From: Pyxicephalus adspersus
Taxonomy: Eukaryota; Chordata; Amphibia; Anura; Pyxicephalidae
NCBI RefSeq assembly: GCF_032062135.1
Contig: NC_092859.1
Coordinates: forward strand, 63,347,599 to 63,411,598
Reading direction: 5' to 3'
DNA length: 64,000 nucleotides
Below, piece after piece: positions 1-64,000 of this stretch; the first letter of the stretch is position 1; each line of letters opens with the position of its first letter. The translations under genes and the position numbers were made by a program. Below the pieces are notes generated by a model. The model was given only the letters and a program-made list of their open reading frames with translations. It searched no databases and was not told the origin of the DNA.

Positions 1-1360
1 TTTTCCAGTGTACAGTACTGTATTCCAGATGTAGCTAGATGACGATTCACACAGCATATAGGTCTTCACGCCAAATCGTGCCCTCTTTGACGCAATGTAC
101 TGCACCCAGCTGAGCCTCCCCTTGTAAGCCATTAGACTTTTGTCAGTGCTGACATCTCTTTCTGGCACAAAGGTTTGCTGGAAATTTCATAGAATCATCT
201 GAGACACTTTCCAAATGTTCTTGAGTTTTGGTGCAGGATGGGTAGTCTCATCAAATTCTTCATTGTTTGTGAAGTGCAGGTACTGCATGATGAGGGAAAA
301 GCGGTATTCTGGCATGACTGTGCCAAAGAATGGAGTGGCAATCATTTTGTTCCTGGACCAGTACCACTTCTGCACAGGTTTGCCCACAACTCCCTGCAGG
401 ATCACCAAGCCCAAAAACAGCCAAATGTCATCCTTGGTCACAGGTTCCCACTTTCTGCTTCTTGCAAACCCCAGGTGTGGAGCACCTTGTTGTTGTCCAG
501 CGTACCTGCAAAAAACAAAATAAAAAATGTATTTTAGGATATGTTCTTTTATAGTGTCAAGGTAATATGTTAGCAAACAAAGAGCAGCATACATGTTGGC
601 ATAACAAAATTTAAAAAGCACAGAGCAGCACACATGTTGGCAAAAAAAATTAGCAAAAAATGTCAAAAAGTTAGCAAACACAGAGCAGCATACATGTTAG
701 CATAAAACATTTTAAAAAGTTAGCACAGAGCAGCACACGTTGGCAAAACGAAAATTAGCAAAAATTTTAAAAAAAGTTAGCAAACAAAGAGCAGCATACA
801 TTTGCATAAAAAAATGTAGCAAAAAAATTTTAAAAAGTTAGCAAACACAGAGCAGCATATATGTTTGCATAAAAAAAATTAGCAAAAAATTTCAAAAAGT
901 TAGAAACACAGAGCAGCATACATGTTGGCATAACAACATTTAAAAAGTTAGCACAGAGCAGCATACATGTTGGCAAAAAAAATTATCAAAAAAGTTAGCA
1001 AACACGAGCGGCTTACCTGTTTGTCTCTGCAACAATTTTTTCGATAACTTCATCGGTCAAAAACAACTTCAGGTATGCCAGGGGGTTGTCGCATTCAGCC
1101 TCGATTTTCATACCAGGTGCGCCAGTGAATGGAAATCTTGGCGGTGCTGCCTGGTCAGCATCAAGGTCAATAGGACACTTTGTGCGCACAGCACTGACCT
1201 CAGGTCCAGAATCGTCGCTCAGTTCACTTTCGCTGTACAATGACAAATTTCCTGGTGAATCACTATCGCTCGATTCCACAAAGGACTCCAAATCGCTATC
1301 GCTGCGTTCAAATTTCTTCAAAACAGCGCTTGCGCTGGCAAGATGCCTTTTGGTTGCCAT
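1..1360 (-). pseudogene. piggyBac transposase, copy A, broken and cut by window edge
   Basis: DDE transposase of the PGBD/piggyBac type. Exon 1 (1360-1017) is open from ATG: an acidic, serine-rich N-terminus (SDSDLESFVESSDSD), then a conserved stretch ending IVAETNR at a GTAAGC splice donor. Exon 2 starts at 505 after TTTTTTGCAG and reads YAGQQQGAPHLGFA, then WLFLGLVILQGVVGKP, a conserved block of the family. A TGA at 187-189 ends the frame where copies B and C have a CAA codon. Past the stop, homology continues to the window edge and includes the first catalytic aspartate in the context STDKSLMAYKG; the neighbouring residue is K where copy B has E. The rest of the catalytic core and the Cys-rich tail lie outside the window. 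Exon 1 is the best preserved of the three copies. Confidence 0.85.
506..1016 (-). repeat. Minisatellite intron of piggyBac copy A
   Basis: The intron between the two transposase exons consists almost entirely of AT-rich tandem units of about 55-70 bp. In transposase orientation each unit contains GCTAACTTTTTGAAATTTTT and a CAACATGTGTGCTGCTCTGTG-like stretch. About eight degenerate units fit in 511 bp. It has a good donor (GTAAGC) and acceptor (TTTTTTGCAG). Copies B and C have the same repeat in the same intron but shorter (397 and 357 bp), so the array varies in copy number between elements. Confidence 0.85.
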
Positions 1361-1484
1361 GTGGTCTCCAGCAATAAGTCAGGAACAATCAAGGTCAAAG
1401 ACAAAGTGATGAAAAGATACATTCAGGAAGTGATCAAAAAGTCATCAAGGTCAGGGCTAATAGTGGGCAAAATGTAAATCAGGG

Positions 1485-2236
1485 CACTGGGCAATGATGC
1501 TTGGTGCACTACAATGTGTATTTATACATTTATTATATGTTTTGTGTGTTTTTACTGTAAAAAAAAATTTAAATTTCCCGCCCCCAGAATCCATCACTCC
1601 ACGGCATCACCCGGAAGATGTCACACATCTTGCCGGGTGATGCGGTGGGGATGTCCTCGCCTGCTCACTCTCCGACTGAGCTCTGAGGGATGCAGTGGGG
1701 ATGTCCCCGCCTGCTCACTCTCCTGCTCTTATCACCCAGAGATCAGCCTCCGGGAGATGCGAGCAGGACAGCAGCCGGAGTAGATTCAGGGGGTGCTGCC
1801 AGCAGGAAATTTAGCCCCTGGATTTACTATTGGTGATCGCATCTGCAGTTAGATCCTGCACTGGGCAATGATGCTTGATGCACTACAATGTGTACTTTTA
1901 CTTTTATTTCATGTTTTGTTGTGTTTTTTACTGTAAAAAAAAATTTAAATTTCCCGCCCCCAGAATCCATCACTCCACGGCATCACCCGGAAGATGTCAC
2001 ACATCTTGCCGGGTGATGCGGTGGGGATGTCCTCGCCTGCTCACTCTCCGACTGAGCTCTGAGGGATGCAGTGGGGATGTCCCCGCCTGCTCACTCTCCT
2101 GCTCTTATCACCCAGAGATCAGCCTCCGGGAGATGCGAGCAGGACAGCAGCCGGAGTAGATTCAGGGGGTGCTGCCAGCAGGAAATTTAGCCCCTGGATT
2201 TACTATTGGTGATCGCATCTGCAGTTAGATCCTGCA
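1485..2236. repeat. Tandem duplication of about 375 bp in copy A leader
   Basis: Two near-identical units lie head to tail: about 1485-1858 and 1859-2236. Each starts CACTGGGCAATGATGCTT, runs through a poly-A tract and TTTCCCGCCCCCAGAATCC, and ends GCAGTTAGATCCTGCA. Differences concentrate in the T-rich stretch near the start of each unit, and the remaining 300 bp look essentially identical, so the duplication is recent compared with the decay of the transposase. Similar short open frames in both units are by-products of the duplication. Confidence 0.9.
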
Positions 2237-2389
2237 TGGTGCATTGCATCTAACTGCAGATGCGTGCAGCGGGGTGGTGGGGACCCGGGCGGTATTTAAA
2301 AGCAGATTACTCGGTAATCTGCTTTTAAATTTCCCGCTCGGCCACCCCCCGACGGAGAAGCGCCCCGCCATCACAGCGGGATCGTGACA

Positions 2390-2560
2390 CACATACACAC
2401 ACACACACATATATATATTTATATATGTATATGTGTGTGTGTGTGTATGTGTGTCTATATAAATATATCTGTATATAAAGACACACACATATACATATAT
2501 ATACATACATATACACACACATACACAAACATACATGTATATATACATATATATACTTGC
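2390..2560. repeat. CA/TG and TA compound microsatellite
   Basis: Alternating (CA)n, (TA)n, (TG)n and (ATAC)n tracts between the broken end of piggyBac copy A and dispersed repeat R1. Open frames here on both strands encode only tyrosine/valine/isoleucine/threonine strings and are not genes. Confidence 0.95.
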
Positions 2561-3055
2561 GTGTGTGCTTTGGACATAGGTGGAAAAAATCTAGTTTGCT
2601 AGCAAAAGCCCGCTGGAATTTCTTACCAGGCGGATCCCCAGGTCTGGCATCAGGTGCGTTTAGGTAGGCGCCTCTGTAAAGAGCTGAAATCAGTTAACCC
2701 TTTCTAAACCAGAAAATATTAGATCATGTAAAAAATATGCTTATTTCTCAGCTAATATAAATGTTTAAAACATTTGAACAGCCCAAACATTTTTTTTTAG
2801 GTCTAAGTAAAGGATGTGTGACATTAGAAAAATGTATTTTTTTAGGGGAACAGTGACCTTTAATGCAAGCTTGCCAGTGTCAAAATGCCAGGGATACACG
2901 GCTTTAGCAGGGAGATCATTTCGGTTAATAACTTATGCGCGAATATGCCTGTGCCTGAAATATAGTTGATAAATTGATCGAAGGCTTCCGATTTTGGATC
3001 GCGAATACGAATGTGCAAGCGAGCTTCTGATTTTGCTTGATGAATCAGCCTTAAG
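2561..3055 (-). repeat. Dispersed repeat R1, first copy
   Basis: About 500 bp, highly similar to 37953-38472. Both copies start CTTGCGTGTGTGCTTTG directly after a microsatellite and end at TTGATGAATCAGCCTTA. The inner part contains TGATCGAAGGCTT and TTGGATCGCGAATAC. Read on the minus strand the element would start TAAGGCTGATTCATCAAGC and end in the microsatellite, the layout of a retroposon with a simple-repeat tail; that orientation is inferred. The second copy has an extra stretch near GAGGTTTTGCCCACC. No coding potential seen and no family name assigned. Confidence 0.75.
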
Positions 3056-4262
3056 GACTCACTGGCCAACCAAGATGCCTCTGTGATCCCAGACTGCTCC
3101 TGTGCTGGAGTCTTTGGCTGCCTTTCACCAAACATCCTGTCAGCTGAGCCTGCCTCGGTTGAATTTTTCCGCTAGTTATCGCAACGTCCAGGGGTGGCAT
3201 TCATCGCCAGTGTCATGCCTGCTCTTGTGCCAGCTAGCAATTTACTTTACATTTTTGGTGCTTTCGAGAGGCCAAAAAACTGCAGATAAAAACCCCCAAT
3301 ACTGCCACACTGATAGGTACCCTTGCCTTTGGCTAATTTTTCAGCCAAGTATTGTAAGATTGAGGGTAGGCAGTCATGTCATCCACTTATTGATGCAAAC
3401 TAGCAATATTATCTACCTTCCTAGCGCTTCTGGCACCACAGACCACAGAAACGCTGCTGGTGCACAGAACATCTTGGTCTGGCCCTTCTACGTTTAATCA
3501 CAAATTTCATCTATTTGCACTACACACTTCGGGTTGACATTATTATTATTATTATTATTATTAATAATAAACAGGATTTATATAGCGCCAACATATTACG
3601 CAGCGCTGTACATTCAATAGGGATTGCAAATGACAGACTAATACAGACAGGGATACAGGAGGAGAGAACCCTGCCCCGAAGAGCTTACAATCTAGTAGGT
3701 GGGGGAATTTCACACACAATAGGATGGGAGATATGTAGTGGTGGGAAGTAGTGGTGGTTTCAAAAGACAGAAGAAGACGGGTAGGCAAGTTTGAAAAAAT
3801 GGACATTGACGATGCACTACACCCAGCTCTAGATGCCAATTATGAATTCCATCCACGCTCCGTCTCAGGATTCACCGCATGCTCCTCCTGCTGTTGTTGG
3901 TGCCGCCTGCCCAGTACTCCATTCACAAAAATTGTATTACACACTTCTGGGTGTCATTGACGATGCACTACACTCAGCTCTAGATGCCAGGTACAAATGC
4001 GGTCCACGATCCGTCTCAGGGCCCACCGACTCCTGCTAATGCTGTTTCTGCTGCCGCCTGTCAGTACTCCATTCACTATATTGTATTACACACTTCTGGG
4101 TGTTATTGACAATGCACTACACCCAGCTCTAGATGTCAGTCACCAATGCGCTCCACGCAATGTCCCAGGGCCCACCACCTCCTCCTGATGCTGTTGCTGC
4201 TGCTGCCTGTCAGTACTCCACCCAGCTCTATATTTGTATTACACACTTCTGGGTGTATTATT
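3056..4262 (+). mobile_element. hAT-derived fragment with tandem units
   Basis: Matches the transposase-downstream part of the hAT element at 40706-47674: ACTCACTGGCCAACCAAGATG here corresponds to about 44265, and both continue through the AACGTCCAGGGGTGGCATTC stretch into the CTG/CCTCCT-rich tandem unit (about 3800-4240, three units around GCACTACACCCAGCTCTAG). The left edge abuts R1 exactly, so R1 insertion or a deletion removed the transposase part. No right terminal repeat is visible. A 3538-3745 insert-like segment belongs to another dispersed repeat. Confidence 0.75.
3538..3745 (+). repeat. (ATT)n plus TTTATATAGCGCC dispersed repeat
   Basis: A (TTA)n tract is followed by AACAGGATTTATATAGCGCC, ATATTACGCAGCGCTGTACA and GAGCTTACAATCTAGTAGG. 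The same opening occurs near 45983-46060 and 47239-47310, with a decayed form near 39470-39555. I recognise it as a repeat seen widely in frog genomes but cannot assign a family name. Confidence 0.7.
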
Positions 4263-4539
4263 TCATATTTTAAATAATAATAAAATTGTATTTGCTGTAA
4301 ACAGTCAGCATCTGGTCTGAAATGTTACTTTTACAGATAATCCTTATAGATCCATAACAAGATATAAAGTTTTGGAATACTACCTTTTGTTAAAAATGGA
4401 CATGCCTTTAATGAGGATCCAAAAAGTGTTGCCCAGTAGATGGACAATGTTTAAATATTAGAATTTAGTTGTCCTTGATGTAGGAGTATTTGTCCAATCT
4501 GTACCCTGAACTTTTTGGTATAATATTATGCACTATATG

Positions 4540-5241
4540 TGTCACAGATCCCCGCAGGTCCTGGTCATCTGTGCCTCCTTCTTGCTCACCCTTCTTGCAG
4601 TCCCCTGCTGCCAGCTGCTCTCTGTCAGCTGCTCCCTTGCCTCAGAGAACCAGGGTATTCCACAGACGCACTCCCTCTGCTGGCAAACATCTGAATACCA
4701 CCTGAGACTTTCTCAACAACAGCACTCCCTCGTTCGTGGGATGGGTGTCTGTGGCTCACATGATCTACAACAATCACTTGACATCACCTTCTTAAGAAAG
4801 TGACCTGGCAACAGGAAGTTGCCTGAACAAGGAGTTCCTTTGGCTCTGCTTCCAGGTTCCTGTTTGTTGATTTCTTTTGCTTCTGATTCCTCGTGTACCA
4901 ACCTCGGCTTGACCTTTAAATGCTCCTGATTGCTGCTCGCCCTGACTACTGGCCTGACCTCGACTACTCCTGATCGCCGCCTGCCCTGACCTTTTGGCTC
5001 ATTTGACTACTTCTTTGGATTTCCCTCTGGCACTATGTTTTGGTTCCTGCTTGTTAGCAGTCACCTGCCTTGGCAGGCACGGGGGCCCGCAACCTGGCAT
5101 TAGCTTGCCGCACAACAACCTCACCTCTAGAGTCTCTGGAGAAGACCAAGCTACTGCTTAGACCCTGTGCTAAGTGCACGTCTCCACCCACTGGGTTGGT
5201 GAAACAGTGGGTCCACCACTTGGCCTTGTTGAGCCATGACA
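4540..5241 (+). mobile_element. Solo LTR, 702 bp
   Basis: Starts TGTCACAGATCC and ends GAGCCATGACA, so it has TG...CA ends within a short inverted repeat (TGTCA/TGACA). It is flanked by a 5-bp direct duplication ATATG (4535-4539 and 5242-5246). Length and duplication fit the solo LTR left when an LTR retrotransposon or endogenous retrovirus recombines out. No gag, pol or env homology lies beside it. The interior is GC-richer than its surroundings, with CTGACC/GACTACT repeats around 4920-5000. The strand is arbitrary because no promoter or poly-A site was confirmed. Gypsy/ERV-level assignment was not possible. Confidence 0.8.
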
Positions 5242-5246
5242 ATATG

Positions 5247-7410
5247 TTACCTTTGTGTGATCATAAAAGGAGTTTTTTTTCAATATGTGACTATATTTTG
5301 AGTGCAATACAAATAAAATTTAATTTTTATTCTGTCATATATGAAGATTTGAATTGGTCCAGAAATCTTTAACCAATCTTGGTGTATATCCAAAAGAAGT
5401 GATTTATTTAGGGGTATATACATATTCTGTATGTAACTTCTATTTCTGCATCTCCGCAAAATCACCTATCTCTATGGTTTTCCTCTTTTGAAGGACATAA
5501 AGGTACCAACAGTAGTGATCAACCTGCTACCACCATGCCACTGTATTTTAACACCTTATCTGGTGTGGTTCATTTCTTGCCATACGTTTATGCTAAAAAG
5601 GAATTCTCCAATAAAATATAATTTTCTATAATATATAATAAATATATAAATAAAATATAAGTTTCTATAATGATTTACCAGTGAAATCATACACAGCATA
5701 TCTCACCCAAGATTATTAAATAAATTAATTAATGGCCAGTGCCTCTGTCTCCTTTAGCACTACATAGGTACTTTTAACCTGTCTAGGAACCAACAGACAA
5801 CTGGTAAATCAGGTCACTGTGCCCCATCAAACATTAAAATGCTTTTAAGGTGAAGTCTGTTTCAGCAAATGTAATAACATTTGTAAAAGAATCATTGTTC
5901 AATTCAGTAGGAGAACTTTGTGCTTTTTGGTGCCCCTATTCCAACAACTTTCCATAAGATCCTGGATCATATTCAGGACAGTGTTGACATTGGTGCTATT
6001 TATACCAATTGGTCAAGTGTTTGTCTCCTTCCTGGCCGTTAGCGAAAGATAGCGGTTAGCATGTTCCATCAGGCACCTCCATACCCACAGATTTTTTTAT
6101 GTTTAGTATAAAAAGTTGGATTTCTTTGGACTTTGTGCTGATTCAATTTTGTTATTTAACATTTCATAATTAATAAAGGTTCCACCCTTTTCCAGACTGT
6201 GAGGTGTCACCATTGAATGCAGTATGGTACGTAAAAGGATTAAATAATGCATACTGGTATGTATGCCTTTTTCCCTTTTTAGAATTTACCTTTTTATGCA
6301 AGTTTATGATTGATGTTTATTGGAGACTAGAAGAAAAAAATAAACTTTGTTGTGACAATTGTATATGTTACCACAATATTAGGAGTAAACAATCTTCACA
6401 TCACTGTTATGATTTTCTTGGAAAATGTTGCCATTTAGGGATAACTAATGGCTAAACATTTGCTTTAGAGTGAGTAGACTGAGTAGTAGGGTCTAGAACC
6501 AATGTTGGCGTTTGAATACTTGGAAAGTAGAACAAAGTTGTGGGCCATTGGATCTCCTAAAAAAGCAAAAGATTTCAGTCATGTCTTACACAGTGTAGGT
6601 GGAATGATGGAGGTGGCTAAAGGTCAGATTTTTGAAGGAGTAGGGACTGGATGTTCAACAAAGAAAATGGCAAGAACATTGAAACAAGAAATTGCATATT
6701 CAATTTTATTCAGACTCTTATGCCTGAAGTCTCATACAGAGCTCTGTGAAGGTGAGGGTAAAGATGAGTGAGAGGCACCCTGTGGAGAAATGCACAACAG
6801 TCATTCTAGATTGCTCATTCATTTTTCCACCATGGATTAGTAAACAACGTTATAGGGCAACTGCACAACAGATTTTCACCTGACATGAGCACAACCTTTT
6901 GTCTGGGCGACTATTATGTCAGTAGTTTATGATACATCATGACTTATCACAATAATGAAACTTCATGAGAGTTTAAATGTACTTTAATCTGAATCTGTGG
7001 TTTTCATGTTTCTCCCTTCATTATCAGGACAGATTGACTTAATCTTGCCCCACAAACACCATCTGATAATTAAAAACCCACTAGATCAGCACAGTCATTC
7101 CCTTCTCCTGAAAAAAACATGCTGAAATATTCTGTGCCACTGTACATTTTTTGTTGATTTACCAGTGTTATGTCATCACACCAAGTGCAACAGGTGGAAC
7201 ATGGAAAACATAATTTAGATACATAACCCAAAGGTGGCTCACATAAGAAATAAAAATCTTTGCATCTCCAGTAATTATTAGTTGTACTACTAATTTATAA
7301 TTTTAGGACTCTCTTTCTCTCTCTTTATCTCTACAGACTTATTAAATTCTTTATATATATTGCCTGAGCAAAAAGGTAACATTTGGGGATTGTTTGCAGC
7401 AATGGCGTTA
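5247..7410. other. Intergenic, nothing recognised
   Basis: AT-rich unique-looking sequence. Short open frames at 6204-6455 and 6502-6771 match no family I know and lack start context or splice partners. A low-complexity AT patch lies at 5620-5660 and a CT tract at 7311-7335. Confidence 0.6.
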
Positions 7411-7414
7411 TTAA

Positions 7415-7999
7415 CCTCCTGGGCGTTTCACTGATTTCTGGATTTCTGTACCAAAAGCGGTACACTGTTTTTCATGAAATTTTTTTTTTAATTGTAGACC
7501 TGTAACTTACAGAAATGTGTCCAAACAAGGGTCTAGTAGATATTCTGAAAATATTAAAGTTTGAAACACACAATCATGTAAAAAAAAAAAATAACGTAAC
7601 TAATAAAATTAAATAAAAAACACAAAATTCAGATTAAACAAGAATGCATAAATAAATAAAAATGACTGAAAATGCAATAATTCTGTATACTGTATAGTAC
7701 TATATTTTTCTAAAACACCTCCCTAGTGTGGTAAATTTTAAAACGTCAATGTCACATACCTATAGACAAAACCACATAAATTATATTTTGTATTATTTTG
7801 TACGGGACTTTGTATTGAATCCAATACAAAATATTTGAATTTCCCGCTACGACCCCCGTCAACGGGCGTATGAACTGACATCATCGGGAATCACCGAGGG
7901 ACACGTACGCGAACGCAGAGCATTCTAATTCTTTCCGGGGTAAACGCTTGTAGCAAGTTTTCTTACCCCGAACCAGGTTCGGGGTAACCGCCTAGGTAG
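7415..7999. mobile_element. piggyBac-type MITE, 585 bp
   Basis: Flanked by TTAA on both sides (7411-7414 and 8000-8003). The ends are CCTCCTGGGCG and the inverted CTACCTAGGCG, matching at 8 of 11 bases. The right end holds a palindrome, TTACCCCGA..TCGGGGTAA (about 7961-7987). There is no transposase frame. The interior has an AT-rich arm with palindromic TTTGTATTGAATCCAATAC near 7810 and a GC-richer arm. The whole element is homologous, in reverse orientation, to the longer copy at 46101-47231, which carries about 500 bp of extra internal sequence. Confidence 0.85.
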
Positions 8000-8003
8000 T
8001 TAA

Positions 8004-8896
8004 AAGCAGAGTGTATATTCCAAATCAACAATTTTTTGTGGTTGAATCTTAATACAAATGCATTTAGTAATAAGCAAAATGATACACTAGCAATTTGTGT
8101 GGAAATGGTTTATGGATGTTGTTAAACCTTAAATGTATCTTTTGTACTTCAATTATTTAAGAAATGTCCAAGGTTCTTACTTCTCTAGCTTATTCTGCTG
8201 TGAGGTTTTTTAATTTTGAACTTATGAATATGGCATACATGTGAAAAAAATTATATAGTATATAATATATATTATATAATAATATATATTATTTATGTGC
8301 CATTTTTCATATTTAAAATAGATGCAAACCCTATTTAAATAATATTTAATTCACTAAAGCACTGTTTATCATAAACAGCTGGCTCTTTTAATAAAATGTT
8401 TTTTACTTTATTTTATACTTTGTTGTCGGCTGCTGATCAATTGAAACCTTTCTGCAGCAACTAACAACTGTCAAATATGTACTGCAGCAATGAATGCATG
8501 ACAATTTTTGGCAGGTCTCCTAATGGTGACAATGGTAGTAAATCCTAAACAAGAACCTTTATGTTACCTTTACCTGCTAAAATTCACTTTTTTGATTAGA
8601 GCAAGTCCTGCTTAATAATTTTTTTTCCCTTTAAGCGTTCCTTGTTCCACGCTTGTGTTCACAGACTTTGCTTGCAATGTTTTGTCAAACTTTGCTATAA
8701 GCCATGTGTCATTTTAACTTTTCGTGTCTTTACACAATGCTTCATGGAGATCTGTATCTGTATTAAGTGATCATTAATATGTCACATGTTGACACAGAAG
8801 AAGTGTTGGAAAAGCAGCACTAACCCTGTTTGCCATCTGTGTAAGGTTATGTAACCGAAGCACAGCACTTGGATAAACATGAGGAGATTTGGTCAG
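8004..8896. other. Intergenic, nothing recognised
   Basis: No gene-like frame. A TA-rich near-palindrome lies at about 8250-8295. The 62-codon frame at 8774-8962 minus runs into the hAT end and is not a gene. Confidence 0.6.
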
Positions 8897-8904
8897 TTTG
8901 GGAC

Positions 8905-8925
8905 TAGTGTTGGTCGAATAGCTCA
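8905..8925 (+). repeat. hAT left terminal inverted repeat
   Basis: TAGTGTTGGTCGAATAG directly after the TTTGGGAC duplication, followed by further TTCGA motifs to about 8995. Confidence 0.9.
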
Positions 8926-9384
8926 CTATTCGATTCGACAGCTTTTCGGTCGAATAATGCATAATTATTGGGTGATCGAACGTCGAATTCGAACTCCATT
9001 AAAGTCGAAGGGGGAAAAATTTGGGTTGATTTTCTGGACTGTGTAGAGCTTCTACAGCCTATAAATACATTTAAAAAGATGCGTCAAGACTCCCCCAGCT
9101 CTACACAACACTGTACAAGTAAAAAAAAAAAATAAGGAAGTATTTTTTCTGTTGGCAAGGCCATTTTAAGGGGCAGTCAAGGGAACATGCCGAGTTTTAT
9201 ACGGTCTCCGAGTAGAGGCAGAGAGGGACATGAGGGGGTTCCTCTGGTCCAAAAATTAGCCACCAGGTTTCACCGCTCGGTTACAAGCCATACACATGCT
9301 TCAGAGTACAGGCAGAGGTTTCTGAGTCAAAAAAGTAAAAAAATTAGCCAGCTAGAAAGCTCTGTTATAAGTTACAAGTGACAG

Positions 9385-11430
9385 GTGGCTCAGGGCCCAC
9401 CACCTCCTCCTCATGCTGTTACTGCTGCCGCCTGCCCAGTACCCAGCTCTAGATGCCATTTACTAATGCTGTCCACGCTCTGTCTCAGCGCCCACCGCCT
9501 CCTCTTCCTGCTGTTCCTGCTGCACGCCCCAGGCTTAATCAATATGAGCCATCAGGATGCAGGTATACTTCCGATGAGCCAGCTGATTTGAGTGGGTGGC
9601 ATCTTTAACCCTGGAGCGCAGCTCGAAGCGTAAGTGGAAGTGCATGTCAATCACATCCAATTGGTGCAAATCTGCCAGTGTGGCACTGTAGAAACTCCCA
9701 TCTATGATGTCCCAGCCTACATTAGGAATTGGGTACTCTAGTACTTCACCAGTTTGAATCCCACAGACATGGACATGTTGCATATCACCAGACATTTGGG
9801 GCTCAGCACCTCCGAATAAACAGATGGTCCAGATTGGTTTTGTACATTTGCAGTGATTGCTCATGATACCTGATAACATCCTATTTACACGAGTTGATGA
9901 TGACAATGTCCGGCTGAGGTCCATGTTGGAAGATAGCCAGCACACTCTGTGTACGAAGAAACACGGGTCAGGAAATAGAAGCGTACAAGGTGGTGGTCAG
10001 TTCTGTAATGACGCACTTGGCAGTAAATTGTGCATTTCACCCAGAGATCCCCCAACGTGTCGTTTCCAAATGACATCTCACCCTTCCCTTTCAGCTGCTT
10101 CTCAGTCCGAAACAGAGCGTGGACGGCATTAGTATCTGGCATCTAGAGTTTGTTACTGTGCAGGCGGCAGCATCATTTACAGCAGGAGGAGGAGGCGGTG
10201 GGCTCTGAGACCGAGTGTGGACGGCATTAGTATCTGGCATCTACAGTCGGGTACTGGGCAGGTAGCAGCATCAGTTACAGCAAGAGGAGGAGGCGGTGGG
10301 CTCTGAGACGGAGTGTGGATGGCATTAGTATCTGGCATCTACAGTCGGGTACTGGGCAGGGGGCAGCAACAGTTACAGTAAGAGGAGGAGGAGGCGGTGG
10401 GCTCTGAGACGGAGTGTGGACGGCATTAGTATCTGGCATCTAAAGTTTGTTACTGGGCATGCGGCAGCTTCATTTAAAGCAGGAGAAGGCGGTGGGCTCT
10501 GAGACGGAGCGTGGATGACATTACTATCTGGCATCTAAAGTCGGGTACTGGGCAGGCAGCAGCATCATTTACAGCAGAAGGAGGAGGAGGCGGTGGGCTC
10601 TGAGACGGAGTGTGAACGGCATTAGTATCTGGCATCCAGAGTTTGGTACTGGGCAGGCGGCATCATCATTTACAGAAGGAGGAGGCGGTGGGCTCTGAGA
10701 CGGAGTGTGGATGGCATTAGTATCTGGCATCTAGAGTTTGGTACTGGGCAGGTGGCAGCAACAGACGGCAAAAGGAGGAGGTGGTGGGCTCTGAGACGGA
10801 GTGTGGACGGCATTACTATCTGGCATCTAGAGTTGGGTACTGGGCAGGCGGCAGCATCAGTTACAGCAAGAGGAGGAGAAGGAGGCGGTGGTCTCTGAGA
10901 CGGAGTGTGGACGGCATTACTATCTGGCATCTAGAGTTTGGTACTGGGCGGGCGGCAGCATCATTTACAGCAGGAGGAGGAGGAGGCGGTGGGCTCTGAG
11001 ACGAAGTGTGGATTGCATTAGTATCTGGCATCTTCAGTCGGGTACTGGGCAGGCGGCAGCATCATTTACAGAAGGAGGAGGCGGTGGGCTCTGAGACGGA
11101 GTGTGGATGGCATTAGTATCTGGCATCTACAGTTGGGTACTGGGCAGGCGGCAGCATCAGTTACAGCAGGAGAAGGAGAAGGAGGCGGTGGGCTCTGAGA
11201 CGGAGTGTGGACTGCATTAGTATCTGGCATCTAGAGTTTGTTACTGGGCGGGCTGCAGCTTCATTTACAGCAGGAGGATGCGGTAGGTTCTGAGAAGGAG
11301 TGTGGACGGCATTAGTATCTTGCATCTAGAGTTGGGTACTGGGAAGGCAGCAGCAGCAGTAACAGCAGTAGTAGGAGGCGGTGGGCCCTGTGACAGAGCG
11401 TAGACCGCATTGGAGGTTGAGGCCATCACC
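9385..11430 (-). repeat. CTG/CCTCCT tandem array inside the hAT element
   Basis: At least 12 head-to-tail units between about 10125 and 11430, spaced about 97-103 bp. Each contains GGCGGTGGGCTCTGAGACGG, AGTGTGGACGGCATTAGTATC and TGGCATCTAGAGTTTGG. An isolated part-unit lies at 9385-9530, on the far side of the PC-esterase fragment. The same unit, longer (about 124-147 bp), forms the arrays at 44690-45990 and 3800-4240. Open frames of 60-90 codons in it, such as 10670-10930 minus, are array artefacts rich in Leu/Pro/Arg. Confidence 0.9.
9531..10125 (-). pseudogene. Captured PC-esterase (PCED1/FAM113-like) gene fragment
   Basis: Decayed fragment of a host-type gene encoding an SGNH/GDSL-fold PC-esterase domain of the PCED1 (FAM113) family. 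Reading leftwards: KQLKGKGEMSFGNDTLG (about 10110-10060), LGEMHN (about 10040), DHHLVRFYFLTRV (about 10000-9958), a DIVIINSC-like segment in another frame (about 9905), then WDIIDGSFYSATLADLHQ and LDVIDMHFHLRF (about 9715-9625), and AHRKYTCILMAHI followed by AWGV (about 9570-9525). These follow the family's order, ending in the C-terminal His-containing block (D-x2-H-x3-H in the parent fold). At least two frameshifts break it and part of the middle is lost. Both edges join the tandem array unit directly, without a poly-A tail. It is gene-derived but non-functional. The family assignment is from remembered motifs; no search was run. Confidence 0.8.
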
Positions 11431-11519
11431 TCTATGGACAGTGTAGAAGCTGTAGCTAATTGAAATATCAATGGATTATTGAAAATCACACTTTCCATAC
11501 CTACTATCTAGTGAAACCA

Positions 11520-13560
11520 CATAAAAGGGAACGGACTTGGTGGAATCCGCGGGGAAATACATACATTTTTTATCATTTGTGGATATCTAGCAAGTGCTAT
11601 CACGGTTAAATACCTGTTTTTGTTTCACAAAAATACATACATTTTTATGGGTTTTAGGATACATACCAAGTGTTTTCAGAATGAAATATCTATATTTTTT
11701 GGAGAAAAGTATAACATTTTTTATGGCCTTTTGGATAGATATCAACTACCAAGTGCTATCAGTATTAAATATCTGTAGTGTTTGTAGAGTAATAAACCAA
11801 TTTTTATGGCTTTAGGGATATATAGCAAAGTGGGATCAGAACTAAAGATCTGTATTTTCTGTAGAGAAATATAGAATTTTTTTATGGTCTTTTGGATCAA
11901 TACCAAATGCTATCAGAATTAAATATCTAGATTTTTGGGAGAGAAAAATAGAAATTTTTATGGCTTTGGAGATATATAGCAAAGTGGGATCAGAATGAAA
12001 TATCTGTATTTTTTTACAGAAATATAGACATTTTTAGTTTTTTTGTTATAGATTTCAAGAGGTTTCCTAAATTATACCTCTTGTAATATATCACAAAAGC
12101 CAGACAAATTTCTATATTTATCCATAAAAAATACAGATATTTCATTATGATAGCACTTAGTATCTATCCAAAAACCCAAATTTTCTTTATTTCTGTAAAA
12201 AAAAATACAGATATTTAATTCTAATCCCACTTGCTATCTTTCTAAATAGCCATGAAAAATATGTATTTCTAAAATATACTGATATTTAATTATGAATCAT
12301 AATTAAATATCTGTATTTTTTGGAGAGAAATACATACATTTTTGTGACTTTGTTGATAGAAAGCAAGTTGTAGGCTGAATTAAATATCGGTATTTTTTGG
12401 AGAGAAATACAGACTTTTTTATGGCTTTTTTGATAGATGGCATGTGGTATCAGAATTAAATATCTGTATTTTTTTTACAGAACTACAGAAATTTTTATGG
12501 ATTTTTTTTTATAGATAGCAAGTGGTATCATAATGAAATATCTGTATTTTTTTTACAGAAATACATAAATCTTTCTGTTTATTTTGATAGATTGCAAGAT
12601 TTATCATAATTTATGCTAACTCTTGCAATCTATCAAAATAAACAGAACCTTTTCTGTTTTCCTTTAAAAAATTACAGATATTTATTAAATATCTGTAATT
12701 TTTTACAGAAAAGCAGTTAGCATAAATTATGATAACTCTTGCAATCTATCAAAATAAACAGAAATATGTATGTATTTATGTAAAAAAAATACAGATATTT
12801 AATTCTGATACCACATGCAATCTATTAAATAAACAGAAACATTTCTGTATTTCTGTAACAAAATATAGCTATTTAATTCTGATACCACTTGCTATCTATC
12901 AAACAAGCCATAAAAATGTCTGTATTGCTGTAAAAAAAATACAGATATTTAATTCTGATACCACTTGCAATCTATCAAAATAAACAGAAACATTTCTGTA
13001 AAAAAATACAGATATTTAATTCTGATACCACTTGCTATCTATCAAAAAAAGCCAAAAAAATCTATTTCTGTAAAAAAAAATACAGTTATTTAATTTTGAT
13101 ACCACTTGCTATCTATCAAAAAAGCCATAAAAATGTCTGTATTTCTATAAAAAAATAAAGATATTTAATTCTGATACCACTTGCGATCTATCAAAATAAA
13201 CAGAAAAATGTCTGTATTTCTGTAAAAAAATACAGATATTTCATTCTGATACCCTTGCAATCTTTCAAATAAAACGGAAAAAATTCGGTATTTCTGTAAA
13301 AAAAAATACAGATATTTCATTCTGATATCACTTGCTATCTATGAAAATAAACAGAAAAATTTCTGTATTTCTGTAAAAAAAAATACAGATATTTTATTCT
13401 GATCCTACTTGCTATCTATCAAAAAAGCCATAAAAACTTCTGTATTTCTCTAAAAAAATACAGATAGTTATTTTTGATACCTCTTGCTATCTATCCAAAA
13501 GGACAGAAAAATGTATGTATTTCTCTACTAAAAATACAAATATTTAATTATGAATCACAC
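11520..13560. repeat. AT-rich tandem array with orientation switches
   Basis: Units of about 75-90 bp containing TACAGATATTTAATTCTGAT, ACCACTTGCTATCTATCAAA and a poly-A stretch. From about 11520 to 12060 they run in one orientation, from 12060 to 12290 reversed, from 12290 to 12600 forward again, and from 12600 to 13540 reversed. At a switch point near 12664-12710 two 19-base arms (ending CAGATATTTA) are perfect inverted copies around one base. The same unit type appears at 41080-41510 in the other large hAT element. Non-coding. Confidence 0.9.
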
Positions 13561-13794
13561 AGCTCCATTACAAGTGATATAGACCTCAAAGTAGATAGAG
13601 GCAGAGGGCCCTGAGGGAGGTTCTCGGTAAAAAAAATTAGCCAGTTACACAGCTCCAACAACACAGCTACAACAACAGTTATAGACATCAGAGATAGAGT
13701 AGAGATAAAGGGCCACTAGGGGGAGGAGTAGAAGGAGATGCTGAAGGCTGTGAACGTGCTCTTCCCATCAAGGTGTCTGTGCAGCAGTTGACGA

Positions 13795-16700
13795 CTAATC
13801 AGTACACTCTGCAGAGGTGGTGTTGAAGTCATTGCCGATCCAAGCCTCATTCATTTTAATAAAAGTGATTCGGTCGACATTTTCTGCGGAGACCTGAATC
13901 CATTTGTCACTCACTATGCCCCCAGCTTCACTGAACGCTCTTTTAGATAACGCACTTGCGGCTGGGCAGGCAAGGATCTGAATCGCATGTTCTGCCACCT
14001 CCAGCCACTGCTCAAGCTTGGATACCCAGTAGCCCAGTAGGTCCTGGCTTTGCAGGTTGCATATGTCCCATGCAGAGCTCAGGTATTTCTGCACCATGAC
14101 TGAGCACCGCTGCTGAGTGTCATTGGCAATTGCTGCACGACTGGCACCTTGCTTCCGCTGAAAACAAGCCTGCATAGTTTTGCTTAGGCGACCTCTACTG
14201 CTGCTGCCACCCATGCCGCTAAAAGCAGTTGTTTGGCTTCCATGGCTGGTGGAACTGCCATAGGGATCCCTGCTGCTGCTGCTGCAGGCAGCCGGAAAGG
14301 CTGAGCACAAGTCCCTTAAAAGCACTTCTTGGCAGTGCTGCATTTTAGGTCCCCTGTATTGGGGCAAGATCAGTTGTTGTATCTCAGGCTTGTAACGTGG
14401 ATCTAGTAATGTAGCAATCCAATAGTCGTCATTCTTTGTTTTTATGTGTTGTATGCGTGGATCTTTGGCTATGCACTCCTGCATGAATGCTGTCATGTGT
14501 CTCAAACTACCCACAGCTGAGGTAATTCTGGACCCACACTCCTGTGGGTCGAACAGCAGCACAGGGTCGTCCTCCTCCTCCTTTGCCTGGTCTTGCCATC
14601 CACGAAACATGCCGCCTTGTGGTTGGGTGGATGGATGCCATGTACCCTCAATATCCTCCTCTGCCCCTTCCTCCCCTTCTCCCATGCCTGCAATGTCCTC
14701 TTCATCCTATTTCACATCCTCCTCTTTCTGGATTTGTGGTGCACTATGCCTAGTAGGCACGCATGTCTGAGATGATGTTTGAAACATCATCTCTTGATGC
14801 AGCGTCCGCTCTGTGTTGTGTCCGAGATCCATCATCATCTGTTCCAGCAGGCATATGATGGGGATGGTGTCACTGACACAGGCCTGATCTCTGCTGATCA
14901 TCCTGGTGGCCGCTTCAAAAGGTGACAATACAGTGCACAAGTCCTCAATTTGCAGCCACTCCGCAGGGCTGAAGAAAGGTAGTGTAGGTATACGTCTGAA
15001 ACGAACAGACTCTGCCACGTAATCCACCACTGCTTTCTGTTGTTGAGCCAGCCGCTGCAGCATGTAAAAGGTGGAATTCCAACGTGTGGCCACATCACAA
15101 ATTAACCGGTGCACTGTCAGGTTGAGATTTCGCTGTAAATCCACCAATCTGGCACTGGCTGTGTACGACCGGCGGAAATGCGCTGACAACTTTCTGGCCT
15201 TCAGCAACAGCGGCTGGAGGCCTGGGTAATTCCTAAGGAAGTGCTGTACTATCAGGTTCATGATGTGAGCCAGGCAGGGTACGTGTGTCAGTTTCCCACA
15301 ACGCAGGGCTGCTAGCAGATTGGCTCCGTTGTCACACACGACCTTGCCTGGCTGAAGTCTGTTGGGAGTTAGCCATATGTCCTCCTGCTCCCACAAGGAA
15401 CTTAGATTGGCTGCGCCAGTGTGGCTGAGGGAATCCAGGCTTCGCAACCTCAGGACTGAGTGGCAACGTCTGAATTGTGCACTGAAATAGCAAACTGCAG
15501 GTTGTTGCTGGTGGTGAACAGATGCTGCTGAATGGGAGGTGATGGGTCTCCACGGCAAAGTGTCCCTGGAGGAACAGGTTGAGGCGCAAGATTCAAAGGA
15601 GGAGGTGGAAGTGGAGGTTGAGGAGGAAATTGCATGTCGATGTGCTCTGGGCAGGAAAGCAGGATAGGAAATATATCTTCCCACTCCATGCTTGCTCGAC
15701 CAACTGTCGGTTGTCAGGTGCAGCTTGCCAGAAATTGAGTGCTGCAGGGCCATGGACGCATTGCTCTGCACGTGTTCATGCAAAGCAGGAACACATTTTT
15801 CTGCAAAATACTGTCGCTTAGGCATAACCTACTGCAGAGGAATGTGTAACGGAACGCATTGGAGTCCACCAGCCAGTAAGGGAGGAGCTCTAACGCAATC
15901 AGCTGTGCAATTGCCACATTGATTTGCTTTGTTTTGGGGTCATTTGGGCCATATTTCCTCTCGCGCTCCAGCATCTGGGAGATGGAAGGTTGGATGCTGC
16001 TAATGCCAACCACAGAAAGATTGGATGATGGGGTAGAAGTTGTTGGGGATGGCAATGATGCCTGGTCTTGAGTGCTAGCAATGCGACAAACAGCAGCCGA
16101 TCTGCATTGGAGCTGCTGCTCACCGCTGGTGGAGCCTGAAATAGGTAATGCTCAGCTACATGCCCCACTCAATTTGCTGGCAGCAGCATGGGTAACTTTG
16201 GTGTCTGAAGGAGGAAAGGCAGCTGAGGAAGATCGAGCAGTTTGAGCTTGCTTCTTGGGCGGAGGTGGTCGCACAGAGCTCTGTGCTTTCACCAGGTGTC
16301 CCCGCCAGGTTACCGAGTGGTGGCTTTTAAAATGAGTGCTCATGCAACTTGTTCCAAGTTTGTTTGGGTTTTTGCCTCTTTTCAAGTGTTGAGCACACAG
16401 TTTGCAGATGACCATAGTGTTATCATCACTATGGACACTAAAAAATGCCCACATGGACGAACATCTAACTGAGCCGAAAGGTGCTCTGGAGCTGGTGCTC
16501 GTCGTGGCAGTCCGCAGTTGTTGAGGCACAGCTGTGGTGACAGCTTCCGACGATGGGCAACTGACACTGATACGTGAAGTCTGCGGAGTGTGGACAGCTT
16601 TTACTCTCTTCCTCCCTCGCCCCCTTTGAGGGCGCTCTGCAACCTCCTCCTCCTCTTCTTCCTGTCTATGATGATCACCTTGTTCACACCATGTCGGATA

Positions 16701-17231
16701 AAGGACATCATTATCATCATCAGAAGGGACAGTTTCCCTATATGTGCCGAAAGGAAGCAGCGGCCTTTTGTAGCCGGTTTGAATTGGCTCATCTGGCTCA
16801 GAGTATTCTGGTGAAAAGTAAGTGGGGGGAAAGCCTGTGAACTGACTCTCTTTGTCAGATGACTGAAGCAACTGAGCATCTTGAAGGAATGCTTGTAGCT
16901 CCGCCTCTCCAACCCCTCGGTGGGACAACTCTACATAGTGCTGTACATGTGAATTTCCAGCCGCTGATGAAGAACTAGGAGGAACAGGTGTATCATGGAC
17001 TGTTTGGGACACCTGTAAGGCCTATGTCTGGGACTGGGATGAAGAGGGGGTACAATCACTTGACCCAGGTTGGGTCATGTACTCCACTACGTCTTGTTCA
17101 TAGTGTGGCAATAATGGACGCCCACCACCAACAGCAGCGCTTCTTGTTCTTGGGTCTGCAGCTGAAAACAAACTCATACTGCTTTGCTTGCCACCCCTGC
17201 CAAAGCTGCCCTTTCCTCTTTGGCCAGACAT
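13795..17231 (-). pseudogene. hAT transposase with BED zinc finger, decayed
   Basis: Coding remnant of about 1,145 codons starting at ATG 17231 (MSGQRGKG). The acidic/Ser-rich N-terminus is followed by a BED-type zinc finger at about 16460-16290 (MWAFFSVHSDD, CKLC, then HFKSHH, giving CxxC...HxxxH). The RNase-H-like catalytic region shows LTTDSWSSKHG (about 15720), VCDNGANLLAAL (about 15345), CLAHIMNLIVQHF (about 15280) and DVATRWNSTFYML (about 15100-15065). The C-terminal dimerisation block reads LACPAASALSKRAFSEAGG (about 13970-13920) to SAENVDRITFIKMNEAW. Breaks: TAG at 17022-17024, TGA at 16152-16154, a frameshift near 15840, and TAG at 14707-14709 between otherwise same-frame segments. 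The rest of the frame is well kept, so the decay is fairly recent. The final stop is at 13795-13797. Confidence 0.92.
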
Positions 17232-17895
17232 TGTAGAAAGTTTTTTGTGTGGCTTGACACCCTGCAAAATACTTTGTAGCCAATATGCTATATGTATATC
17301 TAAATTTGTACAGTAAGTGAATTTTTTGATTGGGGGGAGGGGGGTTGACACAAAAAATGCAAGTGCGCTGTGTGTGTTGTATGCAGTACTTTCCTTCAGT
17401 GGTGATGGTTGTAATATGCAGCACAGTATACAAAATATTTACTGCAGTATACACTGCATCTGTGTGTCTGTTTCTCAGTACAAGTGTGATACTGTGCACG
17501 TAGTCAGCGAGGGGACCCTGCCTCTGGCTGCTTGTATGTACTGCTTGCTTGTACACACTGACTGACTATTTATCTATCTATCTAACAGTGAAACACTCTA
17601 CCTATCTGAGTACAGTAGATTTCAGGACTGCACCAATACAGTACAATCCAACAATCTATCTGACTAATATTGTAAGTGTGACACAGTCTAAGTAAAGCAC
17701 TTTTTTTCACTTTGACAAAGCAAGCCAAGCAGCATAGAAAGGTTGTGATGCTAGCAAATCTCTGTCAGGAGTGGTAAACGCAGGCACCCCCTGGCCTTAT
17801 ATAGGTCAATGGCTGCCTGTGTGGAATCCAGCAAAATTCGGGTTGGGTCCACCCGAATTCGAACGGTCATATTCAGGTTGAACATTAGGATGACC

Positions 17896-17916
17896 CGAAT
17901 TCGAACAACAACACTA
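17896..17916 (-). repeat. hAT right terminal inverted repeat
   Basis: On the minus strand this reads TAGTGTTGTTGTTCGAATTC and precedes the second TTTGGGAC copy. A further CGAATTCG pair lies at 17865-17900. Confidence 0.9.
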
Positions 17917-17924
17917 TTTGGGAC

Positions 17925-19445
17925 CAATAATACTCCTCCCTTACTTGATGATTTTAGGTGCCCCCAGTCGACCTGAACATGTACCATCAGTTTCAAACAG
18001 TCAGTTCCTTTTTTCCTTCTTTTGAAGAAACCTCTGGTTTATGTTTAGTTTATATTTTAATTTGTTACTGGTCTCTTTATATTGCCTACAAATTGGTAAT
18101 ATATCTGAACCTGTGCATTCACTTGCCATAACTTATAGTCTGTAACTTTGAGCTGATGTATTTTTTGTAACCTTTTTTTTGTTGTTTATGTGTTGTTATA
18201 TTTTACAAAAATCCTAATATTAATTTACATAAAAAAACAAGAAAAAAAAAAAACAAAGCACAACACTTACATAGTGGCGACAAGCATTCTGCTCAGCTTT
18301 CACAGGGGAAACTGCCAGTAATTGGACGGAAGTTATTGAATTATTAAAAGGGGAAACAAAATATTACATGGCAGTCGAAACAATCATTGTTTTAGATAAA
18401 GCCAACCAATGCCTTTTTTACCCCTAAAAAGTTTTTTGCCTAAATGTGAACCATTCTGGCCTATCTATGGCATGTAGACATTTACTAGATCCAGCTGGAT
18501 TTATCACAAGATCGCAATTGTCTTTGTTGCAGGAATAAATGCAATCCTTGTGATCTGTTTGACCAGAAAATGGCATTGACATGTGGCTGAATTCTAACCT
18601 AGGTAAATGCCAAGATCTGTCCCACTCAAAGTACACCTGTCATAATACACACAAATATGTGAGCTGTCATTGCTGGTCTCCCCCCTCGAAATACTAGTTG
18701 TCTGGATGTGTCATCATTCAGTGGCTTGCTGATCTGGAACAAGTATGCGGTAAATGTAAAGTCCAAAGTATTTACTTTTATAATCGGGGCTTCTGATTTT
18801 ACTCACAGCCTCCATAATTCATTTATGACAAGGTTCCCTAAAGTGGCTGGGCTCTTTAGACTTATGGATCATTTTTATTACATTGGTTGAGGGTAAATGT
18901 AAAAATTTTGTTAAAATGTATTTAACACTGGAAAGAGAACTCCATAGACCCTATAGCAATGTCTAATACCCTCATGCATAAACAACCCTTTCTTTGCAGA
19001 AAAAGCTTGAATCATGCCTAAAGGGTCCATGTGAAGAAATCCACAGTTTATTTCTTGAGCCTGAGTACTTCTTCCTCATATCATCTCATATCGAATCATA
19101 TTGGAACCAGGAGAATGTGGTTCTTCATTTTCCATAGGCCAGTAAGGGCTTCCCATGCTGTGATCCAGTAAAAAGGACAGTAAAATGGCCTCTTTAAATG
19201 TCTGGCCCTTTCTCAAGGGCATACATCAATATGTATAAAATGGTATATACTTACCTTACCTGTCTTAGGCCTGTGTGATGATTTTCAATGAGATCATTGG
19301 GAAATACAGAGTAGCCTAAATTTACAGCAAGATGGTCATGTAATTAACTAAAGAGTATTTTAATGAGATGTGGCCTTATTCCACAGGAAAAAAAATTTGT
19401 TTCCGATACCCAATGCTCCAGCCAACAAAATACTGTCCATTAAGA
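17925..19445. other. Intergenic, nothing recognised
   Basis: Unique-looking sequence with a poly-A run at about 18239-18255. Short frames at 18424-18636 minus and 18708-18890 plus show no domain or motif. Confidence 0.6.
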
Positions 19446-20018
19446 GTTTACAATTTTTGAATGTTTTCAATAATTTTTATTAAGACATTTTTCATTTTTA
19501 AATATAAAACATTACAAAGCTGAACTAAGCATATTTGAAACAGGCAAAAAAATAATAGCAATTGGTACAGCTTTGACATAATAAAGACTTCTGTAGAAAA
19601 TAACAATAAAGTGCAATAACATTCTTGCACTTAAATAAAGCATAGAACACAACCAAGAACCGTAACAAAAGTTGTCCATAAAACAATGGTCACAATATAG
19701 TGAAAGTATTACAGTGGTAAAGCGCCTAGTAGACAGGAAATAGAAGATCCAAGAACAGAAAAGATAACCTTATTCGCACGTATGAAACATTGTCACCAAC
19801 TAGCCAAGATCCACTGCGGTATAGACGGTACAGAATATTGTATCCAGGGATCCCATATGGATAGAAATTTCTGGTGTGTGTCCGTCAAAGAGCTAGACAA
19901 GTTCTCGTTTACTAACATGTTATGCATTCTTAGCTTCACTTCATGAAGTAATTAGTAGTAATTGTTTCCAATTGCTCGCTATTACTTGCTTGGCGGCCAA
20001 AAGTACGTATACACACAA

Positions 20019-23000
20019 TTAAAATTCTTTATTGGTAAGATGGGCAGGTTTAAAATGGAGAAGGGCCAACCATGGATCCCTGGGAATATATAATTTGAAC
20101 ATCCCATTCAACAATTTAAATACTCTGCCCCAGAATCGAATAACAAAGGGACACATCCACCAAATATGCATAACCGTTCCTTCTTCCTGGCACCCCCTAA
20201 AACATAACATAAAAAATGTTTCAGTCCAGCAGGTACCATGTACCATCTGAACATAACTTTAAATGCAGATTCAGGGGTTGTAATATTTCTTGAAAGGGAA
20301 GCAATTTTGACCCATGCACAGTGCCACTCTTCCGTTCGCTTACCCCTCAGGTCACGTTCCCAGTCAGAAACATATTTATGAGATCAGGGATTTCCCAACC
20401 GGTTTAGTTCATTATAAATAAAGAGATCTGTTTAGGGGCTAACGGTGTCCGTAGACAAATATGCTCTAACAATGAAAGCCGCAGAGAGCAATCTTTCTGT
20501 TGGATTAGGGACAGAATCCAGTGTCGTAATTGCAAATACCTAAAATACTCCCTACCTGGATCATCATGGTTACACGGGTAACATTCCAGCTAAGGACTCC
20601 TGATCTATCCAACAATGAGTATACAGTGGGGTAGTGATGTGGTAGTGGTAGTGATAGCAATTAAACACACTTGGTGATTCCCAATCTGGAAGAAACATTG
20701 GATTATTTTGAATCGGGAGTAGAGGGAGGGAATGAGACATAAGTCCACTGGAGTATCTAAGTCCATCCCAGCACCTAAGCATATGCCACAAATGTGGTGA
20801 TAAGTTTGGGGGTCTTAGTTTCCATAGAACCGCAAAGATGTTGTCCAATTTGGACCCACAAGGGTGCCCCAGACCCAGCATGTAATGCACAGATAGGGGC
20901 AATATGGCTGGCTTGGAAATATTTTATTATATTGGGAACCTCCAGGCCACCAGAATTCTTATGAACAGTTAAAGTTTCTAGGAGATCTGCGATTTTTTAC
21001 CATTCCAAACAAAATATATTATCGATTTTTGTAGATCCCGCAAATGCTTAATAGGGACAGTTATCGTGAGTGTTCGAAACAGATATAGCAACTTGGGTAA
21101 CAATGTCATCTTAATAGAGTTAGACCTCCCTATCCATGACAGTGGCAGATTTGTCCACCTAGATAGCATGTCTTTAAGATTGGAGAATAAAGGTTTGAAG
21201 ATGGCCTCGTATACCTGGTCATATTTCCATGTGAGTTTAATACCTATATAGTCAAGAGAGCGATCTGCCCATTTAAATTTAAACAAACCCTGGAGACTAG
21301 CGAAAATAGATGGGGTCAGTGTGATGTTCATAGCCATAGATTTCTCCTCATTAATCACCAATCCCGACACATGGGCAAATGCAGATAGGAGCTTCACCAA
21401 ATTTGGAAGGGAAACAGTAGGTTGAGTGGAAGTTAGCAGAATATCATCACCAAAAAGATTCAGTTTGTACTCCATGCCACATACATCTCTTCCGTGGATG
21501 TTAACATTAGATCTAATTTATTGAGCCAGAGGTTCCAGGGCCAATATGAAAAGTATTGGCGACAGGGGGCAACCCTGTCTCGTGCCCCTGTTGATAGGGA
21601 ATGGGGAGGAATAGTAGGACGTACTCTTGTGAATGGAGAGGAGTACAAAGCAGACATCCATGCCATAAACTGCGGTCTGAAACCCCACCTCGTAAGTATA
21701 TAAAATAAATAGTCCCACAAGAGAGAATCAAATGCCTTTTTTTTCATCCAAGGCTAAAAGCATACTGGGAATATTTTCGGAGCAGGCTATGTGTAACAAA
21801 TCAATAATTTTCTTTGTGCTATAAGGAGCTTGTCTACCCGGCACAAAGCTTACCTGGTCCTTAGGAATCAAAGAAGGCAGAAATACATTCAATCTCGTGG
21901 CCGGTATTTTTGTTAAGATTTTATTATCCAGGTTTAACAGGGATATGGGTCTGTAGTTATGGGGGTCTAGTTCATCCCTCCCTGGTTTGGGTATCAATGA
22001 TATATGAGCCAAAAATGACAAATGGGAATGTTGAGGGTGACTCTTTAAACAATGAAGAGCCAGATGATCATGAAATTTCTTGTAATAGAGTACAGAAAAA
22101 GCCATCTGGCCCTGGCGTTTTAGAAGCTTTCAGAGATTTAATAGCTTTTTGAATTTCCGCTATCGTTATATCGGATCCAAAACATTACACATCTCACTGG
22201 GAAGAGTGGGAAGATGCATCTCTGTAAACAACTCAGTTGCTCGAGAAACTGAAAAGGCCATCTGAGAGCCATACAAAGTAGACAGTATTTCCCTAGAGCG
22301 CTCCACAATAGAGGGGTTCGCCGTACCTGTACCATCTGCCTGACGCAATCTAACAGGTTTGAATCCAGGCTTGTCATTAAGCAATCTGGTCATCATAGAA
22401 CCAGGTTTGTTAGCATGTGCGTAAAATTTCTGCTTAGACCAGCGAAGTTGCTTTTTAACCTGGCTATCTAATAGAAGATTGAGTTCCGTCCGCGTTTGTT
22501 GGAGTGATTTGTAAACTTTTTTTATCAAGCGAAGCTTTCCATCTATATTCAAGTCACTCCAGAGAAGTAAGGGCAGAAATCCTTTCAATTCTCACTTTTA
22601 TGTCGAGAAGCTATCTGTATGAAATTACCCCTAATTGTTGCCTTGTGAGCATCCCACAGTGGAATAGATGAGTCCACCAAATCAGCATTTACTGCAAAAT
22701 AATGAGAAATATGATCGCCCAGTGTGACCACAGCTTTAGGAGAGGACAACATGGCGTCATTCAAACGCCGGTGAAATTCTGGTGATCGGGGAATTAGAGA
22801 GTCACAAGCCATCAGCACTGGAGAATGGTCAGACCAAGGGATCGCCATAATCTTAGAGGACGCTACACAAGGCAACAATTGCTGGCGGACAAAGATATGA
22901 TCGATCCTCATAAAACTGTTGTGGGAGGAAGAGTAGTAAGTGAAATCTTTTGAGGTAGGATTGAATTCTCTCCACGCATCTATCCATTGCTGACCGGATA

Positions 23001-23529
23001 GGAGTTCAGAAAATTGTTGAGATTGCAAGAGGATCGGTCCTAATTGTCCCTGATTGGGAGATGATGATTTATCTGGGTTACCAATAAAAACCAGGTTAGT
23101 ATCGGCCATAAGTAGGAGAGTGCCTTTTGTATGTGTAGCTATGACTTTAAATAAATGCCTAAAAAAGGGAATCTGATGGACATTGGAGGCAAAGTAGTTC
23201 ACAATAGTGAGTTCCATATCAAATAAGTGGCCATGTAATAACAAATAGCGACCTGTAGGGTGTGCAATTTCTGTAGTACATTGAAAAGGCGTGTTTTTGT
23301 AAAGGCTATAAAAAACTCCTCTCTTCTTTTCTTGAAAACTCGCTAGATAAATTTGTGGAAACTTCTTGTGAAAATATGAAGGCTGGGAAGAATGAGAAAA
23401 TCTTGTCTCTTGTAAACAGAGGACATTCGCATTCAGGGAGGCATAGTAATTGAATGCTTTCCTCCTCTTTTGTGGGGAGTTAAACCCTTGAACAATATGT
23501 GTGACAATCACACATTTCTCAGTTTGCAT
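20019..23529 (-). pseudogene. L1 ORF2: endonuclease and reverse transcriptase, broken
   Basis: The APE-type endonuclease (23529 to about 22800) shows LNANVLCLQETRF, then LLLMADTNL, FTYYS and SDHSPVL, the histidine motif that closes the fold. The linker QVKKQLRWSKQKFYAHANKPG at about 22480 (longer L1 linker truncated here by quotation) leads to the reverse transcriptase: HISLIPKPGRDELDPHNYRP and ISLLNLDNKILTK (about 22010-21920), [12 protein letters not shown] (about 21735), [15 protein letters not shown] (about 21580) and the active-site motif LFGDDILL (about 21455), where FGDD stands for the usual YADD/FADD. The C-terminal Cys/His block CFRGCQEEGTVMHIWWMC lies at about 20200-20150. Several frameshifts and stops (22585, near 22160, near 21720, and between 20978 and 20250) make it non-functional. 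Confidence 0.85.
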
Positions 23530-24135
23530 GGTAAGATGTACAAGAATAAAGAATATACAATCAGATAGCATGCAAATTGTAATTTGAACATGAACTCTAA
23601 ATTTGATATGTATCACACAGACAGACCAAAAACATGGGCAAAATAACCAAAAATTAATAAAAAAACTTTGTAAAAAAAGGCCGAAGCCCACAGGTCTCTA
23701 GTCAGAGACCCATCCTGTAAAGACAGGTAGCAGGCAACCAATACAGCATCAATACAGCATTGCCTAAAAAAGGAGAGGCACTCAACACACCTGGGCAGGT
23801 GTTGCACTACTGAAAGAGACGGCAAGTATTAAAGAACAAATTAAAACACTTGAACAGGGTATCCTTCTATAAAACACACATTTGTGCAAAAAAATTTGGC
23901 ATAACATAACAGCAGGTAAAGATAACATGCATCTTTAGGGTATCAGTAATAAAAATTACATTGCATAAAAGACCCACTAGCAGGATACCGTATAAAGTAC
24001 TCAGGGAACCACTCAGTTCCTCTAGGATCAGAGATAAATCACATGTAAAGGAGGGGATCCAGCATTTCAGTCCTAACAAAAGGCTAAGTAATGTTTCCTT
24101 GGTTGCAAATAGTGTGAAGAAGGGCTTTTCTGACG

Positions 24136-24360
24136 TTAGTTGGTTTTCCAGATGGGGGTAAGGCGAAGTGATCTTCGAGAACTGGGTGATTCCCTGGGGT
24201 CAGCAGAAGCATAAACTAGAACGTGTAATTTAGGGCGATGGAAAAGTTCCTGAGCTTCCTCTGTGGTCTCGACCAAATAGGTTTGACCTGTAAAACCAAA
24301 AACAAGCTTGAAGGGGAATCTCCATTTATATTTAATATCCAAATCAAGCAATGTTGACAG
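24136..24360 (-). pseudogene. L1 ORF1 C-terminal fragment
   Basis: LDLDIKYKWRFPFKLVF and TTEEAQELF resemble the C-terminal domain of L1 ORF1 proteins (a hydrophobic FPAKL-type strand, then a TPEEA helix). It lies upstream of ORF2 on the same strand at the expected place. Only about 70 codons are recognisable and the frame ends at 24136. The N-terminal coiled coil is absent. Confidence 0.6.
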
Positions 24361-24369
24361 AAATAGTTT

Positions 24370-27300
24370 CAGGCCTTAGACACACAGATAGCGGGCATCT
24401 TGCTCTGCTGCTCACAAGCGCTCCAAACAGAATTGATTTTTAATGATATTATTTCCTAATAAGCCAAACAATAATCATAACTTTTTAGGTTGCAATTCTT
24501 TGATGTTTGTAAGATTTATATGACACTGCATGAGCCAGCAGTCCAGGGATTAAAATATCAATAAATGTATTGCTCCAGGGAGGAGAGGAAGAATAAAAAG
24601 TGCTGCAGTGTTTATTTTCAGCAGATCCTGCTACCACAAACTCCCTCATGAAAATTCTGTCAGGGAGGAGACTCCTAAAAAAAGGTTTCATTATATGGTC
24701 TGATTAGCCTCCAAAAAGGAACACAGAAAATCCCCTGGAGCATTCGCCATATGGAGCACTTCCTCTTTAATGGAAATGAAGCAATGCTTTGGTACAGTCG
24801 TGCATTTTGTGATAAAGTGACAAAAACAGGAGGAAATATGACATAGCATCTGAGTAGTACACTAACATCATTAACATTCTGTTATGAGTTAAACCTTTGC
24901 CTGTAAATGTAGGACAAAGATTACAATGTTTTACTCAGGATTCCAAAAATGTTTACTTTTTACTGTTATTTGAAAAACCAGTTGTAACAGGTAGCAACCA
25001 GAAATTTTATTTCAAATAACTAGTAAAGATTTCTTTGGGATGTATTTACAAAGAAGAAAGACTGTTCACATAGAAAATAGCATGGAAAATAAAAAGAATT
25101 TGAGAAGGTGTGTTCACATCAATCAACCAGTCCTGTGTTAACGAATATTTTTTTTTTCCCCTTGCATATTATTGAGTATTAAAGGTAAACACAGGTTCAC
25201 CCTCTAGTGAGGAACATTTAATTTGTTATGTAACAGCCTTTATTCATTTAGTAAAATAAAGGAAAAATGGGAACCTATTGGGTTCATTTACTAAAGGAAT
25301 TCAGGTTGTTCACTTTGTAAAGTGAATTCTAAACCTGTTCAAGAGTTCAATCAGTCCCAAAAGGGACAGGTGAAGTGTTGGTTATCCCAGCTACCAACTC
25401 ATGTGCAGCTTAACGATTTTGACAGTTGAAGACAACAATCAGGCAGGTGACTATATTTTATTAAAGTGGAACTTTATTTCTGCTTTATTGGTCACTTTTT
25501 TTCCCACTGAGATCCATTCCCTACACAAATTGAGGAGGTACAATACATGTGTATGGACCTGTTACTCATACTCCCTAGGCATTATACAGTGAAGGTAAGT
25601 AATTGACAGCTGACTGTATGCTTTGGGATTTTCTACAGCATTTAGAAATGATGTCATTGCACATGTATTTGTTTTGGTTTATATACAGTTTACCAAGTTT
25701 GTATGCATCAGACAAACTTTGTTCCCATCCATTTATTTGGTTTTTCCAAAGCACATAATTTACATAACGCCACCTTCTGCCTCCCATCCATCAGCAAACA
25801 ATTTGTACCGTTTTCAAACATAGCATTTTTAGGTTTTATTTACACTCCACTGCTAAATATGCATTACAAATGGTGCTGAATTAGCAGCTAACAAAGATTT
25901 TTGTACATATTTAAAGGAAACCTATACTGAAATAGATGTTGCCATTGCTAACATGCTCCTGAAAATAATAGTTACTTGTCTGTCCTTGGACTTGCTGAAA
26001 ATGCTGACCTGGAACAAACATGCAGAATAGGAAAGTCAGAATAAGGTCAGAACCTTGTGGTTCTGATGGCTAATATAACACATATTATACAGGAATGGAC
26101 AACTGTTCAGAGCCATCACGCTATTGCATACACATAGACAGAAAGATGTTGCAGAAAGGCTGCAGGTAATCAGATAGAAGTAAACATGAAAAAGGTGAAA
26201 ACTGAATTTTCATTCAGTTATAGTTATATCTACTGAAAAACTAAGCATATTTGCAACTCACATCAGGTGGTGTATAAGTTGCTCAGATACCCACAGCTCT
26301 GCTTCTCAGTGAAAACTATATTTTGGTTAAAAAATGTTGATAATACATTGACTGAAGTTCAATATCCAATAATCAATTTCAACAGAAGCAACACTTATCC
26401 TTAGAAACATTGAGACAGGGAAGTATTTATTTGTGTAATTTCCACCCTCCACAAAACCATCTTAGTTATATTCAGCCAAATATATTCTGATACAGTTGTA
26501 CTGTTTTTGTCTTAAATTAACTAATTTTTGAAAAAGGTAAAAAAAATGCAGAATAAATACAATAAGACTACATGAGTTTATACTCAGTGTATTGTTCATG
26601 AGCTATGGATATTAGATTATTTTTTAAATGTGATTTCTGCAGATCACAACATACTGGAAACCTATTTAGAGTTTGCCTGTTCACTTATCCTTCCCCATCA
26701 TCACTGTCTGGCTTAAACATCAAAGGTGAGCCCTGAGATGTAATGACCGGATGGCATTACAGTGGTGGCTTATGAAGCTGATTTTTGTTTCATATTTGGC
26801 AACAAGGCAAGTTTTTATATATAACAGGTGATCCCAATTGAGATGAGAACCAAGCCCTCATCTACCCTGATCACAGCCCTGCAACTCTCTTTCTTTGATG
26901 TTAACCTACAAGAGAACAAAATGGATTGTGACATGGGACACTTCCTGCCTTAAATGGGATGCTGAAAGATGACTCCAAAAAATAAACAAGTTTAGCAGCA
27001 ATGTACCTGCTGCAATAAAATGTATTTTGAAACACTATGGTCGGACATAGATTATTACAGAGAAAAACCTGTGTTTTGCATTATACAGACAAAAAATCTG
27101 TAGTGTGTGCATTGTAAACAAAAACCCTGGTGAAAATAAGTGCATAGTTACAAGGGTACCTCAAAATTCCTGAACACTCCTGAATTACACCTAGCTGAAA
27201 CAAGACAGGTCAGGACCAGCAAAAGTTAGGCCGCCAAGTACTAGGTTGAGGACTATCCCAAAGGTAGACCCCTATTAGTTAGATGAACAAACAAAAGGGC

Positions 27301-28540
27301 AACAATTCCCTTTCCCCAACATCGGGACAGGCTCTGTAGAGCCATACGTGGTTCATAAAGTTTTAGATAAAGTGGAGATGTAAGAGTCTTTGTCTGATTT
27401 TATTGCTATGCTCCTTGTGGGGTGGTTTCTCCTCACATAGAATAGAATGTGATGGAAATTCTCTCTAAAAGCAATACAGACAATTATTAGCATATATGAC
27501 CGCACCTCCGCACCTAGACACCACTGTTTATCCACCCTCGTGGTAGGCCATCCTACCTAATCCTGCTTCTGATTGCAGAATCACACGGATGGTGTCATTA
27601 GTGGACACATCTTGGACAGGGTGATCTTTTACACAGACTTTATGTCCACTTAAATTCAACAGCTGTTCAGCTGTGACGTAGAGTATTGCAGTGTACATCC
27701 AGCACTAACCAAGTCACATCACTATGCAATAATTACCGTACTCATTACTCATAATACAAGCAACCTGAAATCACACTATACTTTCACTATGCAGCTTCAG
27801 TAATAATACAATAATCTAAAATCCTAAGTGAAGAGTACTTGATTTCAGATCTTGTTAGCCATGTTCTATGCTAACAAAGAAGCACAGTGGACATTCATTC
27901 CCCAGTAAAGGAGACGCACCTGAGAAAACAGCACCATCTTCAGCCTCCCACCCCCTCTGATTCACTGGCACTGATTTATCAATGAAATGCCCGTACGTGC
28001 CAATATATGAGGCATTTTTCCGCGGGCCAGGGCTGAGTGCTAGTACACGCACCTTCATTTGCCAGCCGGATTCTTGCCTTGATACATGAGCAATAGAACG
28101 CGAATCTGCCAATTAAGGCGATTAGTTTTCAGTTGCGCGATTAAGGAGGATATGTTATGCTGTCAATGGTGAGGTCATAGCAATTAATTAGCACACACCT
28201 GCTCTCTGTTCTGTGCGCATCTACAGTCCATTACAGGTCAATTTGAATCTTTAATGCTTCATCTTCTTTTGGGTAAGTGCTACTTTTTTTAGGTTACATA
28301 CTTACAATAGTTTTCATACTTTTTGGTTTGCTTTGCAGCACTGCAAACTAATTTAGATCAAGCTGTATATATGCTAGTAACACTTTATATTATGTCATCA
28401 CACAATAGTATGAATTGTAAAAAATTGTCACCAAGCATTTGTGATCTAATTAAAATGTCATTGTAGTTTGGCTTGATAGAAATCAAATAATTGAAAAAAG
28501 GATTATTTCTAAAGATGGATCAAAAAACATTTAGTGATTT
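24370..28540. other. Intergenic, nothing recognised
   Basis: Over 4 kb with no recognisable gene. At 27890-28130 there is a CpG-richer patch containing CGCGTTCTATTGC and GGCACGTACGGGC. Short frames here (24485-24691, 25575-25787, 27855-28112 minus) lack family motifs. Confidence 0.6.
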
Positions 28541-28616
28541 CACTTGTGTATGTATGTCAAAGTACATTTAAATGCATATATGCATTTAAATGTACTTTGA
28601 CATACATACACAAGTG
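28541..28616. repeat. Perfect 76-bp palindrome
   Basis: Two 38-base arms with no spacer. The left arm begins CACTTGTGTATGTATGTC and ends ATTTAAATGCATA; the right arm is its exact reverse complement, checked base by base. The flanking bases do not pair. It could form a 38-bp hairpin or a cruciform. Confidence 0.98.
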
Positions 28617-28654
28617 CATTGTCATTATTATTATTTACCTGGGCTGGTTTGGGA

Positions 28655-28669
28655 GGGGGGGGGGGGGGG
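28655..28669 (+). repeat. G15 homopolymer
   Basis: Fifteen consecutive G preceded by GGGA, 39 bp past the palindrome. It could form a G-quadruplex and is a likely spot for sequencing length error. Confidence 0.95.
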
Positions 28670-28699
28670 AAGTTTAATTGGATGGTATGCATTGATGTG

Positions 28700-29750
28700 A
28701 CTTTGTAATCCTCAATATTGTTAGTTTCATCTTTTGCTGTAATGTTTTTGTGCTTGGTTTGTAATGACAGTTTCTGTTGTTTAGCAAATCTTCTGCAATG
28801 TTTTGTCATTATTTTTAAACTAATATTCAGTACAAATGTCTGGATGGTTTCCACTCCAAACTGCTACTTGGACCACCTGTTTGCCTTTGTCCCATTTTCA
28901 AAGTCACAATGTCAAACTTTGGTTTTTAAATGTATTATGAACATATTTATTACTCTGACATTTTGCACTCATGTTGATTTGCTGCCACACAACTCTTCTG
29001 TTCATTTGTGGTAGTGTTTTCTCATTTTTTAGTTTTATTTATTTTTTAGTATTTATTTTTTAGTTTTTTTATTTATTTTTTAGTAGGTTTGTTCTCGTTG
29101 TGCTGTGCTGCCTGATCTTAGCCGTATTTTATACAAACACACTTCCACTTGCTGTCCAAACAGGTTGTCAATTAGTTGTCCAGCTGAGTTGCACACTCAT
29201 TCTAACACACCTGATGATGATGGAAGGAGTTTCAGGTTCCCAAGCACAACATCAAACCACAATGATTGCCAAGCTCACAGGCAGGGTCAAGCACTCTTAC
29301 ATACCAGATAGTATGCTTTATTTATGTGTTTACATGATTCTAATCGTATTAGTAATTTTGTATAGAAAAATGCCAGGCACAATTTAACTAACTTAGTGCC
29401 AAACATATTCTATTGCTTTGTCCCAACAAACTCATTTTTTTTTGCTCCTCAAACCAATGACCGAAATGTCAAAAGGCGTTTAGCTTGTTCCGCCAGGTCA
29501 TCCATGACCTGTACATCTTTCTGGAAGGTAATTGCAGCAAAAACCAAGAGAAGCTAGGCTGTGCCAAGAATGACGAGGCACCTGGACACTCTATAAAATT
29601 TAGGAAGGGAGTCCTTTCAAACCACATCACCCTTAATTTGTGCACTGAGCCAGTCTACAGTTTCCTGGGTGTTTCTGAAGTTTTCAATGCCATTTTAGAC
29701 CTTGGCCCACTATATATTCACTTCCTCACATCAGCTTGGGAGTGGAGGAA
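28700..29750. other. Intergenic, nothing recognised
   Basis: Contains repeated TTTTTAGTATTTATTTTTTAG near 29030-29080. Frames at 28718-29014 and 29485-29814 plus (the latter of 109 codons) do not match families I know. Confidence 0.5.
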
Positions 29751-29754
29751 CATA

Positions 29755-29802
29755 AAGGTGGACTTCACCTTTAACCGGAAGCAATATCATCCACGAATGT
29801 AC
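29755..29802 (+). repeat. Direct repeat flanking the Harbinger block, left
   Basis: TAAAGGTGGACTTCACCTTT is a near-palindrome, followed by AACCGGAAGCAATATCATCC and GAATGT. The same segment recurs at 34215-34264 in the same orientation. Confidence 0.75.
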
Positions 29803-30099
29803 GGTAGTCTGTGATGTGACATTCCAGAGGCTTGGCAGCACAGCAGAGGGATGGTATCCCCCTGTAAAGAAATAGATTACATTATTAGGATGTGTTAAGC
29901 AGCATGATTAATCATGTTTAGTGGTAACTACATGCTGCTGGATTGTATTTTTCATGTTTTTCTGGCTGCATAAGCAATGCTTGCCCAAATTTATACTAAA
30001 TTTCACTCTGCCCTAGTTTGGCAATGTGTTTTTGTAAAGTGTCACATAAAGGTCCTGCTATTTCATTTCCCAAACCATTAAAGTGTGCTTTCTATGACT

Positions 30100-30552
30100 T
30101 CAACTCCTAGGTTGGTTTGTAACCCAAACATAATGTGCTGAAATATGTAATGCATGCATTGTAAACATATGTAAATACTCAGGCGCAAAGACATTAGCAA
30201 TAAGTTCATCCCTGATTTGATGGCCCTCTGCTGTGCTTTGGGAGCTGGACGCAGGATGTTGGTGCACCTCTGGCTCAAGTTCCTCTGGAATGTCCCAGGT
30301 ATCACTATGGTGCAGGCACAGGTTATGTAGGATGCAGCATGCCATGATGACTTGGGCAGCTTTCCATAGTGCGTACAGGAGCTCACCACTGGGCCGCGTC
30401 AAGCACAGAAACTATACTTTTAGCAGCCCGATGTTGTGCTCCACAACCTCCCGGCTTTTATGCAGAGCCTTGTTGTAGTTATGCTCTGCTTCAGACCTGG
30501 GGTTGACGCACAGCTGTCATAAGCCATGGAAGCTGCCTGTATCCTTTGTCAG
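30100..30552 (-). pseudogene. PIF/Harbinger (HARBI1-like) transposase, terminal exon, broken
   Basis: Last exon of a HARBI1-type DDE transposase. It opens after TTTTTACAG at 30553 and reads DKGYRQLPWLMTAVRQPQ, then in another frame SEAEHNYNKALHKSREVVEH and NIGLLKV, whose REVVE glutamate corresponds to the last catalytic residue of the family, then GELLYALWKAAQVIMACCIL and HNLCLHHSD. The tail runs to a stop at 30100. One frameshift (near 30490) and one TAG (near 30415) break it. Upstream exons with the first two catalytic aspartates were not found between 30560 and 31020. Myb/SANT genes close by fit the usual two-protein PIF/Harbinger plan. Confidence 0.85.
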
Positions 30553-31028
30553 CTGTAAAAAGACAAACATAATAGGTGTTAGTTCTTGGTATAGTAAGTG
30601 TTCTGTGCATGCAGTGTAACACTAGAGTTTTTTTTACAAAGGTTGTTAAGGGTTGTGAGCTTTTTGGTTGTTAGGAGACATTGATACTACTGACTACCAC
30701 ACTGAAGTACTGTAAGCTGTGAAAATAGTAATTATACTAGGGCTTCTGGGAATATCTGAAAGTTAGTTCTTCCCCCATGATCCCAATATTGTACAATATT
30801 TATAAACTATTTGCTTAATTAGTTGTTAGCACAAAACATGACATATATATAATATAGGTCATAGCCCGGCATTCTGACAATGCAAAGGGACATAGCAACA
30901 TAATAGGTGTCTTTATGATTTTTCTAAATCTTACTTAAAAAGTAAGAATACACCATTTACTTTATTCCTCCAAAAATGGTTTTTGGTGTGTTGTCCGATA
31001 ACTCTTTTATTTTTTTCCTTCTAGTAAC

Positions 31029-32216
31029 ATGGAGCCAAGGAGAATGGCCACCACCACCATCGCTGCTGCTGCTGCCGGCCCCGCCACCACCACCACCCCA
31101 GGGATTCAGTCCATAGACCAACAGGCATCTCCCTCAGGCCAGCTAGGTTGCTCTGTGAAGCAGGCCAAGTAACATCTAGGCCCCTGGCCCCTCCACCTTG
31201 CACCTCAGCCAGTTTGAGCCAGACCAGGGATTCTGCTTCCAAGGCAATCAGCTTTCACTCCTGAGCAAAATGCAGCCCTCATGGAGTCCTACGTACAACA
31301 TTTTACACGACTCCATGGGGGCTTGCACACCCAGACCTCCAATGCTGTAAGGCAGGGACTCTGGGAGGAAATTGCCAGGAGTGCAAATGCAGTGGGCAGT
31401 ACACATGGGACCATTACCCAGTGTCAAAAACGTGTGAGTGACATCTTCAGACACATCAAAAGGCTCCTGGGCACAGAGGCCGGAAGGAATGGGACCTATC
31501 ATGAACATCTTGTGCAGTGTGTCAGGGAGTATGAAAGATTGGCATTGCCATTCATTGGGCCAGATATGGTGGTAGGGGCGGACTACCGGGATGACTCCAA
31601 TGCTTGGCAACCATGTAAGTTCAATTTTTGTACATGACCTAACTGGGCTTCCTCCTGGTAAGATCAACCTTCATGGTATATCTTGTTTGACATTGTGCAC
31701 ATGTCTCTAATCATGTTTATAACCACACTCGTGTAATCGTGTGCACTCGTGTAATATGTTTAATAACACACATTTTTTGCTCTGGGAGGTGGTATGTTTT
31801 GTGGTAAGATTTGTGGTCTAACATTTTGTCTAACATTTGTGTATGTTCTAATGTCAGGATGCTGTCTGCATAATGTTATGGTGACCCACAAAGTTATGTG
31901 ATATTGTAGTAATTTTTTATTTTTCCTTTATAGCAACCAGTGGATGCAGGTGGATTGGGTCAACCCAGTGTGGGCAGGTAGCTTCTAAGCCTCAACTCAG
32001 AGGCTGGTTGGCCATTTTGATAGAGTAGTGGAGTCAAGGATGTCTGCCCCAAATTCAAATAATTTGGAACCGGTCCTTGCGCTCCTACATGAAAACCTCA
32101 ATCAAAATCGCCAGGACCGAGAATTTAACCAACAACATCTGGCGGCCATGCATCTTCTGATAGAATCAGTCCAAGAACAATCGGCCACTTTTGGGTGCCT
32201 ACATGTTAAGAGTTGA
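31029..32216 (+). pseudogene. Harbinger Myb/SANT-like DNA-binding protein, broken
   Basis: Second protein of PIF/Harbinger elements, which binds the element ends and partners the transposase in the nucleus. Exon A: ATG 31029 (MEPRRMATTTIAAAAAG), in-frame TAA at 31170-31172 and a TGA near 31215, then the Myb/SANT-like domain RQSAFTPEQNAALMESYVQH (about 31239), LWEEIARSANAVGSTHGTIT, CQKRVSDIFRHIKRLLG, and IGPDMVVG at the end. A donor follows at about 31615 (CATGTAAGTT). Exon B opens after TTTATAG at 31933 and contains LLHENLNQNRQDREFNQQHL and LLIESVQEQSATFGCL, a helical C-terminal region. It ends at 32214-32216. All parts of exon A are in one frame, so the two stops are the main damage. Confidence 0.75.
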
Positions 32217-32445
32217 CCATCTCTGCAACATGTTAAGTGAATCCCTGGGTCAACAGCAGGACTAAAGTAGATTTGTAAGGTTAGTTAAGGTGAATAGATT
32301 AATGTAGAACTTCTGATACTTTTTGCCTACGTCTAAAAATTCTGAGCAAACGTTTGTCAGTACAACTATGGACAACTAAACAACTCATGTCTATTTTTGT
32401 TCATGCTAGCCAACAACCTAGAAAGAACCTTTATTTGATGCATGA

Positions 32446-33172
32446 TTAATGACTGGAAGCCACATGAAATCCTGCTAGATCTTTCTTTGTATTTGTAACC
32501 AGAATTGGTGAAAGTAGTGTGAGAATGTGTTGAATTGCATCATATGTTACAAAAGTTGATTCTAAGGTTAGCTTACAGGCAATCTCCCGGGCCTCGGCCC
32601 CCTCCTCTCCTTCATCGGAGGACTCTGGCTGCAGATGTTGGGCAGCGGGCTCCTCCTCCAGAGATGGCTCCTCCTCCCCCGGGGATGGCACATCCTCCTC
32701 CAGTGAAGCTTCCGCATCCCCCGGGGATGTCTCCTCCTTGTCCTCCACATCCTGGGGGACGGCCAGTCGCCTGTGTGGCCGCTGTATTATTTGCAGCCGC
32801 CGGTGTGATGGAGAGTTGGCTGTAATAACAAAAACAAAAATTCAAAATTATTAAGGGTAGTAAAATATAGGAAGTGAAAAACAAATAGTTCTAGGCTAAA
32901 CAATACTTTTTTACACAAACAACAAACATTCTAAAACACCACTCCTTAACAAGAGGAGAAGACAAAATGCAAAACTTACCAGACAGGATGCGGTCCCCCA
33001 CTTCACGTACCAAATCAGCCCTCTTCCGCTTGAGGTCGCTCCAAAGGTGTTGGACCTGGGCGACAGTTAGGCGCGTACCTGCAGGGGTCCAGAGCCTGTC
33101 TGCCAGCCTCTCCGCAATTTGTTGCTTGAAAAAAATAGACCTCTGCTGGTCATACCAGCGCGGAATCATTGT
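32446..33172 (-). CDS. Second Myb/SANT-like protein, two exons, apparently open
   Basis: Exon 1 (33172-32980) follows TTCTTTAG and reads MIPRWYDQQRSIFF, then QQIAERLADRLWTPAGTRLT and VAQVQHLWSDLKRKRADLVR, the last two helices of a Myb/SANT-like domain of the type found in Harbinger partner proteins. It ends at a GTAAGT donor (32979). Exon 2 (32819-32446) follows TTATTACAG; the junction keeps the frame (63 codons plus one base, joined to CC). It encodes a basic stretch and a Glu/Ser/Pro-rich acidic tail (EEDVPSPGEEEPSLEEEPAA), and ends at 32446. No stop or frameshift is seen across about 187 codons. The first helix of the domain is missing, so an upstream exon (beyond 33173) is likely. It lies opposite to the first Myb/SANT copy and may belong to another element or be a domesticated gene. 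Confidence 0.55.
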
Positions 33173-34214
33173 CTAAAGAAAAAGAGAAAAAAAAATGTAA
33201 GTTATTTTGACAACAACCAAACACCTCTTAAAAACAAAAAAGAGATCACTGCTTGATTGATTGATATATTTTCTGTTGCAAATTGACATAGTTTGGTTGT
33301 AATTGTAAACTGTTTGTTTGTTAATTTTGTGTGAAGAAGTTTTCCGTGGCCACCCCACTAAGCCAAATCCTAGTTAAACCATTGTAAAAACAATAATTGT
33401 GCCCCTAGATGTAAACTCTGTTTATTTGGTTTTAGTGAAGCATTAGTAAGTGCCAGACATACATACATACAATCTAGGGGCAAAATGTAAGCACCGTTGC
33501 ATTAGGTCAGATAATGCAGCACATGTGGATTTATTTTGTTGACACAGGAAAAAAAAAAATACAAAAAAAAGTGGATAAATACAAAATACCGGAATATCTA
33601 TGTGACACAGTAGAATGATGTGCCTTCACCAAAATCAGGATTGTGGTCTCTATCCAGAGCACATTCTACCAGAAGGCTTCTACTGTCCTCCGGACAAAGA
33701 AAGGTATTTTCCAGCCTTACGTGCTCTTCAAATGATCTACCTCTGAGCTTAATGGGGTAGAATCATGAAGATTTTTACAAACCGTATACACACACATTGA
33801 AATATGTGCATGTACATAGTTTGTCAACAGCCAACTTTAGGTGTGTGGACCTCTACCCTGCTCCCATCTGCAGCTCTAATCCATTGAAAGAACAATAGAG
33901 AACGCTCCATTCTCAGCTGTCATCTGTGCAGAGGATTCCAGCTGCCGATATAGCTGGGCAGCGAGAACAGCGCAGCTAGAATGAGATGGGTACACAAGCT
34001 GTCACTCCCCCATTCTATAGCTGTGCTGTGGCTTCTATATGAAAAACACAAAAACTGGGGAAAATATATACACCCAGCAGGCATGTGTAAAGACATCATG
34101 GGCACAATGTGATATCTGTGTGTGGGAATTCTGCATGTCATATCTTGCAGCCCTACAACTCTGTGTACAAGCACAGAGGACACTCGTAGATAATAGTCCC
34201 TAAATGTGGAAGCA

Positions 34215-34264
34215 CATAAAGGGGGGTTCCTCCTTTAACCAGAAGCAATATCATCCATGAATGT
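34215..34264 (+). repeat. Direct repeat flanking the Harbinger block, right
   Basis: TAAAGGGGGGTTCCTCCTTT, then AACCAGAAGCAATATCATCC and GAATGT. It is closely similar to 29755-29802. Confidence 0.75.
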
Positions 34265-34291
34265 TGCTTGGAGCCAAGCCCATGATCAGAA

Positions 34292-34392
34292 ATCATAGGA
34301 AGAAATAGGCAATCTTTTCAATTTGAATCATGTTAAGCAATATGGCCTAAAAAATCCTCATTGCCTATTTCTGCCTATTTCTTCCTATAATT
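34292..34392. repeat. Inverted repeat, GGAAGAAATAGGC
   Basis: ATCATAGGAAGAAATAGGCA (34292-34311) is matched by an inverted TGCCTATTTCTTCCTATAAT-like arm ending near 34392, with about 50 bp between them. Probably the ends of a small unnamed element. Confidence 0.6.
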
Positions 34393-35222
34393 TCGCTTTT
34401 CTATGAATATGTACACACATAAATGCATACATACAGATATATATGCATGTATGTACATACATGAGTGCACATGAAACAAATATACACCTAAAAAGAAAAA
34501 GTTACCGGAATGGGGATCCTTCTCTGTAAATTTTTTCTACTAATAGAACAGTTCACACGCACATAGTGGTTACATCACACTGAGCTTTAACCCCCCTAGC
34601 GGTAACCCCGAGTCACACTCGGGGTAACTTTGGGGGACCCCTTACCTTAGCCCCACGCTCCAGCAGCGATCGCAGGATCCCACTGTGATGGCGGGGCGCT
34701 TCTCTGTCGGGGGGCATGGCCGGGCGGGAAATTTAAAAGCAGATTACAGAGTAATCTGCTTTTAAATACCGCCCGGGTCCCCACCACCCCGCTGCACGCA
34801 TCTGCAGTTAAATGCGATCACCAATAGTAAATCTCTGCTGGCATCACCCCCTGAATCTACTGCAGCTGCTCTCCTGCTCGCATCACCTGGAGATCAGCGG
34901 GGACATCCCCAATGCATCACCCGGCAAGATGTGTGACATCTTCCGAGTGATGCAGTGGAGTGATGGATTTTGGGGGCGGGAAACTTAAAAGCAGATTACT
35001 ATGTTTTTTACAGTGAAATACACCACAAAACACACAATAAAAGTACAAATACACATTTTAGTGCACCAGGCATCATTGCCCAGTGCCCTGATTTACATTT
35101 TGCCCACTATTATCCCTGACCTTGATCTGACCTTTTGATGACTTATAAATCACTTCCTGAATGTATCATTTCATCACTTTGTCTTTGACCTTCATTGTTC
35201 CTGACTGTTTGCTGGAGACCGC

Positions 35223-37002
35223 ATGGCATCCAAACGACATCACGCGGTGCAAGCGCTGTTTTGGAGGAATTTGAAAGCAGCTATAGTGATTTGGAGTTCC
35301 TTGTGGAATGGAGTGATAGTGATTCACCAGGAAATTTGTCATTGGACCGCGAAAGTGAACTGAGCGACGATTCTGAACCTGTGTGCGTGGTGTCCTATTG
35401 ACCTTGATGCGGACCAGGCAGCACCCCCAAGATTTCCATTTACCGGCGCACCTGGGATTAAAAATTTAGGCTGAATGCGACAACCCCCTGGCATACCTGA
35501 AGTTGTTTTTGACCGATGAAGTTATCGAAAAAATTGTTGCGGAGACAAACAAGTAAGCCGCTCTTGTGTTTGCTAACTTTTTGAAATTTTTTGCTAATTT
35601 TTTTTGCCAACATGTGTGCTGCTCTGTGCTAACTTTTAAAAATTTTTGCTAATTTTTTTTTGTTGCCAACATGTGTGCTGCTCTGTGTTTGCTAACTTTT
35701 TGAAATTTTTTGCAAATTTTTTTTTGCCAAAATGTGTGCTGCTCTGTGCTATCTTTTTGAAATTTTTTGCTAATTTTTTTTCCAACATGTGTGCTGCTCT
35801 GTGCTAACTTTTTAAAATTTTTTGCTTTTTTTTTTTTTTTTTTTATGCAAACATATATGCTGCTCTGTGTTTGCTAACATATTACTTGCCACCTTCACAC
35901 TATAAAAGAACAAATCCTAAAATACTTTTTTTTTTGTTGTTTTATGCAGGTATGCTGGACAACAACAAGGTGCTCCACACCTGAGGTTTGCAAAAAGCAG
36001 AAAGTGGGAACCTGTGACAAAGGATGATATTTGGCTGTTTTTGGGCTTGGTGATCCTGCAGGGAGTTGTGGGCAAACCTGTGCAGAAGTGGTACTGGTCC
36101 AAGAACAAAATGATTGCCACTCCATTCTTTGGCACAGTCATGCCAGAATACCGCTTTTCCTTCATCATGAAGTACCTGCACTTTGCAAACAATGAAGAAT
36201 TTGATGAGACTACCCATACTGCAACAAAAATTTGGGAAGTATCTCAGATTATTCTACAAAATTTTCAGCAAACTAATGTGCCAGAAAGAGCATTTCTCAG
36301 CATTGACGAAAGTCTAATGGCTTACAAGTGGAGGCTCAGCTGGGTGCAGTTCAGGGAAGCTGAAGACAGGAGAAATTGCTGCCTGGCAGAAAGGAAAGAT
36401 GATGGCCCTAAGATGGCATGACAAGAAAGATGTGTGCCTGTTGAGTACTGTCCATGATGCCTCCACCGTTCTGGAACACACAAAACGTGGGAAAGAAGTG
36501 ATGAAGCCACAGGTGGTGATTGACTACAACAACACCATGGGAGGTGTTGACAGAGCTGACCAAGCCATGACATTCTACCCAGCGATGAGGAAACAGCAAA
36601 GGTAGTACTACAAGAAGATTTTCAGGCATCTTTTTGAGCAGTGCCTATGGAATGCCTACGTTCTGTACAAAAAAATCAGAGGCCTGTGAATCATTCAGAC
36701 TTCATTTTGCAAGATTCTGAATCCATAGTCAAGAAACACCATCAGTGGCTATGAATAGACCTGGACGTCGTGCTTCCACCATTGTCAACCCAGAACACCT
36801 AACCGGTCGTCACTTTGTTGAATACATCCCACCAACCCAGAAAAAGGCAGCACCTACAAGGATGTGCGTGGTTTGCTGCTCAAAGACTGATGACAGAGGA
36901 AGGAAGAAACGCAAGGAAACCAGGTTCTACTGTCCTGACTGTGATGTTGGGCTTTGTGCAGCACCCTGTTTCAAAATGTACCACACCAGGCATGACTACT
37001 AA
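35223..37002 (+). pseudogene. piggyBac transposase, copy B, broken by deletion
   Basis: Exon 1 (35223-35552) has a 1-base loss near 35243 and further small losses near 35385, so it is not open. Exon 2 (35950-37002) starts YAGQQQGAPHLRFAKSRKWE and contains WLFLGLVILQGVVGKP, FFGTVMPEYRFSFIMKYLHF and the first catalytic aspartate in LSIDESLMAYKW. After SWVQ it loses about 280 bp compared with copy C and resumes at REAEDRRN in a shifted frame, so the second catalytic aspartate block (TDNFF) is gone. The third block VVIDYNNTMGGVDRADQAM is kept. A TAG at 36603-36605 and a shift near 36690 precede the C-terminal Cys-rich zinc domain (CVVCCSKTDDRGRKKRK, FYCPDCDVGLCAAPC), which ends at 37002. Non-functional. 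Confidence 0.9.
35553..35949 (+). repeat. Minisatellite intron of piggyBac copy B
   Basis: GTAAGC at the 5' end (here AAGTAAG) and TTTTATGCAG at the 3' end. The body is about six AT-rich units of about 60 bp with GCTAACTTTTTGAAATTTTT and a CAACATGTGTGCTGCTCTGTG-like stretch, as in copies A and C. Confidence 0.85.
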
Positions 37003-37182
37003 AAATAAAAATATTTTTTTTTTTAAATCTGCATTTAATTTATCCTATTATTTATCAATATTACCTGGGAGTTAATCCTAAGAATTACAGGCCCAGAATA
37101 TAAACAAAAATTTCTATGCAAAAAAAATAGGATCACTTTTTGCATCAAAAAACTGACAGAATTAGAACGCTAGGGGGGTTAA

Positions 37183-37866
37183 TAAGCCAAATGTGCTTTT
37201 TTTAGCCAGTCAAACTAATCATACAAGGGAACTGCTTAAAAACAAGCATAATAGAATTTTTGCATTGGAGGTCCTGGGACATAGTAAAGAAGATCACAAA
37301 AACAAACCCCACAAAAAATATATATATAAAATTTGGACAAAAACTTTATTCAAAATAAACCTATATGCTAAAAGGTCACATTAAACTTTAGAGAACACAC
37401 AGATAACACTAAATTTACATGACAAAATCAACCAAAAATACACAAAAAACAAAATACACATTTAAACCCACACTTGCATATAAAGCCTAATTATTTCCAA
37501 AGTGGCCCCAAAAATATTGCATTTCAAAAATATTTACCAAACCAATATGCTATTTGACCTATCAAGAGTGGGAAACTGGATCAGAAAATATTTATGCAGG
37601 ACAAACATTTAAAGGTGGTAATATAGACATATTATTCAAATGAAACAATATGGCCACAAACACAATAACATAGCATTGACATTGACTTCTTAATAGCAAA
37701 ACGGACATTAAAACATTCAAAGTACAAAAAACAAAAGCAGCCATTGTGCTAAATGGTAAGCAAAGTATCTAATGTAGCAACATACATTAGGCTAACAAAC
37801 AAAACAACAGCCCCTCCTTGACCCAAAAAAAATTAAGACAAAGGAAAAAAGCAAGTTAGACGACAC

Positions 37867-37869
<3 letters not shown>
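37183..37869. other. Intergenic, nothing recognised
   Basis: AT-rich, no frame with family motifs. Confidence 0.6.

Positions 37870-37918
<49 letters not shown>
37870..37918. repeat. (TA)n microsatellite
   Basis: About 24 TA units directly before the second R1 copy. Confidence 0.95.
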
Positions 37919-37922
<4 letters not shown>

Positions 37923-37952
37923 TCATACATATATATCTACAGGAGCAAGCAA

Positions 37953-38472
37953 GAACTTGCGTGTGTGCTTTGATCATAGGTGGAAAAAATTTAGTTCGCT
38001 GGCAAAAGCGAGGTTTTGCCCACCAGAGCCCGCTGGAATTTCTTTCCAGGCGGATCACCGGGTCTGGCATTGGATGCGTTTAGGTAGTTGCCTGTGTAAA
38101 GAGCTGAAATCAGTTAACTCTTTCTAAACCTGAAAATATTAGGTCATGTAAAAATATGCTTATTTCTCAGCTAATATAAATGTTTAAAACATTTGAACAG
38201 GCCAAACATTTTTATTTAGGTCTAAGTGAAAGATGTGTGCCATTAGAAAAATTTATTTTTTTAGGGGAACAGTGACTTTTAATGCAAGCTCGCCAGTGTC
38301 AAACTGCCGGGGATACGCGGCTCCAGCAGCTATATCATTTCGGTTGATAACTCCCGCGTGAATACGTTTGCGCCTGAAATTTAGATAATAAATTGATCGA
38401 AGGCTTTCGATTTTGGATCGCGAATACAAATGTGCGACGGAGCTTCCAATTTTGCTTGATGAATCAGCCTTA
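37953..38472 (-). repeat. Dispersed repeat R1, second copy
   Basis: Homologous to 2561-3055 across its length, from CTTGCGTGTGTGCTTTG to TTGATGAATCAGCCTTA. It starts after a microsatellite as the first copy does. Small differences include an extra segment at about 38007-38025. Confidence 0.75.
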
Positions 38473-40697
38473 CTATCTCTTCCAAACCTCCCCAGGTCCC
38501 TATTGTTGCTCTCCATCTTTTTTTTTTTTTTTTTTTGCATAGTTCTGATGTACTAGTGATTTTTGTTTTCATTCCTCCACACCAAAGCAAGGCTCATAAA
38601 GAGGCAGGAAGTGTCCTAGTCACAGAAAGAGACAGGAAGTGTCCTAGTCACAGGAATGTCCCTGACTTTGGTTCCCCTTTGAGCAAAGTGACAATTATTT
38701 TCATTGAAAACCACATCCTTTCCTTCAGGGCCTGAATTAGCCTTCTTCCAAAAGGAAGTTTATTCTAAATGGGGGAAAAGACTAGCCTCTAGCCCACACT
38801 TTTTTTGCATCTAGCATAGAGACAATAATTTTTAAGTAAACATTTTGACAGATTAGAATAAATTATTTTTAAAGATAATATCTGCTCCTAAATAAAATAT
38901 TATCATTGAGATTTGTTATTTTTTTAAAGCAGGCATGCAGTCCACACAAAACCTGTAATTCAGCTGCGTCTCCTCAGTATATCTATATTTATATGGTTTA
39001 GCCAGACGCTAAAAGTCTAATTTTGTTGATACTTTTTACAGAAATTTGCTTACAGATGTATATTGACATGTTAAACATCCTGTTTAATTCCCCATCCTGC
39101 TTCAATGTCAATATACTTCTCATATCTGTGATAAGTTAGAAAAACTGTTTAGGATGCAGAAACAGCTAAACTTTCTGTTTTAAAATGTTTTTTAAACACT
39201 TTTGTTTATAGAACATAATAAATAATATATATTCATTAATTATTTATGTGTTTTATTACTATATACTTGGGTAAAATTAATAGCTATTATTATTTCAAAT
39301 TTAAGAACTACTATATGCAACCTTTAATTCAAGTATCACACATTTATTTGTGAATATTGTAGAACAAATGTTCTCTTTTTTTAACTTTATTTTTGTCCAT
39401 CTTTACTCCTAATGATTGTACCTGACAATCGTTTAAATGATTATATCTATTTCATATTATTAATCATAATAATAATAATATTAATAATAGTATTTATATA
39501 GTGTCAAAATAATAAGCAGTTCTGTACAAACAGTGACACAGAAGGAGGAAAGGACCCTGCCGTCATTGTTAGTCATAGAAAAAAAGTAAGGGAACAAAAG
39601 TTAAATTGCATACTTAAATTTCCCCTAGCCTGCAGTACCTAGGTTAGGAGGATGTCCTCTTCCTTCTGAGAGATGTAGAGTACTCCAAATGTCATTGAGC
39701 ACTGTGCTGAAGCATTTTTTTCATGAGATTTGGAGTACTCATCATTCCCAAGAATTCATTGTAGGATTGTGACATTACCTCCTGTATCACGGAAGCCAGA
39801 GAAAATGTGAGTATTATATACTTTTTTAATTCTATACAGGTGTTTTTTTTTTATTGTTTTACTAGCATTTCAAAAAATTGTAGAGGCAACACAAACAGGC
39901 AGATCATGTGTTATAGGCAAGATTTACTTTAACGCACTTTTTTGTTCTAGATGCTTTTCAGAATTTTTGCTTTTGTCATTGTAAGTGATTTCAGTGTCCT
40001 GAATGTAACATCTCTGTAATCTGTAAAAAAAAGTTCTTTAAAAACAGACAAATTAAAAGCTATTATGAAACTAAAATTGTTTTTATTTTTATTTCAATTA
40101 TATTTAATAAAGGTCTGGTCTGAAGAAATTGCTCATATGGAAGAAATAGTAGTGTGACACCTCATTAGCAAAACAGACTTAACATGTGCGGCTGTCCATG
40201 CTTTAACATCACATTGACTATTTTTACACTTCCATTATGCCACAGTCTAGTATTGTTTATTGTTATGCCCAGAGCATAATACATAGGTGGTAAAATGTAC
40301 ATCAAAAATATGGCAGTGAGATCTGCCTGCTGGTATTACTGATCCTGTTCCTGTCCACCTGGGAATGTTTGAGCATTGGCACCCACTTTTCTTGTTTAAG
40401 CTCCTCCTGATCTCCTCCTCCACCCGGAGTCATACTCAGGAATACCGCTGGGGAGTTAATAAATGTTTTATTTTATTTTTTTGCTTTGTTCATTATTAAC
40501 TCACAGTGAGGATTTTATACAGTAACTGACACCACGCTGCCTAATAATATGTTGAGACAAACACCTGTCCTAACTGCATTTATTAAAAAAATGTACCTGT
40601 TCCGACTTACATACAAATTTAATTTAAGAACAAACCTACAGTCCCTATCTCGTATGTAACCCGGGGACTACCTGTATCATTGAATGAATGGAGCAGG
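38473..40697. other. Intergenic with old repeat pieces
   Basis: A poly-T run at 38518-38536. A duplicated AGACAGGAAGTGTCCTAGTC at about 38605-38655. At 39470-39555, (AAT)n plus TATTTATATAGTG is a decayed TTTATATAGCGCC-type repeat. At about 40480-40680 there is a copy of the element at 56410-56932 in opposite orientation. No gene found. Confidence 0.6.
40480..40680 (+). mobile_element. Tigger/pogo-like non-autonomous element, partial
   Basis: Shares CTGTTCCGACTTACATACAA, CTCGTATGTAACCCGGGG and AACTCACAGTGAG with the reverse complement of 56430-56640. It ends GGGGACTACCTGTAT; CAGGTAGTCCCC-type ends recall pogo/Tigger elements. The left edge is not clear. Confidence 0.5.
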
Positions 40698-41079
40698 GTG
40701 TTAAGTAAGGATGAGTGAGCAAGATTTGTAAGTTCGATCTCGCAGCAAATCGGGCCTTTCTCGCTTACCAAACATTTAAGCGCGAGCGGCCTTGTGATTC
40801 ACCATGAGGTTGTGTTCGCGCTGAAGGAATGAGGGGAAAAATCAGGGGGCGGTAACGCCAACTATTTCTGGCGAGAATCGCGGCTGGGAGGGAATCATTT
40901 GTTTCCAGGATGCACAGCAAGGCCCAGCAGCCCAATCAGGATAGATCTGAGCACAGGCATACATACAGGGAAGGAGGGAGGGGGTAGTCACTCCATCCTA
41001 TGTTCTGTGTGTAGGACAGAAGCAGGGAGAGACATGGATTGTGACAGGGACAGGTTAGAAGTTCTGTATATCTGCATAT

Positions 41080-41510
41080 ATACAGATATAGCAGTTCTTG
41101 ATGCTACCTGTTCCTGTGTACCAAAGAAGCCAGTTTGCTACAGAAAACTTTGTCCTACTGTAAAAAAAAATACAGATATTTCAGTGTTTGATACCCCTTG
41201 CTATTTAGCAAAGAAGACTGGTAAAAAAGAATTTCTGTCCTACTTTAAAAAAAACCCAGATATTTCAGTGTTTGATACCTCTTGTTATTTACCAAGGAAG
41301 ACCGTTTGGTACAGAAAAAAAAATTTCTGTCCTAATATGTAAATCAGATATTTCAGTGTTTGATACCTCTTGCTATTTAACAAAAAAGACTGGTTAAAAA
41401 AAAATCTGTCCTACTATTTAAAAATACAGATATTTCAGTATTTGATACCTCTTGCTATCTCAGTATTTGATACCTCTTGCTATTTACCAAAGAAGACCGT
41501 TTGGTACAGA
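41080..41510 (+). repeat. AT-rich tandem array, five units
   Basis: Units of about 85-90 bp with TACAGATATTTCAGTGTTTG, ATACCTCTTGCTATTTA and CAAAGAAGACTG. Clearly the same unit type as at 11520-13560. The 147-codon frame across 40899-41342 is produced by the array. Confidence 0.9.
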
Positions 41511-41514
41511 AATT

Positions 41515-43960
41515 CATATCAACTTCCTATCCTCCACTATTTTCTGTGACATTCTCCCTGTATTCTGGTCAGACCATGATGCAGTCTTCTTGTCTGTATC
41601 CTCTTTATATGACCGACCAAGGGAGTTTTGGTGGGGTCTTACCGAGTCGATATTGAGTGACCCTGACGTGACCTTGGAGATTGGTAATGCCTTGAAAGAT
41701 TTTTTTTTGGTAAATGACAATGGTGCAGTCTCTATGAGTACATTGTGGAACGCACATAAAGAGGTCATATGGGGCCACTTTATACAATTGGCTACCCGGA
41801 AAAAAAGGAGAAGGCAGGCTTTGATGAAGCAGTTGGAAAACGTAGTTCTGAATTTGTTTACCCAATTCAAAGCCACCCCTACTCCTTCTTTGCGAAAACA
41901 ACTCGATAAAGCTAGACAAGAATTAGATATATGTCTTTTGGACCGGGCAGACAAGCAGATTAGGTGGACCCGTAACAAATACTACACCAAGGGCAATAAA
42001 CCAGACACTATGTTGGCCAAGAGGTTGCACTCTGACTTTAGAGATTTTAGACCCTATAGATTGCATATACCTAATTCTGGCCCGTCCAGCCATCCTGTCA
42101 AGATTCTAAATGAATTCCATACGCACCTACTTAAACTATATGAGGCACATGATATTCATACCCCTGAAAAGATACACACTAAACTGCAGAATATTAACCT
42201 CCCACGCATACCTTGCACTCTCTCCTAGAAACACCCATAACACACGCAGAAGTCCAACAGACCGGGCCCTGATGGTTTTTCTTCCTTGTATTATAAAAAG
42301 TTTTCTGAACTGCTTGCTCCCTGACTTTGTAAAATGTTTTAATCAACTACTAACAGGGAAGTCCTTCAGGTCAGACACTATCAGCAAACAATTGTATGCT
42401 ACCCAAGCCCAATCTGGACCATAGCACCTGGTCAAACTATAGACCAATTTCACTTTTAAATTTGAATGTGAAATTATTGGCGAAAATCTTGGCCACCCAC
42501 CTCAACACTGAAATTGTCAGTTTAATAGGTGGTAAGCAAGTTGGGTTTATACCTCAATACCATGCCGGGGACAATGTCCGCAGTTTGCTTCACCTTATAC
42601 AGCTGGCTAAAGATAGGCAAAAACTGGCAATGCTACTGTCCCTAGACATTCGTAAGGAGTTTGATATGGTGTCCTGGTCATATCTTTTCACCCTTCTTGA
42701 TAAGTGGGGTTTTGGCCCCAATTTTCTATGCTGGGTTTAAGCTTTATACACAGAGCCCAGGTGATATATGCGGGCTTTCATTTAGCTTATTTCCCGATTG
42801 CCAGGGGTACGCGTCAGGGGTGCTCACTATCCCCTTTGCTCTTTGCTTTGGCCATAGAGCCTTTGGCGTTACTGATTAAGTCGAACCTGGATATTACGGG
42901 ATTGGAGGTTGGTGGATACCACCATGAGTTAAGTCTCTTCCCTGATGATGTAGTCCTTTCTCTCACAAACCCTGTAATCTCTCTCCCTAATCTCGTTCAA
43001 ATACTCCTATCTATTTCTGCTCTCTCTGACCTGTCGGTTAACTATTCCAAGTCTAGGGCTCTTAATGTTTCACTTACCCAGGAAATGCAAACCTGCCTGC
43101 AGGCCAACATTTTATACAAATGGGAAACATTTATATTGACCTACTTAGGTATCTTCCTCACAGTGTCATATGAAACAACGTATGCTGCCAATTATTCTTC
43201 CATTTTGGGATCTATCAGGGCAACTCTGGAGTCTTGGAAGAGGTATCATATTTCTTGGCTTGGTGGGATTGCAGCCCTGAAGATGACGGCTCTTCCAAGG
43301 CTTCTGTACCTGTTCTGGGTTCTCCCAGTAGCGATACTATCACGTATAATACGCTCCTTGCAGAGTTTGTTCTCGGAGTTTGTGTGGCAGGGATCCAGAC
43401 CTAGGGTAGAAAAACAGATTTTGTACAGACATAAAGCCTATAGAGACCTGTCTTTGCCTAATATCCTGTACTAATATAGGGCGGCTCAATTGGCCCCTCT
43501 AGCTGCATTTCTTGCTAAGCCTTTATGGGTGGATTTGGAAGCCCACTTAATATCTCCAATCGCGTTGGAAACCCTACACCGTTTCCATACACAGCTAGGA
43601 AGGTTTCTAGCCCTATTACGCAACACTCTATGAAAATATATGATGATGTTAAATATTCTGGTGCTCTGATGTCCCTGCATACCCCACTGGCTACCATAAT
43701 CTCGCTTTAGCGAGTGATTGACACGAGATATCTTCAGGGCTAAAGACTTCACTGTAGCCGGCGGGATCAGGTCCTTTTCGACCTTCAGATCTAAATTTGA
43801 TACGCCCGCCTCCTGTGTATTCTCCTATCTGCAGATGCGACATTATGTTCAGTCTTTACTTAAGCAGACCCACAATCCATTGTCGCACACCAATTTTGAG
43901 GGGAAGTGTGATAGAGGCCCATTGGGTAAGGGAACTATCTCTGTAATCTATAACTCTAAC
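41515..43960 (+). pseudogene. L1-clade ORF2 fragment inside the hAT element
   Basis: Starts at the end of an endonuclease domain (FWSDHDAVFLSVSSLYDRP), then a linker (DKQIRWTRNKYYTKGNKPDT) and reverse transcriptase blocks: NYRPISLLNLNVKLLAKILA (about 42440), LLSLDIRKEFDMVSW (about 42640), ARGTRQGCSLSPLLFALAIE (about 42800) and LFPDDVVLSL (about 42940), in which FPDD replaces the active-site FADD/YADD. Downstream thumb-like and C-terminal segments follow (GGIAALKMTALPRLLYLF; SKFDTPASCVFSYLQMRHYV at about 43795-43850). Frameshifts occur near 42230, 42735 and 43475, with several stops after 43630. It lacks the endonuclease N-terminus, the terminal Cys/His block, a 3' UTR and a poly-A tail, so it is truncated at both ends. 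Confidence 0.85.
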
Positions 43961-43983
43961 TAACTCTAACTTTAAGTTATGAG

Positions 43984-44215
43984 GTGGATGCCTGTCCTGA
44001 CAGTAGTGACACAATTCATTTTTGGATCAACAGGCTTGAAATCTGCCCGCAGTCGGCACAGTATGCCATCAAGCTTCCTTCGTACCCGGCATCCAGTGTT
44101 CTGTCCGAAGAAACCTTCAGTGCCGCTGGCGGAGTGGTAACGGACAACCAATCACGACTGTCGCCGGAAAATGTCAATCGCCTCACGGTTTGAAAATGAA
44201 CGAAAGGTGGCTTAC
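43984..44215 (+). pseudogene. hAT transposase C-terminal fragment
   Basis: The hAT dimerisation block: HFWINRLEICPQSAQYAIKL, then PSYPASSVLSEETFSAAGGV and LSPENVNRLTV. It matches the C-terminus of the transposase at 13850-14060 in order and spacing. Everything upstream (BED finger and catalytic core) is missing, replaced by the L1 fragment. The frame stops just after TV, so it is a relic. Confidence 0.85.
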
Positions 44216-44689
44216 TAACAACTATCATTTCCCCACTGCAGATGTCACTGATTGACTGACACAAGTACTCACTGGCCAACCAAGATGCTTCTGTGAACCA
44301 ACACTGCTCCTGTGCTGAGTCTGTGGCTGCTTATCACTAACACGCTGTCAGCTGAGCCTGCCGCGGTTTAATTTTTCCGCTAGGTATTGCAACGTCCAGG
44401 GGTGGCATTCATTGCCAATGTCATGCTTGCCATTGTGCCAGCTAGCAATATACTTTACATTTCTGCTGCTTCTAGGAGGCCGATAAACTGCAGATGAAAA
44501 CCCCCAGTACTGCCACACTAATAGGTACCATTGCCTTTGCCTAATTTTTCAGATAAGTATTATAAGATTGAGGGTTGGCATTCATGTCATCCACTTCATG
44601 ATGCAAACTAGCAATATCGTCTACCTTCCTACCGCTTCCGTCACCACAGACCACAGCAACAGTGCTGGCGCACAAAACATCTTGGTTCG

Positions 44690-45990
44690 GCTCTTCACAA
44701 ATTTCAGATATTTGTATTACACACTTCTGGGTGGCATTGACGATGGACTACACCCAGCTCTAGATGCCAGCTACCGTCTCGGGGCCCACCGCCTCCTCCT
44801 CCTGCTGCCGCCTGTCAGTACTCCATTCAATAAAATTGTATTACACACTTCTGGGTGGCATTGACGATGGACTACACCCAGCTCTAGATGCCAGCTACCG
44901 TCTCGGGGCCCACCGCCTCCTCCTCCTGCTGCCGCCTGTCAGTACTCCATTCAATAAAATTGTATTACACACTTCTGGGTGGGTGCCATTGTCAATGCAC
45001 TACACTCAGCTCTAGATGCCAGTTACCAATACGGTCGCCACTCCGTCTTAGGGCCCACCACCTCCTCCTTCTGCTGTTGCTGCTGCCGCCTGTCAGTACT
45101 CCATTCACTAAAATTGTACACTGTGGGTGGCATTGTCAATGCACTACACCCAGCTCTAGATGCCAGTTACCAATGCTGTCCATGCTCCATCTCAGGGCCC
45201 ACCACCTCCTCCTGCTGCTGCTGCCGCCTTTCAGTGCTCCATTCACTAAAATTGTACACTTCTGGGTGGCATTGATGATACACTACACCCAGCCCTAGAT
45301 GCCAGTTACCAATGTGGTCTCCGTCTCAAGGCCCACCGCCTCCTCTTCCTGATGTTGCTGCTGGCGCCTGTCAGTACTCCATTCACTAAAATTGTATTAC
45401 ACACTTCTGGGTGGGTGGCATTGTCAATGCACTACACCCAGCTCTAGATGCCAGTTACCAATACGGTCGCCGCTCACTAAAATTGTACACTTCTGGGTGG
45501 CATTGATGATACACTACACCCAGCCCTAGATGCCAGTTACCAATGTGGTCTCCGTCTCAGGGCCCACCGCCTCATCCTCCTGATGTTGCTGCTGCCTCCT
45601 GTCAGTGCTCCATTCACTAAAATTCTACACTTCTGGGTGGCATTGACAATGCACTACACCCAGCTCCAGATGCCAGCTACCAATGCGGTCCATGCTCCGT
45701 CTCAGTGCCCACCGCCTCCTCTTCCTGATTTTGCTGCTGCTGCCTGTCCGTGCTCCATTCACTAAAATTGTACACTTCTGGGTGGCATTGATGATGCACT
45801 ACACCCAGCTCTAGATTCCAGTTACCAATGCTGTCCCCGCTCCTTCTCAAGGCCCACCGCCTCCTCCTCCTCCTGCTGCTGCTGCCTCCTGTCAGTACTC
45901 CATTCACTAAAAATGTACACTTCCGGGTGGCATTGATGATGCACTACACCCAGCTCTAGATGCCAGTTACCAACGCCGTACAGGATTTAT
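44690..45990 (+). repeat. CTG/CCTCCT tandem array, nine or ten units
   Basis: Units of about 124-147 bp, each with ACTACACCCAGCTCTAGATG, GGCCCACCGCCTCCTCCT and CTCCATTCACTAAAATTGTA, then CACTTCTGGGTGGCATTG. The first two units (44711-44958) are almost identical, so array growth was recent there. Open frames across it are by-products. Confidence 0.9.
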
Positions 45991-46096
45991 ATAGCGTAAA
46001 CAAATTATGCAGCTATATAAATTAAATAGGGGTTTGTACATTAAATAGCAGTGTCATCCAGGTCATGATGCCAGCTAGCAATTATTATTATTATTA

Positions 46097-46470
46097 TTAA
46101 CCACCTGGGCGGTTACCCCGAGCCTGGTTCAGGTGTAAGAAAACTTGCTGAAAGTGTTTACCCCGAACCAGGTTCGGGGTAACTAAAAACAGAAACAACC
46201 ATTACAGTGCAATCTGATTGTCATAGAACATTGTATGACAATCAGATTACAACTGAAAAAAACACTTACCCTGACACCGCAGCTCCTCCGGAGAGGTCCG
46301 TACTCTTCTGTCTTCACCTGGCGTGTGCAGCGACGATCTCCAGGGTTTCCCTGTGACATCGGTGCGGGCGGAAGGAGGGGCGGGAAATTCAAATCATTTT
46401 GTATTGGATTCAAAACAAAATAGCTGTATTGAGTCCAATACAAAGAAATCTTTATATAATATATATAAAA

Positions 46471-46508
<38 letters not shown>

Positions 46509-47235
46509 TATTATATAAGCTACTGTACAGTTACATTACATTATACAGTATTTTTAATTTTTTTTAGGTTATTTTATTTAAAGTCAATTATTACATTTAA
46601 TACATTTATTACATTTTGGACATATTTCGGTGAGTTATGCCTAAGAATTATAGCTTACAATGTAAAATAAATTTCAATGACAAAAAAAGTAACACTTTTT
46701 GCATGGAAATACTGAGAGAATTGGAAGGCTCTGCGTTTACATCCCTCTGCGATTCCTGATGTTGCAGTGTGTGCGCCCGTCGACTGGAGTTGTGATGGGA
46801 AATTCAAATATTTTGTATTGGATTAAATACAAAGTCCTGTATCCAATCCATTCCAAAATAAAACAAAATATGGTTTTGTCTATAGGTATAGGTTGGACTC
46901 CGTTTATTTACCACACTAGGAAGGTGTTTTTGAAAAAAACTATACAGTATACAGAATTATTGCATTTTCAGTATTTTTGATTTATTATTTATGCATTCTT
47001 GTTTAGGCTGATTTTGTGTTTTTTATTTAATTTTATTATTAAAGTTGATTTTTTTTTTTTTTACATGATTGTGTGTTTCAAACTTTATTATATTCAGGAT
47101 ATCTACTAGACTCTTGTTTGGACATATTTCTGTAAGTTCGGTCTACAAATAAAAAGAAAAAAAGAAATTTCATGAAAAACAGTGTACCGCTTTTGGTACA
47201 GAAATCCAGACATCAGCGAAATGCCAGGAGGTTAT
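46097..47235. mobile_element. piggyBac-type MITE nested in the hAT element
   Basis: The element is 46101-47231 (1131 bp). The left flank is TTAA (46097-46100) and the right flank TTAT (47232-47235), one substitution away. It starts CCACCTGGGCGG and ends CCAGGAGG. Two palindromic stretches lie near the left end (ACCCCGAGCCTGGTTC.., then TTACCCCGAACCAGGTTCGG at about 46161-46184). The right half matches the MITE at 7415-7999 in reverse. About 500 bp between 46190 and 46710 are extra and resemble parts of the coding piggyBac copies, including CGCAGCTCCTCCGGAGA and the pre-terminal ACTTTTTGCAT..GAGAATT. A (TA)n run sits at about 46476-46504. Confidence 0.8.
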
Positions 47236-47238
47236 TAA

Positions 47239-47310
47239 ACAGGATTTATATAGTGTTAACATATTATGCAGCGCTGGTTACAATAAATAGGGGTGCATAC
47301 ATTAAATAGC
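47239..47310 (+). repeat. TTTATATAGCG dispersed repeat, interrupted by the MITE
   Basis: ACAGGATTTATATAGTGTTA, then CATATTATGCAGCGCTGG. The preceding (TTA)n tract is on the other side of the MITE at 46079-46100, so the MITE landed in this repeat. Confidence 0.7.
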
Positions 47311-47682
47311 AATGCATTCTCCTGCTGTTTTGAAGGCAGAAACTGTTGCTAGTGGGTTGAGTTCACCCTTTCTCAATGTCCTAATGTTTATGCTGCCTTC
47401 TGGACACAGTTCATCACGCAAAACTCCTAATTGCCTGCTGTCACTTTGCCTGCCATTTTCTAGTAAACCACAAGATCTTTTGGAACTTTTCCGAAACTGT
47501 TCTCCTGCACATACCTAGCAAATTTGGTGGTTCTAACATGTATAGGGGCTTTGCTATTAATGTTTAAAGTCGGCCCTTTGACTGTAATGGAATTTGCAAA
47601 ATCGGTTCACCTAAATTTAGCGGACCGATCGGGAGTTTTTGCGAGACTGTCAGAGGCCTTCTCACTCATCCCTAGTGTTAAG

Positions 47683-48603
47683 GTAATACAACAGTGCCTT
47701 AGGCTTCAATGCATTTAAATAAGAAAATAGTTAACAATAGTTAAAAAGTTAGAAAAGGTTATGTCTTCTGTAAATACTGTTGTGATTCTTTCATTTTTGA
47801 CTTGTATTTATTGACATAACCCCTCCATAATGGCTGTAGAACAGGATTGGGTAGACACAAATGAAGCCAGCAGGACTATGAAGGATTATAGGGAAGCAAA
47901 CCAGAACAAATAATATTACATAGAAATGTAGGCACAAAATATGTATATAATATCTTTTGCATCTTCTGTTCGATCCGGGTCATATTCCAAAAGTGGGTAG
48001 TAATTTGCTCATGAAGGGGAATGGGAATAAAGGTGACTAAATACTGGCATCTCCTCCAGTACTGTTCATGTCTGCAGCCAATCCATGCTGATGGAAGGAA
48101 TAGCCACTGCCAGAGGGGAGAGACTGAGATTTTCAAATGTGGATGTACATTCTATTACAATGTGAGCCTCCTCTTATTTTCATCTATCACAAACACTTTT
48201 TTTTAAATAAGCACTACACCCTAAAAGAGAATTTTTGTTTCGGCAATCACTTTAAGTAATTCTCTCTCTCTCTCTATTTTTTCCCCCATCTTTTATACTG
48301 AAAAAGTAGAACTATTGTAAGTGCATTGTGGTATTATAGTTCAACATTTCAGGATTATATAGGAAATACAGAAATACTTTTTGTACAAAGTAATCATATG
48401 GTATTGTTTGTCCAAACGTTTTATACCTTTGGTGGATATCTCTGTTGTTTTGGAAAAAAATGCCACCAAAACCAGGTATTGCCTTTTTGGTTTAGCAGAA
48501 ATTTAGGTAATACATTTGCAAAACTTGATAATACAAAAGTAAGTATGAAATGATTATATAAGTTTATTGGTCATTTTTTTTACTTACCTAGAGGCTGCTC
48601 CTA
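47683..48603. other. Intergenic, nothing recognised
   Basis: A (CT)n tract at 48262-48280. No gene-like frame. Confidence 0.6.
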
Positions 48604-49001
48604 TTAACCCCCCTAGCGGTAATCCCGAGTGTGACTCGGGGTGAGAAAACAATGCAAAAAACGGTAACCCCGAGTCACACTCGGGGTAACTTTGGGGGAC
48701 CCCCTTACCTTAGCCCCGCGCTCCAGCGGCAATCGCACGATCCCGCTGTGATGCCGGGGCGTGGCCCAGCGGGAAATTTAAAAGCTGATTACAGAGTAAT
48801 CTGCTTTTAACCACCTGACTGATAAGCCCGACCTTGGTACGGGGTGAAAAAAGTTACTATTTTTGATAAGCCCGAACTTTTCTCACTGTATGAAAATACA
48901 GTGAGAAAAGTTCCGGTTTATCGATCACTTACCTGGTCCCGCTGCGATCGTCCATCCGTCGTGTTCCAGCGTTGTCCTCCAGCGTCGGGTGTCCCCTCTG
49001 G

Positions 49002-49072
49002 GAAGAAGAAGCCGGCCGGCTTCTTCTTCTAAGCCGGCCGGCTTAGAAGAAAAAGCCGGCCGGCTTCTTCTC
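49002..49072. repeat. Triple GCCGGCCGGC palindrome
   Basis: Three AAGCCGGCCGGCTT palindromes in a row, spaced by TCTTCTT and AGAAGAAA tracts. The first extends to AGAAGAAGCCGG/CCGGCTTCTTCT. Absent from copies A and B. Confidence 0.95.
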
Positions 49073-49499
49073 CCTTCGTGCAATGTTCCAGCGTCGATCG
49101 CAAAAAAAAATACTCACCTTCTCCCCGCAGCTCCTCCGGAGACGTCTTCTGTCTTCTTTCTTCATCCGGCGAGTGCAGTGACGATCACCGGGGTTTCCGA
49201 GCAGGAGAGTGAGCAGGGCGGGAACATCCCCACCGCATCACCCGGAGATCAGCCTGGAGAGTGAGCAGGGCGGGGACATCCCCACCGCATCACCTGGCAA
49301 GATGTGTGACATCTTCCGGGTGATGCGATGGGAGTGATGGATTCTGGGAGCGGGAAATTTAAAAGCAGATTACTATGTAATCTGCTTTTAAATTTTTTTT
49401 TACGGTAAAAAACACAACGAAACATAAAATAAAAGTACACATTGTAGTGCACCAAGCATCATTGACCTTGATTGTTCCTGACTGATTGTTGGAGATTGC

Positions 49500-51525
49500 A
49501 TGGCATCCAAACAACATCTCGCCGGCGCAAGCGCTGTTTTGGAGGAATTTGAAAGCAGCGATAGCGATTTGGAGTCCCTTGTGGAATCAAGCGATAGTGA
49601 TTCACCAGGAAATTTGTCATCGGACAGCTAAAGTGAATTGAGCGATGATTCTGAACCTGTGCGCACATGGTGTCCTATTGACCTTGATTCCGACCAGGCA
49701 GCACCGCCAAGATTTCCATTTACCCATGCACCTGGGATGAAAATTGAGGCTGAATGTGACGACCCCCTGGCATACCTGAAGTTGTTTTTGACCGATGAAG
49801 TTATCGAAAAAATTGTTGCGGAGACAAACAGGTAAGCCGCAAAAGTTTGCTAACTTTTTGAAATTTTTTGCTAATTTTTTTTTTATGCCAACATGTATGC
49901 TGCTTTGTGTTTGCTAACTTTTTGAAATTTTTTGCTAATTTTTTTTTATGCAAACATATATGCTGCTCTGTGTTTGCTAACTTTTTGAAATTTTTTGCCT
50001 TTTTTTTTTTTGCCAACATGTGTGCTGCTCTGTGTTTGCTAACTTTTTGAAATTTTTTGCTAATTTTTTTTATTTATTTTTTTATGCAAACATATATGCT
50101 GCTCTGGGTTTGCTAACATATTACTTCACCCACCTTCACACTATAAAAGAACATATCCTAAAATACTTTTTATTTTTTTTTTATGCAGGAAGCTGGACAA
50201 CAAGGTGCTCCACACCTGAGGTTTGCAAAAACCAGAAAGTGGGAACCTGTGACCAAGGATGACATTTGGCTGTTTTTGGGCTTGGTGATCCTGCAGGGAG
50301 TTATGGGCAAACCCGTGCAGAAGTGGTACTGGTCCAAGAACAAAATGATTGCCACTCCATTCTTTGGCACAGTCATGCCAGAATACAGCTTTTCCCTCAT
50401 CATGAAGTACCTGCACTTTGAAAACAATGAAGAATTTGATGAGACTACCCATCCTGCACCAAAACTCAGGAAAATTTGGGAAGTATCTCAGATTATTCTA
50501 CAAAATTTCCAGCAAACCTATGTGCCAGAAAGAGATGTCAGCATTGAGGAAAGTCTAATGGCTTACAAGGGGAGGCTCAGCTGGGTGCAGTACATTGCGT
50601 CAAAGAGGGCACAATTTGGCGTGAAGACCTATATACATACAGACATCTGTAATACGGTACACAGTTCAACCCCTGATACAGCCATTATGGATTGGCAACA
50701 TATTCAGTGCTATCCCTCATTGAGCCATTGCTAGGTCAGGGCTATTGTGTCATTACTGACAATTTCTTCACCTCTCCCGAGCTTTATGAGTTCCTTCTGC
50801 AACAGAGAACAGATGTGTATGGAACCATTAGGGCTAACCGGCGCAACCTGCCAGCACTGTTTGCAAATGGGAAGCTGAAGACAGGAGAAATTGTTGCCTG
50901 GCATAAAGGAAAGATGATGGCCCTGAGATGGCGTGACAAGAAAGATGTGTGCCTGATGAGTACTGTCCATGATGCCTCCACCGTTCTGGTACACACAAAA
51001 CGTGGAAAAGAAGTGATGAAGCCACAGGTGGTGATTGACTACAACAACACCATGGGAGGTGTCGACAGAGTTGACCAAGCCATGACATTCTACCCAGCGA
51101 TGAGGAAATAGCAAAGGAAGTACTACAAGAAGATTTTAAGGCATCTAGTTGAGCAGTGCCTATGGAATGCCTACGTTCGGTACAAAACAAATCAGAGGCC
51201 TGTGAATCATTCAGACTTCATTTTGCAAGTTTCCGAATCCATAGTTAAGAACCACCAAACACCATCAGTGGCTATGAATAGACCTGGACGTCGTGCTTCC
51301 ACCGCTGTCAGCTCAGAACGCCTGACCGGTCTTTACTTCGTTGAATACATCCCACCAACCCAGAAAAAGGCAGCACCTACAAGGATGTACATGGTTTGCT
51401 GCTCAAAGACGGATGACAGAGGAAGGAAGAAACGCAAAGAAACCAGGTTCTACTGTCCTGACTGTCATGTTGGGCTTTGTGCAGCACCCTGCTTCAAAAT
51501 CTACCACACCCAGGATGTCTACTAA
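49500..51525 (+). pseudogene. piggyBac transposase, copy C, most complete but broken
   Basis: Exon 1 (49500-49831) has a TAA at 49629-49631 and otherwise keeps the acidic N-terminus and IVAETNR at the GTAAGC donor. Exon 2 (50189-51525) starts after TTTATGCAG with a 1-base loss (GAAGCTGG versus GTACGCTGG in copy A). It has WLFLGLVILQGVMGKP, FFGTVMPEYSFSLIMKYLHF, VSIEESLMAYKGRLSWVQY (the first catalytic aspartate is Glu here), a frameshift near 50700, then GYCVITDNFFTSPELYEFL with the second aspartate and VVIDYNNTMGGVDRVDQAM with the third. A TAG stands at 51109-51111, where copy B has CAG. The Cys-rich C-terminal domain (MVCCSKTDDRGRKKRK, FYCPDCHVGLCAAPC) ends at 51525. Non-functional from several independent defects. 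Confidence 0.92.
49832..50188 (+). repeat. Minisatellite intron of piggyBac copy C
   Basis: The 357-bp intron from GTAAGCCGC to TTATGCAG has about five AT-rich units like those of copies A and B, some with CAAACATATATGCTGCTCTG. Confidence 0.85.
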
Positions 51526-51873
51526 AAATGTAAATGTTTTTTTTTTCTAAAATCTGCATTTAATTTATCTTATTATTTATCAATAAAATTGCACCCTTGT
51601 TTGGAAAATTTCAGTTAGAAATTTTTGATAAAAATTTTTTTAGATAAATTACACTGTTGTGGTCTTTTATTTCATTTTTTTTATAATAATGATTTATTAT
51701 TATGTATTATATCATAATTTATAAATATAATATTATAAATAAATATAATTATTATACCTGGGAGTTAATCCTAAGAATTACAGGCCCACAATATAAACAA
51801 AAATTTCTATGCAAAAAAAAAGATCACTTTTTGCATCAAAAAACTGACAGAATTAGAACGCTAGGGGGATTAA

Positions 51874-54829
51874 TAAATAGTGTGTCCAAATGTGATATTT
51901 TTAAAATTCATTTAAACTATATCATGACTGTCTGTTGTATATGGTTATCAAATATAACAATAATATTTTAATAGTTTACTCCATGTTACATTTGCACCTA
52001 TGACTAATGTCCAACTTCTTACTTACTTTGTAATCTGTCCTCTCCATGCAGGATGTGCACATACCCAGTACAGATGTTTTGCTCATCTGTGTTACATGAA
52101 CATGAGAAGGACATCATGAATCATCAATAAGCATGGTACATCTGTCAATACTAAAAATGTATTTCCAGGCTTTAAAAATTCTCATATGGAGGTGATTTTT
52201 TGGCTGTTTGAAATTACACATTTCTAAAATCATCAACCTATTCATAGCAGCTTCAAGGGAAGAAAAGGACTGATTGCTTGCATGTTCTACAGTATTTGAT
52301 CTGTTTAATGTCATCAAATATTCATTCAAATTGTATTATTTTCCTTAAAGGATTTGCACCCCGGGCAGGGTCTGTGTACCATATTTCTTTTTTGGTAGAT
52401 AAAAAAGAGAACTATCTACATTACTTTCCAAACTACTCTGTTTATTTATGGAGGTTTTTTGTGAAATACTGTATTTTTGCTTAAAACTGGCTTACTACTT
52501 TAGTGACAAGGTCCACTTATTCAAGATGCATTCCTTTCCTTGCAGAATTTTTTTTGAAATGTCACTTATCATTTTTCAATCTATTCTGTTATCACTCTAA
52601 GCTATGCTTTATTGCCTCTCCCTCACATAGAACTCACCCCTTGGCCACAGGCATTGCTAAATAGCAGTTCCTTGTGCTCTGGAATAACATTATTCTCATA
52701 AACAGGTAAGTATTTAGGTGGTATGACTGTTATTTTAAAATAACAAGCAAGCAGATCCACAACTCAGTTTTTGACTAAAGGCACACTAACTGTGCCAATA
52801 GACATTACATAAGAGATATAATCTTTTATAGGATAACATAATGAGATAATTAAAATATATATTAATGTCTATGGGTCACCAGCAGAAGAAACCAGCCAAT
52901 GATTACAAGGGGGAGAGAGAATCTGGCAGGTTTGCAAACCCTGTCTAATTGTTATTGATTTCCTAAGATGGTGTTGAAGGTGACTGCACATGTCCCCCCT
53001 CCTCTTCTTACTCTTCTCCAATGCCTATGGTGGTCTTTAAAAATTAAGCTTACCATTTTCATGCCATAGATAGTATTTGGAAAATGTATTCACTTGTAAA
53101 ATGGTAAAATAGCCAGCATTTATAAAGTTACATATAAACATGCTGGAATAAAGAAACATATTCTAACTGTAATTTTATGGCCACAGCCTTTTTTAGAAAA
53201 GCTATTTTTTTTGTAAAAGCTTTAAAGAAAAAGATCTTTAAAAAGATTTAAACAATCATAGCATCTTAATAACTAAAAAATAATAATAACAGAACACATC
53301 ATTTGGAGCTCAGTCACTACAACTTCTACCAATGACCAATTATTCCTAAAACAATCCTCTTCTTAAGGAAAAATAAAACCTAATAATTTCAGGTCCTACA
53401 AGGGTGAAAGGGAGAGAAAGTTATACTTGGTAAATATCTTTTTTTACTGTAAAAAAAAATACTGTTCTTTTATTGGTATCTGGAGCACAAGGTCTATTCG
53501 TTGGAGCACGAGGACACCTCGTTTGACCTCCTGTTGTATGGATTTCAAGGTAAGTAACCCATTACCATACATAAGGGCAAGATCTGGTAAAAATATATAG
53601 AAACAAGGAAGAGTTGCCGTTACATAACCAAACATGCTGGCAAAATCCACCGTTGTGAGCTACGCATATGGCAACAGTTCATTGCCATTCTACTTTCAGA
53701 ATATCCAAGATTCAGTTTATGATTCTTAATAATAAACATGTTAATGTCCAAAAAAGGAAAATGTTAAGCCAGGTCTCTGTAATCAGTAAAAATTGGAACT
53801 TTAAATGGTGCATTGCATCTTATTGACAATTCATTTTTTTCATGTAATCCATAATTAGGTGTTTAGTAATTAAAGGTTGTTTAAGTATTATTTCCTAAAG
53901 GTATAGCTTACTTGTTCACAACCTCCAGTAAATTTACAGGTAGAAGTGGAAAATAAAAAAACAGTAAAACAGGAGGAAATAAGACATTAACATTTTGAAG
54001 TGAGGAGGAAAATATAAAAGCATAAAGCTGCCGTCCCTGAGGGAACAGCTGTGCATGTTAAGCCCTCCTGGGCTTCTCCCATCGGATTCCCCTTCCTTCC
54101 GCCTGTACTTGTCTAATAGCTCCCCTGTTTCTCCAAGACAAAGCTAGTCCTTTGTGCTTGGTCTAAGAACAACATTAAAAACTGGAATGGGGAAATTGTA
54201 AACAGGAGGCTTTTGGCCTTCAAGCCAATGCCCACACACTGGCCTCTGAGGCCTACTGCATGTTAAGCAAAGAAACAGATCTTTGTTGCTGAAGAGATTA
54301 AGGCTGCAGGATTTCTAGGCACTGTTAAGGCATTCAGCTGGCCTGATGTAAGGACTTTGTAAAGAGATACCTGCATTATATATCTGCAAGCGGAAATAGT
54401 TCATACTATTTATACAATCTGAGTAATGTGATTGACTGTTAAATGTCTCTGTACAAGCAGAGATCCAACCTAGTTGAAGTCCCATTTGAAGAACCCATTA
54501 TACAATGATGCATACAATTGCTAGAAAATAATATTACTTCCAAATATTGTACAAAATCAGAACATGCAAAAAATTTAGTTTTAAAACTGTTGTGATTTGA
54601 ATAATGAATACAATTTATTTTCAATGAGTATATATGTTCAATTATGAATATGACAATACCAATGCTTTTTTCAGTAGTTTTGCTGTTTTATTAGCAAGCT
54701 GATTAATTTTTTTCAGATACAGACTTTTCATAGTAGTGTGGACTGTAACAAGTAAAATCAAAGTGTATCTAAGCCAATTTTACATTACAAAATGTATTGA
54801 CCCTTACCATTCATTAAATAGAGTGCCTT
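51874..54829. other. Intergenic, nothing recognised
   Basis: Long AT-rich stretch without recognisable genes or sharp repeat edges. Confidence 0.6.
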
Positions 54830-55560
54830 TATTAGAAAGGCCCGAAGATGAACAGGGAGGAGGGAAGCCAGCATGACCAAGGGCCAGGAGATCAGGCTAT
54901 GAAAGGGTTGAGAGAAGGGGTGTGAGTTATGTGGGTAATAGCAGTGGAAGGTTAGCTAATGGGTAAGAGAATAAGTAGGGTTAAATTAGGGAGGAACAGG
55001 AAGTGGGCAGCAGTTCAAAAAGATAAAGAAGAAGTATAGCTTCCCACCCTCCCGCCCTTTATTTTGGTTGGGGGTGAGAGATGGAGGGGAGTGTGGTGGC
55101 AGTTGAGGTCCTTGGGGAGCATCCTGAGAGTGATGTTTGCCTAGTGGGGAGAGCCATTTCAGGTGTGGTACCTCCTAGTGGACAGTAATGGGCCTATTCC
55201 TTTTAGGTAGGAGGGAGTGGAGGAGGCTGCGAGTAAAGTGACGTTCCCGAGCCAGTAGGTGAAGTTGCGGCTGGGAACAAATAAATTAAGGCGCAAACCT
55301 CTTAGGGTATTTGAAGTGGGCGGTGCCTTCGAGGACCTGCTACCTGGGAAAAGTATAGGGAAGGTTAATTTCAGAGTTGATGATATGTTAATGTTATGTT
55401 AATTTAATGGTAATGTTATGTGAATATATTTATATTAATATATTGATGTGGTTGGAGTTAAAATATTCCTATTTTGTAATGGTATTTGTATGGTTTGCTA
55501 TAGTAAATAGGTTTTGTTAATAAACTGTCATCTAGCCATTTTCCCAAATTTGTGTAATTG
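54830..55560 (+). other. GC-richer segment, possible retroelement terminal region
   Basis: Compositionally unlike its surroundings: G-rich on the plus strand, with AGGGAGGAGGG-like tracts, a CTTCCCACCCTCCCGCCC patch at about 55040 and GGTTTTGTTAATAAACTGTC near 55510, as seen near the ends of some LTR-type and DIRS-type elements in amphibians. No coding sequence, terminal repeat or target duplication was found, so this is only a suggestion. Confidence 0.25.
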
Positions 55561-56409
55561 GAGGAAAAAAGTGGTGGGGGGGAATCGTCAGAATGGGATG
55601 GTCATAACTTCTCTTTTAGGGTGTCTTTTTTTTTATTTTCACTGGCCAATTCTGCCATTGTTTTGTATTCCTGGAGAAGCAGTGTTGTCATCCTAGAATA
55701 GGAAGTGTTATAGGATCCCTTCCTATTTTAAAGTCAGTAACAGAAGAATGTGATATAATATGTGGGTATTCTGTGCAGGACTAATATTACTGCTTGATAA
55801 CAATGCAGAGTACAAAGGATACAGGCCAGTTACAGTGCAATGCAAGGTCTGCATATATTGTGTGTGCCACATTCCTCTTTAAATTAATGTTAGTAGGGGC
55901 AAAATGTGCCTTTACAGAAAAAAAGATAGACTTATACATACCTAACCCTTATTTCTGCATTACCAAAATTTTGGTAAGATTCCTAGAAAATGCAGGGAGG
56001 GCTAAATCTCATTAAAAAACACACTAATCCAAACTAATAAACTTTAGGTTTGAACTGCTCTTTATTCCCCAGGATCTCATCCCAAGGTGTGTGATGTCAA
56101 ATGTTGCACCCACTAACTTTTGGTGCTTTTTAAAGGGAGGAATGAGCAGTATATGTGGATGTTACATTATACTGCAAGGTCCTTTTTTAAGAGGAGCTAA
56201 ACCAAAAACAAACAACTCATACTCACCTTTCCTTCTGCAGAGCCCCCTATTTCTCTGGTGCTGTCTTTTAGGTCATCGTTAGGCCCAAGGCAGCATTGGG
56301 AAGCTGTGATAAATAGAAAATTAACTGAGCAGAAGGACCCTTGGAGAAAAGATATACCTACTGTATATATTGCCTGCAATCATACATTCTGAACGGCTCT
56401 AATGCAAAT
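55561..56409. other. Intergenic, nothing certain
   Basis: At about 56176, TTAAGAGGAGCTAAACC resembles the ends of Kolobok/T2-type elements with TTAA targets, but no partner end was found. Confidence 0.4.
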
Positions 56410-56932
56410 ACACCCTGCAGTCCCTGTAGCCCCCGGGTTACATACGAGATAAGGACTCTAGGTTTGTTCCTAAGTTGAATTTGTATGCAAGTCCGAACAG
56501 GTGCATCATTTTAATAAATGCAATTAGGACAGTTGTTTGTCTCAACATACTATTAGGCAGCATGGCGTCAATTACTGTAAAAAAAAAACTCACTGTGAGT
56601 TAATCACAAACAAGGCAAAAAAAAAATCTTTATGGAGCCTAGTCATTCATTAACTTCTCAAGCAAGTGGTGCTTTGATATGCAAAAAGAAACAACTGTAG
56701 AGTTTGTCTTGGTCAGTAAAGAGTTACAAGAGGCTGCAGAAAGAGTTCAACCCCCTAAGATCACCCACCACCTTAGTTGTGTTTAGCAAAAGGTTTCTTC
56801 TGCATGTCATGCAAACCGCCCCTCCCCCCATCAAGCCTCCGTTCTGCAGAGGAGCGAGCAGAAAAGCCCCGTTTGTATCTAGGAGGCGTCCGTATGTCAG
56901 AAGTCCTTAACCAGGGGACTACCTGTATAATG
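56410..56932 (-). mobile_element. Tigger/pogo-like non-autonomous element
   Basis: The right end reads inverted as CAGGTAGTCCCCTGGTTAAG. Near the left end, CAGTCCCTGTAGCCCCCGGG precedes TTACATACGAGATAAGGAC. These inverted ends with C/T-rich starts fit pogo/Tigger-type MITEs, which use TA targets (TATA follows the right end). The same family, in the opposite orientation, is at 40480-40680. Confidence 0.55.
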
Positions 56933-56989
56933 TCAAGTTATTTAAACCAAATGCTAAAAAACAGAATTATTAATATTGGTATTTATTGG

Positions 56990-57215
56990 TAGTTTGTATT
57001 TATATAGCACCAATATACACAGTGCATCATAAGGTTCATAGTCATGTCACTACTTGTCCTTAGGGGCTCACAATCTAATGTCCCTACTATAGTCATATCA
57101 GTTAACACAGTATATTGCCACATTTTAGTAGAAGCTAGGTAATTTACCAACATGTTTTTTGGGTGTTGGAGGAAAACAGAGCACATAAACACATCCCTTT
57201 CATTTATTTGTCCAG
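56990..57215 (+). repeat. Old dispersed repeat with GGGGCTCACAATCTAATGTC
   Basis: TTTGTATTTATATAGCACCA, GGGGCTCACAATCTAATGTC and a TTGGGTGTTGGAGGAAAAC stretch. I recognise the pattern as an old repeat seen in many fish and amphibian genomes but give no name. Confidence 0.55.
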
Positions 57216-58403
57216 TTCAGGGTGCCACAGATCCTGTTCTATTAGAATGGACTGTGATAAATCACAGGACTGAGTGGGCAAAAGTACAAATTTTGGCAGG
57301 CAAAACAGCCAGATTATATGTATGTATTATTTGTATTTAGCTGTGACCTGTAGATATGCTTTTAAGTGTATCTATAGTAAAAAATATTTTTATTCTGTCA
57401 TTTCTGACCTAGTTCTAATAAATACAGTGTTTGGTTGGTGTTCTGATTCTCTTCCTTAATAATTTCTGCATAACTGATTCAGAAAAGGTATACAGCTCGG
57501 GTATTCAGATAACTAGTTTCAGGTGTAACTGACACACTAAAAAAAACAGCTTTATGTTCAGGAAATTAGCATTCTTTACAAAGATTTCAGCAATGGCCGC
57601 TTAGATAACCTCTAAGTGTAGGTCCACTACACTACACTATACTCCAAGAGTACAAACAACTGATTAAAAATTCTCAAATACAACAGTGTCATACATTTTT
57701 ATACAGCATTGGCATGGATGAAAAAATAACAATTTATAATATATGTAAAACAATCTTGAGCTTACCATTTAAACAAAAAGATTTAAACAGCGTGGCTGAA
57801 TCACATTTTGTAAGCCACAGGCTTCAATAGAAGTTTTATTTCAAACATGTTGTTCAAATCTAGAGTTATGACAAACATTCAGCGTTTGCAGGAAAGGCAC
57901 ATTGATTAATAGGTTCTCAATTCATTTGGGACCTCCACTTTAAACCCTTCCTTCCTACACAAATTGGAAATGTCATTAGTGTATAAATAGATTTCAAGAG
58001 GCCCTATATTTTCACATTGTGAAGAGATTCCAAGAAAATTCCAGTTTTTACCACTGGTAACTTATTTCAGTTTTGTGCCAACATAAATGTTGATATATTT
58101 TAACCATCTGTGAAAAGAACATTTTAGTGATGTTTGGTCCTCAAGAAGTGTGTCACCTTAAAGTAATGGCTAATTTTCTTTCATTGTCCACAATCTATTA
58201 TTAATATTTTTGTAGACCATGAAAGCTGACATTTTGATAACCCTCAGGAAGATTCAATTCAAATTTGAAACATTTCTTATTGAAAAATTAAATCTACAAT
58301 AAAAGAAATATGGCTGCTTTTTCTGATCTTATCCTCAAAAGTTCATCTGCCTGGTGGTCAGGTTGATCTTTTTGCTGTAGTATTTTTAAGTCATTGACAT
58401 TGG
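57216..58403. other. Intergenic, nothing recognised
   Basis: AT-rich with no gene-like frame. Confidence 0.6.
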
Positions 58404-58864
58404 TCAAATATGCAGACAAGAGCTTCCAAAATTTCCCCCACTATTCTGATATCCTTGGTTGCTGCAAATTATAAAGGATTTGGGGCTAATTGACACAATG
58501 CATTGCAAACAAAGGTTGTTGTTTTTTCCTGAAGTCCATGTATTCAATCTATCAAGGAATGTGACAGTGAGTAGATGAAAATGCTCCAGATTACTCAGTT
58601 GCTGACCATGTAGATATGGCAACATATGTGGTGGTGGCGGCATGGTATATGCATGATTTGACATATCCCCTGACTTATCTTGGAGGAACTTACGCTCATC
58701 TGCCATGCAGTGATAACAGCTCCTTGGAGGTTTACCAATAGAGAGAGGAGGGTGAATGACTTCACCTTGCTGAATCCTCTACCATGGAAAATGACAGCCA
58801 AATGACAGGTCATCTCTGAACTGCTGTCCATTGATGTAAATGATGTTGTGGACTTACTATACAC
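58404..58864 (-). other. Possible decayed coding relic
   Basis: On the minus strand, two overlapping frames look like a frameshifted coding piece: FRDDLSF, then GRGFSKVKSFTLLSL in another frame, then KPPRSCYHCMADERKFLQDK and LSNLEHFHL. The order weakly recalls the Runt domain of RUNX factors (a GRGKSFTL block, then a PP...YH block). The similarity is short and needs frame changes, so it may be chance. No promoter, splice site or neighbour supports it. Confidence 0.2.
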
Positions 58865-60703
58865 ACAATAGATTTTTATTCAAGATCATCACAATCATTC
58901 ATCATGAGAGACAATTCTCTATTCTGTGTGCATAGAAAAGACAGGACTGTAATGTTTTACTGCTATCCAGGACTCCAGTAGAGAAATTTCCCCTCACTTA
59001 CTGTTTTTGGCAGAACCTTTTACCAGACAGGGAGTGAGAGAAAAAAAACTGTGTAGTGGACTGCCGTTTTCTATCTGCTAGCTAAGTTGTAACTTTAAAA
59101 AATGTAATTAAAGTTGTTGAAGTGAACAGGAACCTCTTCATTAAGAAGTGATTCCTTTCCCTTATAAGTGACCTTAGAAACCCCAGCAGGTAATAAATGT
59201 AAATGCAGGAAGTGAAGGGGCAGAGATGAGAAGATATGCTCAGCCATGGTAGGTGTCTGCATTCCTTCCAGAACACATTGACTACTGTGTCTGTGTGTAA
59301 GTGCAGTATTATATTATTTCCTTCTATAATAATGGGGTATATGTGATTCCGTTATCAGAGATCACTTTGGGAAATCCCTACTGTTAGTATATCAGCTACA
59401 TACCCAAATAGATATTTGCTCTGCCTTTCAGTTATCTTTGATGATCTGCACTCCCTGTCTAGTTGCAGCTAGCATAGGTTAGGCATCCGATGGCCCATAG
59501 GTAGCAGAGGTCCAGTTGCATTGGCAGATTAGTGTGATTGCTAGGGTCTAGTTGTAGTGCAGTTAGATTGTTCCTGAACTCCATAGACTTTGCCTCCATC
59601 CCTGCAATCCAGGATCACAGCATAGACAGCCCATTTGGCGGTTTGAGGATCTCCTTGCTGTCCAGTCTTCAGGATTATCTCGGCAGGACATCTTTGCTAC
59701 AGTCAACTCCAGAGGCCTCTGCAACTCATCTTGACACTGATCATAACTGGGGGTATTTGTGGTTAGAGACTGTATGTGTATATATATATTTATACCCGGG
59801 TAAATATGTGCACAATTCCCCTCAGGACTCTTCCTATGTGTATTCACTGATGTTTATTGATTGTAAACATTGATTTTACTGTTTTGAGACATAAAACTTT
59901 CTAAATACTCCAATCTGTGTGTTCATTTAGCTGCAATAGTTAATGTAGTATGCTGGATGCAGTGGTTCCTCGGGTTATGTTTTATATTACTGTTATTATT
60001 TCTAGTTAATGTCCCAGGAAGGGAGCCCCTCTGCTAACAGAGACCCTGTCCTGGATGGAGGCACTGCCAACTTTATTAGTATCCTCACTCTTCCACATAG
60101 CGAAGGCCCGGGATCCTCTCTGTTATCTACAGGTTAGCACCATAGCCTGGTTTGTGAGGGTCATTTACATGTCCCCCCCCCATAACAGGGCTACAACTGC
60201 AATAGGGGAACAGACAACAATAGAACATAGGCAGAAATTCTAGAATCCCCCTCACAAAATGTGTTATCATTCTATCTGTGTTGCTGTTAGAGAGATTTCC
60301 CTTCACTTTCTTTCCTGGGGACGACCTTTTCTCCTGAAAAGAAGTAAAGAAATCTCTTCAATTGCCTCCTGATTGCAATAAAACCTGACAGGAGTTTAAT
60401 CCTTTGCTATGCCCTCCAAACTAAAAAAGAAGTCTCAGCTATAGATATGCTTTAATTATTAAAACCCATTGCTCGGTTCTTGGCAAAAGATACAAACATA
60501 GAAAACTTCTGCTTTGCAAAGATCCAGAAATCCTCTTGCACAAGTTCTCTTGAATTAGACAATGAGTTACCATGACCTAATAGGGGTATACATTTCTATA
60601 ATGTTGATTTTGCATGTTTACAAGGAAGCTCTATTAATTAAGGAACAATAGAGCTTGTGGAAACCAAATGCTTAGTATTTTTAAACGCAAACATATTGCA
60701 TGT
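58865..60703. other. Intergenic, nothing certain
   Basis: The frame at 59538-59873 plus has no recognisable domain. 59440-60240 is GC-richer and could be a retroelement remnant, but no terminal repeats were found. Confidence 0.5.
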
Positions 60704-61188
60704 AAATAGATCAGGCATGGGCAAACTATGGCCTGGGGGCCGTATACGGCACAATGGGGATGTTTCTCCGGCCCTGTGGGTGTTCCGCGGCTCTGGCCGG
60801 TGCCACCCCGAGCAGGGTCAGAAGAAGGACCCCGCTGGGGGGAGTTGGATGCAGTGACACAGCCCCATCCACTCTTCTATAGCTCAGATGGGACAGTGGG
60901 CAAGCTGTGTCACTGCACACAACCTGCCCACTCTCCCATCACAGGCTCTGAGCTTGCGATGGGAGAGTGGGGGGGCTGTCACTGCACATAACCCGCCCAC
61001 TCTTCCATCGCAGGCTCAGATCTACAATGGGAGAGTGGGCGGGGTTATGTCATCATGACGTCACGATCAGGGCCGTAATGATGGCATAACCCTGACCACT
61101 CTACCATCGACCCAGGCCCCTCTGGCAATCTTTTATTTTCCAGATTGTGGCCCCTGACTAAAAAGGTTTGCACACCCCTGAAACAGAT
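60704..61188. mobile_element. Small non-autonomous hAT element, 469 bp
   Basis: The element is 60712-61180. It starts CAGGCATGGGCAAACT and ends, inverted, CAGGGGTGTGCAAACC, the classic hAT-Charlie-type terminal repeat. The 8-bp flanks AAATAGAT (60704-60711) and AAACAGAT (61181-61188) differ by one base. The interior is GC-rich, with repeats of a GGGAGAGTGGG/CCCACTCTCCCAT motif in both orientations. No transposase frame. Confidence 0.9.
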
Positions 61189-61443
61189 TATATTTTACTT
61201 TTAGAGTTATACCTAGTTTAGTAATGTGCATCCATTCAAAACATCTAATAGGTTCTTTCATGTAAAATGGTTAATGTATTGATATCCAAAACATGTTTTG
61301 TATAGAATAGACAAGGATTAAAACTCCTATCAGGGTATTTTCTTCTTTATGTGTCCAGCTGAGGAAATTTCCCTATACTTCTTGTTCCATAGATACAATA
61401 GGAAGTGAGGGGAAATCTTGACAAAATATAATTTCCTTTTAGA
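61189..61443. other. Short spacer, nothing recognised
   Basis: AT-rich sequence between the small hAT element and the LINE 3' end. Confidence 0.6.
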
Positions 61444-61883
61444 CAGTTACATAGTTACATAGTAGGTTAGGTTGAAAAAAGACATAAAGTCCATCAAGTT
61501 CAACCACTAGGGAAATAAACATATCCCAGATATAAACCCTATAAGACATAGTTGGTCCAGAGGAAGGAAAAAAAAAACCCTGGTACAATTTGCTTCAACA
61601 GGGAAAAAAAAAACTTCCTGATTCCATGAGAAAATTGTCCTTAATACCCAGGTATATTCTGTGCTTCTAGAAAAACATCCAGCTTTTTCTTAAAGCAATC
61701 TATAGTAGTTGCTGAAACTACTTCCTCAGGGAGCTGATTCCATATTTTCACAGACCTTACAGTGAAGAATCCCTTCCTTATCTGGAGCTTAAACTTCTTT
61801 TCCTCCAAACCCAAAGAGTGCCCTCTTGCTCTTTGTAATGATCTCAAAGTGAAAAATGGGGAAGAGAGTTCTCTATATGGACC

Positions 61884-61884
<1 letters not shown>

Positions 61885-61928
<44 letters not shown>
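61885..61928. repeat. (TA)n microsatellite beside the gap
   Basis: 22 TA units run directly into the N block. Confidence 0.95.
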
Positions 61929-62432
61929 NNNNNNNNNNNNNNNNNNNNNNNNNNNNNNNNNNNNNNNNNNNNNNNNNNNNNNNNNNNNNNNNNNNNNNNN
62001 NNNNNNNNNNNNNNNNNNNNNNNNNNNNNNNNNNNNNNNNNNNNNNNNNNNNNNNNNNNNNNNNNNNNNNNNNNNNNNNNNNNNNNNNNNNNNNNNNNNN
62101 NNNNNNNNNNNNNNNNNNNNNNNNNNNNNNNNNNNNNNNNNNNNNNNNNNNNNNNNNNNNNNNNNNNNNNNNNNNNNNNNNNNNNNNNNNNNNNNNNNNN
62201 NNNNNNNNNNNNNNNNNNNNNNNNNNNNNNNNNNNNNNNNNNNNNNNNNNNNNNNNNNNNNNNNNNNNNNNNNNNNNNNNNNNNNNNNNNNNNNNNNNNN
62301 NNNNNNNNNNNNNNNNNNNNNNNNNNNNNNNNNNNNNNNNNNNNNNNNNNNNNNNNNNNNNNNNNNNNNNNNNNNNNNNNNNNNNNNNNNNNNNNNNNNN
62401 NNNNNNNNNNNNNNNNNNNNNNNNNNNNNNNN
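61929..62432. other. Assembly gap, 504 N
   Basis: Unknown bases between a (TA)n run and LINE sequence. Frames reported across it are artefacts. Confidence 1.
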
Positions 62433-64000
62433 AGATTATAGACATCCTGTATGGACTTAATTCCATTACATAGTTTGGTGTCATCTGCAAACACAGAAAT
62501 GGTACTTTTAATCCCAAACTCTATATACATTTATAAAGATGTTAAACAGTAAAGGTCCCAACACTAAACCCTGGGGTACACCACTAATAACCTTAGACCA
62601 TTCAGAGTATGAATCATTAATTACAACTCTCTGGATGCAATCTTTTAGCCAGTTCTCTATCCATTTACAGATTGACCTTTCTAAACCTATCAACCCTAAC
62701 TTGCATATTAACCGTCTGTGGGGTACAGTGTCAAATGCTTTAGCAAAATCCAAGTACACTATATCAACTGCTATTCCACTGTCTACCTGTTTACTTACTT
62801 CCTCATAAAAAGAGAGTAAATTTGTTTGACAACTTCTGTCTTTCTTGAAGCTATGCTGAATATCACTTATAATATTATTTTCTAGCAGAAACCCCTCTAT
62901 GTGGTTCTTTATCAAACTCTCTAAGACCTTTCAGACTATTGACGTTAAACTAACCGGTCTGTAGTTACCTGGTAATGATTTTGCTCCCTTTTTGAAGATG
63001 CTAGTGACTAAAGAGTCTCTAAAAATTAGATATAATGGCTTTGAAATAACTGAGCTCAGCTCATTGAGGACACGTGGATGTATTTCATCAGGTCCTGGTG
63101 CTTTGTCAACCTAATTTTTCCCAGCTGTTTCTCAATCATATCAATTCTGAGCCATTGTGACTCATTTAAGGCAGTGACATTGCTATTATGAATTTGGACT
63201 TGAGCTCTGCCATTTTCCTTCCTGTACACAGAGCTAAACAAAGTGTTTAGTAAATCTGCCTTGTATTTATTCCCAGTTACCAACCCAGCGACATCCTTTA
63301 AGGGGCCTACATGCTCAGATCTAATCTTTTTGCTATTAATATATTTGAAAACATTTTGGGGGTTTGCCTTACTTTCCTTTGCAATCTGTCTTTCATTTTG
63401 AAGTTTTGCACATTTTATCTCCTTTTCAAATCTTTTGTTATATTCTTTATAGGTTTTAAATGATGAAGGTGATCCTTCATTTTTATATTTTTGGAATGCC
63501 CTTTTCTTGTTCCTTAAGGCTTTTTTAACATCAGCTGTGAGCCACATGGGTTTGAATTTTAGCCTCTTAAACGTGTTACCCATTGGAATATATTTTTCAG
63601 TTTGCTTTTGTAGAACAGACTTGAAACATTCCCATTTTTGTTCTGTGTTCTTTGAGGACAGTATTGTCTCCCAGTCCAAGTCACAGAGAGCGGCCCTTAA
63701 TAATGGAAAATTTGCTCTCTTAAAATTAAATGTTTTTATCTTTCCTGTTTTTGCTTTCTGTTTACAGCTTACATTAAATGAAATCATAATATGGTCACTG
63801 CTACCCAGATTCTCTTTTCTTTGCACATTTGTTATAAGCTCTGCATTGTTAGAAAGAACTAGGTCAAGCCGAGTATCATTTCTAGTTGGGGCTTCTATAA
63901 ACTGTACCATAAAATTATCTTGTCTTAAATTCACAAATTTCCTCCCTTTTGCTGTTCCTGTAGTCCCATACTCCAGTCAATGTCAGGGTAGTTGAAATCT

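Follow-up and report, generated by a model that had tools for sequence, protein, structure and literature searches.

A hAT transposon of the African bullfrog (Pyxicephalus adspersus) lineage very probably took up an intronless piece of the host gene PCED1A, after which the chimera appears to have multiplied to dozens of genomic sites. The copy described here lies in a 64-kb stretch of genomic DNA, referred to below as the window, in which a decayed PCED1A piece of about 200 codons, spread across three frames, is encoded on the minus strand at 9523–10112, inside a hAT element of 9,012 bp (8905–17916). The evidence supports a real gene capture by the hAT, and apparently a high-copy one, as the same piece recurs in predicted proteins of this frog.

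The PCED1A fragment and its hAT carrier

The fragment, intronless and frameshifted, reads from FRTEKQLKGKG... to ...AWGV. Its parent gene, PCED1A (FAM113), is one that we take to belong to the SGNH/PC-esterase class. Five peptide blocks that an initial annotation had quoted for this locus are all present on the minus strand in the claimed order, in different reading frames; the minus-strand locus stands, but the proposed extent of 9531–10125 gives way to one nearer 9523–10112. Nine PCED1 proteins (eight from frogs and one human isoform) were searched against the full window with tblastn, and a single PCED1 locus was detected at E ≤ 1e-3, with a best E-value of 7e-44 for the Mixophyes protein P0005 and the weakest, 1.7e-12, for the human isoform. 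The assignment to PCED1, which the annotation had drawn from family features, is borne out by this translated search, frog PCED1A giving the best matches. The seven longer frog proteins match from 10106–10121 down to 9523, the Nanorana model, which is without an N-terminus, begins matching at 10076, and identity in the 3′ part of the fragment is 46–60% over all nine queries. Chance resemblance is ruled out, as the best scores of the real fragment were 59.7–111 bits against 25.0 for the top-scoring of 200 dinucleotide shuffles, none of which came near. One further homology search, not relied on here because its query carried an added human N-terminus that inflated the E-values, also ranked amphibian PCED1A and short bullfrog proteins high.

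The first 41 residues of native PCED1, comprising the GDS-bearing N-terminus, were not found anywhere in the window, and the 64 kb hold no second copy of the fragment. Presumably GDS and HW are motifs of the functional PCED1A enzyme; the window copy stems from the same source family as that enzyme but has no GDS-bearing N-terminus, carries a replacement of the W of HW and is broken into several frames with stops, so its reading frame is not intact. Its longest open reading frame matches no Pfam family, and two of three PCED1 proteins scanned against Pfam matched NXPE4_C weakly, below the cut-off. A PDB search returned nothing meaningful (best E of 0.023, to NLRP3, taken as chance), and Rfam gave no matches.

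Flanking the carrier element is a perfect 8-bp target-site duplication, TTTGGGAC (8897–8904 on the left, 17917–17924 on the right), so that the fragment lies between matching hAT ends as initially proposed. The left terminal inverted repeat (8905–8924, plus strand, TAGTGTTGGTCGAAT...) and the right one (17897–17916, TAGTGTTGTTGTTCGAAT... read on the minus strand) share an identical TAGTGTTG and are imperfect beyond it; the terminal motif searched for occurs in the window solely at the ends of this element. Encoded on the minus strand at 13795–17021 is a decayed transposase, delineated by Pfam and alignment, with a BED zinc finger (PF02892, 1.2e-08) and a hAT dimerisation region (PF05699, 7.7e-08), both above the cut-off. 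Aligned with three hAT/ZBED-like proteins of frogs, it shows approximately 40% identity across some 700 columns, and its homologues, 47 matches from 8000 candidates scored, are mostly from frogs where named, none being named Pyxicephalus. The 8-bp duplication, the short terminal inverted repeats and a transposase with hAT dimerisation and BED domains place the element in the hAT superfamily. Stops at 14707 and 16152 and a frame change near 15828 interrupt the transposase, and this hAT copy is therefore dead.

Within the element, a main tandem array of about 13 units of roughly 95–100 bp occupies 10113–11411 on the plus strand, and approximately 1.3 units in the opposite orientation (9389–9522, minus strand) adjoin the PCED1 piece at its 3′ end, where piece and unit overlap by CAGCA or so (read by eye). 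As the initial annotation had stated, the fragment abuts hAT tandem units on either side with no poly-A (also read by eye); a point absent from it is that the units on the two sides are oppositely oriented. Beyond the main array are AT-rich 75–78-bp repeats with large inverted arms (11576–13553), the arms including 12503–12833; these repeats recur some 28 kb away at 41140–41460, with ~67–74% identity.

Two further stretches of the window resemble parts of the carrier. At 44002–46000 a related hAT has a transposase C-terminus on the plus strand, 46–51% identical to frog hAT proteins over 63–72 residues, and behind it an array whose units are ~77–88% like those of the main element; this related hAT, at 44.0–46.0 kb, holds no PCED1 and is a useful contrast to the main element. 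A short array of main-element units at 3821–4233 is apparently the remnant of a third related element. Other mobile sequences in the window comprise transposase pieces at 50162–51111 and 187–696 (PF13843, DDE_Tnp_1_7, E of 4.7e-31 to 3e-15), a family that we take to be piggyBac-like, an open reading frame at 35921–36421 similar to such pieces, and one at 31218–31637 with a Myb/SANT-like domain (PF13873, 5.4e-08), which we assume may derive from a Harbinger-type element.

Missing introns and the probable route of capture

The fragment crosses, without introns, several exon borders that were deduced from skipped-exon isoforms and odd gene models of human, orangutan, macaque, camel, Ranitomeya and Pelobates, some of them predictions. 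In human isoform 3 and an orangutan isoform, ...QLKAK is joined straight to YLEDV; a macaque PCED1A model is missing a segment that begins at LQPLAG and runs up to the residues preceding HRHRDG, and a camel PCED1A model is without VWNMAMPLGERITGGFLLPE. Other sequence is joined to K|GEFTF in the Ranitomeya PCED1A model and near RYNF in that of Pelobates. The window fragment spans 590 bp, against roughly 618 bp of matching coding sequence (residues 45–250 of P0005). Missing introns had been put forward as making capture from RNA likely, and because the deduced borders inside the fragment are indeed crossed without an intron, the source was, judging from the sequence, most likely spliced, either RNA or a retrocopy.

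Processed pseudogenes are intronless copies of multi-exon genes. The window copy is like them in being intronless, but it has neither a poly-A tail nor a target-site duplication of its own, its edges abut hAT units (by eye), and a DNA transposon appears to have carried it. A straightforward retro-insertion bearing poly-A and a target-site duplication was considered and rejected, neither feature being seen around the fragment. A less direct version of that route is the strongest of the alternatives, although we regard it as unlikely: a LINE could have retro-inserted PCED1A mRNA into the hAT array, with the poly-A tail, the target-site duplication and the 3′ end deleted later, and the hAT would then have spread the cargo with no capture by repair. 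Such an origin would account for the lack of introns, and the endonuclease and reverse-transcriptase remnants in the window mean that the machinery existed, but besides the missing poly-A and target-site duplication it has to contend with flanking units that are oppositely oriented and broken at different unit phases, an arrangement not expected had the cargo simply been inserted among head-to-tail units. The remnants in question, of LINE type, lie at 22585–23697 and 42704–43474 (PF03372, 5.4e-08, endonuclease; PF00078, 1.1e-08, reverse transcriptase) and are a possible sign of retrocopying activity.

We favour acquisition by the hAT itself. Intronless PCED1A would most likely have entered the element via template switching during break repair or replication within the tandem array, for which an array-rich element like the 9,012-bp hAT would be well suited, and a retrocopy (or spliced RNA) would have served as the template. 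Cut-and-paste movement driven by the transposase, acting on each copy, would then have multiplied the chimera, leaving PCED1 pieces at what may be dozens of genomic sites, several of them with a common PCED1/array junction.

Copies among bullfrog gene models

At least 35 distinct Pyxicephalus adspersus proteins, the union of the best 120 of 436 matches and all 54 matches of a second search, carry the PCED1 piece, and at least 34 of these are short and fragment-like. Copy number is here a count of gene models, of which some short ones could be parts of one locus; adjacency within a model stands in for DNA sequence, and genome order was not deduced from the order of accessions. The expectation that several insertions share the fragment is thereby borne out as gene models of this one frog.

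The junction between PCED1 and the hAT unit, at 9523 in the window, is spanned as far as 9466 by five of the 35 models (P0017, P0020, P0039, P0107 and P0127), counted as tblastn alignments crossing from 9523 to 9466, and all five end in ...QHW. Two of the 35, P0122 and P0124, hold the tandem unit in another frame, with P0124 aligning up to 9523; together with the five, these are the models in which a multicopy capture is seen, at the protein level alone. A strict regular expression for the junction string finds four of the 35 (P0017, P0107, P0124 and P0127), P0020 and P0039 varying in that string. One model, P0126, runs from PCED1 into the left subterminal region of the hAT (8973–9100, minus strand, by protein alignment), with 84% identity over 25 residues at 9047–8973 and a further eight residues at 9100–9077 that are not significant alone; the order and strand of PCED1 and hAT are the same as in the window. 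At the level of predicted gene models, the PCED1/hAT chimera is present at several bullfrog loci.

A native-PCED1-like start is present in 25 of the 35 models and absent from the window, so the window copy differs in structure from these, and it or its subfamily has probably lost the native start. In P0035, PCED1 is joined to the antisense of the transposase region (91% over 35 residues, window 14818–14922), an arrangement opposite to that in the window; perhaps the cargo was flipped between inverted units, or the model spans two elements. P0026, P0065 and P0122 have a common upstream MTT-L/M-SHE start, for which no convincing counterpart was found in the window.

A tree was built with 41 rows, comprising the window, 28 of the 35 Pyxicephalus models and 12 further PCED1A sequences, ten of them from named frogs. 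Each of the 27 fragment-like models in it covers no fewer than 70 columns of a common set of 115. Of the tree's 38 inner branches, 22 are weak, and the midpoint root was drawn for display. The 28 bullfrog rows and the window split from the 12 other PCED1A rows with support of 100/99. Placed outside the remaining bullfrog copies is P0050 (97/87), followed by P0017 and P0122 and then by P0107 (97/85), and the window groups with the other 24 bullfrog rows, nested inside the Pyxicephalus copies (98/92). PCED1A genes are present in other frogs, and in the bullfrog the model adjoining the fragment copies in the tree, P0050 (377 amino acids), is the sole full-length one among the 35 listed; since its GDS motif no longer has the serine, P0050 may not itself be the intact parent. 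The tree fits one capture followed by successive rounds of amplification, and it suggests Pyxicephalus or a closely related frog as the origin of the window. Segmental or tandem duplication of one hAT-plus-PCED1 locus, in place of transposition, is an improbable source of the Pyxicephalus copies: some models have closely adjacent accessions and so may come from neighbouring loci, but the 64-kb window holds one copy, with its own perfect target-site duplication and both terminal inverted repeats, and the copies form nested subfamilies.

Many of the copies have the same defects as the window. A 160-bp stretch with GT...AG ends (9881–10040, minus strand) spans a frame change and a stop, and across it seven of the 35 models make a GDLW|DVIR jump; six more models jump to the nearby YHE. 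Since the window region that is jumped (10040–9881) covers both the frame change and a W-to-stop change, and GDLW is out of frame relative to native PCED1 in the models as in the window, gene prediction programs seem to have placed an artificial intron there, thereby getting round a defect common to models and window. Sixteen of the 35 terminate in HI[DEKV], at the point at which a stop follows HID in the window. Of the 35, P0050 alone matches the conserved HW motif, and at least 23 have it altered. Defects common to so many copies argue that the cargo was broken before or during its spread and was not needed as a protein; it was probably already a pseudogene when many of the copies formed, and on the available evidence it most likely travelled as a passive passenger, not as a new gene.

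There is a slim chance that the chimera, having arisen by repair in the array templated by a spliced transcript or retrocopy, still makes RNA (transcripts or small RNAs) able to act on host PCED1A. Slimmer still is the case for cargo kept for its action, whether by targeting host PCED1A as a small RNA or antisense transcript or by yielding a shortened chimeric protein with an array-encoded tail: such a C-terminal tail is predicted alike in the five junction-spanning models, and the cargo was retained in nested subfamilies, but the out-of-frame peptide, the stops and the lost conserved residues are common to the copies, and the models jump over the broken part. That a native PCED1 gene or pseudogene at this site was invaded by hAT sequences is scarcely credible and, for the window, refuted: apart from proximity nothing speaks for it, whereas a search for such a gene detected neither an N-terminal part nor, at E ≤ 1e-3, any further PCED1 sequence in the 64 kb, the fragment is without introns, and the same junction occurs in several bullfrog models.

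Relation to known captures

Movement of host genes by DNA transposons is a textbook theme of plant genomes. For animals, the part of the survey by Tan et al. (2021, PMC8277862) drawn on here describes 370 Pack-TIRs in 100 genomes, 208 of them hAT; four are multicopy (three in Xenopus tropicalis and one in alligator; 1.4% by the survey's count), and one frog multicopy case given there, hAT-N8_XT, carries 291 bp from the 5′ UTR of CAPSL and occurs at three sites. The initial proposal of gene capture by a vertebrate hAT therefore stands, but animal hATs are on record for this more often than it stated, with 208 hAT captures and a frog case among them in these passages of the survey, though only four captures are multicopy (PMC8277862). 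The bullfrog element has host gene sequence between the ends of one terminal-inverted-repeat element with a target-site duplication, as a Pack-TIR does, and it is like the animal Pack-hATs of the same passages in having hAT ends and a target-site duplication around a host gene piece and in having a multicopy frog counterpart; it differs in that its cargo is coding, apparently spliced and found in at least 34 gene models, and that the element has a transposase remnant of its own (PMC8277862). The survey pipeline, as set out there, kept internal sequence of 100–5000 bp between two TIR transposable elements and discarded intronless captures of multi-exon genes, so that the window cargo would fail this filter, a matter of filtering and not of mechanism (PMC8277862).

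The nearest precedent, going by the excerpted account, is a fungal one: in Pseudocercospora fijiensis and relatives a hAT took up a histone H3 transcript or retrocopy and is present as hundreds of inactivated copies (PMC6710886). Common to both is an intronless cargo captured by a hAT and then amplified; the fungal case involves another gene and inactivation by RIP, and the frog case, with decay by frameshift and stop, is its vertebrate counterpart (PMC6710886). Plant Pack-TYPE elements likewise shuffle gene fragments between DNA transposon ends, but in the portion of that source used here they are described as non-autonomous (PMC8903248), whereas the frog element retains a decayed transposase at 13795–17021. 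As a further case, the MER6 DNA transposon is reported to have spread a SINE domain (PMC6887750). Among the matches listed in the open-licence PMC literature, no report of PCED1 captured by a hAT was found.

The animal survey, in the part considered, holds mostly single-copy captures, and intronless cargo was thrown out by design (PMC8277862); from the present case it seems that this excluded class includes a vertebrate family of high copy number. The public bullfrog proteome also appears to contain some three dozen probably spurious proteins that stem from PCED1/hAT copies. The case would join retrocopying, from RNA to DNA, with cut-and-paste amplification, and its nested subfamilies, common defects and junctions make the timing and mechanism of capture testable from the existing assembly.
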